From: Roseivivax halotolerans
GTDB taxonomy: Bacteria > Pseudomonadota > Alphaproteobacteria > Rhodobacterales > Rhodobacteraceae
NCBI RefSeq assembly: GCF_900115815.1
Contig: NZ_FOXV01000018.1
Coordinates: 1-39,909, forward strand
Reading direction: 5' to 3'
DNA length: 39,909 nt
Below, in pieces: positions 1 to 39,909 of this stretch. The position numbers and the translations under genes are program-made. Each line of letters starts with the position of its first letter. Position 1 is the stretch's first letter. A model generated the notes under the pieces. That model was given only the letters and a program-made list of their open reading frames with translations. It was not told the DNA's origin and ran no database searches.

Positions 1-1
1 G

Positions 2-80
2 CTATTTGGGGAGCGCGCGCGCCATGGCGCTCAGCACCCCGACACTGGCCTGGTTTTGCGCCGCCACGTGGCCGGTTATT
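2..80 (-). other. Possible 3' tail of an unrelated coding sequence fused to tnsB
   Basis: Just beyond the premature stop of the transposase, a different minus-strand frame stays open and reads GHVAAQNQASVGVLSAMA before a TAG at 2-4. It does not look like the C-terminal domain of a TnsB/TniA transposase. It may be the end of another gene joined to the transposase by deletion or insertion, or an accidental open frame. The stretch is too short to identify. Confidence 0.2.
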
Positions 81-1611
81 ACTCCGCCGTTGACACCACA
101 TCCTCTGCATCAAGGCAAGCCCGGTCCTCGGCCGGATAATCGCCCCGCTCGCGAGGGTTGGAAAACGTGCGGCCGACAAGGCGCGGCATCAGGCCGAGGG
201 CGGCCGTATGGAACAGTCGTTCGATTGTTCCGCGCATGCCGGGAATTCCGCCGATCGTTCGCAGAACTGTCATCTGCAGATCGAGACAGGCGTCTTGGAA
301 CACATGCGCCTTGAAGCCCGCGCCGTTATCGGCGGCGAGCACTTCCGGAACAACGGCCTGTGACCACGCGCAGCATGCTCTGACACTGTCAGACCATTGG
401 CCCTTGTCACTGACAACCATGCGAAGGCATTCGCGCGCCGCGCTGCCCGTTGGATTACGGGTCAGCTTCATGCCGAGGCAGATCTTGGTTCGACAATCTA
501 TGGCCGCGACAAGCCACCACCGCGCCTTTTCACCATCAAGACCAAGGGCCTTCAAATGCTCTTCGCCGAATATCGTTTCCAGTTTCGCAGACCGAATGAT
601 GGAGAGAAGATCGATACACCACTCATCCATCTCGACGCGCTCGCCGGGGCGTGCGATTTCAAGCCCCCTGCCTACGGGTCGGAGCTTTTTCATCGCTTCC
701 TCGCGCCCGTAACGAGCGATAAGAACCGTCAAGCGGTCGAGTTTCTTGATCGCACGGCGAACCGCATCCCGGCCCGGTACGCGCAGTTGTAAAAGCCCCT
801 CTTTCTCACGGCGCTTGTTTTCATCCTGGAAACCGCGCTTGACGTCGACGCCAGTTGCCTTGATCGACTTCCGCTCTGGTGTAAGGTAACTGCTATTGAT
901 GATGTCCATCAGCAGCGCCTGTTCCTCGGGCCGAAACGGGCTGGTCCTGTTGCCGGATTTCGTAAGCTCATCAGCCAATGCCCGAAGTCCGTGGACTTTG
1001 TAATCTGCGTAGAGTTTCCTTAGGTAATCGGAGCTATAGAGTTTGACGCCATACTTGGTACCGCCACCACGATTTCGGCGGACACCCTTTCGTACCCGCT
1101 CCGGAAGGTGACCTTTTTCCATTTCGCTTTCGAGTAAGTCGCGTTCCGTCGCCTGTGCCTTCAGATACTCCTCAGCACGCTCTTTGATATTAGGAATCGC
1201 TAACTCTATGGCATCCGTATTCGACCTAAGAATACCTTCGGCCTCCATGTCTTCGATGGCTTTGATCTGGGCGAGTTTTGAATTGAAGCGCGCCCTCGCT
1301 TTTCCGACGAGGTTTGATGGTTGGAAATCAAAGGCCGCGACAGCCGCTGCAGGCTTGAGCTCGTCCGGCAGGTAGCAACCAACCTCGTGCGTGATATCGC
1401 CTGCCGCGCTCAGACGGCTCAGGGTGCCCATTGGGAAAATCTCGGTCAGCCCGACGCCACTTTCGGGTCTCAGCTCGGCGTTGTCTCCGGACATGCCAAG
1501 AAACCGGTAGGGTTTGCCATGAATGACAAGTCGATCATGGATGTCGAGACGAAAGCCGCTCTTCACTGGTTTGGCTTCGCCAAGGTCTTGCTTATTGGGG
1601 ACGATCGTCAT
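79..1611 (-). CDS. tnsB: TnsB/TniA-like DDE transposase, probably 3'-truncated
   Basis: A transposase of the Tn7/Tn5053/Mu group that joins transposon ends to target DNA. The retroviral-integrase-like core has a DDE set: Asp about 329 (in VEMDEWCID), Asp about 428 (in LAADNGAGF) and Glu about 464 (in GMRGTIERLFH). About 300 N-terminal residues of helical, DNA-binding type precede it. I place the start at the ATG at 1611, because it overlaps the TnsA stop as ATGA and has AAGGGAG seven bases upstream; a start at 1629 is also open. Only some 46 residues follow the last catalytic residue. Family members usually carry a further Mu-transposase-type C-terminal domain, so about 100-200 residues are probably missing and the element is likely dead unless rescued in trans. 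A TnsC/TniB ATPase gene would be expected next but is not in view. The family assignment rests on motifs. Confidence 0.75.
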   Translation of the reverse strand: MTIVPNKQDLGEAKPVKSGFRLDIHDRLVIHGKPYRFLGMSGDNAELRPESGVGLTEIFPMGTLSRLSAAGDITHEVGCYLPDELKPAAAVAAFDFQPSNLVGKARARFNSKLAQIKAIEDMEAEGILRSNTDAIELAIPNIKERAEEYLKAQATERDLLESEMEKGHLPERVRKGVRRNRGGGTKYGVKLYSSDYLRKLYADYKVHGLRALADELTKSGNRTSPFRPEEQALLMDIINSSYLTPERKSIKATGVDVKRGFQDENKRREKEGLLQLRVPGRDAVRRAIKKLDRLTVLIARYGREEAMKKLRPVGRGLEIARPGERVEMDEWCIDLLSIIRSAKLETIFGEEHLKALGLDGEKARWWLVAAIDCRTKICLGMKLTRNPTGSAARECLRMVVSDKGQWSDSVRACCAWSQAVVPEVLAADNGAGFKAHVFQDACLDLQMTVLRTIGGIPGMRGTIERLFHTAALGLMPRLVGRTFSNPRERGDYPAEDRACLDAEDVVSTAE

Positions 1612-2279
1612 TGACGCTCTCCCTTCCATTCAACGAGGGTTTCAGGGGTGATTTTTTCGTAATGCAGGGGCGCGAGCTCTCCTGCTGAGACAAGTCGGAG
1701 AAGGGCTCGGTAGCCGCGTGCTGCGAGGCCGACCTGTTGCGTGAGGCGATTCAGCGGTACCGCACCGCGCAGGCCACTCGCCACAACGCGTGCCGCGGCT
1801 TGGGCTTCCGGATCCGTATCGCGCAGGGCTGTGTTGATGTTCGCGTTGTGAAGCGTGACACGGTCGATGTCGGCCTCGGTCAAGAGACGCACCGACTTGG
1901 CGAATCCCTTCTTTTGAACCCACCAGGCGATGGACCGCATTTCCTCGACATGACGACCAGACTTGAGACGCGCTTCGGGCTTCACCGTGTAGGCAATACG
2001 CTCTCCAGAGGCCTTCGTGACAACCATGTCGAAGAAGTGCCGTCTCTCATCTTGCCGGCCGAATGTGAAAAGCACCTGCTCCTGCATGTCAGTAACACCA
2101 GATCGAGCCCCTTCGATTTTCTGGTGACAGAGCTCGGTGTAGGATTCCGCCTGGCTGCGGGTGCCCGAGTGCTCACCAAGGACGGAAAAAGCGGTACAAT
2201 GCGCCGTCGACGCATTCGCGATATTGCGGTCGCCACTGGATTGCGCAGGCAATACGCGACCCTCCGAATAAATCGGCAT
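1608..2279 (-). CDS. tnsA: TnsA-like PD-(D/E)XK endonuclease of a Tn7-like element
   Basis: A small protein directly upstream of, and overlapping, the tnsB-like gene, the position of TnsA in Tn7-like transposons. TnsA nicks the 5' ends of the element so that transposition becomes cut-and-paste. The central part fits a degenerate restriction-endonuclease fold: acidic residues in SYTEL and MQEQVLF, an Asp in HFFDMVV, and a Lys in YTVKPE about 16 residues later. The C-terminal third is helical and ends in a winged-helix-like stretch. An upstream ATG at 2297 is open, but the ATG at 2279 has AAAGGA at a good distance (7 bases) and gives 223 residues, so I prefer it. Similarity to TnsA is weak at sequence level. 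Gene order is the stronger argument; a different accessory protein of the same transposon class is possible. Confidence 0.6.
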   Translation of the reverse strand: MPIYSEGRVLPAQSSGDRNIANASTAHCTAFSVLGEHSGTRSQAESYTELCHQKIEGARSGVTDMQEQVLFTFGRQDERRHFFDMVVTKASGERIAYTVKPEARLKSGRHVEEMRSIAWWVQKKGFAKSVRLLTEADIDRVTLHNANINTALRDTDPEAQAAARVVASGLRGAVPLNRLTQQVGLAARGYRALLRLVSAGELAPLHYEKITPETLVEWKGERQ

Positions 2280-3149
2280 TTTGATTTCCTTTCGCATAGG
2301 AAGACCACCCGCCGGACTTCAGTCCGACGCTGCCCGAAGGCGGCGGTCGTATTTTCGGGATTTGACGAAATGTCCCGCTTAGATTTTAGTTGGCGGTCAT
2401 TTCACTTCTGTGGACCCATAGATCCAGGTAGTTGGATTAAGTGTTCAGCTCTCGGCGTTCACTTGGTTCTCCATTCTCTTTCAATCGCGTTTCCTGTGCC
2501 GCTGACTCCGATCTCTCGGATTGGGCAGCCAGGACATTGGCTGGTTTTATTTTCGGCGAAACGAGCCAACCGAGTTGACCTGTGAAATCCGCCGTCCCGG
2601 GCCTCGTTTCGAGGGTCAAAGTACCCAGCGCGCCGCCTTGAACAACTACTGATTTCGCCCAAAAAATCTTTCAGAAGATCATTTCCGCATCAGTAGGATC
2701 GATACCAGACATAGCCTGAAATAACGCAAGTGTATGTTTTATATATGCTTTTCACCCTACGCCTTGATTGCGGAATGAAGGTGAACACTGCACGGGGTCT
2801 TACGCGGCTGCCGCATCGCTGAATTCGCCCAATACACTCGGTCAATTGAGTGGCAAAAATAGCACACGCGTGATGGTCTTGAAAATTCTTATGGAGGTTC
2901 GAGACCTGTCGCGCCGGATAAACTGATTCTAATCCAGCGCCTGCCCTCGCCCCGGGTCACCGCTCAAAACATTTGTAATCTCTTGGCGTAGACGCTCGGC
3001 CAGGAAGACCCGAAGATTGAGGATCCGACGCGGTGATATGCTGCTCGCACTTCTCATCCCCTGCTCATCGGTCCATGGAGATGTGAGTTTGAAAATCAAA
3101 ATACAGGCCGGCAGTTTGGCGAAATCATAGAAAAGCTGAAGCGGTATAA
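2280..3149. other. Non-coding stretch between tnsA and the hsdR remnant
   Basis: Apart from the possible transposon-end motifs near its left side, I see no credible gene in these 870 bases. The part from about 2640 to 2900 is visibly richer in A and T than the rest of the window. A TATAAT box at 3145-3150 lies directly before the hsdR remnant, but no convincing -35 box is spaced to match. Confidence 0.5.
2356..2405. repeat. Candidate transposon-end motifs upstream of tnsA
   Basis: Two related motifs lie in opposite orientation: GACGAAATGTCCCGC (2364-2378) and, on the other strand, GTGAAATGACCGC (2393-2405). They share GAAATG-CC-GC. The first also sits in an imperfect hairpin with CGGG/CCCG ends (2356-2377). 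In Tn7-like elements the right end with its transposase-binding repeats lies just upstream of tnsA, which is where these are. No exact terminus or target duplication could be placed. Confidence 0.25.
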
Positions 3150-3410
3150 TTGCATATACCGCTGAACCAAACGCCAAAGCGACAAGCACGAGACGCGATC
3201 GACGCTCGGCTCGAAGCATCAGGCTGGGTGGTGCAAGACATCGAAGGGCTCTATTCAACGCGGCGTTGGACATCGCCGTGCGCCAATACCAGACCGATGT
3301 TGACCCGGCCGACTATGTTCTCTTCGTCAACCGCCAAGCCGTCGGCGTGATTGAGGCCAAACCCGACAATTGGGGTGTGAAGCTTACATCTGTTGAAGAG
3401 CAGTCTGAGC
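3150..3410 (+). pseudogene. hsdR: N-terminal remnant of type I restriction enzyme subunit HsdR
   Basis: The first frame reads NQTPKRQARDAIDARLEASG and then GWVVQDIEGL. After a one-base loss near 3252-3254 a second frame continues with FNAALDIAVRQYQTDVD and then ADYVLFVNRQAVGVIEAKPD. This is the N-terminal nuclease domain of HsdR, the motor and cleavage subunit of type I restriction systems; ADYVLFV and VIEAK carry the PD-(D/E)XK catalytic residues. Homology ends at VEEQS near 3409, where an IS3-family fragment begins on the other strand. Only about 85 of some 800-1000 residues remain, and no hsdM or hsdS is visible. The gene is dead through frameshift and truncation. The beginning is uncertain because no good ATG is present; a TTG at 3150 is the in-frame candidate. 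Confidence 0.75.
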
Positions 3411-3411
3411 T

Positions 3412-3703
3412 AATGGGATGAACTGCCAGCCGCTTCAGCTTCGACTTATCTTCTTCAAGCTGCTTCAATCGCCGGATCTCGGACACGCCCATCCCGGCAT
3501 AGACCTTCTTCCAGCGGTAGAACGTGGCTTCCGCCACGGCCATCTTACGGCAGATCTCGCCAACGCTCGTGCTGGCTTCCGCCTGCCTCAGCGCGAACGC
3601 GACCTGCTCATCAGTGAATCGTTTCTTCGGCATCTGGGCACTCCTCTCGCTTCCGAAGTGTGCCAGAAAAATCGCGGTCAGAATGGACTATTTTCAGGGG
3701 TCA
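3412..3703 (-). mobile_element. IS3-family insertion sequence fragment with one terminal repeat
   Basis: On the minus strand the sequence begins with TGACCCCTGAAAATAGTCC (outer base at 3703), a TG-starting end typical of IS3-family elements. An untranslated leader and the first two thirds of orfA follow. The element breaks off inside orfA at about 3425, where it abuts the hsdR remnant. The rest of orfA, all of orfB and the other terminal repeat are absent, so this piece cannot move itself. Confidence 0.75.
3425..3633 (-). pseudogene. Truncated IS3-family OrfA (helix-turn-helix protein)
   Basis: The start MPKKRFTDEQVAFALRQAEA, followed by a helix-turn-helix (EICRKMAVAEATFYRWKKVY) and a leucine-zipper-like beginning (EIRRLKQLEEDKSKLKRL), is the standard OrfA of IS3-family elements, which binds the terminal repeats. 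The frame stays open to 3313, but after KRLAV near 3425 it runs into antisense hsdR sequence. The last 30 or so codons are therefore chimeric, and the normal end and the frameshift to orfB are lost. Confidence 0.8.
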
Positions 3704-3838
3704 AGACCACTGAGACACGAAGGCGTCTAAGAAACGCGGGGCTATTCAGTTTTTCAACATCTCCAACCAACGCACGTCCAACGGCTTCCAGGCACGTGTC
3801 GTCCGGCTCATCGAGAAGGTCTCCACGGCTGAATTCGA
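3704..3838. other. Unassigned remnant between IS fragment and TetR gene
   Basis: The plus strand has an open stretch reading GAIQFFNISNQRTSNGFQAR that runs without a start into the 3' end of the TetR gene. It looks like decayed coding DNA interrupted by the IS fragment. I could not identify the parent protein, and I do not claim that it continues hsdR. Confidence 0.25.
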
Positions 3839-4567
3839 TCAAAGTTCCCCCGCATTCGGCACGCAATACCTAAGAATAATATCTTTCACCGTGCCACTGT
3901 AGGCCTCAAGAGAGATCTCGCGCCGCCGATACTTCGCACGCTTCACATACCAGTCCTGCAGAAGTGGCTTGATTAGCGCAGGCAGCAGCTCCGACGTTTC
4001 GGATCGAAACTGTCCCTGCGCTATTCCTGTTTTTATGACGTCCGCAAAAAGCCCCTCGGTCAGCGCTTCGCTGTCGATGGCCAGGCGCCGCTCGGCCGGC
4101 GGGAAGTTCTTAGCCTCCATGAATGCGAAAACGAACCAAGGTAGCAAATCTTCTGTCAAGCGAAGATGCGCGTCGACCATCCAGCGCAGATGCGCTACTG
4201 GATCGTCGGTGACGGCCTCTGGCGGATCGGTCAGCACGGTCTCCACCACATGCGTGACCTGCGCGAGGATCATCCGCAGCAACGTCGTCTTGCTATCGAA
4301 ATACGCGTAGAGACCGCCTGTCGACATGCCCGACTTCTCGGACAGGTCGCGCAGGGACATGGCCTGGAAGCCGCCCGAGTTCGACAGATCGAGCGCGGCT
4401 ACAAGGATGCGTTTGAGGCGCAGTACGGCGATCGAGGGATTGCGCACGGAGATCGTATCTTCATGCCGTGCCAGGATATCGCGGCACATGCCTTCCATGC
4501 TCAGAGCGGGTTTGTCGCCCCCAGCCTCGGGGGCAGAGACATCACTTCGATAATTTAATTGCGCCAT
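3839..4567 (-). CDS. TetR/AcrR family transcriptional regulator
   Basis: A 242-residue repressor-type protein. The N-terminal helix-turn-helix (about residues 60-100) reads SLRDLSEKSGMSTGGLYAYF followed by DSKTTLLRMIL, the TetR signature. The rest is an all-helical ligand-binding and dimerisation domain. It has an unusually long, poorly conserved leader of about 40 residues before the DNA-binding domain, so a start further in is possible. The assigned ATG at 4567 has only a weak ribosome binding site. It is divergent from the acyl-CoA operon beginning at 4655, and a short palindrome lies between the two, so it most likely represses that operon and itself and is released by an acyl-CoA or related intermediate. 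The ligand is inferred from context only. Confidence 0.9.
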   Translation of the reverse strand: MAQLNYRSDVSAPEAGGDKPALSMEGMCRDILARHEDTISVRNPSIAVLRLKRILVAALDLSNSGGFQAMSLRDLSEKSGMSTGGLYAYFDSKTTLLRMILAQVTHVVETVLTDPPEAVTDDPVAHLRWMVDAHLRLTEDLLPWFVFAFMEAKNFPPAERRLAIDSEALTEGLFADVIKTGIAQGQFRSETSELLPALIKPLLQDWYVKRAKYRRREISLEAYSGTVKDIILRYCVPNAGEL

Positions 4568-4626
4568 CTCGGGATTTCTCGACTTAACGTTGCGGCAAGC
4601 TACTTCATCATATACACGTAAACGAA

Positions 4627-4636
4627 CGAACGTTCG
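4627..4636. promoter_or_regulatory. Palindromic candidate TetR operator
   Basis: CGAACGTTCG is a perfect 10-bp palindrome in the 87-bp gap between the divergent TetR and SDR genes. It is preceded by a further CGAA unit, giving ACGAACGAACGTTCG. Position and symmetry fit an operator of the adjacent TetR protein overlapping the promoter of the catabolic operon. Binding is inferred. Confidence 0.5.
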
Positions 4637-4654
4637 ATAGGCGGACTGGGAGGT

Positions 4655-5431
4655 ATGGCTATCGTGGTTTCTGCGCCATCAGGGGAATGGCCCGGCCTTT
4701 TGGATCGCACGGCGCTTGTGACCGGAGCATCATCCGGTCTCGGACGTCATTTCGCACAGCTTTTGGCAGGACAGGGCGTCGTGGTGACGCTGGCCGCGCG
4801 CCGCATCGACCGCATTCAATCGTTGTGCGAAGATATCCGCAGCGAGGGCGGCACCGCCCATGCGCTGGAGCTTGATGTCTCCGATCCGGCATCCATCGAG
4901 GCAGGGCTCGTTGGCACAGCGTTCGACATTGTCATCAACAACGCCGGGATCGCGGCGTCGGCCACGGCGCTCGATCATGATGACGAAACGCTCGACCGGA
5001 TCATCGACACCAACCTCAAGGGCCCCTTCCGCGTCGCACGGGCGGCGGCAAAGGCGATGATCGACGCGGGCAAAGGCGGCGTCATCGTCAATGTCGCGTC
5101 TATCCTGGGCGTGAGGGTGGCCAGCCATGTCTCTGCCTATGCGGCCTCGAAATCCGGGCTGATCCAGATGACGCGCGCGCAAGCGCTGGAATGGGCGCGC
5201 CATGGCATCCGGGTGAATGCGCTCTGCCCCGGCTATATCGAAACGGAGCTCAACGTCGATTTCTTCGCCTCCGAACCCGGTCAGAAGCTGATCCGCCGCG
5301 TCCCGCAGCGTCGCCTGGGGCAGACCCGCGATCTCGACGGCCCGCTTCTGCTGCTGGTCTCCGACTTGGGCAGTTTCATGACCGGAAGCGAACTCGTCGT
5401 CGATGGCGGCCATCTCGTCACCTCGATCTGA
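4655..5431 (+). CDS. Short-chain dehydrogenase/reductase (LvaD-like candidate)
   Basis: A classical SDR of up to 258 residues: cofactor loop GASSGLG (24-30), NNAG (95-98), catalytic Ser149, Tyr162 and Lys166 (SAYAASK), and a C-terminal substrate loop. It is the first gene of the operon, 12 bases before an acyl-CoA dehydrogenase. In the levulinate pathway an SDR (LvaD) reduces the 4-oxoacyl-CoA to the 4-hydroxyacyl-CoA; a similar step is my inference here. A 3-hydroxyacyl-CoA dehydrogenase is the main alternative. The start is doubtful: GGGAGG ends only one base before the ATG at 4655, whereas a GTG at 4664 lies 10 bases after it and loses only three residues, all ahead of the Rossmann fold. 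Confidence 0.85.
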   Translation: MAIVVSAPSGEWPGLLDRTALVTGASSGLGRHFAQLLAGQGVVVTLAARRIDRIQSLCEDIRSEGGTAHALELDVSDPASIEAGLVGTAFDIVINNAGIAASATALDHDDETLDRIIDTNLKGPFRVARAAAKAMIDAGKGGVIVNVASILGVRVASHVSAYAASKSGLIQMTRAQALEWARHGIRVNALCPGYIETELNVDFFASEPGQKLIRRVPQRRLGQTRDLDGPLLLLVSDLGSFMTGSELVVDGGHLVTSI

Positions 5432-5443
5432 AGGACCAAAGGC

Positions 5444-6652
5444 ATGGATTTCACTATTCCGGCAGAGATCGAGGGCTACCGCGCCCGCATCGCTACCTTC
5501 GTAGACGAGCGCATCCTGCCGCAGGAAGCCGATCCGGACGCGTGGGACGCACATGGCAACATCACGACAGACCGGCTGAACGAATTGCGCGCCGCTGCCA
5601 AGGCGGAAGCGCTCTGGTGTCTGCAGCTCAAGCGAGAGACCGGCGGTCAGGGCCTTGGCAAAGTGGGCATGGCCGTCTGTTACGAAGAGATGAACCGCTC
5701 CGTTTTCGGGCCTGTCGTGTTCAACTCCGCGGCGCCTGATGACGGCAACATGATGGTGCTCGAACAAGCAGGCACGCCCGAGCAGAAAGCGCGCTGGCTC
5801 GAACCGATCGTGTCGGGCGAGGTCCGGTCGTCCTTTGCGATGACAGAGCCCCATCCGGGCGGCGGCTCGGATCCGGGAATGATGTTGACCAAGGCTGAGA
5901 AAACATCGGACGGCTACATCATTCGCGGCCATAAATGGTACATCACCGGGGCGGAAGACGCGGATCATTTCATCCTGATGGCGCGCACGTCCGACGATCC
6001 ACGCCGAGGTCTGACAGCGTTCCTGCATGACAAATCCGATCCCGGCTGGCGGATCGACCGTCGCATCCCGATCATGGGGCCCGAGGAGCATGGTGGGCAT
6101 TGCGAGATCATCTATGACGAGCTGGTCCTGCCCGAAGACCGGGTGCTGCTGGGCGAAGGCCTTGGCCTGAAGGTCACGCAGATGCGGCTTGGCCCCGCAC
6201 GCCTGACCCATTGCATGCGGTGGCTGGGTCTGGCCAAGCGCTGCACCGAGATCGCGCGCGCCTATGCCGAGACGCGCGAAGGCTTCGGCGTCCGTCTGGC
6301 CGACCGGGAAAGCATCCAAATCAAGCTGGGCGATCTGGCCATGGGCATCGAGATGGGCCGCCTTTTGGTCATGAAAGCCGCCTGGGAACTCGATCAGGGC
6401 CGCTTTGCCAAAAAGGAGGTATCAATGGCGAAAATCCACGTCGCGAACCTTCTGCACAAGGCCGCCGATGTGGGCATCCAGATCAACGGGGCGCGCGGCT
6501 ATTCCAAGGATACGGTGCTGGAATGGATCTACCGCTACGCGCGCCAGGCCCGGCTCGTCGATGGGGCGGACGAGGTGCACCAGATGGTGCTGAACCGCCA
6601 TCTCGCCGCCGAGGATCGGGATTTCTGGAAGTGGGACACCGCGACCAGCTGA
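5444..6652 (+). CDS. Acyl-CoA dehydrogenase of ACAD10/ACAD11 type (LvaC-like candidate)
   Basis: A 402-residue flavoprotein with acyl-CoA dehydrogenase layout: helical N-terminal domain, beta domain with FAMTEP (131-136) and HKWYITG (163-169), and helical C-terminal domain. Two features set it apart from ordinary beta-oxidation enzymes. LGPARLTHCMRWLG (249-262) closely resembles the block I recall from ACAD10/11. At the C-terminus LVDGADEVHQ (371-380) stands where most family members have the catalytic Glu in a YEGT-type motif, so Asp373 replaces Glu, as I recall for ACAD11. ACAD10/11 and bacterial LvaC act on 4-phosphorylated acyl-CoAs and help move the hydroxyl to C3 rather than simply desaturate. 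With a phosphotransferase of the matching family two genes downstream, that role is likely here. FAD and CoA binding are expected from the family. Confidence 0.9.
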   Translation: MDFTIPAEIEGYRARIATFVDERILPQEADPDAWDAHGNITTDRLNELRAAAKAEALWCLQLKRETGGQGLGKVGMAVCYEEMNRSVFGPVVFNSAAPDDGNMMVLEQAGTPEQKARWLEPIVSGEVRSSFAMTEPHPGGGSDPGMMLTKAEKTSDGYIIRGHKWYITGAEDADHFILMARTSDDPRRGLTAFLHDKSDPGWRIDRRIPIMGPEEHGGHCEIIYDELVLPEDRVLLGEGLGLKVTQMRLGPARLTHCMRWLGLAKRCTEIARAYAETREGFGVRLADRESIQIKLGDLAMGIEMGRLLVMKAAWELDQGRFAKKEVSMAKIHVANLLHKAADVGIQINGARGYSKDTVLEWIYRYARQARLVDGADEVHQMVLNRHLAAEDRDFWKWDTATS

Positions 6653-6679
6653 GTGTCACGCAAGGAAGGGAGGCCGTAC

Positions 6680-8260
6680 ATGTTCACAGACCCGCATCTG
6701 GCGCCGCGCTCGGCGAATTTCCAGCCTGTGACACCGCTCGACCTTCTCGATCAGGCGCTCGAAGTGCATGGAGCCCGCCCGGCGGTCGCCTGGGCCGCGC
6801 ATGTCTGGAGCTACGATGAGTTCGGCGCGCTCGTGGCGCGTCTGGTGGGCCATCTGCGCGCGTGCGGCATCGGCCCCGGCGATGTCGTGTCGGTAATCGT
6901 GGGCAACCGGCCCGAGATGATCGCGGCGCATTTCGCAGTCCCAGCCCTGGGCGCGGTGCTGAACACGATCAACACCCGGCTCGGGCCGGACGACGTGGCC
7001 TACATCCTCGATCATGCGGGCAGCAAGGCGCTTCTGTGCGAACGGGATCTGCGGCCCGATCTGGACTTCGACATGCCCGTGGACGTGCTGTGCAGCGCGC
7101 CCGGGGCGGGCGACGGGCTCGATTTGTTTGCGGGTGACGCGCCGCCGCTCGATCTGTCAGGGGCGGTCACGGACGAGGCGCAGCCCATAAGCCTGAACTA
7201 CACGTCGGGCACGACGGGCCGGCCGAAAGGCGTCGTCTACACCCATCGCGGGGCCTATCTGAACGCCGTCGGAAATGTGCTGGCGCTGGGGTTCACCGCC
7301 GAGACGCGGTATCTTTGGACGCTGCCGATGTTTCACTGCAACGGCTGGTGCCATGCCTGGGCGGTCACCGCCGCCGGGGGGATGCATGTGTGCCTCGACC
7401 GCGTGGATCCAGTCCTGATCCTCGACACGATTGCGGCCCACAGGGTCACGCATATGGCCTGCGCGCCGGTCGTCCTTTACATGCTTCTCGAACACGCCAC
7501 CGAGCCGCCGCCGGTGCGCGTGCAGGTGGCCACGGGCGGGGCCGCACCCACGCCCGCGCTTCTGGCGGGACTGTCCAAGCTCAGCTTCGATCTGCACCAC
7601 CTGTACGGGCTGACCGAAAGCTTCGGCCCGGCCACGATCAACGATCCCGGCGACGCGTCGGCCGATATCGAAACCCGCGCGGCGCTCATGGCGCGTCAGG
7701 GGCGGCGGCATGTCACAGCCGGGCGCGCGCGCGTCGTCGACGAGGCGGGCCGCGACGTGCCCGCCGATGGGCAGACCATGGGCGAGATCGTGCTGGCCGG
7801 GAACACGGTCATGGCCGGGTATTACAGGAATGCCGAGGCCACCGAGGCCGCGTTCAAGAACGGGGGGTTCCATTCGGGCGATATCGCGGTGATGCATCCC
7901 GATGGCCAGATCGAGATCCGCGACCGGCTCAAGGACGTGATCATCACCGGCGGCGAGAACATCTCAAGCCTCGAGATCGAAAAGACGCTGCACAGTCATC
8001 CCGGTGTGCGTCTGGCCGCCGTCGTCGCCGCGCCGCACCCGAAATGGGGCGAAACGCCCTGGGCCTTCGTCGAAACGAAGGAGGCCGACAGCGTCACCGA
8101 AGAGACGCTGGAGCGGTTCTGCCGGGACCATTTGAGCGGGTTCAAACAGCCCAAGCGCTTTATCTTCGGCGAGCTTCCAAAGACCGCGACCGGCAAGATC
8201 CAGAAGTTCATGCTGCGCGAGGTCGCGCGCGACATGGCCAACCGCGAGGACGTGGCATGA
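6680..8260 (+). CDS. Acyl-CoA synthetase, AMP-forming (LvaE-like candidate)
   Basis: A 526-residue adenylate-forming ligase that would activate a carboxylic acid to its CoA thioester using ATP. It shows the P-loop-like motif YTSGTTGRPKG (174-184), YGLTES in the adenylate pocket, the hinge region GDIAVMHPDGQIEIRDRLKD and the C-terminal PKTATGKIQKF with the catalytic lysine. The frame is open from a GTG at 6653 that touches the preceding stop, but the ATG at 6680 has AAGGGAGG about seven bases upstream and matches normal N-termini, so I use it. The gene lies between the acyl-CoA dehydrogenase and the phosphotransferase. In a levulinate-type pathway it would do the first step, making the 4-oxoacyl-CoA. 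Chain-length preference cannot be read from the sequence. Confidence 0.92.
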   Translation: MFTDPHLAPRSANFQPVTPLDLLDQALEVHGARPAVAWAAHVWSYDEFGALVARLVGHLRACGIGPGDVVSVIVGNRPEMIAAHFAVPALGAVLNTINTRLGPDDVAYILDHAGSKALLCERDLRPDLDFDMPVDVLCSAPGAGDGLDLFAGDAPPLDLSGAVTDEAQPISLNYTSGTTGRPKGVVYTHRGAYLNAVGNVLALGFTAETRYLWTLPMFHCNGWCHAWAVTAAGGMHVCLDRVDPVLILDTIAAHRVTHMACAPVVLYMLLEHATEPPPVRVQVATGGAAPTPALLAGLSKLSFDLHHLYGLTESFGPATINDPGDASADIETRAALMARQGRRHVTAGRARVVDEAGRDVPADGQTMGEIVLAGNTVMAGYYRNAEATEAAFKNGGFHSGDIAVMHPDGQIEIRDRLKDVIITGGENISSLEIEKTLHSHPGVRLAAVVAAPHPKWGETPWAFVETKEADSVTEETLERFCRDHLSGFKQPKRFIFGELPKTATGKIQKFMLREVARDMANREDVA

Positions 8261-9315
8261 GCGATGTGTCCGCCCCCGCCGCCGGGACCGAGTTCGACCC
8301 CGAGGCCCTGCGCGCCTGGCTGGCCGCACGCGACGTACGCGGGGAGGCGCTGTCGCTCGACCGAATCGGCGGGGGGCAATCGAACCCGACCTGGTTCGTC
8401 ACCATCGGCGATCACCGGCTGGTTCTGCGCAAGAAACCGGGCGGGCCGATCCTGAAAGGCGCCCATGCGATCGAGCGGGAATTCCGCGTGCTGCGGGCGC
8501 TGCGCGACACAGATGTGCCCGTGCCCGACGCGCTGTGGCTCGAGGAAGACCCCGAGATCCTTGGCACGCCCTTCTACCTTATGAACCGGCTTGAGGGCCG
8601 TGTGTTCGAGGACACCGCCCTGCCCGGTGTCTCGCCCGAGCACCGGCGCGAGATGTATCTCGACATGGCGCGCACGCTGGCGCGGCTGCACGCGTTGCGG
8701 CCCGACGTGGTCGGCCTGTCGGATTACGGCCGCCCGGGCAATTATTTCGAGCGGCAGATCGGGCGCTGGACCAAGCAATATCAGGACTCGACCGGCCCCC
8801 GGATCGCCGATCTCGACCGGCTGGTCGAATGGCTGCCGGACAACATGCCCGAGGACGAAGGCGCGGTCTCCATCGCGCATGGCGATTTCCGGGTCGGCAA
8901 CATGATGTTTCACCCGACCGAGCCGCGCGTCGTGGGCGTGCTGGATTGGGAACTCTCGACGCTCGGGAATCCACTGGCCGATCTGGGGTTCTGCATTTTA
9001 CCCTGGTACTCCGCACCGAATGAGTATGGCGGGTTGAAAGGCACAGACTGGCGCGCGGCGGGGATTCCCGAGCGCGACGCATTCATAGCCGAATACCGGC
9101 GCCATGCGCGGCCAACTGCGCCGCTTTCGGCCTTTCATGTGGCATTCGCGCTTTTTCGCTTCGCAGTGATCTTTGTCGGTATCGCAGACCGGGCGCGCAG
9201 CGGCTCTGCGGCGTCCGACGAAGCTGCGTCTCTCGGACCCTTAGCTGAGCGCTTCGCGCGAAGGGGAGTCGAGGTCATCGAAGCCAATGAAAAACGCATC
9301 GGAGAGACGGTATGA
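8257..9315 (+). CDS. APH-fold phosphotransferase of ACAD10/11 type (LvaA-like candidate)
   Basis: A 352-residue kinase-fold protein of the aminoglycoside phosphotransferase superfamily: glycine-rich loop IGGGQSN (37-43), Lys in VLRKKP (59-60), catalytic HGDFRVGN (208-215) and metal-binding VLDWELSTLGNPLADLG (about 228-244). The long HPTEPRVVGVLDWELSTLG block is what one sees in the kinase half of eukaryotic ACAD10/11 and in bacterial LvaA-type proteins, which phosphorylate the hydroxyl of 4-hydroxyacyl-CoA. This points to a CoA-ester kinase, not drug resistance. It overlaps the synthetase stop as ATGA and its own stop overlaps dctQ as ATGA, so translation is coupled. LvaA of Pseudomonas putida works with a small partner, LvaB; I see no such gene in this window. 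Confidence 0.88.
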   Translation: MSDVSAPAAGTEFDPEALRAWLAARDVRGEALSLDRIGGGQSNPTWFVTIGDHRLVLRKKPGGPILKGAHAIEREFRVLRALRDTDVPVPDALWLEEDPEILGTPFYLMNRLEGRVFEDTALPGVSPEHRREMYLDMARTLARLHALRPDVVGLSDYGRPGNYFERQIGRWTKQYQDSTGPRIADLDRLVEWLPDNMPEDEGAVSIAHGDFRVGNMMFHPTEPRVVGVLDWELSTLGNPLADLGFCILPWYSAPNEYGGLKGTDWRAAGIPERDAFIAEYRRHARPTAPLSAFHVAFALFRFAVIFVGIADRARSGSAASDEAASLGPLAERFARRGVEVIEANEKRIGETV

Positions 9316-9845
9316 AGGTTCTAAAGGTGATCGACGCCTTCAATGAAAGCCTGGGCAAATTTGTGAGCTTTCTTATCTGGGCGGGGATTGTAGTGCTCTG
9401 CTTCGAGGTCGTCGCCCGCTATGTCTATCAGCAGCCGACCATCTGGGCCCATGGCTATACGCAGCGGATATTCGGTGCCTATTTCGTCCTTGTTGGCGCC
9501 TACACCCTCCTTCGCAAAGACCATGTGCGCGTGGATTTATTACTGAATATCGGCTCGCAGCGCTGGCGCGCATTCCTCGACCTTCTGAATTTTGGCTTCC
9601 TCGTGCTCTGGGGTGCAGTCCTATCTTATGAAGCGTTTTGGTTCTTCGAGGACAGCTGGCGGTTCAATGAGGTTGACGACAGCGCGCTGCGCCATCCGAT
9701 GTGGCCGGTAAAGCTCGCCATGTTCGTCGGCGTGACCGCAATTACTCTTCAAGGTCTGGCCGAGGCAGTCCGATCCATCGTTCTTATCTTTAATCCGACG
9801 GCCGATGTCGGTCGCAAAGACTATTCAGTGAGTGCCGCACGATGA
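9312..9845 (+). CDS. dctQ: TRAP transporter small permease (DctQ family)
   Basis: A 177-residue inner-membrane protein with four predicted hydrophobic segments, the usual size and layout of DctQ, which pairs with the large permease of a tripartite ATP-independent periplasmic transporter driven by a sodium or proton gradient. Family hallmarks are visible: VLCFEVVARYV in the first helix and a conserved R-KDHVRVDLLL segment after the second. ATGA overlaps tie it to the phosphotransferase upstream and dctM downstream, so the transporter is made together with the catabolic enzymes and probably imports their substrate. Confidence 0.92.
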   Translation: MKVLKVIDAFNESLGKFVSFLIWAGIVVLCFEVVARYVYQQPTIWAHGYTQRIFGAYFVLVGAYTLLRKDHVRVDLLLNIGSQRWRAFLDLLNFGFLVLWGAVLSYEAFWFFEDSWRFNEVDDSALRHPMWPVKLAMFVGVTAITLQGLAEAVRSIVLIFNPTADVGRKDYSVSAAR

Positions 9846-11149
9846 GTCCGGAAATCCTGACAATCGGCATGTTCAGCATGCTTATCGTGTCGATCCTTCT
9901 CGGTGTGTCGCTCACCTTCGCGCTCGGTGGGACGGCTGTGATCTTCGGCCTTCTGACCTTCGGTCTGAACGGAATGTTCACTATCGTATCCACGATGTTC
10001 GGCTCGATGTGGTCGATCCTCCTTTCGGCGATCCCGCTCTTTGTCTTCATTGGAGTCGCGCTGGCACGCTCAAAGATAGCTGATGATCTTTACCAAGCCT
10101 TTTTTCTGTGGTCGGGCCGCACACCCGGCGGATTGCTGATCGGCACGTCGGGTTTCGCCGCTACATTGTCAGCGATGACCGGAAGCTGCGCTGCGTCGAC
10201 CGTGACCACTGGTCTCGTTGGTATGCCCGCCATGCAAAAGCGCGGGTATGACAAACGCTTCATGCTCGGGACAATCGGCGCGTCCGGGACGCTCGGCATC
10301 CTCATACCTCCATCAATCACACTTATCCTGATCGGGCTTCAAACTGGACAATCAGTGGGGCGTCTTTTCCTCGGAGGTTTGATCGCGGGACTTCTGCTTC
10401 TTGCAATGTTCATGGCTTACGTTTTTCTCAAGAGCAGATTTTCGCCTCACCTCGCACCGGGTTCAGATGAACGAGCATCGCTAAGCGAACGGATCAGGTC
10501 CCTGCGATCAGTGTTTTTACCGCTTGTCGTCATTCTATCCGTACTCGTGTCGATCTTTGCTGGCATTGCAACGCCAACCGAGGCGGCGGCTGTAGGGGCC
10601 GCGGCCGTAGTGCTCTCGGTGGCAATCCGGCGGGAATTGAACTGGACCTACATCAAGGCCGTCAGCCACGACACGGCAAGCTTGACTGGGATGGTCATTT
10701 GGATCGTCTTCGGAGCGTCAGCCTTCGTCGCAGTCTACGGAGGCGCAGGTGGGACGCGGTTCATGCAAGGATATCTTCTTGGGCTGGATATCGAGCCTTG
10801 GATGATGATCCTTTTGCTGCAGGCAATCACGCTGGTGCTCGGCATGTTCCTCGATCCCGTAGGCATCATTCTCTTGGTTCTGCCGATCTTTTTCCCGATT
10901 GCAGTCCAACTCGAATATGACCCGATCTGGTTCTGCATCCTGTTCCAGCTGAATCTCTGTATCGGCTACATTTCTCCACCCTTCGGCTACAACCTCTTCT
11001 ACCTCAAGACGCTCAGCCCTGACACACCGATATCTGAGATCTACCGAGCGATCATGCCGTTCCTGCTACTGATGCTGGCGACCGGTGCATTGATCTTTCT
11101 GTTTCCGGAGCTGTTGACCAGCTTCACCGCCCTTCCCGACGGCCGCTGA
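9842..11149 (+). CDS. dctM: TRAP transporter large permease (DctM family)
   Basis: A 435-residue protein with about 12 hydrophobic segments, the transport subunit of the TRAP system. Typical DctM features are the SAMTGSCAASTVTTG loop after the early helices, the GASGTLGILIPPSI motif and the second-half SATEAA-like ATPTEAAAVGA sequence. It follows dctQ with an ATGA overlap and is followed 42 bases later by the binding protein gene. Substrate specificity is set by the DctP protein, not by this subunit. Confidence 0.94.
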   Translation: MSPEILTIGMFSMLIVSILLGVSLTFALGGTAVIFGLLTFGLNGMFTIVSTMFGSMWSILLSAIPLFVFIGVALARSKIADDLYQAFFLWSGRTPGGLLIGTSGFAATLSAMTGSCAASTVTTGLVGMPAMQKRGYDKRFMLGTIGASGTLGILIPPSITLILIGLQTGQSVGRLFLGGLIAGLLLLAMFMAYVFLKSRFSPHLAPGSDERASLSERIRSLRSVFLPLVVILSVLVSIFAGIATPTEAAAVGAAAVVLSVAIRRELNWTYIKAVSHDTASLTGMVIWIVFGASAFVAVYGGAGGTRFMQGYLLGLDIEPWMMILLLQAITLVLGMFLDPVGIILLVLPIFFPIAVQLEYDPIWFCILFQLNLCIGYISPPFGYNLFYLKTLSPDTPISEIYRAIMPFLLLMLATGALIFLFPELLTSFTALPDGR

Positions 11150-11191
11150 GGCCCGAGGAAGACACGTCCAATAAAGGGAGAAGGAAAGACC

Positions 11192-12244
11192 ATGACTGAG
11201 AACAAAAAGAGCGTCTCGCGCCGCGGCTTCCTGGCCGGATCGGCAGGCACGGCAGCGGGTTTAACCCTCGCTGCACCGCCGGCGATCGCACAAGGCACAA
11301 CCACTTGGCGCATGCAAACCCACTGGCCGACCGGCAACTGGTACTATGACGAAGTCTTCGTGCGGTATTGCAACCGCATTACGGAGGCCACCAATGGCGA
11401 ATTGACAGTGGAACCCTACGCTCCAGAGGCCATAGTTCCGACTGGAGAAGTGCTCAATGCTGTTCGTCGCGGCCTTTTGGAAAGCGCCTTCATTTATCCA
11501 GCATATTGGATCGGACGAATCCCGGCTGCAGGCCATCTGAATGGCCATATCGGGACATGGCAGGGCCATGAAGAGATGGATATTTTCTATTTCGAAATGG
11601 GCGCGATCGACGTAATCCGAGAAGCCTATGCCGCCCAAGGAGTGCATCAGGTCGGACCCGTTTCCTATTCGGGCCTAACGCTTTGGGCGAACCGCCCCTT
11701 ACAAACGGTAGACGATTTCTCGGGTTGGCCGGTTCGGTCTACCGGGGCCGCAGGTCTTGTACTGGAAAAGGTTGGAGCGGCTCCGGTCTCCATTCCAGGC
11801 GGCGAACTCTACCAAGCGCTTCAAACAGGCGTTGTCGATGGAGCACACTGGGGCTCCACAGCCACGGCATGGGGGATGAACTTTCAGGAGGTATGTTCCC
11901 ACATCATTGAGCCCGATCTTGTTGGCCACCTCAATGGCGAGGTTATGGTCGGTCTTGATGCTTGGAATTCGATCGGGACAGAACTTCAAGCAGTAGTAAA
12001 CGAAGTGACCCGTGCCACCTCCGCGGAGGCAGCGGCACATTTCCTGTACCAGGACTACCTTTTCAAGCAGGAATTCGTCAACGATTTCGAAGGCACCCTA
12101 ACACGCATGGACGATGACGCGGTACGTCAGATGCGTACCGCCTCGCTTGAGGTTGTCGATGAGTTCTCCGAACAAGATCCAGAGTACTCTGGGCGCCTCG
12201 GAGAGATGCTGCGCGAATTCCTGACAATGACCGGACGCATCTGA
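11192..12244 (+). CDS. dctP: TRAP substrate-binding protein (DctP family) with Tat signal
   Basis: A 350-residue periplasmic binding protein. The N-terminus SVSRRGFLAG, a hydrophobic stretch and APPAIAQG form a twin-arginine signal peptide with cleavage near residue 34, so the protein is probably exported folded. The DctP fold is evident; Arg182 in GWPVRSTG is at the position of the arginine that salt-bridges a carboxylate in most DctP proteins, which fits a carboxylic-acid ligand as expected beside an acid-activating operon. A strong ribosome binding site (AAGGGAGAAGGAAAG) precedes the ATG. Here dctP comes last in its transporter, after dctQ and dctM, and is followed by a terminator. Confidence 0.93.
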   Translation: MTENKKSVSRRGFLAGSAGTAAGLTLAAPPAIAQGTTTWRMQTHWPTGNWYYDEVFVRYCNRITEATNGELTVEPYAPEAIVPTGEVLNAVRRGLLESAFIYPAYWIGRIPAAGHLNGHIGTWQGHEEMDIFYFEMGAIDVIREAYAAQGVHQVGPVSYSGLTLWANRPLQTVDDFSGWPVRSTGAAGLVLEKVGAAPVSIPGGELYQALQTGVVDGAHWGSTATAWGMNFQEVCSHIIEPDLVGHLNGEVMVGLDAWNSIGTELQAVVNEVTRATSAEAAAHFLYQDYLFKQEFVNDFEGTLTRMDDDAVRQMRTASLEVVDEFSEQDPEYSGRLGEMLREFLTMTGRI

Positions 12245-12266
12245 TCAAGTCACGACAAGAAAACAA

Positions 12267-12297
12267 GGAGGGCATGGGAATGCCCTCCAGCTTTTAT
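12267..12297 (+). terminator. Rho-independent terminator after dctP
   Basis: A perfect 9-bp stem, GGAGGGCAT paired with ATGCCCTCC, with a GGGA loop and a following AGCTTTTAT tract, starts 23 bases after the dctP stop. It should end the catabolic and TRAP transcript. The quinone oxidoreductase downstream may need readthrough or its own promoter. Confidence 0.85.
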
Positions 12298-12324
12298 AAA
12301 TTTGTGCGCCAATAAGAGGCAATA

Positions 12325-13314
12325 ATGACCCTGCCCCGTTCCATGAATGTAGTAGAGATTTCCGAATATGGCGGGCCCGACGTGCTGAAGCCCACAATGG
12401 CGCCAGTGCCGCGCCCAGGCGATGGGCAGATCCTCATCGAGATCGACCATGCCGGGGTTAACCGCCCCGACGCGCTGCAGCGCGCAGGCAATTACGCGCC
12501 GCCTCCCGATGCTTCGCCTCTGCCGGGGCTCGAGGCTGCAGGCCATGTGGCCGCGGTCGGCGCGGGCATCACCCGCTGGTCCGAGGGCGACGCGGTCACG
12601 GCCCTCCTGCCGGGCGGCGGTTACGCGGAATATGCCGTCACTGACGCCCGCCAAGCGCTGCCCGTGCCCAAGGGCATGAGCTTCGAGGAAGCTGCGGGTC
12701 TTTGCGAGAATTATTTCACCGTCTGGACCAATGTATTCATGCGCGGCGGCCTCAAGGCCGGTGAGCGGTTCTTGGCCCATGGCGGGTCCTCGGGGATTGG
12801 CACGACCGCCATCCAACTGGCCAAGCTGCGCGGTGCACGGGTCTTTGCCACCGCGGGCACGGCCGAGAAATGCGCAGTCTCCGAAAAGCTCGGAGCAGAG
12901 ACGGCGATCAATTACCGCGAGACGGATTTCGTCGAAGCGCTGAAGGCGGAAGGCGGGGCCGACCTGATCCTCGACATGGTGGGCGGCGATTACATCGCGC
13001 GCAATCTCACGGCGCTTGCCATGGACGGGCGGCTTGTCCAGATCGCCTATCTGCAGGGCTCCAAAGTCGAGATCGACCTGATGCAGGTTATGACCCGGCG
13101 GCTGACCTTCACCGGCTCCACCCTGCGCCCGCAATCGCTGGACGCGAAGGCCGAGATCGCCGCGGCGCTCGAGGCCGAGGTCTGGCCACACCTCGAAAGC
13201 GGTGCCATCGGTCCCGTGCACGACAGCACCTTCCCGCTCGAGGAGGCGGCCAAAGCGCATGCGCGCATGGAAAGCTCTACCAATATCGGCAAAATCATCC
13301 TGAAGGTGGCCTGA
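12325..13314 (+). CDS. NAD(P)H:quinone oxidoreductase, PIG3-like MDR family
   Basis: A 329-residue medium-chain dehydrogenase/reductase without the zinc ligands of alcohol dehydrogenases. It has the PIG3/quinone-oxidoreductase hallmark NRPDALQRAGNYAPPP near the N-terminus, PGLEAAGHV, and a nucleotide-binding HGGSSGIGTTAIQLAK. Such enzymes reduce quinones or alpha,beta-unsaturated carbonyls with NADPH. It follows the terminator by 28 bases and precedes the hydrolase gene by 3, so these two form a unit that may still be partly co-transcribed with the operon. A role in the acyl-CoA pathway is possible but cannot be deduced from sequence. Confidence 0.9.
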   Translation: MTLPRSMNVVEISEYGGPDVLKPTMAPVPRPGDGQILIEIDHAGVNRPDALQRAGNYAPPPDASPLPGLEAAGHVAAVGAGITRWSEGDAVTALLPGGGYAEYAVTDARQALPVPKGMSFEEAAGLCENYFTVWTNVFMRGGLKAGERFLAHGGSSGIGTTAIQLAKLRGARVFATAGTAEKCAVSEKLGAETAINYRETDFVEALKAEGGADLILDMVGGDYIARNLTALAMDGRLVQIAYLQGSKVEIDLMQVMTRRLTFTGSTLRPQSLDAKAEIAAALEAEVWPHLESGAIGPVHDSTFPLEEAAKAHARMESSTNIGKIILKVA

Positions 13315-13317
13315 GCG

Positions 13318-14277
13318 ATGGCGCCCTGTCCCGATTGGCGCAGGGAAGAGCGTTCGATCCGGCACAGTGTCGCCTCGTCAAACGAGGCGGGCCTGTGGCT
13401 GACGGTACGCCAGCGCGGCGAGGGTCTGCCAGTGCTGTTCGTACATGGCGCGACCTTCTCGGGACGCATCTTCGATATTCCGCATCCCCATCTGAACTGG
13501 CTGCAGGTCATGGCCGATGCGGGCTACGGCGCCTATGCGCTCGATCTGCGCGGCTACGGCCTTTCGAAGCCTGCAGTCTGTCCGACAGAGGGGGTCTATG
13601 CCACGGGCGCGCAGGCAATCGCCGATATTGGCGATGCGGTCGACTGGATCATGGCGCGGCATGACGGTGCCCGGGTGGCGCTGGTGGGCTGGTCCTGGGG
13701 CACGTTGACCACGTCGCGCTACGTGATGGCGGACGGACGCGAAAAGATCCGCAGCCTGTGTCTTTACGCCCCGATCTACGCGGAGAAGAACGCGGGCTGG
13801 ATCGACATGCTGGCCGATCCCGCAGACCGGTCCCGCCTGCGCCCGCTTGGGCCTTACCGCCGGGTGAATCTGCCAGATACGCGGATCCGGTGGGATGAAC
13901 AGATTCCCGACCGGGCCGATTGGCGCAGCGATGCGGCGCTTATGGCGCTGGTTGGGTCCTCCTGCGCAGATGACTGCTCATCCGGTGACACAGATCCGCC
14001 GAGCTTCCGCGTGCCCAACGGAACCTTCGTGGAGTTGTGGGAGTGCTTCAACGGGCGCCCGATCCACGACCCTGCGGGTGTCGCCTGTCCCACTATGCTG
14101 ATCCGGGGAACGCAGGACACGACCTCGACCCGCAGCGACGCGCTGGCGCTCTTCGACCGACTGACTTGCCTCGACAAAGATTACGTCGAGGTCCACGGTG
14201 GCACGCATTTCATCAACGCCGAACGCCGCGCGCGTCCGGTGTTCCATGCGGTGACGGACTTCATCCGGCGTAATTGA
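13318..14277 (+). CDS. Alpha/beta hydrolase with complete catalytic triad
   Basis: A 319-residue serine hydrolase of the alpha/beta fold: oxyanion-hole region FVHGATFSGRIFD (41-53), nucleophile elbow GWSWG with Ser126, acid Asp267 in RGTQD and His297 in HGGTHFIN. No signal peptide, so cytoplasmic. It follows the quinone oxidoreductase by three bases. The substrate is unknown: an esterase or a lactonase would fit, and because 4-hydroxy acids readily form gamma-lactones, opening such a lactone is an attractive idea given the upstream operon. That link is inference from position only. Confidence 0.88.
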   Translation: MAPCPDWRREERSIRHSVASSNEAGLWLTVRQRGEGLPVLFVHGATFSGRIFDIPHPHLNWLQVMADAGYGAYALDLRGYGLSKPAVCPTEGVYATGAQAIADIGDAVDWIMARHDGARVALVGWSWGTLTTSRYVMADGREKIRSLCLYAPIYAEKNAGWIDMLADPADRSRLRPLGPYRRVNLPDTRIRWDEQIPDRADWRSDAALMALVGSSCADDCSSGDTDPPSFRVPNGTFVELWECFNGRPIHDPAGVACPTMLIRGTQDTTSTRSDALALFDRLTCLDKDYVEVHGGTHFINAERRARPVFHAVTDFIRRN

Positions 14278-14371
14278 GACCATCCCAGGGGCTCTAACAG
14301 GTTACGGCTTTGTGGACGGCTTGACGAGGCCTCGACCCGCTATTTCGGACACTCTTTAGTAATGAATCACA

Positions 14372-14653
14372 CTACGGTACGACACAGGTGTCCCCCGATC
14401 CGATCCGCCGCGTCGCCTCATCGAGGACCTCGACCAGTCGCGTCTGCGGGCCGTGGCGAGAGAAAAGCAGCCCGATCCGCCTTTCGGGCGCGTGCGCCGG
14501 CAGCGGCACCTTCCTCAGCCTGATGCCTTCCGGCCGCGGGCCGGGCCAGTCCGGCACGACAGCGACGCCGAGCCCCCGATTGACCATCAACGCAATCGCG
14601 TCCAACGCGTCGAGCTCGAACCGGGGCTGGAACGGCAGCCGGGTGCTTTCCAC
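14372..14653 (-). pseudogene. C-terminal remnant of a LysR-type regulator
   Basis: The 93-residue frame reads FELDALDAIALMVNRGLGVA and then VVPDWPGP, followed by LRKVPL and GLLFSRHGPQTRLVEVL. This is the last third of a LysR substrate-binding domain. About 200 residues, including the helix-turn-helix, are missing, and the sequence upstream on this strand (above 14650) does not encode them. The ATG at 14653 is therefore probably not a genuine start. It may once have regulated the hydrolase and oxidoreductase genes next to it. Left as a remnant after deletion. Confidence 0.75.
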
Positions 14654-15186
14654 TGAATGCTCCTGTTATCTCATGGGGGAAAAGTTAGAAATTTTCAGCG
14701 GCTATTCATTCAACCGTCAGAGCGCCTGATTTTGCGTGACAACGCAGGGGAGCGGCCGCCGAATGATGCGCGTTTGCGCGAACGACTGCTCCTTTGGTGC
14801 GGCGATGCAGCTAAATCGCTGCCGTCACAAGGCAGCTCTGGGCCGATCATGATCGCCCGGAAAGTAGGGTGGGAAGCGGTCGTTCGCTGCAGCCGTTAGG
14901 GCAACCAACGCCGCGTCCAGATCCCGACATTCAGCCAGGTGCCTGAAACTGTACCTCCAAAAGCAGATCGGACGCCGGACAAAAGACCTCCGCTCTGTGC
15001 ACTACCCGAGACTTACCGACCGTGAAGCACTTCCACTTGCCTCAGCTGCAGGATGAAGCCCTCGGGCTTTTTCTCGCTTCACAGACATACTATGGTCCGC
15101 TGCACAGCACCACGGCGCGAGCGTCCAGCTCGTCGTGCGCAGTGATTTCTCGACAACGTAAGCAACTGGCAATACGCCTTGATATG
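14654..15186. other. Gap between LysR remnant and TRAP operon
   Basis: These 533 bases contain short open frames on both strands, but none has a ribosome binding site or recognisable protein. I see decayed or non-coding DNA. The only distinct structure is a short hairpin with a T tract at 15056-15072. Confidence 0.5.
15056..15072 (+). terminator. Small hairpin with T tract, possible orphan terminator
   Basis: AAGCC and GGCTT pair around a CTCG loop and are followed by TTT. This is a weak terminator shape on the plus strand, with no intact plus-strand gene before it. It may be left from a lost gene. Confidence 0.3.
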
Positions 15187-16515
15187 TCAAAGGAAGAAAG
15201 TTGCGGTCGCCGGGGCAAGGGCGACGATCACAAGGACGGCAAGCATCACAGCGATGAAGGGAAGAGTGGCACCGAAGATCTGCTCGACTGACACATCCGG
15301 GTCGTTCAGCGTGTTGTGCACCGTGAAAACGGAAATACCGAAGGGTGGCGTAAGCAGCCCGATCTCGACTGCGATCACGGTGACGATCCCGAAATGCATC
15401 AGGTCGATCCCCATGCCCTGAGCGATCGGCGCGGCAATCGGCACCATGATGAGCAGGATGGAAGTGCTATCCAAGATCATGCCCATCAGCAGGATGATCA
15501 GCGCATAGAAGAACAGAAAACCCAGCGGACCGAAGCCGGACTCCGTCACCAACCCGGCGATGGCATTGGGCAGGCCCGCGATGGCCAGCATGCGAGAATA
15601 GAACGACGCCGCGACCAGAAGCAGCAGGATCGAAACCGAGATCACGCCGGTCTGCTTCATCACTTGCCAGAGCTTGTGCCGATCCAGGCTGCGCCGCGAC
15701 AGCGCGACCAACAGCGCGCCGAAAGCTCCCACGCCGCCCGCCTCGGTAGGCGTGAAAAACCCTGTATACAGCCCGCCGAGCACGAGGATCACGAGGAGGA
15801 TGATCGGGATGAGCTTCGCAACCATCCGCCCCAGCGGCATCGGCTGGTGATCCCGTTCGAGCCGCCGCTTTCGCGTGCCCTCGGGGTCGTCCAGCACGAA
15901 GCCCGGAAACAGGATCGTGACGCTGATTAGCATGACCACGAAGCCTCCCGCCAGCATCAGCCCGGGGATGATGCCCGCAATGAACATGCCGCCAATCGAG
16001 ACCTCGGCCAGCACGCCGTAGATGATTAGCAACAGGCTTGGGGGGATTAGCATGCCCAGCACGGACGATCCCGCAACCGTTCCTGCAGAAAAAGCGGGGC
16101 GATAGCCGTGGCGCTTCATCTCGGGCACCGCGACCCGGGTGAAGACGGCCGCCGACGCGATTGAGACGCCCGTCACTGCAGCAAAGATCGTGTTGGCCGC
16201 AACCGTAGCGACCCCGAGGCCGCAGATCATGCGGCGCAATAGTTCCTCGGCCACCTCGAACGTGTCGCGGCCGACGTTCGAGACGCTGACAAGAAGGCCC
16301 ATGAGTACGAATAGCGGAATCGTGGCAAAGAGATAGTCGGCGATCCCGGAATAGGCCGTGAGCTCGAGCATCCGGAAAGCCAGGTCGATGTTGCCGCGGA
16401 TCAGCCAAATGCCGACGAAGGCCACGCCAAACAGGGCATAGGCGATCTGCATGCCCAGAAGGACAAGCGCGATCAGGACCCCGATTAGGACGAAACCGAC
16501 GGCGAGTGTGGTCAT
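15187..16515 (-). CDS. dctM: TRAP transporter large permease (DctM family), second system
   Basis: A 442-residue membrane protein with about 12 hydrophobic segments. DctM signatures include AAVFTRVAVPEMKRHGY, GSSVLGMLIPPSLLLIIYG and FFTPTEAGGVGAFGAL. The frame is open further upstream, to 16629, but the ATG at 16515 overlaps the dctQ stop as ATGA and begins directly before the first membrane helix (MTTLAVGFVLIGVL), so I take it as the start. Last gene of the minus-strand molybdenum hydroxylase/TRAP operon. It lies in the plus-to-minus convergent region, with no clear terminator after it. Confidence 0.94.
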   Translation of the reverse strand: MTTLAVGFVLIGVLIALVLLGMQIAYALFGVAFVGIWLIRGNIDLAFRMLELTAYSGIADYLFATIPLFVLMGLLVSVSNVGRDTFEVAEELLRRMICGLGVATVAANTIFAAVTGVSIASAAVFTRVAVPEMKRHGYRPAFSAGTVAGSSVLGMLIPPSLLLIIYGVLAEVSIGGMFIAGIIPGLMLAGGFVVMLISVTILFPGFVLDDPEGTRKRRLERDHQPMPLGRMVAKLIPIILLVILVLGGLYTGFFTPTEAGGVGAFGALLVALSRRSLDRHKLWQVMKQTGVISVSILLLLVAASFYSRMLAIAGLPNAIAGLVTESGFGPLGFLFFYALIILLMGMILDSTSILLIMVPIAAPIAQGMGIDLMHFGIVTVIAVEIGLLTPPFGISVFTVHNTLNDPDVSVEQIFGATLPFIAVMLAVLVIVALAPATATFFL

Positions 16516-17078
16516 GTCCGGCTCCGGATGTTGCGCATTTCCTGCGTGGCGCTGTAAAGCGCGGCGAGCACGGCCAGCGCCGCGCCCAGAACGGTGATGC
16601 CGCGGAACGGCCAGGTCGGAATGGTCCAAACGCCCTGCACGCCGAAGAATTCCGCAGAGGCCCAGCTTTCGGGCAGCTTAGGCCATGACGCCCAGAGGAT
16701 CAGGGCAAAGACAATAGCGCCGGCGATGCAGAATGCGGCCTCCAGCGCAGAAACGGCGGCAGGCGAAGCGCCTTGGAGCCGCCGCACGAGGAAATCGGCG
16801 CGGGTCAGGCGGCGCTGTAGTATCGCGGCCGGCACCTGAAGGAACACTATGGCGACGACCGTGCGCGCGGCGATCTCGGACACCCCGGTAATCGGCGCGT
16901 CGAGAAAGTTGCGGCCGATCACGTCCGCCACGATCAGCAACATCAGCGCACCGATCGCCGCCGTACCGATGGCGGACATGGCCGCCGCAGCACTGCACAA
17001 GATCGCGCCCAGTGGCGCGTCGGAAAAGGCGGGTACAAACCCGTCATCGTCGAAGGCGGCCGAATTGTCGTCGCTCAT
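16512..17078 (-). CDS. dctQ: TRAP transporter small permease (DctQ family), second system
   Basis: A 188-residue protein with four hydrophobic segments and the DctQ pattern: VADVIGRNFLDAPITGVSEI in the second part of the first helix pair, and RRLTRADFLVRRL before the third helix. It follows dctP after a 71-base gap that contains a strong hairpin and overlaps dctM by four bases. It partners DctM in the membrane complex that receives substrate from the DctP protein encoded at 17150-18202. Confidence 0.9.
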   Translation of the reverse strand: MSDDNSAAFDDDGFVPAFSDAPLGAILCSAAAAMSAIGTAAIGALMLLIVADVIGRNFLDAPITGVSEIAARTVVAIVFLQVPAAILQRRLTRADFLVRRLQGASPAAVSALEAAFCIAGAIVFALILWASWPKLPESWASAEFFGVQGVWTIPTWPFRGITVLGAALAVLAALYSATQEMRNIRSRT

Positions 17079-17104
17079 GCCCCGGTCCCATCGTCAGGAA
17101 AACG

Positions 17105-17127
17105 CCGCCCGGCTTGACGCCGGGCGG
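17105..17127 (-). terminator. Hairpin between dctP and dctQ (attenuator or mRNA stabiliser)
   Basis: A perfect 9-bp GC stem (CCGCCCGGC and GCCGGGCGG, five-base loop) is followed on the minus strand by CGTTTTCC. It can act as a partial terminator or protect the upstream dctP message, giving more binding protein than permease, a common arrangement in transporter operons. Confidence 0.7.
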
Positions 17128-17149
17128 ACGCGGTACGTTCAAGGATGGC

Positions 17150-18202
17150 TCAGAGACCTTCGTCCCAGGCGCGCAGCGGTGTCGCGCCGCGTTCGCGCAA
17201 CGCGTCGAAATACGCCTTCAACACCACTTCGCCGGCCTCGCCGGTCTGCTCGAGCCAGGGTTCTACGATGTTGGGCAGGTTGTTGACCCACTTTTCCTTC
17301 TCGGCGTCGGGAAGCTGGTGGATGGTCAGGCCGGCGGCCTGCATCTCGTCTAACGCGCGCGCAGCAAGGTCGGCCACGTAATCGCCATGCGCGATCGAGG
17401 TTGCCTGCGCCGCCTCGCGCATCGCCTGCTGCACCGGTTCGGGCAGCCCGTTGAAGACGTCCTCGTTCGCGGCGATGCCGCCGAAATACATCGAGCCGAT
17501 GCCCACGCGGGTCAGTTCCGGGGCGACCTCGTAGACGCGGGTCGGCAGGATGCCCGAGGCGAAGGACAGCGTGCCCTCGGTCACGCCGGTCTGGATGTTG
17601 GTGTAGTAGGTCGTCAGCGCGCCATCCACCGGCGTGGCGCCCGTTTCGCGCAGCCAGTTTGCCGAAGTGCCCGGCGCGTTGAGCTTGCGGTTTTGCAGGT
17701 CCTCCATCGAGGTGACCGGGAAGGTTGCGTAGATGTCGTAGCTGTCGGTGATCAGCGACGACAGGTGAACCATGCCGTTTTCGGACCAGCTATCCTTCAG
17801 CTCAGGTAGGTTCTCGGACAGGTCGTCGAAGATCTCGATGATCATGCGGTGATCTTCGGTGGCAAAGGGCGTAAAGTAGGTCACGTTCTGAAGCGGCATG
17901 TTCGCCCCTTCCCAGACCGTGCCGACCATGCCCACGTCTACGATGCCGTCCATAACCGCCTCGCGCGTGTCGGTGAACTTGTAGAGCGTGCCGGCGTAGC
18001 TCTCGACCCAATTCACCTCGTATTCGTTGCCGTTCTCGGCAAGGATGCGGTTCACCTCGGGCTGGAAAGTGTTCTTCATCGCATAGACCCAGATGTTCTG
18101 TTCCGGGTGCGACGATCCGATATTGACGGTGATCTGTTCTTGGGCGCTGACCGCGCCCCCGACCAGAACGGCCGCCGTCGTCGTGATGACAGTCAGTTTC
18201 AT
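17150..18202 (-). CDS. dctP: TRAP substrate-binding protein (DctP family), lacks usual ligand Arg
   Basis: A 350-residue periplasmic binding protein with a Sec signal peptide (MKLTVITTTAAVLVGG, cleavage after AVSA). The DctP fold is supported by VMDGIVDVGMVGT, LYKFTDTREAV and the region around TTYYTNIQTGVTEG. In most DctP proteins the segment following the hinge reads roughly K-I-R-x-x-G, and its Arg binds the ligand carboxylate. Here it is RKLNAPG, with Asn175 at that position. This suggests a ligand without a simple carboxylate, or one bound differently. Co-transcription with a molybdenum hydroxylase suggests that the ligand is the hydroxylase substrate, for example a heterocycle or aromatic aldehyde; this is inference. 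Confidence 0.9.
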   Translation of the reverse strand: MKLTVITTTAAVLVGGAVSAQEQITVNIGSSHPEQNIWVYAMKNTFQPEVNRILAENGNEYEVNWVESYAGTLYKFTDTREAVMDGIVDVGMVGTVWEGANMPLQNVTYFTPFATEDHRMIIEIFDDLSENLPELKDSWSENGMVHLSSLITDSYDIYATFPVTSMEDLQNRKLNAPGTSANWLRETGATPVDGALTTYYTNIQTGVTEGTLSFASGILPTRVYEVAPELTRVGIGSMYFGGIAANEDVFNGLPEPVQQAMREAAQATSIAHGDYVADLAARALDEMQAAGLTIHQLPDAEKEKWVNNLPNIVEPWLEQTGEAGEVVLKAYFDALRERGATPLRAWDEGL

Positions 18203-18223
18203 GGGGTCTCCTCCCTGGTGTCG

Positions 18224-18243
18224 CGGCGCCTCCTCCAGCGCCG
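18224..18243 (-). promoter_or_regulatory. Small hairpin between hydroxylase large subunit and dctP
   Basis: CGGCGC and GCGCCG form a 6-bp stem around an 8-base purine-rich loop (TGGAGGAG on the minus strand). It sits in the 48-base gap after the large subunit gene and just before the dctP ribosome binding site. No U tract follows, so processing or stabilisation is more likely than termination. Confidence 0.35.
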
Positions 18244-18250
18244 TCTTGGT

Positions 18251-20632
18251 TCAGTCCTCGATCTTTCCCAGCGCCCGCAGGATGCGTTCGGGGGTAAAGG
18301 GCATTTCGGTGACCTGCGCGCCCAGAGGGCGCAGCGCGTCGTTGATCGCGTTCATGACGGCCGCGGGCGCCCCGGCGGTTCCCGCCTCGCCCGCGCCCTT
18401 GGCGCCCAGCTCGCTTTCACCGGTGGGCGTCTCGACGTGACCGATCTGCATGTCCGGCATCTCGGCCGCCATCGGCACGAGGTAGTCGGCCATCGACCCA
18501 TTCAGCAGCTGGCCATACGCGTCGTAGTGGATTTCCTCGTAGAGCGCACCGCCAAGGCCCTGCACGATACCCCCACGGATCTGTTCGTCGACCAGTTGCG
18601 GGTTGATCACCCGGCCACAATCCTCGACGCACCAATGGTTCAGCAGGGTGACGACGCCGGTGTCGGTATCGACCTCGAGATAGCTGGCCTGCACGCCGTT
18701 GGTGAAGGCGAACGGATACTCCATCGTGATGAAGTGCCGGGTCTGCACGAGCTCGCGCGGCAGGTCCTTGGGCAGCGTGTCGCCGCGGAAATAGACGATG
18801 CGGCCCAACTCCTCGAGCGGCATGCGCTCTTCGCCGCTGTCCCCGTCGACGACCTGGCCGCTGCGGATGTCGAGCGTGCTCGCGTCGGCCTGAAGCATCG
18901 CACCCGCCACCTCAAGAATTGAGTCGCGCAGCGCACGCGCCGCCTGCAACGCGGCCTCGCCGCCGATGCCCGCCCCGCGCGACGCCCAAGTGCCGCCGCC
19001 ATAGGGTGTGACCTGCGTGTCGCCGGTGACGATCCTCACCTGCGACGGGTTCACCCCCACGCCCTCGGCCACGATCTGGGACAGCATCGCCTCGGTCCCC
19101 TGCCCCTGCTCGGTCACGCCCGACAGCGCCACGACCGATCCGTCCGGGTCCATCCGCACGGTGCACCCGTCCTGGGCCGAGATCCGCGCGCCACCGATGC
19201 CGTACATGAAGGGCGAGGGGTTGGTGAGCTCGATGAAGCTCGCGATGCCTATACCGCGATACTTGCCGCGCTTGCGCGCGTCTTCTTGGTCGGCGCGCAG
19301 GGCGTCGTAGTCCATCATCCCGATCAGCTTGTCCATCGAGGCGTGATGCGACAATCCCTCGAACCGCATCTTGGCGGGCGAGGTCACGGGATAGGCGTCG
19401 TCGGCATACATGTTGCGGCGCCGGATCTCGACCGGGTCCATGCCGAGCTCGGCCGCGGCCATGTCAACCAGCCCCTCGGTGATCGCCACAGCGATGGGGT
19501 GACCGACGGCCCGGTATTGGCAGGTCGGCGTCTTGTTCTGGAAAACGACCGTCGTCTGTGCGCGGTAATTAGCGAAATCATATGGCCCGCCGCACAGGTT
19601 CACCACCTGATTGCCCTCGATCGCCGAGGTGCGCGGGTAGACCGAATAGGGGCCGATCCCCGTCCAGTCATCGACGTCGATCGCAAGGATCTTGCCGTCC
19701 TTGTCTACCGCGATCTTCGCCTCGATCTCGTGGTCGCGGGCATGGATGTCGGTGCTGTAGCTTTCCAGCCGGTCGGCGATGAACTTGATCGGCCGGCCCA
19801 TCATCTTGGCGATGGCTGCCGTCGCCACCTCGTCGGGGTAGACGTGTACCTTGATCCCGTACGATCCGCCCACGTCGCCACAGATCACGCGGACCCGGCT
19901 TTCGGGAATGTCGAGGTGCTTGGCGAACACCGTCTGCATCATGTGCGGCGCCTGCGTGGCGTGATAGGCCGTCATCTGGCCCTCGGCAGGGTTCCAGTCC
20001 ACCAGGATCGAGCGCGGCTCGAGCGTGACGCCGGTATGCCGCGCGGTGCGGAACCGGGCCGAGACGACCTTGTGCGCCTGCGCCATGGCGCCTTCCACGT
20101 CGCCCTCTTCGTGCAGGCGCCGGAAGGCAAGATTGTCGCCCAGCTCCGGATGGATGACCGGGGTGTCCTTGTCGAGCGCGGTCATCGTGTCAGTGACGGC
20201 GGGCAGGTCCTCGTAGTCGACCATGACAAGCGAGGCCGCCTCTTCGGCCGCCGCGCGCGTCGTGGCAACGACGGCGACGACAGGCTCGCCTACCCAGCAG
20301 GCCCGATCGACCGCCAGCGGATGTTCCGGTGGGGATTTCAGCCCCTTGAGATGCGCGAGCACGGCGACCCAGGGCGTGCAGACCTCGGCCAGGTCCTTGC
20401 CGGTGAAAACACGCAGCACGCCCTTGACCGCCTTCGCCTCGTCCAGGTCGATCTCGCCGATCTTCGCATGTGCCACGGGCGAACGGGCGAACGCCACGTG
20501 CAGCATGCGCGGCAGCGCGATGTCGTCGACATAGCGTCCTCGGCCCTGCACGAGCTTGGTCGCGTTCGGGCGCGGAACGGTCTTGCCGATATAAGAATTC
20601 GGCCGGTCGGGATCGTTGAACTGGATGGTCAT
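18251..20632 (-). CDS. Molybdenum hydroxylase large (Mo-cofactor) subunit, xanthine dehydrogenase family
   Basis: A 793-residue catalytic subunit binding molybdopterin cytosine dinucleotide, related to CO dehydrogenase CoxL and other xanthine-oxidase-family hydroxylases. Seen: GRGRYVDDI at the N-terminus, the cofactor motif GDVGGSYGIK (252-261), the active-site loop CQYRAVGHP (371-379) and the C-terminal GAGEAG with the catalytic Glu (about 749). CO dehydrogenase has AYRCSFR in this loop with the copper-binding Cys; that Cys is absent, so this is not a form I CO dehydrogenase. It also differs from the common AYRGAGRP loop. The enzyme should hydroxylate a carbon next to nitrogen or oxidise an aldehyde with water as oxygen source. 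ATGA overlap with the 2Fe-2S gene; no signal peptide, so cytoplasmic. Cofactor maturation genes are not nearby. Confidence 0.92.
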   Translation of the reverse strand: MTIQFNDPDRPNSYIGKTVPRPNATKLVQGRGRYVDDIALPRMLHVAFARSPVAHAKIGEIDLDEAKAVKGVLRVFTGKDLAEVCTPWVAVLAHLKGLKSPPEHPLAVDRACWVGEPVVAVVATTRAAAEEAASLVMVDYEDLPAVTDTMTALDKDTPVIHPELGDNLAFRRLHEEGDVEGAMAQAHKVVSARFRTARHTGVTLEPRSILVDWNPAEGQMTAYHATQAPHMMQTVFAKHLDIPESRVRVICGDVGGSYGIKVHVYPDEVATAAIAKMMGRPIKFIADRLESYSTDIHARDHEIEAKIAVDKDGKILAIDVDDWTGIGPYSVYPRTSAIEGNQVVNLCGGPYDFANYRAQTTVVFQNKTPTCQYRAVGHPIAVAITEGLVDMAAAELGMDPVEIRRRNMYADDAYPVTSPAKMRFEGLSHHASMDKLIGMMDYDALRADQEDARKRGKYRGIGIASFIELTNPSPFMYGIGGARISAQDGCTVRMDPDGSVVALSGVTEQGQGTEAMLSQIVAEGVGVNPSQVRIVTGDTQVTPYGGGTWASRGAGIGGEAALQAARALRDSILEVAGAMLQADASTLDIRSGQVVDGDSGEERMPLEELGRIVYFRGDTLPKDLPRELVQTRHFITMEYPFAFTNGVQASYLEVDTDTGVVTLLNHWCVEDCGRVINPQLVDEQIRGGIVQGLGGALYEEIHYDAYGQLLNGSMADYLVPMAAEMPDMQIGHVETPTGESELGAKGAGEAGTAGAPAAVMNAINDALRPLGAQVTEMPFTPERILRALGKIED

Positions 20633-21129
20633 GCGTCCCCCTTCCCGGCGCGCGCCTTCGCCACGCTTTCAACCGCGTCCACGATGGCCTCGTAGCCGGT
20701 GCACCGGCAGTAGTTACCCGACAGGTGCTCGCGGATCTCAGCCCGGCTCGGCGTGCCTCCGGCGGACAGCAATTCTTCTGCGGCGACCAGCATTCCGGGC
20801 GTGCAGAATCCGCATTGCAGCGCGTTACGCGCGACAAAGGCATCCTGAAGGTCGGTGATCGCGGCCGTGTCGGTCAGGCCCTCAACTGTCCAAACCTCGG
20901 CACCGTCGGCCTGCGCCGCCAGCATCAGGCAGCCGCGCACGGACACCCCATCCACGCGGATCGTGCAGGCGCCGCAGACGCCATGTTCGCACGATGCATG
21001 CGCGCCGGTCAGGCCCAGGTCGAGCCGCAGAAAGTCGATCATGTGCTGGCCGGCGGGCACGCGGGCCTCGACAGGCTCACCGTTGACGGTCAGCGCCACG
21101 TCCACCTTGTCGCGAAACATCTCAGTCAT
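20629..21129 (-). CDS. Molybdenum hydroxylase small subunit, 2Fe-2S ferredoxin type
   Basis: A 166-residue electron-transfer subunit with two 2Fe-2S clusters. The N-terminal plant-ferredoxin-like domain has CEHGVCGACTIRVDG plus a later Cys in RGCLMLA. The C-terminal helical domain has CGFCTPGM and YCRCTGY. This is the complete eight-cysteine set of the CoxS/xanthine dehydrogenase family. It carries electrons from the Mo centre to FAD. It overlaps both neighbours by ATGA, giving coupled translation and one-to-one stoichiometry. Confidence 0.95.
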   Translation of the reverse strand: MTEMFRDKVDVALTVNGEPVEARVPAGQHMIDFLRLDLGLTGAHASCEHGVCGACTIRVDGVSVRGCLMLAAQADGAEVWTVEGLTDTAAITDLQDAFVARNALQCGFCTPGMLVAAEELLSAGGTPSRAEIREHLSGNYCRCTGYEAIVDAVESVAKARAGKGDA

Positions 21130-21959
21130 GTCCTGTCTCCTTCCAGCCGGGCCACCGCACGGCGTAGCAGCACGCCTGCGAGGTGACGGCGATAGGCCGC
21201 ACTGGCCTGCGTGTCGGACGGCGGATCGATCTCAGAGGTCAGCGCCGCGACCGCCCCGTCCACGTCGCCCGCATCAAGCGCGGTCATGGCACCGGTTGCG
21301 AGGATCGGCTTCGGCCCGACCGAGAACAGCGCGACACGATGGCCCTTCGCACGCCTGACGAGGCACAGGCCCGCCAGCGCGTAATCGCCCGACCGGCGCG
21401 CAACCTCTTCGATAAGCTGCACCTCGCCAGTCTCTGCCGCGGGAACCGACAGCGCAGTCAGGATCTCGTCCTCTTCCAGTGCCGTTGTGAACACATCCTC
21501 GAAGAAATCCTCGGCCGGAATGCTGCGGTCGCCTTCGGGCCCTTCGACGTGGATCTCGGCCCCCAACGCCAGCGCGCAGGCAGGAAACTCGGCCGCCGGG
21601 TCGGCGTGGGCGAGCGCCCCGCCGATTGTGCCGCGATTGCGGATCGCGGCATGCGCGATATGCGCCACCGCGGCCGCAAGCAGCGGCACACGCGCTCGCA
21701 CGATCGGATCGGCACCTACCTGCGCGTGGCGGGTAAGTGCGCCAATGCGCACCGTGTCCCCTTCTTGCGAAACGCCGGAAAGCTCGTTCAGGCGCGAAAT
21801 ATCGACAAGCAGATCGCCCGCAGACAGGCGCATGTTCATCGCCGCTACAAGGCTCTGACCGCCTGCGAGCACGCGTCCCTCCCCCTCTGATGCAACCAGC
21901 ATTTCGATCGCATGGCGCAGGTTTTCAGCCCGGGCGTACCCAGCCGCCGATGCCTTCAT
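21126..21959 (-). CDS. Molybdenum hydroxylase medium subunit, FAD-binding (CoxM type)
   Basis: A 277-residue flavoprotein subunit. FAD-binding motifs are AGGQSLVAAMNMR (about residues 37-49) and TIGGALAHADPAAE (about 115-128), followed by the C-terminal CO-dehydrogenase-flavoprotein domain. It passes electrons from the iron-sulphur subunit to an acceptor such as quinone or NAD. First gene of the operon M-S-L-dctP-dctQ-dctM, with GGGAGG five bases before the ATG, and divergent from a TetR regulator 125 bases away. Confidence 0.94.
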   Translation of the reverse strand: MKASAAGYARAENLRHAIEMLVASEGEGRVLAGGQSLVAAMNMRLSAGDLLVDISRLNELSGVSQEGDTVRIGALTRHAQVGADPIVRARVPLLAAAVAHIAHAAIRNRGTIGGALAHADPAAEFPACALALGAEIHVEGPEGDRSIPAEDFFEDVFTTALEEDEILTALSVPAAETGEVQLIEEVARRSGDYALAGLCLVRRAKGHRVALFSVGPKPILATGAMTALDAGDVDGAVAALTSEIDPPSDTQASAAYRRHLAGVLLRRAVARLEGDRT

Positions 21960-22001
21960 GGCGTCCTCCCTTCCTCAATCGATCCGCGCCTTATTAAGCG
22001 C

Positions 22002-22028
22002 TTGATCAATTCTGTTGATCAATTGATC
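22002..22028. promoter_or_regulatory. Paired TTGATCAA palindromes, candidate TetR operator
   Basis: TTGATCAA occurs at 22002-22009 and again at 22015-22022. The second merges into the 12-bp palindrome GATCAATTGATC (22017-22028). A further near-palindrome (GCGCCTTATTAAGCGC) lies at 21986-22001. All lie in the gap between the FAD subunit gene and the divergent TetR gene, the expected place for a shared operator. Dam-type GATC sites repeat within it. Confidence 0.6.
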
Positions 22029-22084
22029 TTTTAATCCGAGTCGGTGCAAGACATTTTTCCTGACCAAGATTACAAGGGCGCTTC

Positions 22085-22729
22085 ATGGACCAACCCGCCG
22101 ACAGCAACGCCAGCGACAGCGAAGATGGCGCGATCCGCCGCCGCCTGCCGCCGGCGGAACGGCGCCAACAGATCGTGGACGTGGCGGTACGCTTCTTCGC
22201 CGAGGTCGGGCTGGACGGAAAGACACGGGAACTCGCAAAGCGTCTCGGCGTCACACAATCCCTGCTGTTCAATTACTTCGCGACCAAGGACGACCTGATC
22301 GAGGCGGTCTATGAAAAGGTCTATATCGGCCGCCTGTCCCCCGACTGGCCCGAGCGGCTGAGCGATCGCGACGTGCCGCTACGCGATCGGCTCATCGCCT
22401 TCTACAGCGAATACAGCGCGCTCATCTTCGAGCGCGAGTGGATGCGCATCTTCATGTTCTCGGGTCTGGCGGGCGCTTCGCTTAACCACCGGTATCTCAA
22501 GCATCTGGGCGACGTGATCCTGCGCCCGATCCTGGCGGAAACCGACGCGCTGGCGCGTGGCGACACGCGCCCGACGATGGAAGACGTGTGGAACCTGCAC
22601 GGCGGCATAGTCTACATCGGCATCCGCCAGCATATCTACCGGATGCCTGCGCCCGAGCATCCAGAGGACGAGATCGCGCGGGCAATCGCCAAATATCTCC
22701 AATTCTTCGAAATCGAGCTCGAGAACTAA
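22085..22729 (+). CDS. TetR/AcrR family transcriptional regulator
   Basis: A 214-residue regulator. The helix-turn-helix (about residues 35-75) reads FFAEVGLDGKTRELAKRLGV followed by TQSLLFNYFATKDDLIEAVY; the remainder is a helical ligand-binding domain. It is divergent from the molybdenum hydroxylase/TRAP operon, with palindromes between them, so it probably represses that operon and itself until a substrate or product binds. A charged, low-complexity leader (about 25 residues rich in Asp, Ser and Arg) precedes the domain. Downstream lies decayed mobile DNA. Confidence 0.92.
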   Translation: MDQPADSNASDSEDGAIRRRLPPAERRQQIVDVAVRFFAEVGLDGKTRELAKRLGVTQSLLFNYFATKDDLIEAVYEKVYIGRLSPDWPERLSDRDVPLRDRLIAFYSEYSALIFEREWMRIFMFSGLAGASLNHRYLKHLGDVILRPILAETDALARGDTRPTMEDVWNLHGGIVYIGIRQHIYRMPAPEHPEDEIARAIAKYLQFFEIELEN

Positions 22730-22777
22730 GCGAAGACAGTTCCCGGGGGGGCGTCTACAGCATCAAAGCCCAGACGA

Positions 22778-22945
22778 TTCGGAGAAGCTGTTTCAGCATA
22801 GAGCAGATCATTGGCATCCTGAACGAACACCAAGCCGGGGTATCTGAGAATACAACCGCAGAGAATGTCTGCATTGCGGACCGCAGACGCAACATTCGAA
22901 AGGTGAGTTGGATGCCGGCTCTGGGCCGTAGTCTCGACATGACGT
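22778..22945 (+). pseudogene. Decayed IS3-family orfA remnant
   Basis: FSIEQIIGILNEHQAG matches the start of OrfA in a common IS3-family subgroup (family form RFSEEQIIGILKEHEAG). Beyond it the helix-turn-helix can be followed only by changing frame, with partial matches such as H-C-G-P-Q-T near 22870-22900. No orfB or clear terminal repeat remains, although GACAGTTCCC and GCGTCTACA at 22735-22757 could derive from an end. Confidence 0.5.
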
Positions 22946-23098
22946 TCATCGCTGCGTCTGCGAACTGGCCACCTCAAGCGACAGTCAATTCGGGCTCCGA
23001 GCAGCCATTCGTGCAGCGCTCCCGTGGTAGCGTGGTAGGATCGCCCTGCCGACATGATGTCGGAGTTGCGGAGGATGGGGCGGACCGGAGGATCCACC

Positions 23099-23730
23099 AT
23101 GCCCACCACAAACCTCCCTGCCATCCGCCCTCGGAGACCAGCCTGGAACAGAGGCCGCATCGTCGGCCAGAAACGACCGCTTCTGCCGAAAGATGTTTGG
23201 GCCATTCGCGTGCGCCTCGAGATCGCTAACCGGGTTCGGGATTTCGCCCTCTTCAATACTGCCATCGACAGCACACTGCGCGGATGCGATCTCGTCAGTC
23301 TCAAGGTGGCGGACGTGTTTGCGGCCGGACAGGTCAAAGAGCGCACATCAATCAACCAGAGCAAGACCAAGCAACCGGTGCGGTTCGAGATCACCGAGGG
23401 CACACGCAAGTCGATCGCAGCGTGGCTTCAGGATCCGGCCATGATCGGTTCCGAGTATCTCTGGCCCGGACGCTTTTACGAGCGTCTGCACATTTCGACG
23501 CGCCAGTATGCCCGGCTGGTGCGCGATTGGGTGACCTCGGTCGGTCTTGAACCGAGCGCCTACGGGACCCATTCCATGCGGCGAACCAAGGTCGCACAGA
23601 TCTACCGAAGACAGGAAACCTGCGGGCGGTTCAGCTTTTGCTGGGCCATACCAAGATGGACAGCACCGTCCGCTACCTCGGCGTTGAGCTGGAGGATGCG
23701 CTGGCGATTTCCGAGGCGGTGGAAATGTAA
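23099..23730 (+). pseudogene. Tyrosine recombinase/integrase, frameshifted
   Basis: A short site-specific recombinase of about 210 residues, without the usual N-terminal core-binding domain, of a kind common in roseobacters. Catalytic residues of the first frame: Arg61 (DSTLRGCDL), Lys89 (NQSKTKQ), His158 and Arg161 (THSMRRTK). After codon 170, near 23609, one base is missing (an A in what should be CGAAAGACA). The correct sequence continues in another frame with NLRAVQLLLGHTKMD and STVRYLGVELEDA, supplying the second His and the nucleophilic Tyr, to a stop at 23728-23730. As read, the active-site tyrosine is out of frame, so the enzyme is inactive unless this is a sequencing error. The ATG at 23099 matches the normal start; a start at 23054 is open but unlikely. 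Confidence 0.82.
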
Positions 23731-24052
23731 CAAGCTTGGCCGTCTTCACGGACGGCCCACAGCTGCCGTTCACCTCTTCTCTGGATGCCGCGGCGCGGCC
23801 CACCGAATTGGCCATTCGCCGCGGTTGCGAAATCGAGGCATCCCCGAACTCACGCTCTGCGGACCTTTTCTCCGTTCGCCGCACGCGCTCGGTTTGTTCT
23901 GCACCCGCGAAGGTCTTCGACAACTAACGGGAAGTATGAATGCGCCGGGGCCGAGAGCCGCACGGCAACGTTGACGGACCCCGAAATCTGCATGACGCAA
24001 CTTCCGCTCGCCCTCTGCCTTGCTGCATGAGTGCATCAATGCTGTTCAGTGC
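23731..24052. other. Gap downstream of recombinase
   Basis: Directly after the recombinase stop, GGCCGTC (23738-23744) and GACGGCC (23751-23757) form a 7-bp hairpin with a six-base loop but no T tract, possibly the end of the recombinase transcript. The remaining sequence up to the phnE end shows no convincing gene. Confidence 0.45.
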
Positions 24053-24074
24053 CGCTGGCATGCGTCTGCCAGCG
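24053..24074 (-). terminator. Hairpin 3' of phnE, possible transcript end
   Basis: CGCTGGCA and TGCCAGCG form a perfect 8-bp stem with a six-base loop, 30 bases beyond the phnE stop. No U tract follows on the minus strand, so it may act as an exonuclease barrier or a weak terminator. Confidence 0.45.
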
Positions 24075-24103
24075 CCCACCTCACGGAACACAGCGTTCGT
24101 AAG

Positions 24104-24895
24104 TCAGATGACACGCTTTCGGATCGACGAGGACAGCTGCTCGAACCCGATGACGGCCACCAGCACCACGAGGATGATCGCGGCGGCATCGTCATAGCGG
24201 AACAGCCGCATGGCCGTGGACAATTCCACCCCGATGCCGCCCGCCCCGACAAGGCCCAGCGTCACCGCTGATCGGATCGCCTTTTCCACACTGAACAACG
24301 AGGTTGCCGTCATTGACGCGAAGCTCTCGGGCAGGATCGCGCCCATGATGACCGAAAGCCGCGCCGCGCCGGTCGAGGTCAGCGCCTCGGAGGGGCCCTT
24401 TTGCACTTCTTCGAAACGCTCGGAATAGAACCGCGCGGCAAAGCCGATGGTGTCCATGATGATGGCGAGGATTCCGGCCAGCGGGCCGAGGCCCACCGCC
24501 ACCACGAAGATCAGCGCCCAGATCAGATCGGGGATGGTGCGCGACACTGCGATCACGAGGCGTGCGATGGTGCGCACCACCCGGTTGGGACTGGTGTTGC
24601 TGGCCGCGAGGATCGCCAGCGGGATCGAGAAGAAACAGCCGAAGGTGACGCCTACAATGGCGATGTTGAGCGTTTCCCACATGGCGTCTGCGATCCCGTA
24701 CCAGTTGCTGAAATCCGGCGGCATCGCCTGGCCCAGGAACCGCCCGAGGTTCACTGCGCCGCGTTGCAGACGGTCAAGCGACATGTCCGCCGCCCAGAGC
24801 CCCTGCAGGAAAAAGGCCAGAAACCCCACGGCGATGATCCACGCCAGAGGCGCGGGGCTGCGGAAACGGGGAATGGTCGAGGTCTGGTCGGACAT
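24104..24895 (-). CDS. phnE: Phosphonate-type ABC transporter permease PhnE
   Basis: A 263-residue inner-membrane protein with five or six hydrophobic segments and the binding-protein-dependent transport fold. The family pattern ETLNIAIVGVTFG, SRTIPDLIWALIFV and the coupling-loop region EALTSTGAARLSVIMGAILP match PhnE. It forms the channel for the PhnC ATPase and the PhnD binding protein encoded upstream on the same strand. Only one permease gene is present, so it likely works as a homodimer. No carbon-phosphorus lyase or other phosphonate-breaking gene is in the window. Confidence 0.92.
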   Translation of the reverse strand: MSDQTSTIPRFRSPAPLAWIIAVGFLAFFLQGLWAADMSLDRLQRGAVNLGRFLGQAMPPDFSNWYGIADAMWETLNIAIVGVTFGCFFSIPLAILAASNTSPNRVVRTIARLVIAVSRTIPDLIWALIFVVAVGLGPLAGILAIIMDTIGFAARFYSERFEEVQKGPSEALTSTGAARLSVIMGAILPESFASMTATSLFSVEKAIRSAVTLGLVGAGGIGVELSTAMRLFRYDDAAAIILVVLVAVIGFEQLSSSIRKRVI

Positions 24896-24910
24896 GATGT
24901 TTCTCTGGTC

Positions 24911-25711
24911 TCAGGCTGCGGCGGTCTTGGCGCCGGTCGCATCTTCGGGCCGGCTCGCGCCTTCGTAGAGTGCGTCGAGGCGCGCGGGATCGATACTGTC
25001 AGTATCGGCGTCAATCAGGACCTTGCCGGCTTTCAGACCGATGACGCGGTCCCCGTATTCCTGAGCAAGATCGAGCTGGTGCAGCGTGCAAAGCATGCTC
25101 AGACCCTCGTCGTCCACGATCCGCCACAACAGGTCGAGCACCTCGCGCCCGGCCTTGGGATCGAGGCTCGCGATGGGTTCGTCTGCGACGACAAGACTGG
25201 GTTGCTGCATCAGCATGCGCGCGATGGCGACCCGCTGTTGCTGGCCGCCGGACAACTCCGTTGGCCGGTGCTGCGCGCGGTCGGCAAGACCCACCCGGTC
25301 GAGACAGTCGAGCGCGCGTTCGCGATCCTCGCCCCGCGCGACCGAGTTCAGGCAGTTCAGGATGCCCAAGGGGCGCTGCCCCATCACGCCGAATAGGACA
25401 TTCTGAAAGGCGCTCAATTGCGGGACGAGATTGAATTGCTGAAACACGTAGCCCATCCGGCGGCGGGCCTTGCGCAGGGGCGCGCGGCGCGCCCCGATGA
25501 TCGGCACACCGTCAAGCGACACCTGCCCGGAAGCCGCCGGGGCAAGCCCGTTAATGGCACGCATCAGCGTGGACTTTCCGCTTCCATTCGCCCCCAGCAG
25601 CACGACCCCCTCGCCGCGCCCCACAGAAAAGGTCACGCCACGCAGGATCGCGAGATCGCCGTAGCTGACATGGAGATCGCTGACATCGAGAACGGGCGCG
25701 GGGTCGGTCAT
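24911..25711 (-). CDS. phnC: Phosphonate-type ABC transporter ATPase PhnC
   Basis: A 266-residue ABC ATPase: Walker A GANGSGKST (40-48), signature LSGGQQQRVAIARM, Walker B LVVADEPIASLDP, and the switch His in CTLHQLDLAQEYGDRVIGL. These last residues are typical of PhnC. The frame is open upstream to 25882, overlapping phnD on the same strand, but the ATG at 25711 has AAAGGA eight bases before it and gives the family length. It lies 15 bases before phnE and after a very strong hairpin that follows phnD. Confidence 0.94.
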   Translation of the reverse strand: MTDPAPVLDVSDLHVSYGDLAILRGVTFSVGRGEGVVLLGANGSGKSTLMRAINGLAPAASGQVSLDGVPIIGARRAPLRKARRRMGYVFQQFNLVPQLSAFQNVLFGVMGQRPLGILNCLNSVARGEDRERALDCLDRVGLADRAQHRPTELSGGQQQRVAIARMLMQQPSLVVADEPIASLDPKAGREVLDLLWRIVDDEGLSMLCTLHQLDLAQEYGDRVIGLKAGKVLIDADTDSIDPARLDALYEGASRPEDATGAKTAAA

Positions 25712-25735
25712 GCAGTCTGTCCTTTCAATGAAATC

Positions 25736-25767
25736 GGCCGCCCCGCCTGAAATCCGGCGGGGCGGCC
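25736..25767 (-). promoter_or_regulatory. Strong 12-bp hairpin between phnD and phnC
   Basis: GGCCGCCCCGCC pairs perfectly with GGCGGGGCGGCC around an eight-base loop. The hairpin begins 24 bases after the phnD stop and ends just before the phnC ribosome binding site. There is no real U tract, so stabilisation of the phnD message or partial attenuation is more likely than full termination. Confidence 0.7.
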
Positions 25768-25790
25768 AGAGCCGTCGGTCGCGGTCGCGC

Positions 25791-26675
25791 TCAGCTGTCG
25801 AGGTCGATGCCGGCAGCGTTGTAGGCGTCGCGCACCATGTCGTAGATGGCCGGGTCCGTCTCGAAGGACATGTAGGCGTCACGCTCGAGGAACTTGTCCT
25901 CGTTGCGCTCGGTCTCGATCAGCGCCGACCACAGAATGTCGGTCTGGGCAGACAGCGTGGCGCGCAGCGCGTCGCGGCAGTCCTGCGGCAGCGATGCGCG
26001 CATCACGACCGGATCGCCGGGCAGGGTGTCTGTCTGGGCCAGAAGACGGTATTCGGTGTCGGGATCCTGTTCGCGGACGGCGTCCCAATCCTTGTTGCCG
26101 CCGCCCATGGCGTCGACGTCATCGTTGATGAGCACCTGGATGCGCGCATCGCCAGCCATGATGATCTCGAGGTCGCGTTCGAGATCGAGCCCGGCCTCGG
26201 CCAGCATCATCGAGGGGAAGATGTGGCCCGAGGTGGAGCCCGCATCCTTCAGCGCCACGCGGCGGCCTTCGAGATCGGCGAGCGTCTCGATGTCGCTGTC
26301 GGCCTTGACCACGAAGCTGGAGCCATAGTTCGGACGCACGATCGAGAACAGGATGTCCATCTCCGCCAGTTGCTGGAACAGCACGAATTCCGACGGCCCG
26401 GCGAAGACCAGATCGACCTCGTCGTATTGCAGCGCGTTGCCCGCCGCGGTCCGATTGGACAGCGAATAAAGCTCGAGCTCGATACCGGAGACTTCCTCGA
26501 ACGTTTCGGCGAAGGGGGCGAAGGCCTCGGCCAGCGTCGTCATGCCCTCGATGCCGGTATCGGCCATCTTCAGCGGGTTGGGGCAGACTTCGGCGGGCGC
26601 GGACTGCGCCGCGAGCGGGCCTGCAAGAAGGGCTGCCGTCGCTGCGGACAGGGCCAAGCCGTGAAATTTCATCAT
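25791..26675 (-). CDS. phnD: Phosphate/phosphonate-type ABC substrate-binding protein PhnD
   Basis: A 294-residue periplasmic protein with a Sec signal peptide (MMKFHGLALSAATAALLAGP, cleavage near AAQSA). It has the type 2 periplasmic binding fold of the PhnD/PtxB family: YDEVDLVFAGPSEFVLFQ, FVVKADSDIETLADLEGRRV, ALKDAGSTSGHIFPS and a C-terminal DPAIYDMVRDAYN. In this family the conserved Ser-Thr-Ser-Gly-His stretch coordinates the phosphonate or phosphite oxygens. Ligand choice among phosphonates, phosphite and phosphate cannot be decided here. First gene of phnD-phnC-phnE, with a Pho-box-like repeat 49 bases before its start. Confidence 0.92.
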   Translation of the reverse strand: MMKFHGLALSAATAALLAGPLAAQSAPAEVCPNPLKMADTGIEGMTTLAEAFAPFAETFEEVSGIELELYSLSNRTAAGNALQYDEVDLVFAGPSEFVLFQQLAEMDILFSIVRPNYGSSFVVKADSDIETLADLEGRRVALKDAGSTSGHIFPSMMLAEAGLDLERDLEIIMAGDARIQVLINDDVDAMGGGNKDWDAVREQDPDTEYRLLAQTDTLPGDPVVMRASLPQDCRDALRATLSAQTDILWSALIETERNEDKFLERDAYMSFETDPAIYDMVRDAYNAAGIDLDS

Positions 26676-26723
26676 CGTTTTATCTCCTTTCAGTTACGTT
26701 CCCGACCCGGCTAACAAGCCCGC

Positions 26724-26740
26724 GTGACGTTGGGGTGACA
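26724..26740 (-). promoter_or_regulatory. Candidate Pho box upstream of phnD
   Basis: On the minus strand TGTCACCCCAACGTCAC contains two GTCAC-ending half-sites spaced exactly 11 bp apart, the arrangement of PhoB boxes (7-bp half-sites with 4-bp spacers, consensus CTGTCAT). It ends 49 bases before the phnD ATG. This suggests induction by phosphate limitation. Confidence 0.5.
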
Positions 26741-26741
26741 C

Positions 26742-27290
26742 TGACCGAAGAAGGCGCATGTTGGAAAACGCTACTCCTGTGCCGATTGGGGGTCGCCAAG
26801 ACCAAGGGTTCCATTATTTCAATCGCGCCTTTCAGCGAGACGCGCGGCATCTTACTCCGTTCGTTGGGACACTGCCGTTGATTGCGGACGGCGACTGGCC
26901 TCGATTGCCGCCGCGAACGTCAGCGCGAACTGCAAATGCAGCAAACGACAGAATGTCGGCGTAGCCGCCGCGCGCGCGGCGTGGATGCTTCGCGACATAC
27001 GAATAACTGGTCCGATGGAGCCGCGAGGCAGCGCCGGGCAGGCCGGCAAGCGATCTTCGAAACCGACCGCATCGCAGTGTGTCTGCTGCACGAGCGAGGT
27101 CTGTCCAGCCGCGCAGGGTCAGTATGGGCTCACTTCTGACCTTATCCGCGGATTGGCTTAGCTGCGGCATGGCGAACCTTCCGGACCTGCGCAGCGCGGG
27201 GGCATCGTTGGACCGGGAGGAGTCAATCCTCGCTTGCCATACCGCTGGGTCGTCGGTCTCGCGCCGATCCCGATCCGATCGATGCAGCGC
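26742..27290. other. Gap between phnD promoter and LysR remnant
   Basis: I find no gene with a ribosome binding site, no RNA gene and no clear repeat in these 550 bases. Short open frames on both strands are rich in Arg and Ala, as expected of non-coding GC-rich DNA. Confidence 0.5.
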
Positions 27291-27977
27291 TCAGATTGCA
27301 AGATCCGCGGCGAGCATATCCACGAAGTGACGCACCTTCGCCTCGAGCATGCGCTTGTGCGGATAGAGCGCCATGATCTCGACTGATCCCGTGTCGCCCT
27401 CCGGCAAAACCCTTTGCAGGCGCCCATCTGCCAGGTCGCCTTGAACGATGCATTTCGGCAGCAGCGCCACGCCCAGATCCGCCAATGCCGCCTCCCTGAG
27501 AGCTTCGCCGGAATCAAGTCGCAGGCGGGAGCGTCCGCTGGCCCGGACCCATGTGCCATCAGCTTCCTTCAGGTGCCAATTCTGCCGCGTGTTCTGGCTG
27601 GTATGAAACAGCAGAGCATGTCGACTTAGATGCTCGACGCGCGTCGGGAGGTTGGTGCGGGAGAGGTAGGTAGGACTGGCGCAGAGCACCAAAGGTTCCT
27701 GGCGCAGGGTCCGACAGATCAGACCGGGGTTCGGCATACTCACTCCGATCCGTACGGCGAGGTCCGCCCCGTCCGAAACGAGGTCCGTCACCCCATCCGA
27801 GAGGCTCATCTCGACCTGCACCTCCGGCCATTTCTCGAGAAACCGCTTCACCACCGGCAGCACGAGCCGGCGACCAAGGGCGTCCGGAGCACTGATGCGG
27901 AGGTCGCCGCGCGGATCACCTCCGTTGCCTCTGAACTGGGCGCCGACCGCGTCAAGCGAGCGGCCCAGAGCGGGCAT
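27291..27977 (-). pseudogene. LysR-type regulator lacking its DNA-binding domain
   Basis: A 228-residue frame containing an almost complete LysR effector-binding domain: GDLRISAPDALGRRLVLPVV, LSDGVTDLVSDGADLAVRIG, PLVLCASPTYL, ALREAALADLGVALLPKCIV and a tail HKRMLEAKVRHFVDML. These are typical of the C-terminal 210 residues of a roughly 300-residue regulator. The helix-turn-helix that should precede it is missing. Above about 27985 the minus strand instead holds a 9-bp tandem repeat and unrelated sequence. The protein could not bind DNA as a LysR regulator, so I call it a truncated pseudogene; the ATG at 27977 is fortuitous. Confidence 0.82.
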
Positions 27978-28009
27978 TCGCCAAACCTGCCGGGAGCGAC
28001 AGCTTTGGG

Positions 28010-28050
28010 CATTTGGTGCATTTGGTGCATTTGGTGCATTTGGTGCATTT
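28010..28050. repeat. 9-bp tandem repeat CATTTGGTG, 4.5 copies
   Basis: CATTTGGTG is repeated perfectly four times (28010-28045) and followed by a partial CATTT. On the minus strand it reads as repeated Met-His-Gln codons, but no credible gene contains it. It lies exactly where the truncated LysR loses homology. The unit could expand or contract by slippage. Confidence 0.9.
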
Positions 28051-28200
28051 ATTTATGGAAGATCAGCTCAGGCAAACACGGGAGGGCTTTCCGAATGCAA
28101 TTGATCCTGCCGCCGGGCCGGAAAGACCTATGCTACAAATCAAATTTGCAATGCGTCGGTCGGCTGGACGACGCTTGTGTGCAATGCAGCCGAGATGAAC

Positions 28201-29304
28201 TTATCCTTCATCGATCGTAGCAAGGAGTCGAGCTTTTGGCAGATTTTGGGTAAGTTGATCAACGATCTCATCGACACGATTTGAACGAACCAGCGCGACA
28301 ATCGAGCCTCCAAAGCCACCCCCTGTAAGGCGCGCGCCCGTGGCCTCAAAGGCCATGACACCTTCAACCAATGCGTCGACCTCCGGAACGGACACGTCGT
28401 AATCATCACGCTGAGATTTGTGACTTGCGAGCATCAGAGACCCAAGCGTTTCAGGATCTCCTTCCCGCATCGAAGACACCGCAGAAGCAACCCGTGCGTT
28501 TTCCGTGACCACGTGGCGTGCGCGTCGTGCGAGAGGCTCGGGAAGAGCTGCGATGCTTTCGAGTGCATCGAGGCCCAATTCACCAAGTGCATCCACGCCG
28601 AGCGCTGCGCAGGCCTGGCTGCATTCCTGAACCCGAAGCGCATAGCCATTGTCGGTCAATTTGTGACTGACACCGGAATGAACCACCACAAAGTTATGGT
28701 CCGCGAGCAAGGGCACAGCCTCATGCGCCAAGGTGGCGGTATCGAGGAAAAGCGCCGAGCCCGGATGGCCTACGGAGACGGCGAACTGATCCATGACACC
28801 GCAGGGCATTCCGACGAAGTCGTTCTCTACCGACCGGGCGATGATGGCCGTCGCGACCGGATCCGGACCTTTCCCATGAAAGGCCCCTGCGGCTCGGATC
28901 GCGGCCACCTCGATCGCAGCGGAACTCGACAATCCGGCGCCCGACGGCAAATCGCTGGTTACAGCAACACACAAGCCGTCATCTTTGATGGCGGTCTCGG
29001 CCACGGAGAGCAGCGCGCCGAACGCGTAATCGCTCCAGCTTCCCGAGGCGCCCTCCCCCACGCGGCGGACCTCTTCTCCGGCGAAACCGTCGCTGACCAA
29101 GCGGACCTCGCCGGGACGTCCCGCGGGCCCGAGCGCGATCCCTATGCCGAGATCAAGCGTGACGGGCAGCACGCATCCGCCGTTATAATCGGTATGTTCC
29201 CCCATAAGGTTCACGCGGCCAGGCGCGAAGGCACTTGCCGCGGGCTCTGCCTTAAAACGGGCTTTGTAGGCCGCGATGGCCCTATTTTTCAGGGTGTGGC
29301 TCAT
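28201..29304 (-). CDS. galK: Galactokinase
   Basis: A 367-residue GHMP-family kinase that phosphorylates alpha-D-galactose at C1, the entry step of the Leloir pathway. The galactokinase signature [15 protein letters not shown] lies near residue 29-43, the ATP-binding motif [12 protein letters not shown] in the middle and [13 protein letters not shown] near the C-terminus. The substrate-binding Glu-His-Thr-Asp is intact. Its start overlaps the galT stop as ATGA, and it is the last gene of the galactoside operon. No clear terminator follows. Confidence 0.97.
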
Positions 29305-30359
29305 CGGGCGGACCCCTTGTTCGTGAAATGGCAGGTGGCGGACAGCTCGCGCAGCTGGGCGGCCGCGGTTTCGGCAGTCAGGTCGCGCTGCGCCTCCGCC
29401 AGCATCTCATAGCCAACCATGAATTTGCGCACCGTCGCCGAGCGCAGCAAGGGCGGATAGAAATGCGCGTGCAATTGCCAATGTCCGTGATCGCCGTCGC
29501 TCATAGGCGCGCCGTGCCAGCCCATCGTATACGGGAACTTGGTCTCGAACAGGTTGTCATACCGGGTGCAGAGCCGTTTGAGGTGCTCTGCCAGCGCGTC
29601 GCGTTCTGCATCGGTCAAGTCGATCAGCCGCTGAACATGCCGTTTGGGCAGCACCAATGTCTCGAACGGCCAGACCGCCCAGAACGGGACGACGGTGATC
29701 CAATGGTCGTTTTCTTCAACAATCCGGGCCCCGTCGGCGCCTTCGCGTGCGGCGTAGTCAGCGAGCAGCGCAGTCCTGTGCGCCTGCAGGTATGCCCTTT
29801 GTGCATCGTCTTCGCGGACAATTTCGTTGGGCAGGAAATCGGACGCCCAGATCTGACCGTGTGGATGCGGATTTGAGCAGCCCATGACCGCTCCCTTGTT
29901 TTCGAAGATCGCGACCCACTCGTATTGGGCGCCCAGCTCCTCGAGCTGAGATGCCCAAAGATCGACGACCTTGCGGATCGCGGGTACCGGCAGCTCCGGC
30001 AGGGTCAGATCGTGACGCTCCGAAAAGCAGATCACCCGTGCGGTCCCGCGCGCAGGTCCCGCCCGGAAAAGAGGATCGGGCTCAGAGGTAACCTCTATGC
30101 TTTCGTCAAGAAGAGCCGGGAAATCATTGTCGAACACGAAGGCACCCCGGTAGTCGGGATTGACCGCGCCGTTTACGCGGGTGTTGCCCGCACACAAATA
30201 ACATGTCGGATCATGCGCCGGGGTGAAGTCGGGCGCCGTGTCCTCGGACCGGCCCTGCCAGGGACGCTTAGCCCGATGCGGAGACACCAAAACCCATTCG
30301 TCCCGCAGCGGATTGAAGCGGCGGTGCGGCCGTTCTGAAAGGGTATCGACATCCGTCAT
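29301..30359 (-). CDS. galT: Galactose-1-phosphate uridylyltransferase
   Basis: A 352-residue HIT-superfamily enzyme that exchanges UMP between UDP-glucose and galactose-1-phosphate. Active-site CSNPHPHGQ (161-169) carries the nucleophilic His167. CYLCAGN (53-59) supplies two zinc-binding cysteines. The frame is open to 30428, but the ATG at 30359 overlaps the galE stop as ATGA and begins right before the family's [20 protein letters not shown], so it is the start. Full length for the family. Confidence 0.97.
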
Positions 30360-31381
30360 TTTGCAATTCTTTCTGCGGTGCGCTCCACAGCAAAAGGCCC
30401 ATAGGCCGGGGCCTGATGCCATGTCCACGCGGTTTTCATGATGTCCCGGATGTCAGGCAGCTCCGGTGTCCAGTCCAGCCGATTGCGTGCCTTGGTGCTG
30501 TCGGCGACAAGCATGGCCGCATCGCCCGGACGTCGCGGGCCGACCCGCATTGGGATATCCCGGCCGGTCACCTCTCGGGCGGCATCAATCACGTCAAGGT
30601 TGGTGAAGCCGCGGCCGTTTCCGAGATTGAAGGCGTGGGCCCCCGGTTCCGCATCCATCAGGTCGAGCGCGGCCAGATGTGCGGACGCGATGTCGTTCAC
30701 ATGGATGTAGTCGCGCACGCAGGTCCCATCTCTCGTGTCGTAATCATCGCCGAAGATCTCAAGGCCAGGTCGGACCCCCATCGCTGAGAGAAGGATATTG
30801 GGGATCAAGTGGGTTTCCGGATCGTGCGCCTCGCCAATCGCGCCCGCGGGGTCCGCGCCCGCGGCATTGAAATACCGAAAGCTGACTGAGCGGACTCCAA
30901 AGGCTTGGGCATAATCGGCGAGGATCTGCTCCATCATCAGTTTCGACCAGCCATATGGATTGAGCGGCGCGCGGCGGTGGCTCTCGTCGATCAGATCCGT
31001 TTCCGGGTTGCCGAAGATCGCGGCGGTCGAGGAAAATACGATCCGGTCGCAGCCCGCCCCCCGCATGGCGTCGAGCAGATTGAGCGCGCCAACCACGTTG
31101 TTGCGATAGTAGAGGTCCGGCGCGGTTACCGACTCGCCGACCGAGATCAGAGCCGCGAAATGATAGACCGCATCGAAGGGCCCGGCGGCGAAGGCGCGCA
31201 CCAGGGCCTGCGGGTCGCACAAATCGCCTTCGATGACCGATACGTCGTCCGGAAGCGCCGCCTGATGCCCCTGCGAGAAGTTGTCAAAAACCGTGACCGC
31301 ATGGCCGCTGCGGCGCAACAGCCGCACCATGTGGGAGCCGATATACCCGGCACCGCCGCAGACGAGGATGTTCTGAGACAT
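30356..31381 (-). CDS. galE: UDP-glucose 4-epimerase
   Basis: A 341-residue extended SDR enzyme that interconverts UDP-galactose and UDP-glucose, regenerating the co-substrate of GalT. NAD-binding [14 protein letters not shown] (9-22), FDNFSQGH, catalytic Ser-Ser-Thr in [11 protein letters not shown] and the Tyr/Lys pair in [12 protein letters not shown] are present, followed by the UDP-sugar-binding [11 protein letters not shown]. It follows the ABC ATPase by 39 bases and is translationally coupled to galT. Confidence 0.96.
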
Positions 31382-31420
31382 AGTCGAACCTATCCTTGAG
31401 GTCGTTTCAGTGCGCCCAGC

Positions 31421-32476
31421 TCAGCGGATCCGCTGTTCGGTTTCCGCATCGAACACGAAGATGTCGCCGGGATCACACGTGACGTCCGCACGGTCCTCCT
31501 TGCCGATGCGTTCTCTCCGGCGGTCCTCCACGATCATGCGCTCGCCGGTTTCCGCCACCAGGTAGGCGTAGGACACGCCGCCGAGCGCCTCGGTTAGGTC
31601 GACCCGAAGCGCGGTGCCATCGGTAAGCTTGAGGTGTTCCGGACGAATGCCGATCTGAACCGCTGTGCCTTCAGGCGGCAAGGTAACCTGCGGCTGAAGG
31701 GTCCGGCCAAGCCCCGGCACCTCGACGCCGTCCGCCGTTACAGTCCCGCGCAGAAAATTCATCGACGGCGAGCCGATAAAGCCCGCCACGAAGCGGTTAT
31801 CAGGGTTGTTGTAAAGATCCATCGGCGCACCGACCTGCTCGATATAACCCGCGCGCAGCACCACGATCTTGTCGGCCAGGGTCATCGCCTCGACCTGATC
31901 GTGGGTGACATAAACCATCGTCGCGCCGATCTCCTTGTGCAGGCGAGCGATCTCGACCCGCATATCGACGCGCAGCTCCGCATCAAGGTTCGAAAGCGGC
32001 TCGTCGAAGAGAAACACCTCCGGGCCGCGCACGATTGCGCGGCCGATGGCCACCCGCTGACGCTGCCCGCCCGAGAGCGCTTTCGGTTTGCGCGAGAGGT
32101 ACTCTTCAAGCTTGAGGATCCCGGCGGCCTCGTCGACCTTCTGCTTGATCTCGTCCTTGGCGTGGCCGTTCATCCGCAGGCCAAAGCCCATGTTTTCCTC
32201 AACGGTCATATGCGGATAGAGGGCGTAGGTCTGGAACACCATGGCGACGCCGCGGTCAGCGGCATCGACGCGGGTGACGTCACGCGCACCGATGCGGATG
32301 GTGCCGTCCGAGGTTTCCTCGAGCCCTGCGATCATGCGCAGAAGCGTGGACTTGCCGCAGCCTGAGGGGCCGACAAAGACGCAGAATTCGCCCTCGTCGA
32401 CCTCCAGGTCGATGCCGTGGATCACCTCAGTTGCACCGTAGCGCTTGATGGCTTGGGACAGTTCAACGCGGGACAT
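31421..32476 (-). CDS. Carbohydrate ABC transporter ATPase (MsmK/UgpC/MalK type)
   Basis: A 351-residue ATPase: Walker [10 protein letters not shown] (about 37-45), signature [16 protein letters not shown], Walker [16 protein letters not shown], switch His in [13 protein letters not shown], and a C-terminal regulatory OB-fold domain with GIRPEHL. It powers the two permeases encoded upstream. It is separated from them by the binding protein and hydrolase genes, but strand, order and spacing (13 bases after the hydrolase) support one operon. ATPases of this type often serve several sugar importers. Confidence 0.95.
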
Positions 32477-32489
32477 GCTGCGTCCTCTC

Positions 32490-33584
32490 TCAGTCTATTG
32501 TTGCAGGATACGAGGCGCCGGTGAGCTTGCGGATCAATGCAGTCTCCGTCGGATCATAGGGCGCCCCGTCAGTATGCAGGATGTCGTGGAACCAGATCCG
32601 TCGGTCTGCGTGGCCGCCATGCTGCACGACCAGCGCCTCGGGCCAGGGCAGATGTGTCTGCGTCCGGCCCTTCACAAAGCCCCATTGGAAACAGCCGACA
32701 CCCCGATTGCGAAAGAGCGGGAGCTGATCCTCGATCCGGCTGTCGATTGGGCGCGCCATCCATTCCGTGCAGAAGATCGGACGGCCATGCGCTTCGAGAT
32801 GGTCGATGAAACGCGCTGCGGAAGACGCATTGCAATAGGCGTGGAAGGTGACGATGTCCGACAATTCCACAGCGCGGCGGTCGATCTCGGATTGGAACGG
32901 CACCTCGTCGCTGCCTACTTGCGGGGTCATCCAAGCGCCGACGGTCAACGGTTGCGTCGGTCCGACCCCGCGCGCCCAGTCGAAGGCAGCAATCATCAGG
33001 GCAAGGCTATGCGGCATCAGGGCTTCATCGAAGTGATCGAAGCCCTCCGCCGAAAAGATCATCCGGTTGCCGGGTTCATTATAGAGATCCCAGAAAAGAA
33101 TGCGCTCATCTGCGCGAAACTGCATGAGTACGTCGCTGACATACCGTTGCAGCATGGGCCACGCTTCACGATCCATCACGGTCGCGCGGCCCGGGCTGGC
33201 CACTGCACGGCTGTTATGCACGCCATGTGAAGGGTCGGGCTGCGCTTCGTAGACTGGCTCAGCGCCGCCGAAGCCACAGTCATCGAAGAGGCAGAGCACC
33301 GTTCGGATTCCTTGCGCCAAGGCGGCCTCGAGAAACCATTCGACCCGCGCGAGAAGGCCCGCACGGTCGTGCTCCCAAATGAGCGAATGCAGGTTGACCC
33401 GCACAGCGTTGAAGCCCAACGCTGCGGCCCAACCCAGCTCCCGCGAAATGGTGTCGCGATCGAAGCTGTCCTTGTGCCACATGTCGAGGAAGTTCACTGC
33501 ACTCGATGGCAGGAAATTGCATCCGCAGATCCACGGCTGCGCATCGTGCCAGGCACGGGCTTTCTGGCGCGACCAAGGTAACAT
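32490..33584 (-). CDS. Cytoplasmic glycoside hydrolase, cellulase-like (clan A) fold
   Basis: A 364-residue protein with the pattern of a (beta/alpha)8 retaining glycoside hydrolase: [17 protein letters not shown] after the first strand, acid/base Glu170 in [17 protein letters not shown], and nucleophile Glu274 in PIFCTEWM, 104 residues apart. No signal peptide, so it acts on a glycoside after import. The ATG at 33584 has GGAGGAG five bases upstream; a start at 33623 is open but lacks one. It lies between a sugar binding protein gene and the ABC ATPase, in an operon ending with galETK, so I infer release of galactose from a galactoside. A true family number cannot be assigned by eye; homologues are often labelled xylanase or cellulase by default. 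Confidence 0.8.
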
Positions 33585-33610
33585 CTCAACTCCTCCGCAG
33601 CAGGAAATGA

Positions 33611-33636
33611 CCGCCCCGCACAAAACAGCGAGGCGG
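33611..33636 (-). promoter_or_regulatory. Hairpin after the sugar-binding protein gene
   Basis: CCGCCCCGC and GCGAGGCGG form a 9-bp stem (one G-U pair on the minus strand) with an eight-base loop. It lies 12 bases beyond the binding protein stop and before the hydrolase ribosome binding site. Likely role: stabilising the binding protein message or attenuating downstream genes. Confidence 0.6.
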
Positions 33637-33647
33637 CCGTTGTGGCA

Positions 33648-34931
33648 TCAGCGATCAAGCAGATCCTGAACTTCGATATTGGCATCTGCGAGGGCGTCAT
33701 CGACCGGCTTGTCCGTCAGCCAGATCGCCTGCAGCTCACGGTTCAAAACGTCCTGAATGGCGCCGTAGTTCTCCGCGGGCGGGGTATCGCGCGCGATGTC
33801 GGCTGTCCCGGCATATTCAGTCCGGTGTGGCAAAGCGGCATATTCATCGCTTTCAAGCACGGAATTGCGCACTGCCATGTGGCCGGTCCGGGCCCAATCA
33901 ACATTGTGCTCGTTGATGAAGGCCAGCACCTTCAGCGCGGCCGAATACTTCTCGGCATCCTGCTTCACCGGCGAGGGAATGACCCAGATATGGCTGTCCG
34001 CCCAAGTCGCACCTTCCCCGAATAGGGTCGGGAAATCGGCGGCATAGTAATTGTCGAGCCCGGTCTCCTCCTTCGCGGCCTCCGCGGTGTAGAAGTCCAC
34101 AACCCAGGTGCCGTTGACCAGAACCGCGGCCTCACCGTTGAGGAAGGATTGCTGACTGTCGGCGTAGTTCAGCTGCGGATTGGACAAATCCTCAGCAAAG
34201 AGCTGGGTGATTGTCTCAACCGCCACCTGCGCGGCATCGTTGTCGATCGTGGCGGTGCCGTCCTCGGAGAAGATATTTTCTCCCTGTTGCCACATGAGCG
34301 CGAGCACAAGGCGCACCCCGATCGGGAATTGTGCGAAATCAGCAGCGAGATAATTCTGGCCCGTCGCCTCTTTCAGCTGGCGCGCATGCTCCAACAGCTC
34401 TTCGGGTGAGGATGGCAGGACAGGCTCGCCGTTTTCGACCAAACCTGCTTCGGCCATCAAGTCCATGTTCACATGCCAGAGGTTGGCGTGCAGATCCATC
34501 GGTACGCCATAGATCTCACCGTTATAGGTGACCGCATCACGAGCACTGTCAGTCCAATCCGCCGGATCGATCCCCGCGCCAGAAAGGTCATCCTCGGTCA
34601 GCGCTGCGAGCGCCCCGAACCCCGCAAATTCAGGCACCCTGTGGCGGTGCATGACATGGACGTCCGGCGGGGTGCCGCCCGCATAAGCGGCCTTGATCTG
34701 GTCGTAGTAATTGCCCCAATCGGTCGGCAGCGTCTCGATCGACACGCCTTCGATTTCGGCGTCTGCGGCGTTGATGATCGACTGGATGATGCAGGCTTCA
34801 CCGACACTGGCCTTGGTGTCGTTGCCCGCATCTTCGCAGGCTCCGAAAAAGCGGCCCAATGTGATGTCCTGGGCCGTCGCCGCCGAGGCGCAGGCACAGG
34901 CCAGCAGAGTTCCTGTCAGCAGGTGTTTCAT
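33648..34931 (-). CDS. Sugar ABC transporter substrate-binding protein (family 1)
   Basis: A 427-residue periplasmic protein with a Sec signal peptide (MKHLLTGTLLACACASAATA). The family 1 extracellular solute-binding fold is indicated by YYDQIKAAYAGGTPPDVHVM, YNGEIYGVPMDLHANLWHVN, FLNGEAAVLVNGTWVVDFY and a Trp-rich sugar pocket region. Two Cys residues near the mature N-terminus (GACEDAGN, GEACII) could form a disulfide. It delivers an oligosaccharide or galactoside to the permeases encoded upstream. Its message is followed by a hairpin. Confidence 0.94.
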   Translation of the reverse strand: MKHLLTGTLLACACASAATAQDITLGRFFGACEDAGNDTKASVGEACIIQSIINAADAEIEGVSIETLPTDWGNYYDQIKAAYAGGTPPDVHVMHRHRVPEFAGFGALAALTEDDLSGAGIDPADWTDSARDAVTYNGEIYGVPMDLHANLWHVNMDLMAEAGLVENGEPVLPSSPEELLEHARQLKEATGQNYLAADFAQFPIGVRLVLALMWQQGENIFSEDGTATIDNDAAQVAVETITQLFAEDLSNPQLNYADSQQSFLNGEAAVLVNGTWVVDFYTAEAAKEETGLDNYYAADFPTLFGEGATWADSHIWVIPSPVKQDAEKYSAALKVLAFINEHNVDWARTGHMAVRNSVLESDEYAALPHRTEYAGTADIARDTPPAENYGAIQDVLNRELQAIWLTDKPVDDALADANIEVQDLLDR

Positions 34932-34960
34932 ATTTGGTCTCCTCCCTTGGATATTATGCT

Positions 34961-34973
34961 GGGGCTTCGCCCC
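34961..34973 (-). promoter_or_regulatory. Short GC hairpin between permease and binding protein genes
   Basis: GGGGC and GCCCC pair around a three-base loop, directly after the second permease stop and 30 bases before the binding protein start. Too short and without a U tract for a normal terminator. Confidence 0.35.
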
Positions 34974-34976
34974 GCT

Positions 34977-35813
34977 TCAGCCTTTGCTTCCGCCCGCGGT
35001 CATGGCCTGAACCACGTAACGCTGGAAGATCAGGAACAGGATCACGACCGGAAGCGAGGCGATGACACCCGAGGCCATGACACGACCCAGCCCTTCCGAT
35101 TGCGCGAAATTCGATTGGATGGACGCCAGTCCGAGCGTGATGGTGAAGTAGTCGCGCTGCTGCGCCGAGACGAGCGGCCAGAGATAATCGTTCCAGGCAT
35201 AAAGGAACGTCAGGATTGCCAGCGTCATCATCGCGGGCCGGGCCAGAGGCAGCATGATGTGCCAAAATATCTGGATCCAGCTGACACCTTCAAGCCGCGC
35301 GGCCTCCTCGATGTCCCTCGGAATCGCCTTGAAGAACTGCAGCATCAGGAAGACCCCGATGGGCACTGCCATCCGCGGGAGGATCAGGGCGTGATAGCTG
35401 TTATGCCAGCCGAAATCGGAGAACATCGTGTAGAGCGGGATGAACACCGCCTGCTCGGGCACCATCAGGCCAATAAGGCACAAAACCGCGATCGGCGTCT
35501 TGAACGGAAAGTCGAGCCGCGCCAGCGCGTAGCCCGCCGTTGTCGACACGGCCAGCACGCCCAGCGTCATGCCCAGGGCGACGACGATCGAGTTCAGGAA
35601 CCACATCGGCGTCTGCCCGAACGCGAAGAGAGCGGCGTAATTCTCTGCCGTGAAGGGGATTGGCACCAATCCGAGAAAGGTGGAGGAAGTTGTTCGCGCC
35701 AGCACCTCGTTAGGCTGAAAAGACAGCGACACCATCCAGATCGTCGGAACCAGCCACAGGAAGGCCGGGATCGAAAGAGCGAGAACAAGCCAGTAATAGC
35801 TGCGCGAAAGCAT
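34977..35813 (-). CDS. Carbohydrate ABC transporter permease (MalG type)
   Basis: A 278-residue inner-membrane protein with six hydrophobic segments. The coupling-helix EAA motif EAARLEGVSWIQIFWHIMLP is complete, and the C-terminus shows the usual QRYVVQAMTAGGSKG ending of MalG-type permeases. Its ATG overlaps the stop of the MalF-type gene by one base (TGATG), so the two halves of the channel are translationally coupled. Confidence 0.95.
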   Translation of the reverse strand: MLSRSYYWLVLALSIPAFLWLVPTIWMVSLSFQPNEVLARTTSSTFLGLVPIPFTAENYAALFAFGQTPMWFLNSIVVALGMTLGVLAVSTTAGYALARLDFPFKTPIAVLCLIGLMVPEQAVFIPLYTMFSDFGWHNSYHALILPRMAVPIGVFLMLQFFKAIPRDIEEAARLEGVSWIQIFWHIMLPLARPAMMTLAILTFLYAWNDYLWPLVSAQQRDYFTITLGLASIQSNFAQSEGLGRVMASGVIASLPVVILFLIFQRYVVQAMTAGGSKG

Positions 35814-36910
35814 CAGTCCTTCTCCTCCCGTCCGACGAGAAACTGCACGATGGAAAAAGCGCCCATGATGACGAACAGGAACACTGCCATCGCCGAGGCC
35901 CGGCCCAGTTCGCTGTCGCGGAACGCGGTCTGGTAGATGTAACGCACCAGCACTTGCGTTTCGTCATTTGGGCCACCTTGGGTCATCAGATGCGACTGTC
36001 CGAAGACCTGAAAATGCAGGATGATCTGCAGGATGATCACCAGCGTGATGGTTCGTTTCAGGTTCGGTAGCGTGATGTACCAGAACGCCCGTATGCCAGT
36101 GCAATTGTCGAGCGCGCCCGCTTCGAACAGATCCTTGGAAATGTCCTGAAGTCCCGCGAGGAACAGGATCATTGCGATCCCGAGGGACCACCAGATCGTC
36201 GCGATCACGATCGCCGCCATGGCGAAACGCTCGTCGGTCAGCCAGGTGATCGGCGAGCCGCCGGACAGCTCTGTAATGTTTGCTATCAGACCCTGGCGAG
36301 GCGAGAACATGATTTGCCAGATCAGCGTAACGACGGTGACTGACAGGACTTGGCTCAAGAAGAACAGCGTGCGCAGAAGTCCCATTGCGCGTGTCTCACG
36401 GTTGAGCGCGGCAGCGATCAGAAGCGCAGAGATTGTCACGCCCGGCACGGTGAGCCCCACGAACAGAACGGTGTTTCCTACCGTCGGCCAGAAGCGACGG
36501 TCGAACCAGCGCCCTTCCTCCCCAGCATATACGCCCGCAATCAGAAATAGCGCGACCCCGGCAAGACCGAGCGCGATGGCCGTCGCGCCCGTCAAGCGGC
36601 GGGTCCGATTCAACGTGACGGCAGCAGCGATGCCAAGAAGACCCAATGTCTGGAGAACCGGCCGCGCCCACGGGCTCCATTCGATATTCCGGCCCCACAT
36701 GACACGAACATAGTTCTCGAAGCCCACGAATTGCTTGGCATCAGGATTGAAGGCGACCTGCAGGAGGTTCCAATCATGCAGGCTGATCCAGACTCCGCGG
36801 AAAAACGGGTAGATCAGAAACAACCCATAGGTCAGCAAAAACGGCAGCAGCAACAGATATGCGGACTGCGTTTCGTTCAACCGCCGGAGCGGAGACTTGG
36901 CTTTTGACAT
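35813..36910 (-). CDS. Carbohydrate ABC transporter permease (MalF type)
   Basis: A 365-residue membrane protein, first gene of the galactoside operon. The EAA loop reads EAGALDNCTGIRAFWYITLP. At about 365 residues it is longer than the usual 290-310 of MalF-like permeases. The extra part lies after the first helix and contains two additional hydrophobic stretches (around TLGLLGIAAAV and AIALGLAGVALFLIAGVYAG), suggesting eight membrane segments. It is divergent from the LacI gene. Confidence 0.93.
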   Translation of the reverse strand: MSKAKSPLRRLNETQSAYLLLLPFLLTYGLFLIYPFFRGVWISLHDWNLLQVAFNPDAKQFVGFENYVRVMWGRNIEWSPWARPVLQTLGLLGIAAAVTLNRTRRLTGATAIALGLAGVALFLIAGVYAGEEGRWFDRRFWPTVGNTVLFVGLTVPGVTISALLIAAALNRETRAMGLLRTLFFLSQVLSVTVVTLIWQIMFSPRQGLIANITELSGGSPITWLTDERFAMAAIVIATIWWSLGIAMILFLAGLQDISKDLFEAGALDNCTGIRAFWYITLPNLKRTITLVIILQIILHFQVFGQSHLMTQGGPNDETQVLVRYIYQTAFRDSELGRASAMAVFLFVIMGAFSIVQFLVGREEKD

Positions 36911-36960
36911 TTTATCCTCCCGTCAAGCCTCGACGCGGGCTCCTCCACCCGGCGACTCAA

Positions 36961-36990
36961 CTTGATAATATTTATTAGCAATAATTATTA
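36961..36990. promoter_or_regulatory. AT-rich palindromes in lacI/operon divergent promoter
   Basis: TAATATTTATTA and the perfect palindrome AATAATTATT (36980-36989) lie between the divergent MalF-type and LacI genes, in the most AT-rich part of the region. They could be the shared promoter and a LacI-family operator, although the central CG typical of many LacI operators is missing. Confidence 0.4.
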
Positions 36991-37060
36991 GTTTTGTCCA
37001 TTAGCGTTTTGTGGAAAGCTCCAATGACCCGGACCGGACTGCGAATGAGGGGCGAAGGCA

Positions 37061-38104
37061 ATGACGTCGAACAACGAAAAGACCGCCCGGGTCACGATGA
37101 AGGACGTTGCACGCGAGGCCGGTGTCTCACAATCAACCGTATCCTTCGTGCTCAGCGGAACCGAGAACATGCGCATCAGCGCGGACACGCGCGCTCGCGT
37201 GCTTGAAGCAGTCGAGGCACTTGGCTATCGCTCGCGCGCTGCCGGTCGGCCCATCAGCAGCACGAGCCACCGAGTTATCGGCCTCATGTTCGACGAGATC
37301 GCCACCAGCCCCTTCGCCTCCATCTCAATCGAGGGTTTGCAGGAAGAGGCTTGGAAACAGGGCGTCATCGTCGAGGTGGTGATGACCGGCGGCGATCGCG
37401 CGCACGAGACGGCGGTTCTCAATAAATGGGCCGCTGACCGGGTGCATGGCGTCGCCTACGCCTCAATCCTAACGCGTGAGATTGCACCGCCTGATGCGCT
37501 GGCGCGGCACAAGGCAGTCTTGTTGAACTGCATCGATTCCACCGGGCGTGTGTCCTCGATCGTTCCGGCCGAGCGGAGAGGCGCAGAACTGGCCACCCGG
37601 ACCCTTATCGAAGTCGGCCATCGCCGTATCGCCTTCATCACTGGCGAGCCTTGGATGGATGCATCGATCCAGAGGCAAGAGGGCTACAAGCGCGCGCTGA
37701 GCGTCGCGGGTATCGAGGTTGATCCAACCCTGATCGTCGAGGGCAACTTCCTGCCAAGCGGGGGACATGCCGCGACGGTCGCTCTGTTGGAAGCTGCACG
37801 ACCACCAGATGCCATCTTCTGCGCCAACGATCTTATGGCCATCGGCTGCTACGAGGCGCTCAAGGAGCGCGGGCATCGCATCGGCGAGACCATAGGAGTT
37901 ATGGGATATGACGATCAGGAAGTTGCACAGCATCTCTCACCGCGCCTCAGCACAGTGCTGCTGCCGCATCGCGAAATGGGTCAGTGGTGCGCGCGCAGGC
38001 TTTTGGGCTCCAGCGCGGCAAGTTACGAGGCCATTCGGCTCGAAGGGCCGATCGAAATCCGGCAATCGCATCTTGGAGGGCGACCGCCGGGCGCGGAGAG
38101 GTAG
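37061..38104 (+). CDS. LacI-family transcriptional regulator
   Basis: A 347-residue repressor. The N-terminal helix-turn-helix VTMKDVAREAGVSQSTVSFV (about 11-30) is followed by the hinge helix RARVLEAVEALGYR and a periplasmic-binding-like sensor domain (IGLMFDEIATSPFASISIEG, IAFITGEPWMDASIQRQEGY, DAIFCANDLMAIGCYEAL, GVMGYDDQEVAQHLSPRLST). The start ATG has GAGGGGCGAAGG upstream. Divergent from the galactoside transport and galETK operon and upstream of galM, it most likely represses both until an imported sugar binds. Confidence 0.94.
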   Translation: MTSNNEKTARVTMKDVAREAGVSQSTVSFVLSGTENMRISADTRARVLEAVEALGYRSRAAGRPISSTSHRVIGLMFDEIATSPFASISIEGLQEEAWKQGVIVEVVMTGGDRAHETAVLNKWAADRVHGVAYASILTREIAPPDALARHKAVLLNCIDSTGRVSSIVPAERRGAELATRTLIEVGHRRIAFITGEPWMDASIQRQEGYKRALSVAGIEVDPTLIVEGNFLPSGGHAATVALLEAARPPDAIFCANDLMAIGCYEALKERGHRIGETIGVMGYDDQEVAQHLSPRLSTVLLPHREMGQWCARRLLGSSAASYEAIRLEGPIEIRQSHLGGRPPGAER

Positions 38105-38286
38105 CCGCTCCATGTCGAAACCCACCGGATCTTTCGGAGGCTCCGACCTGCGTCTTGATGAGAACCCAGCCCCGGCAAGCGCCGCGCGTGCAACACGGGG
38201 CAACCGACAGCGCCTGCAACACCCAAGTCCGCGTTGAATCCCGCGGGCCGCATGGACACTTACCGCCGCACGACAGGGAGACATCT

Positions 38287-39297
38287 ATGTCGCGAGAGAT
38301 AGAAACCTTCGGGCAAACGCCCGACAATCACGCCGTCCACAGAGTGACGCTTCGAGGCGGAGGGCTGCAGGCCAATATCCTGACCTATGGCGCGACCGTG
38401 CAGGATCTGCGTCTCGAGGGGATTGCCCACCCGCTCGTGCTCGGCGCCCCATCAATCGAGCCATATTTCGGCACTATGAAATACTTCGGGGCGCTTGTCG
38501 GACGCTTCGCGAACCGGATCAGGCAAGGCAGGTTTCTAATCGATGGGCAGGAATACCACGTGCCACGCAATTGGCTGGGCAAACACGCCCTGCATGGCGG
38601 CGAGGTTGGTGCTGGCGAGAAGATCTGGAGCATCGAGGAATTGACCAAGAGCAGCGTCACGATGCGTCTCGATCTTGCAGATGGCGATATGGGGTTTCCC
38701 GGTCATCTGATCGTTCGCGTCGAGATACGCCTTACCGAAGATAGCAGTCTCAGCTTCGACATCCGTGCCACGACAACCGCCGCTACTCCATGTTCCTTTG
38801 CGCATCATGGGTATTTCAACCTCGATGGCGGCCCCGACATTACCCGTCACGATTTGCGAATTGATGCGGAAGCCTACCTGCCTGTCGACGCCGACTTAAT
38901 CCCAACCGGCGAGATCCGACCCGTGGAGGGCACGAAATTCGATTTCCGCGCCCGATCGGAAATCGGCAGGCGCGGCTTGGATCACAATTTCTGCCTGTCT
39001 GATACGCGGAAGCCCCTGCGGCCGGTCGCGCGGCTACGCAGCACAGAAAGCGATCTTTCGATGTCGGTCGAAACGACGGAGACCGGCCTCCAGGTTTATG
39101 ACTCCGCCTATATCCCCGAGGCGGGTCTCGTTGGTCTGGATGGCAAGAGATACAAGCCTTTTGCCGGGGTCGCACTGGAAACCCAGGCTTGGCCAGACGC
39201 TCCCAACAGGCCGGAATTTCCCAAAGCGGTGCTCCTGCCTGAAAACGAATACCGCCATCAGGTGCGCTACGCTTTTAATTCCGGCGTGCCGCAATGA
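38287..39297 (+). CDS. galM: Aldose 1-epimerase (galactose mutarotase)
   Basis: A 336-residue enzyme converting beta-D-galactose to the alpha anomer used by GalK, completing the Leloir set on the opposite strand. Conserved features: GRFANRIRQGRFLIDG (72-87), catalytic His in FAHHGYFNLDGG (about 174), and the catalytic base Glu298 in ALETQAWPDAPNRPEFP. No signal peptide, so cytoplasmic. The frame extends upstream to 37984 inside lacI, but the ATG at 38287 with AGGGAG seven bases before it is the proper start. It lies 182 bases after lacI; a region without recognisable genes separates them. Confidence 0.94.
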   Translation: MSREIETFGQTPDNHAVHRVTLRGGGLQANILTYGATVQDLRLEGIAHPLVLGAPSIEPYFGTMKYFGALVGRFANRIRQGRFLIDGQEYHVPRNWLGKHALHGGEVGAGEKIWSIEELTKSSVTMRLDLADGDMGFPGHLIVRVEIRLTEDSSLSFDIRATTTAATPCSFAHHGYFNLDGGPDITRHDLRIDAEAYLPVDADLIPTGEIRPVEGTKFDFRARSEIGRRGLDHNFCLSDTRKPLRPVARLRSTESDLSMSVETTETGLQVYDSAYIPEAGLVGLDGKRYKPFAGVALETQAWPDAPNRPEFPKAVLLPENEYRHQVRYAFNSGVPQ

Positions 39298-39740
39298 AGA
39301 AGCCAAGGTAGCCGTTTTTCGAAATGTCGATTGTCTGCGCTGCAGGCGACATCATCGCCGCCTCTCCTCACGTCCGACAAGGGATTTGCACGACCGAGAA
39401 GACACCCATGCTGAGCACTTTTCTCGAAAGCAGACATCCGTACACGTCGCAGCGAATGACGGCTCCCCGCCATCTTTGACGGCCCGCGATCTCATGCAGC
39501 TGCAGAACGACCCGTCCCTGCGCGTTCCACTTGGGGCTTCGGACGGACGAGAAATGGTCATCGCCAGCAGACTTCTACGTCTGCCGGCTCCCCGGCCAGA
39601 GGCTGTCCAGCGCACGCAGTGGCGCGCTTGGGATCATGCACGATTTTCAATTGGCGTGCTGTGGCTATAGGGACGAAGCTGCAAGTGTCTCGAGCGCATG
39701 CTAAAGCGCGTAACTGTGTTTCCCGGGCTTGGAGCTTTGT
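39298..39740. other. Gap downstream of galM
   Basis: No convincing gene in these 443 bases. A 6-bp hairpin (GCAGAC and GTCTGC, 39567-39584) is the only regular structure; it lacks a T tract. Confidence 0.45.
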
Positions 39741-39909
39741 ATGAAATTCTGCCTTTCCTTGGCTCTTGTCTTGGGTGCAGCGCCTTGCATGGCGGAGAAA
39801 GTGGCAGGTGTCGCCTATCTTCAGGATACCTCCCTTCAGGAACGCCCTCTATCGCTCTCGATCTGGTATCCATCGGAGGAACCGGCGTCGGCCGAGATTG
39901 GCGGCAATC
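39741..39909 (+). CDS. Secreted dienelactone-hydrolase-like protein, partial at window edge
   Basis: The first 56 codons of a gene that runs off the window. A short signal peptide (MKFCLSLALVLGAAPCMA) is followed by VAYLQDTSLQERPLSLSIWY and then PSEEPASAEIGGN. This opening, with D-x-x-R-P-L-x-L-x-I-W-Y-P and I-G-G-N, is that of predicted dienelactone hydrolases (COG4188-like, platelet-activating-factor acetylhydrolase relatives), which are secreted alpha/beta hydrolases. The catalytic residues lie outside the window. GGAG is seven bases before the ATG. Confidence 0.65.
   Translation, partial: MKFCLSLALVLGAAPCMAEKVAGVAYLQDTSLQERPLSLSIWYPSEEPASAEIGGN

Follow-up and report, generated by a model that had tools for sequence, protein, structure and literature searches.

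We identified, in the window (the whole stretch of 39,909 nucleotides analysed, from Roseivivax halotolerans), a tight operon encoding an SDR, an acyl-CoA dehydrogenase-fold enzyme (ACAD), an acyl-CoA synthetase (ACS), an APH-fold kinase and the TRAP subunits DctQ, DctM and DctP, with a divergent TetR gene in front and MDR and alpha/beta hydrolase genes behind (Table 1). Judging from its sequence, this operon probably serves the uptake and breakdown of a small 4-oxo or 4-hydroxy carboxylic acid of the levulinate or 4-hydroxyvalerate type. In the proposed route, the TRAP system would take up the acid, the ACS would convert it to its CoA thioester, the SDR would turn the 4-oxoacyl-CoA into a 4-hydroxyacyl-CoA, the kinase would phosphorylate the 4-hydroxyl, and the ACAD-fold enzyme would remove the phosphate to yield a 2-enoyl-CoA for beta-oxidation. 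The operon would be a hybrid of the Pseudomonas lva pathway that retains LvaC-, LvaD- and LvaE-like enzymes, has one ACAD10/11-type kinase in place of LvaA and LvaB, and uses TRAP and TetR instead of the symporter and the sigma-54 regulator. What would be new is the arrangement; the chemistry itself is known. A phosphorylation-dependent route for 4-oxo or 4-hydroxy acids had been proposed in the first-pass annotation, and is favoured by the best genome matches to LvaD and LvaC and by residues typical of ACAD10/11 and LvaC. Its description as 'complete' was too strong, since we infer the substrate, the DctP ligand and the last steps of beta-oxidation.

Operon layout, regulation and recurrence

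Table 1. Features of the operon and its surroundings, and loci in which an ACAD of the same clade is accompanied by an LvaA-type kinase.
Feature	Position or locus	Strand	Remarks
TetR-family regulator	3839..4567	-	Pfam TetR_N 42.6 bits
Predicted TetR operator, palindrome, consensus CGARCGNNCGYTCG	4623..4636	.	exact match in window
SDR, LvaD-like, predicted 4-oxoacyl-CoA / 4-hydroxyacyl-CoA reductase	4655..5431	+	54% to LvaD of p12939-PER
ACAD-fold enzyme, predicted 4-phosphoacyl-CoA phosphate-eliminating	5444..6652	+	R248, H256, R259, D373, P90
ACS, PRK08162-like	6680..8260	+	alternative in-frame GTG start at 6653 possible
APH-fold kinase, ACAD10/11 type, predicted 4-hydroxyacyl-CoA 4-kinase	8257..9315	+	D210, N215, R166
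DctQ, small TRAP membrane subunit	9312..9845	+	Pfam DctQ; 4 bp overlap with kinase
DctM, large TRAP membrane subunit	9842..11149	+	NCBIfam TIGR00786 299.3 bits, cut-off 268.45
DctP, periplasmic binding protein, related to lactate protein TTHA0766 and the TakP group	11192..12244	+	
Possible hairpin terminator between DctP and MDR	12267..12288	.	9-pair stem, 6 G-C
MDR, PIG3-family quinone-type oxidoreductase, possible enone reductase	12325..13314	+	TIGR02824
Alpha/beta hydrolase, possible esterase or lactonase	13318..14277	+	Pfam Abhydrolase_6 64 bits
Same-clade ACAD with LvaA-type kinase, mostly with DUF6285	L061, L067, L095-L100		
Same-clade ACAD with LvaA-type kinase, mostly with DUF6285	Methylobacterium L131, L135, L137, L138, L148, L150		
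Same-clade ACAD with LvaA-type kinase, without a called DUF6285 gene	L066		

The SDR, ACAD, ACS, kinase and TRAP genes lie in one operon where the first-pass annotation had placed them, and Pfam assigned each ORF of the operon to its expected family. The operon had also been called coupled. Translational coupling is plausible at the ACS/kinase, kinase/DctQ and DctQ/DctM joints because these genes overlap by 4 bp, whereas the SDR-ACAD (12 bp gap), ACAD-ACS (27 bp, or zero if the ACS starts at GTG) and DctM-DctP (42 bp) joints are close and non-overlapping.

Control by TetR, likewise suggested earlier, is supported by a conserved predicted operator, present with at most one mismatch in 31 of 34 gaps between TetR and the next gene (window included). 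Such sites number 35 in 7.8 kb of gaps against 30 in the remaining 657 kb of the same loci, the motif having been derived from the very gaps in which it was counted. The window alone holds two matches against 2.08 expected, and the evidence for the operator is therefore comparative only. The putative terminator behind DctP is weak, because terminator-like sites in the region (11, against a shuffle mean of 7.7, sd 3.3) are as a class not clearly above chance; promoter-like sites show no excess (2 against 2.5 expected).

Counting the window's own genome, 27 of 198 family genomes hold an ortholog of the ACAD (E 1e-100 or better). We compared neighbourhoods in the best 80 of at least 549 loci, so that shares among these 80 best loci are not shares of all. 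Neighbours were counted by tblastn with identity limits of 45-55%, and genes in relatives were called with a simple codon-usage script, not a published gene finder. The family genomes and the 80 loci overlap (L120 = G137, L187 = G170 = L052, L170 = G030, L141 = G024, L125 = G002), and the counts of 27 and 80 are therefore not independent. An SDR lies near the ACAD in 68 of the 80 best loci, and a TetR of this kind lies upstream in 32. Because the ACAD ortholog and its SDR, kinase and DctP neighbours recur across loci, the gene grouping is, at the level of sequence comparison, more than chance. Within about 10 kb, raw counts gave thiolase genes in 13 of 81 loci and 3-hydroxyacyl-CoA dehydrogenase genes in 3. 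Among the open-licence matches listed for literature on TRAP and levulinic acid, on levulinate or 4-hydroxyvalerate in Rhodobacterales, on LvaC operons and on DUF6285, the arrangement is not described.

The enzymes and their relatives

Our lva reference was the operon of plasmid p12939-PER (L108), which has the gene set and order of KT2440 according to PMC6692424 and includes an LvaB named as such in RefSeq. The earlier claim that the operon carries the same enzyme set as LvaD, LvaC, LvaE and LvaA is borne out for LvaD. The window SDR is the best of 32 genome matches to the plasmid LvaD (54%, next 42%, in one search direction), so that this feature of the lva operon is present. With LvaC as query, the window ACAD is the best match in the genome (44%, against 37% for the next). 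The ACS is 50-51% identical to LvaE and second best in the genome, with 493 bits against 547 for the synthetase at C31:289188-290777 (one stop lies inside the latter match); on this ranking we set aside the reading of it as the specific LvaE ortholog.

The window ACAD is 37% identical to mouse ACAD11. PMC11342911 gives LvaC as 62% identical to ACAD10 and 56% to ACAD11; our value for mouse ACAD11 against the plasmid LvaC, which is not the KT2440 sequence, is 37% and disagrees with it. In the ACAD tree, which omits row L008 (a stop lies inside it), the window type forms its own clade (support 99/100) beside LvaC. A union of these two clades was neither required nor rejected by the topology test (p-AU = 0.17). 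The canonical ACAD10/11 clade (five rows, 100/100) excludes the window ACAD, which we therefore rejected as a member.

For ACAD10/11 and LvaC, PMC12440821 assigns the elimination to R626, H634, R637 and D753 of mouse ACAD11. The dehydrogenase, in which ACAD10/11-type motifs had been noted earlier, has a catalytic Asp (not Glu) and an Arg/His/Arg cluster, and all five residues of the ACAD in Table 1 occur in 96 of 96 window-type sequences, its own included. The cluster and the Asp are also found in all 8 LvaC-clade sequences. Among the other ACADs of the genome, the His occurs in none of seven, the Asp in none of the five covering that place, and one arginine in one of seven. The proline described for ACAD10/11 gets little weight, since only two of the five canonical rows have Pro at this position. 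Because the window ACAD and all 96 window-type sequences carry the elimination residues, the phosphorylation-elimination route is the best reading of what this enzyme is predicted to do.

The kinase is 47% identical to 3dxp, 41% to the mouse ACAD11 kinase domain and 29% to LvaA. The catalytic Asp, an Asn five positions downstream and the Arg that binds CoA (R176 of ACAD11) are conserved in it, and in the kinase tree it groups with ACAD11's kinase domain; its annotation as ACAD10/11-like was borne out. Its equation with LvaA was rejected on the low identity and on the tree, where a 100/100 branch of length 2.7 separates LvaA from the window kinases. LvaB has been reported as needed for growth of P. 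putida on levulinate. No LvaB/DUF6285 match was found at E 0.001 in the window's own genome (99.79% complete), a search that weak relatives could escape.

Near the ACAD, an ACAD11-type kinase is found in 62 of the 80 best loci and one of the two kinase types in 68; none has both. The remaining 12 have neither, so the ACAD-kinase neighbourhood is not obligatory. Kinase type changes twice on the ACAD tree among 84 labelled rows (66 + 18 of 101; the other 17 have none nearby, are truncated or were not judged). That these deeply divergent kinase families never occur together in the 80 best loci and are exchanged only twice is what one would expect if either supplies the same phosphoester. According to PMC11342911, the ACAD10 domains can be substituted by a bacterial kinase and a bacterial ACAD that are separate proteins. 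Among six LvaA-type loci, tblastn detected DUF6285 in two and gene calling in all six; L095-L100 were found through a DUF6285 search, and their DUF6285 is no independent count. In P. citronellolis and in L066, LvaA-type kinases occur with no lvaB seen nearby, and LvaB is therefore not tied to LvaA everywhere.

The TRAP importer, the downstream genes and alternative readings

As the first-pass annotation had supposed, the TRAP importer belongs to the set, where it appears to be a recurring, optional addition. A DctP of this kind stands behind an ACAD11-type kinase in 8 of the 80 best loci and in two further genomes. It is near the ACAD in 2 of 26 family neighbourhoods, and 5 of 390 genomes in the order, counting the window's own, hold a match at E 1e-90 or better. 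It is optional because few loci have DctP and because TRAP presence changes seven times on the ACAD tree.

The MDR and hydrolase genes lie outside the region delimited by the first-pass annotation and recur in some relatives. The MDR (NCBIfam TIGR02824, 458 bits, cut-off 297) is, by sequence identity, a frequent companion of the TRAP version: at 60% identity or more it is found in 6 of the 80 best loci, all among the 8 with TRAP, and a seventh TRAP locus, L124, has a more distant one (53%, other strand). The hydrolase, with weak PDB matches to haloperoxidases, gamma-lactamase and epoxide hydrolases, occurs in 3 of the 80 best loci, all with TRAP; L209 has both genes again. PIG3-type enzymes reduce enone-like compounds. 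The same chemistry might accordingly serve another substrate, either a gamma-lactone or unsaturated 4-oxo acid that the hydrolase would open and the MDR reduce before activation, or a longer 4-hydroxy acid. We regard this as a serious contender, with a likelihood just short of even. The ACS fits it too, scoring 608.9 bits against NCBIfam PRK08162, below the cut-off of 677, where LvaE reaches 856. It is opposed by the possible terminator between DctP and MDR, by the weak matches of the hydrolase to characterised enzymes, and by neither gene being required (under the same identity limits, the MDR is missing from 2 of the 8 TRAP loci and the hydrolase from 5).

That the TRAP system is a passenger for an unrelated solute, merely co-transcribed, appears unlikely. 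Its small share of the 80 best loci and its scattered changes on the tree are compatible with such a role, as are three DctP relatives (51-53% identity) that share its pocket residues but have other acyl-CoA genes as neighbours; for that reason the pocket does not point specifically to a 4-oxo acid. Against it, TRAP lies directly behind the kinase in 8 of 8 TRAP loci, and kinase and DctQ overlap by 4 bp in 8 of 9 examined (window included) and by 1 bp in the ninth; that sister TRAP systems also adjoin acyl-CoA genes fits carboxylic acids. The window DctP, whose nearest solved structures by sequence are TakP and TTHA0766, keeps the carboxylate-binding Arg182 and Tyr105 as in TakP. The TakP-type cation site that binds 2-oxo acids (Gln156, Glu214, Glu240) is absent: two ligand positions are replaced by Ser158 and His219, a pair that recurs in all 10 operon-linked DctPs of one alignment and in another 4 of 4; TakP positions were placed via TTHA0766 and 4yzz, TakP itself being outside the alignments, and the place of Glu240 is uncertain.

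Detoxification of 4-hydroxy acids from lipid peroxidation, rather than feeding of the cell, is improbable. Mammalian ACAD10/11 are reported to act on 4-hydroxy acids, but the linked importer and LvaD-type SDR suggest that the cell uses a 4-oxo acid from outside, and a further pair, of canonical ACAD10/11 type, is encoded elsewhere in the genome. An ordinary acyl-CoA dehydrogenase beside an unrelated APH protein by chance would agree with the generic names that Pfam and NCBIfam give to both proteins, yet we rejected the ACAD as an ordinary dehydrogenase on its invariant Asp and Arg/His/Arg cluster, and the grouping of the kinase with ACAD11 and the 68 of 80 best loci with one of two kinase types make this reading very remote.

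A possible third form of phospho-elimination and comparison with known systems

On the preferred reading of a phosphorylation-elimination route, these data may describe a third form of phospho-elimination, a proposal that we consider evenly balanced: a single ACAD clade, separate from both LvaC and ACAD10/11, would be served by two unrelated kinase lineages (the LvaA type mostly with LvaB, the ACAD11 type without need of it) and, in Rhodobacterales, be coupled to a TRAP system with a cation-free DctP for 4-oxo or 4-hydroxy acids. If true, LvaB would be dispensable by exchange of the kinase, and a TRAP system would exist for such acids, of which we found no description among the open-licence literature matches listed. 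The constant part of the pathway, which was described only recently, would be the ACAD fold with its Asp and Arg/His/Arg cluster, mostly with an LvaD-like SDR, and kinase, regulator and importer would be exchangeable. The window kinase is predicted to be able to stand in for LvaA plus LvaB. For further study, the operon would provide a relative of the ACAD11 kinase that is bacterial and works without LvaB, as well as candidates for a binding protein and a TetR sensor of levulinate-like acids; it also permits a guess at the use of such acids by marine bacteria.

Compared with the lva operon of Pseudomonas, the window has similar SDR (54% to LvaD), ACS (51% to LvaE) and ACAD (44% to LvaC) proteins, shares the LvaC active-site residues, and is predicted to perform the same steps. 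It differs in its kinase, of another family than LvaA (29%), in the LvaB that was not found, in gene order (SDR-ACAD-ACS-kinase), in having TetR where lva has the sigma-54 regulator LvaR, and in having TRAP where lva has a DUF485 protein and an acetate-type symporter (LvaFG).

With the animal fusion proteins ACAD10/ACAD11 it has in common the kinase type (41%) and the catalytic residues of both active sites, but kinase and ACAD are separate ORFs, the ACAD (37%) falls outside their clade, and the gene set adds an SDR, an ACS and an importer. The earlier view of the operon as the separated version of ACAD10/11 gives way here, as the separated counterpart in this genome is another pair, on contig C32 (C32:154145-156273). 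That canonical pair shares its two protein families with the window, at only 44% (kinase) and 36% (ACAD) identity, and has a different ACS gene, an MDR gene and an SDR-like gene as neighbours. At E 1e-100, ACADs of the canonical type occur in 93 of the 198 family genomes and those of the window type in 27. Loci with an LvaA-type kinase have an ACAD of the same clade and an SDR of the same family nearby, and differ in the kinase family. Finally, TakP and TTHA0766 share with the window DctP the Arg and Tyr for the carboxylate, whereas their Gln and Glu/Asp cation ligands are Ser and His in the window protein.

Gene order and surroundings of the operon

The genome whose contig C42 holds the window (3.77 Mb, 99.79% complete) carries a SDR–ACAD–ACS–kinase–DctQMP gene set with 4-bp overlaps at three gene joints (see table below). 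The first-pass annotation had described this set as a TetR-controlled, levulinate/ACAD11-like operon with its own TRAP importer, and its coordinates and gene identities proved correct in both ORFs and family assignments. The mobile-element pieces flanking the region (79-3633 and 23054-23974) fit an accessory stretch, and plasmids of related species carry the window-type acyl-CoA dehydrogenase-fold enzyme (ACAD) with up to 81% identity.

Features of the window and the canonical pair elsewhere in the genome
Feature	Position	Strand	Remark
Integrase-core match	79-1626		sub-threshold
Transposase piece	3313-3633		Pfam
TetR	3839-4567		divergent from operon
TetR operator site	4623-4636		predicted
SDR	4655-5431	+	
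ACAD	5444-6652	+	
Acyl-CoA synthetase (ACS)	6680-8260	+	
APH-fold kinase	8257-9315	+	
DctQ	9312-9845	+	
DctM	9842-11149	+	
DctP	11192-12244	+	
MDR (PIG3-family oxidoreductase)	12325-13314	+	behind DctP
Alpha/beta hydrolase	13318-14277	+	after MDR
Second TRAP system	15187-21959	-	DctM and DctP by Pfam
ORF between its DctM and DctP	16512-17078		
Molybdenum hydroxylase large subunit	18251-20632		beside second TRAP system
Integrase piece	23054-23974		Pfam
ABC ATPase and permease with phosphonate-type binding protein	24104-26675	-	judged by eye
Phosphonate-type periplasmic binding protein	25791-26675	-	Pfam
Galactose (Leloir-type) genes, sugar ABC importer, LacI-type regulator	28201-39297		judged by eye only
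Canonical kinase-ACAD pair	C32:154145-156273		ACS, MDR and SDR-like gene adjoin

Affiliation of the dehydrogenase and the kinase

R626, H634, R637 and the catalytic D753 of mouse ACAD11 are described as features of ACAD10/11 and LvaC (PMC12440821), to which a proline is added in PMC11342911. The equivalents by alignment in the window ACAD are R248, H256, R259, D373 and P90, and all five are kept in 96/96 window-type sequences, window included, as well as in the eight sequences of the LvaC clade (8/8); canonical ACADs have the four catalytic residues in 5/5 and the proline in only 2/5. Among the seven other ACADs of the genome, the catalytic place holds Glu in four and Ala in one and is not covered in two, the His of the cluster occurs in none, and one arginine is present in one. 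The ACAD tree, which has long outgroup branches, recovered three clades: canonical including ACAD11 (100/100), LvaC (95/84) and window-type (99/100). Their branching order is not fixed by the tree, a union of LvaC and window-type not being rejected (p-AU 0.17). The window ACAD is 44% identical to LvaC, 37% to ACAD11 and 35% to the canonical ACAD encoded in its own genome.

A branch of length 2.7 (100/100) divides the kinase tree into LvaA family and ACAD11 type; the window kinase falls with the ACAD11 type. It shares 47% identity with 3dxp, 43% with the kinase of the canonical pair, 41% with mouse ACAD11 and 29% with LvaA. D220 (catalytic Asp), N225 (Asn) and R176 (CoA-binding Arg) of the ACAD11 kinase are conserved in it, and this Arg is absent from all 14 LvaA-like and three LvaA rows of the kinase alignment.

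LvaB (DUF6285) was not found in a search of the genome at E 0.001. In P. putida, LvaB is reported to bind LvaA and to be required for growth on levulinate (PMC6692424). LvaB is not universal even beside LvaA-type kinases, since the P. citronellolis lva region is described in the same source without lvaB. Window-clade ACADs are paired with an LvaA-type kinase in three loci of the same family (L061, L066, L067), in L095-L100 from other groups, collected via a separate search for DUF6285, and in six Methylobacterium loci; most such loci have a DUF6285 ORF. Kinase type requires two changes on the ACAD tree among 84 labelled rows, and the simplest reading is that either type makes the same phosphoester for the window-clade ACAD. 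A histidine phosphatase gene adjoins DUF6285 in lva-like loci of Stutzerimonas (L107, 6887-8004) and Thermus (L200, 7128-8128); one beside the lvaA homologue is reported in P. citronellolis (PMC6692424).

Recurrence, predicted operator and transport

An ACAD ortholog (61-81% identity, window itself excepted) is present in 27/198 genomes from the window's family, its own genome counted, versus 93/198 for the canonical type when the threshold is kept equal. Of the genome's two systems, the one in the window is accessory and the less widespread. The canonical pair and its neighbours span about 10137-16542 of L015 (G000:C32:144000-163000). TRAP genes lie behind the kinase in two of 26 other family neighbourhoods fetched (L048, L052).

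A scan of the named genome collection gave at least 549 relatives, the best 80 of which were kept and scored for neighbouring genes out to about 4.5 kb on the upstream side and 6.5 kb on the downstream side. Within these 80 loci, an SDR occurs in 68, an ACAD11-type kinase in 62, an LvaA-type kinase in six, neither kinase type in 12 and both together in none; ACS of the window kind is found in 27, divergent TetR in 32, DctP in eight, MDR in six and the hydrolase in three. The eight with TRAP (L116, L117, L118, L119, L121, L124, L132 and L187, identical to L052), together with L048, L209 and the window, make 11 TRAP loci. Two of them come from culturable relatives, L132 from Maritimibacter alkaliphilus and L187 from Profundibacterium mesophilum. 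The ACAD-kinase interval of L116 is without ACS, and kinase and DctQ overlap by 4 bp in 8/9 loci examined and by 1 bp in L119.

By title, the best 80 are alphaproteobacterial, except two Granulosicoccus MAGs and one Enemella record. The former (L186, L188; Gammaproteobacteria) have an ACAD (72%) and a kinase (58%) of alphaproteobacterial type, a sign of lateral transfer or of mis-binning. The latter (L125, JAFKDC010000009.1), which bears the name Enemella evansiae (Actinomycetota), matches in ACAD position L046 (G002:C9), a genome placed in the window's own family; probably either the record is mistitled or its assembly is contaminated.

Inverted repeats in TetR-SDR gaps yielded a candidate operator, CGARCGNNCGYTCG, present at ≤1 mismatch in 31/34 gaps, window included, and absent at that threshold from L117, where TetR does not adjoin the operon, L131 and L149. 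There are 35 such sites in 7.8 kb of gaps versus 30 in 657 kb of remaining locus sequence, a count that is descriptive rather than an independent test, the motif deriving from the same gaps and related loci sharing ancestry.

The window DctP comes closest to TTHA0766, a lactate protein, and to the TakP group. TakP is described as holding the carboxylate by Arg177 and Tyr100, and the 2-oxo group by a cation liganded by Gln156, Glu214, Glu240 and the Trp215 carbonyl (PMC1839085). The window DctP family resembles TakP in keeping Arg182, Tyr105 and Trp220, but differs in having Ser158 and His219 at cation-ligand positions (10/10 aligned). Since the carboxylate residues are kept and the cation positions altered in this way, the ligand is, judging from sequence, likely some carboxylate that is not a 2-oxo acid. 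It may be a 4-oxo acid, which is not singled out because three relatives at 51-53% identity, adjoining other acyl-CoA genes, have the same pocket residues. A sister TRAP subfamily (L197-L199, L206-L208; DctP 51-53%) shares these residues, with acyl-CoA synthetase-like genes adjoining (tblastn) and enoyl-CoA hydratase and OsmC-like genes also near, judged by eye; its members are probably importers of other CoA-activated acids.

Comparison with the levulinate pathway and ACAD11

The best explanation, which we consider probable, is that the operon serves to catabolise a 4-oxo or 4-hydroxy acid, taken up from outside, by phosphorylation and elimination. The chemistry of this route is already known, and lvaABCD homologues in Alphaproteobacteria have already been reported (PMC6692424, citing Rand 2017). 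What is new is that the composition is hybrid, that an LvaB-free kinase sits in an lva-like setting and that a TRAP transporter is coupled to the set: the operon is akin to both the lva pathway and ACAD11, and a strict member of neither.
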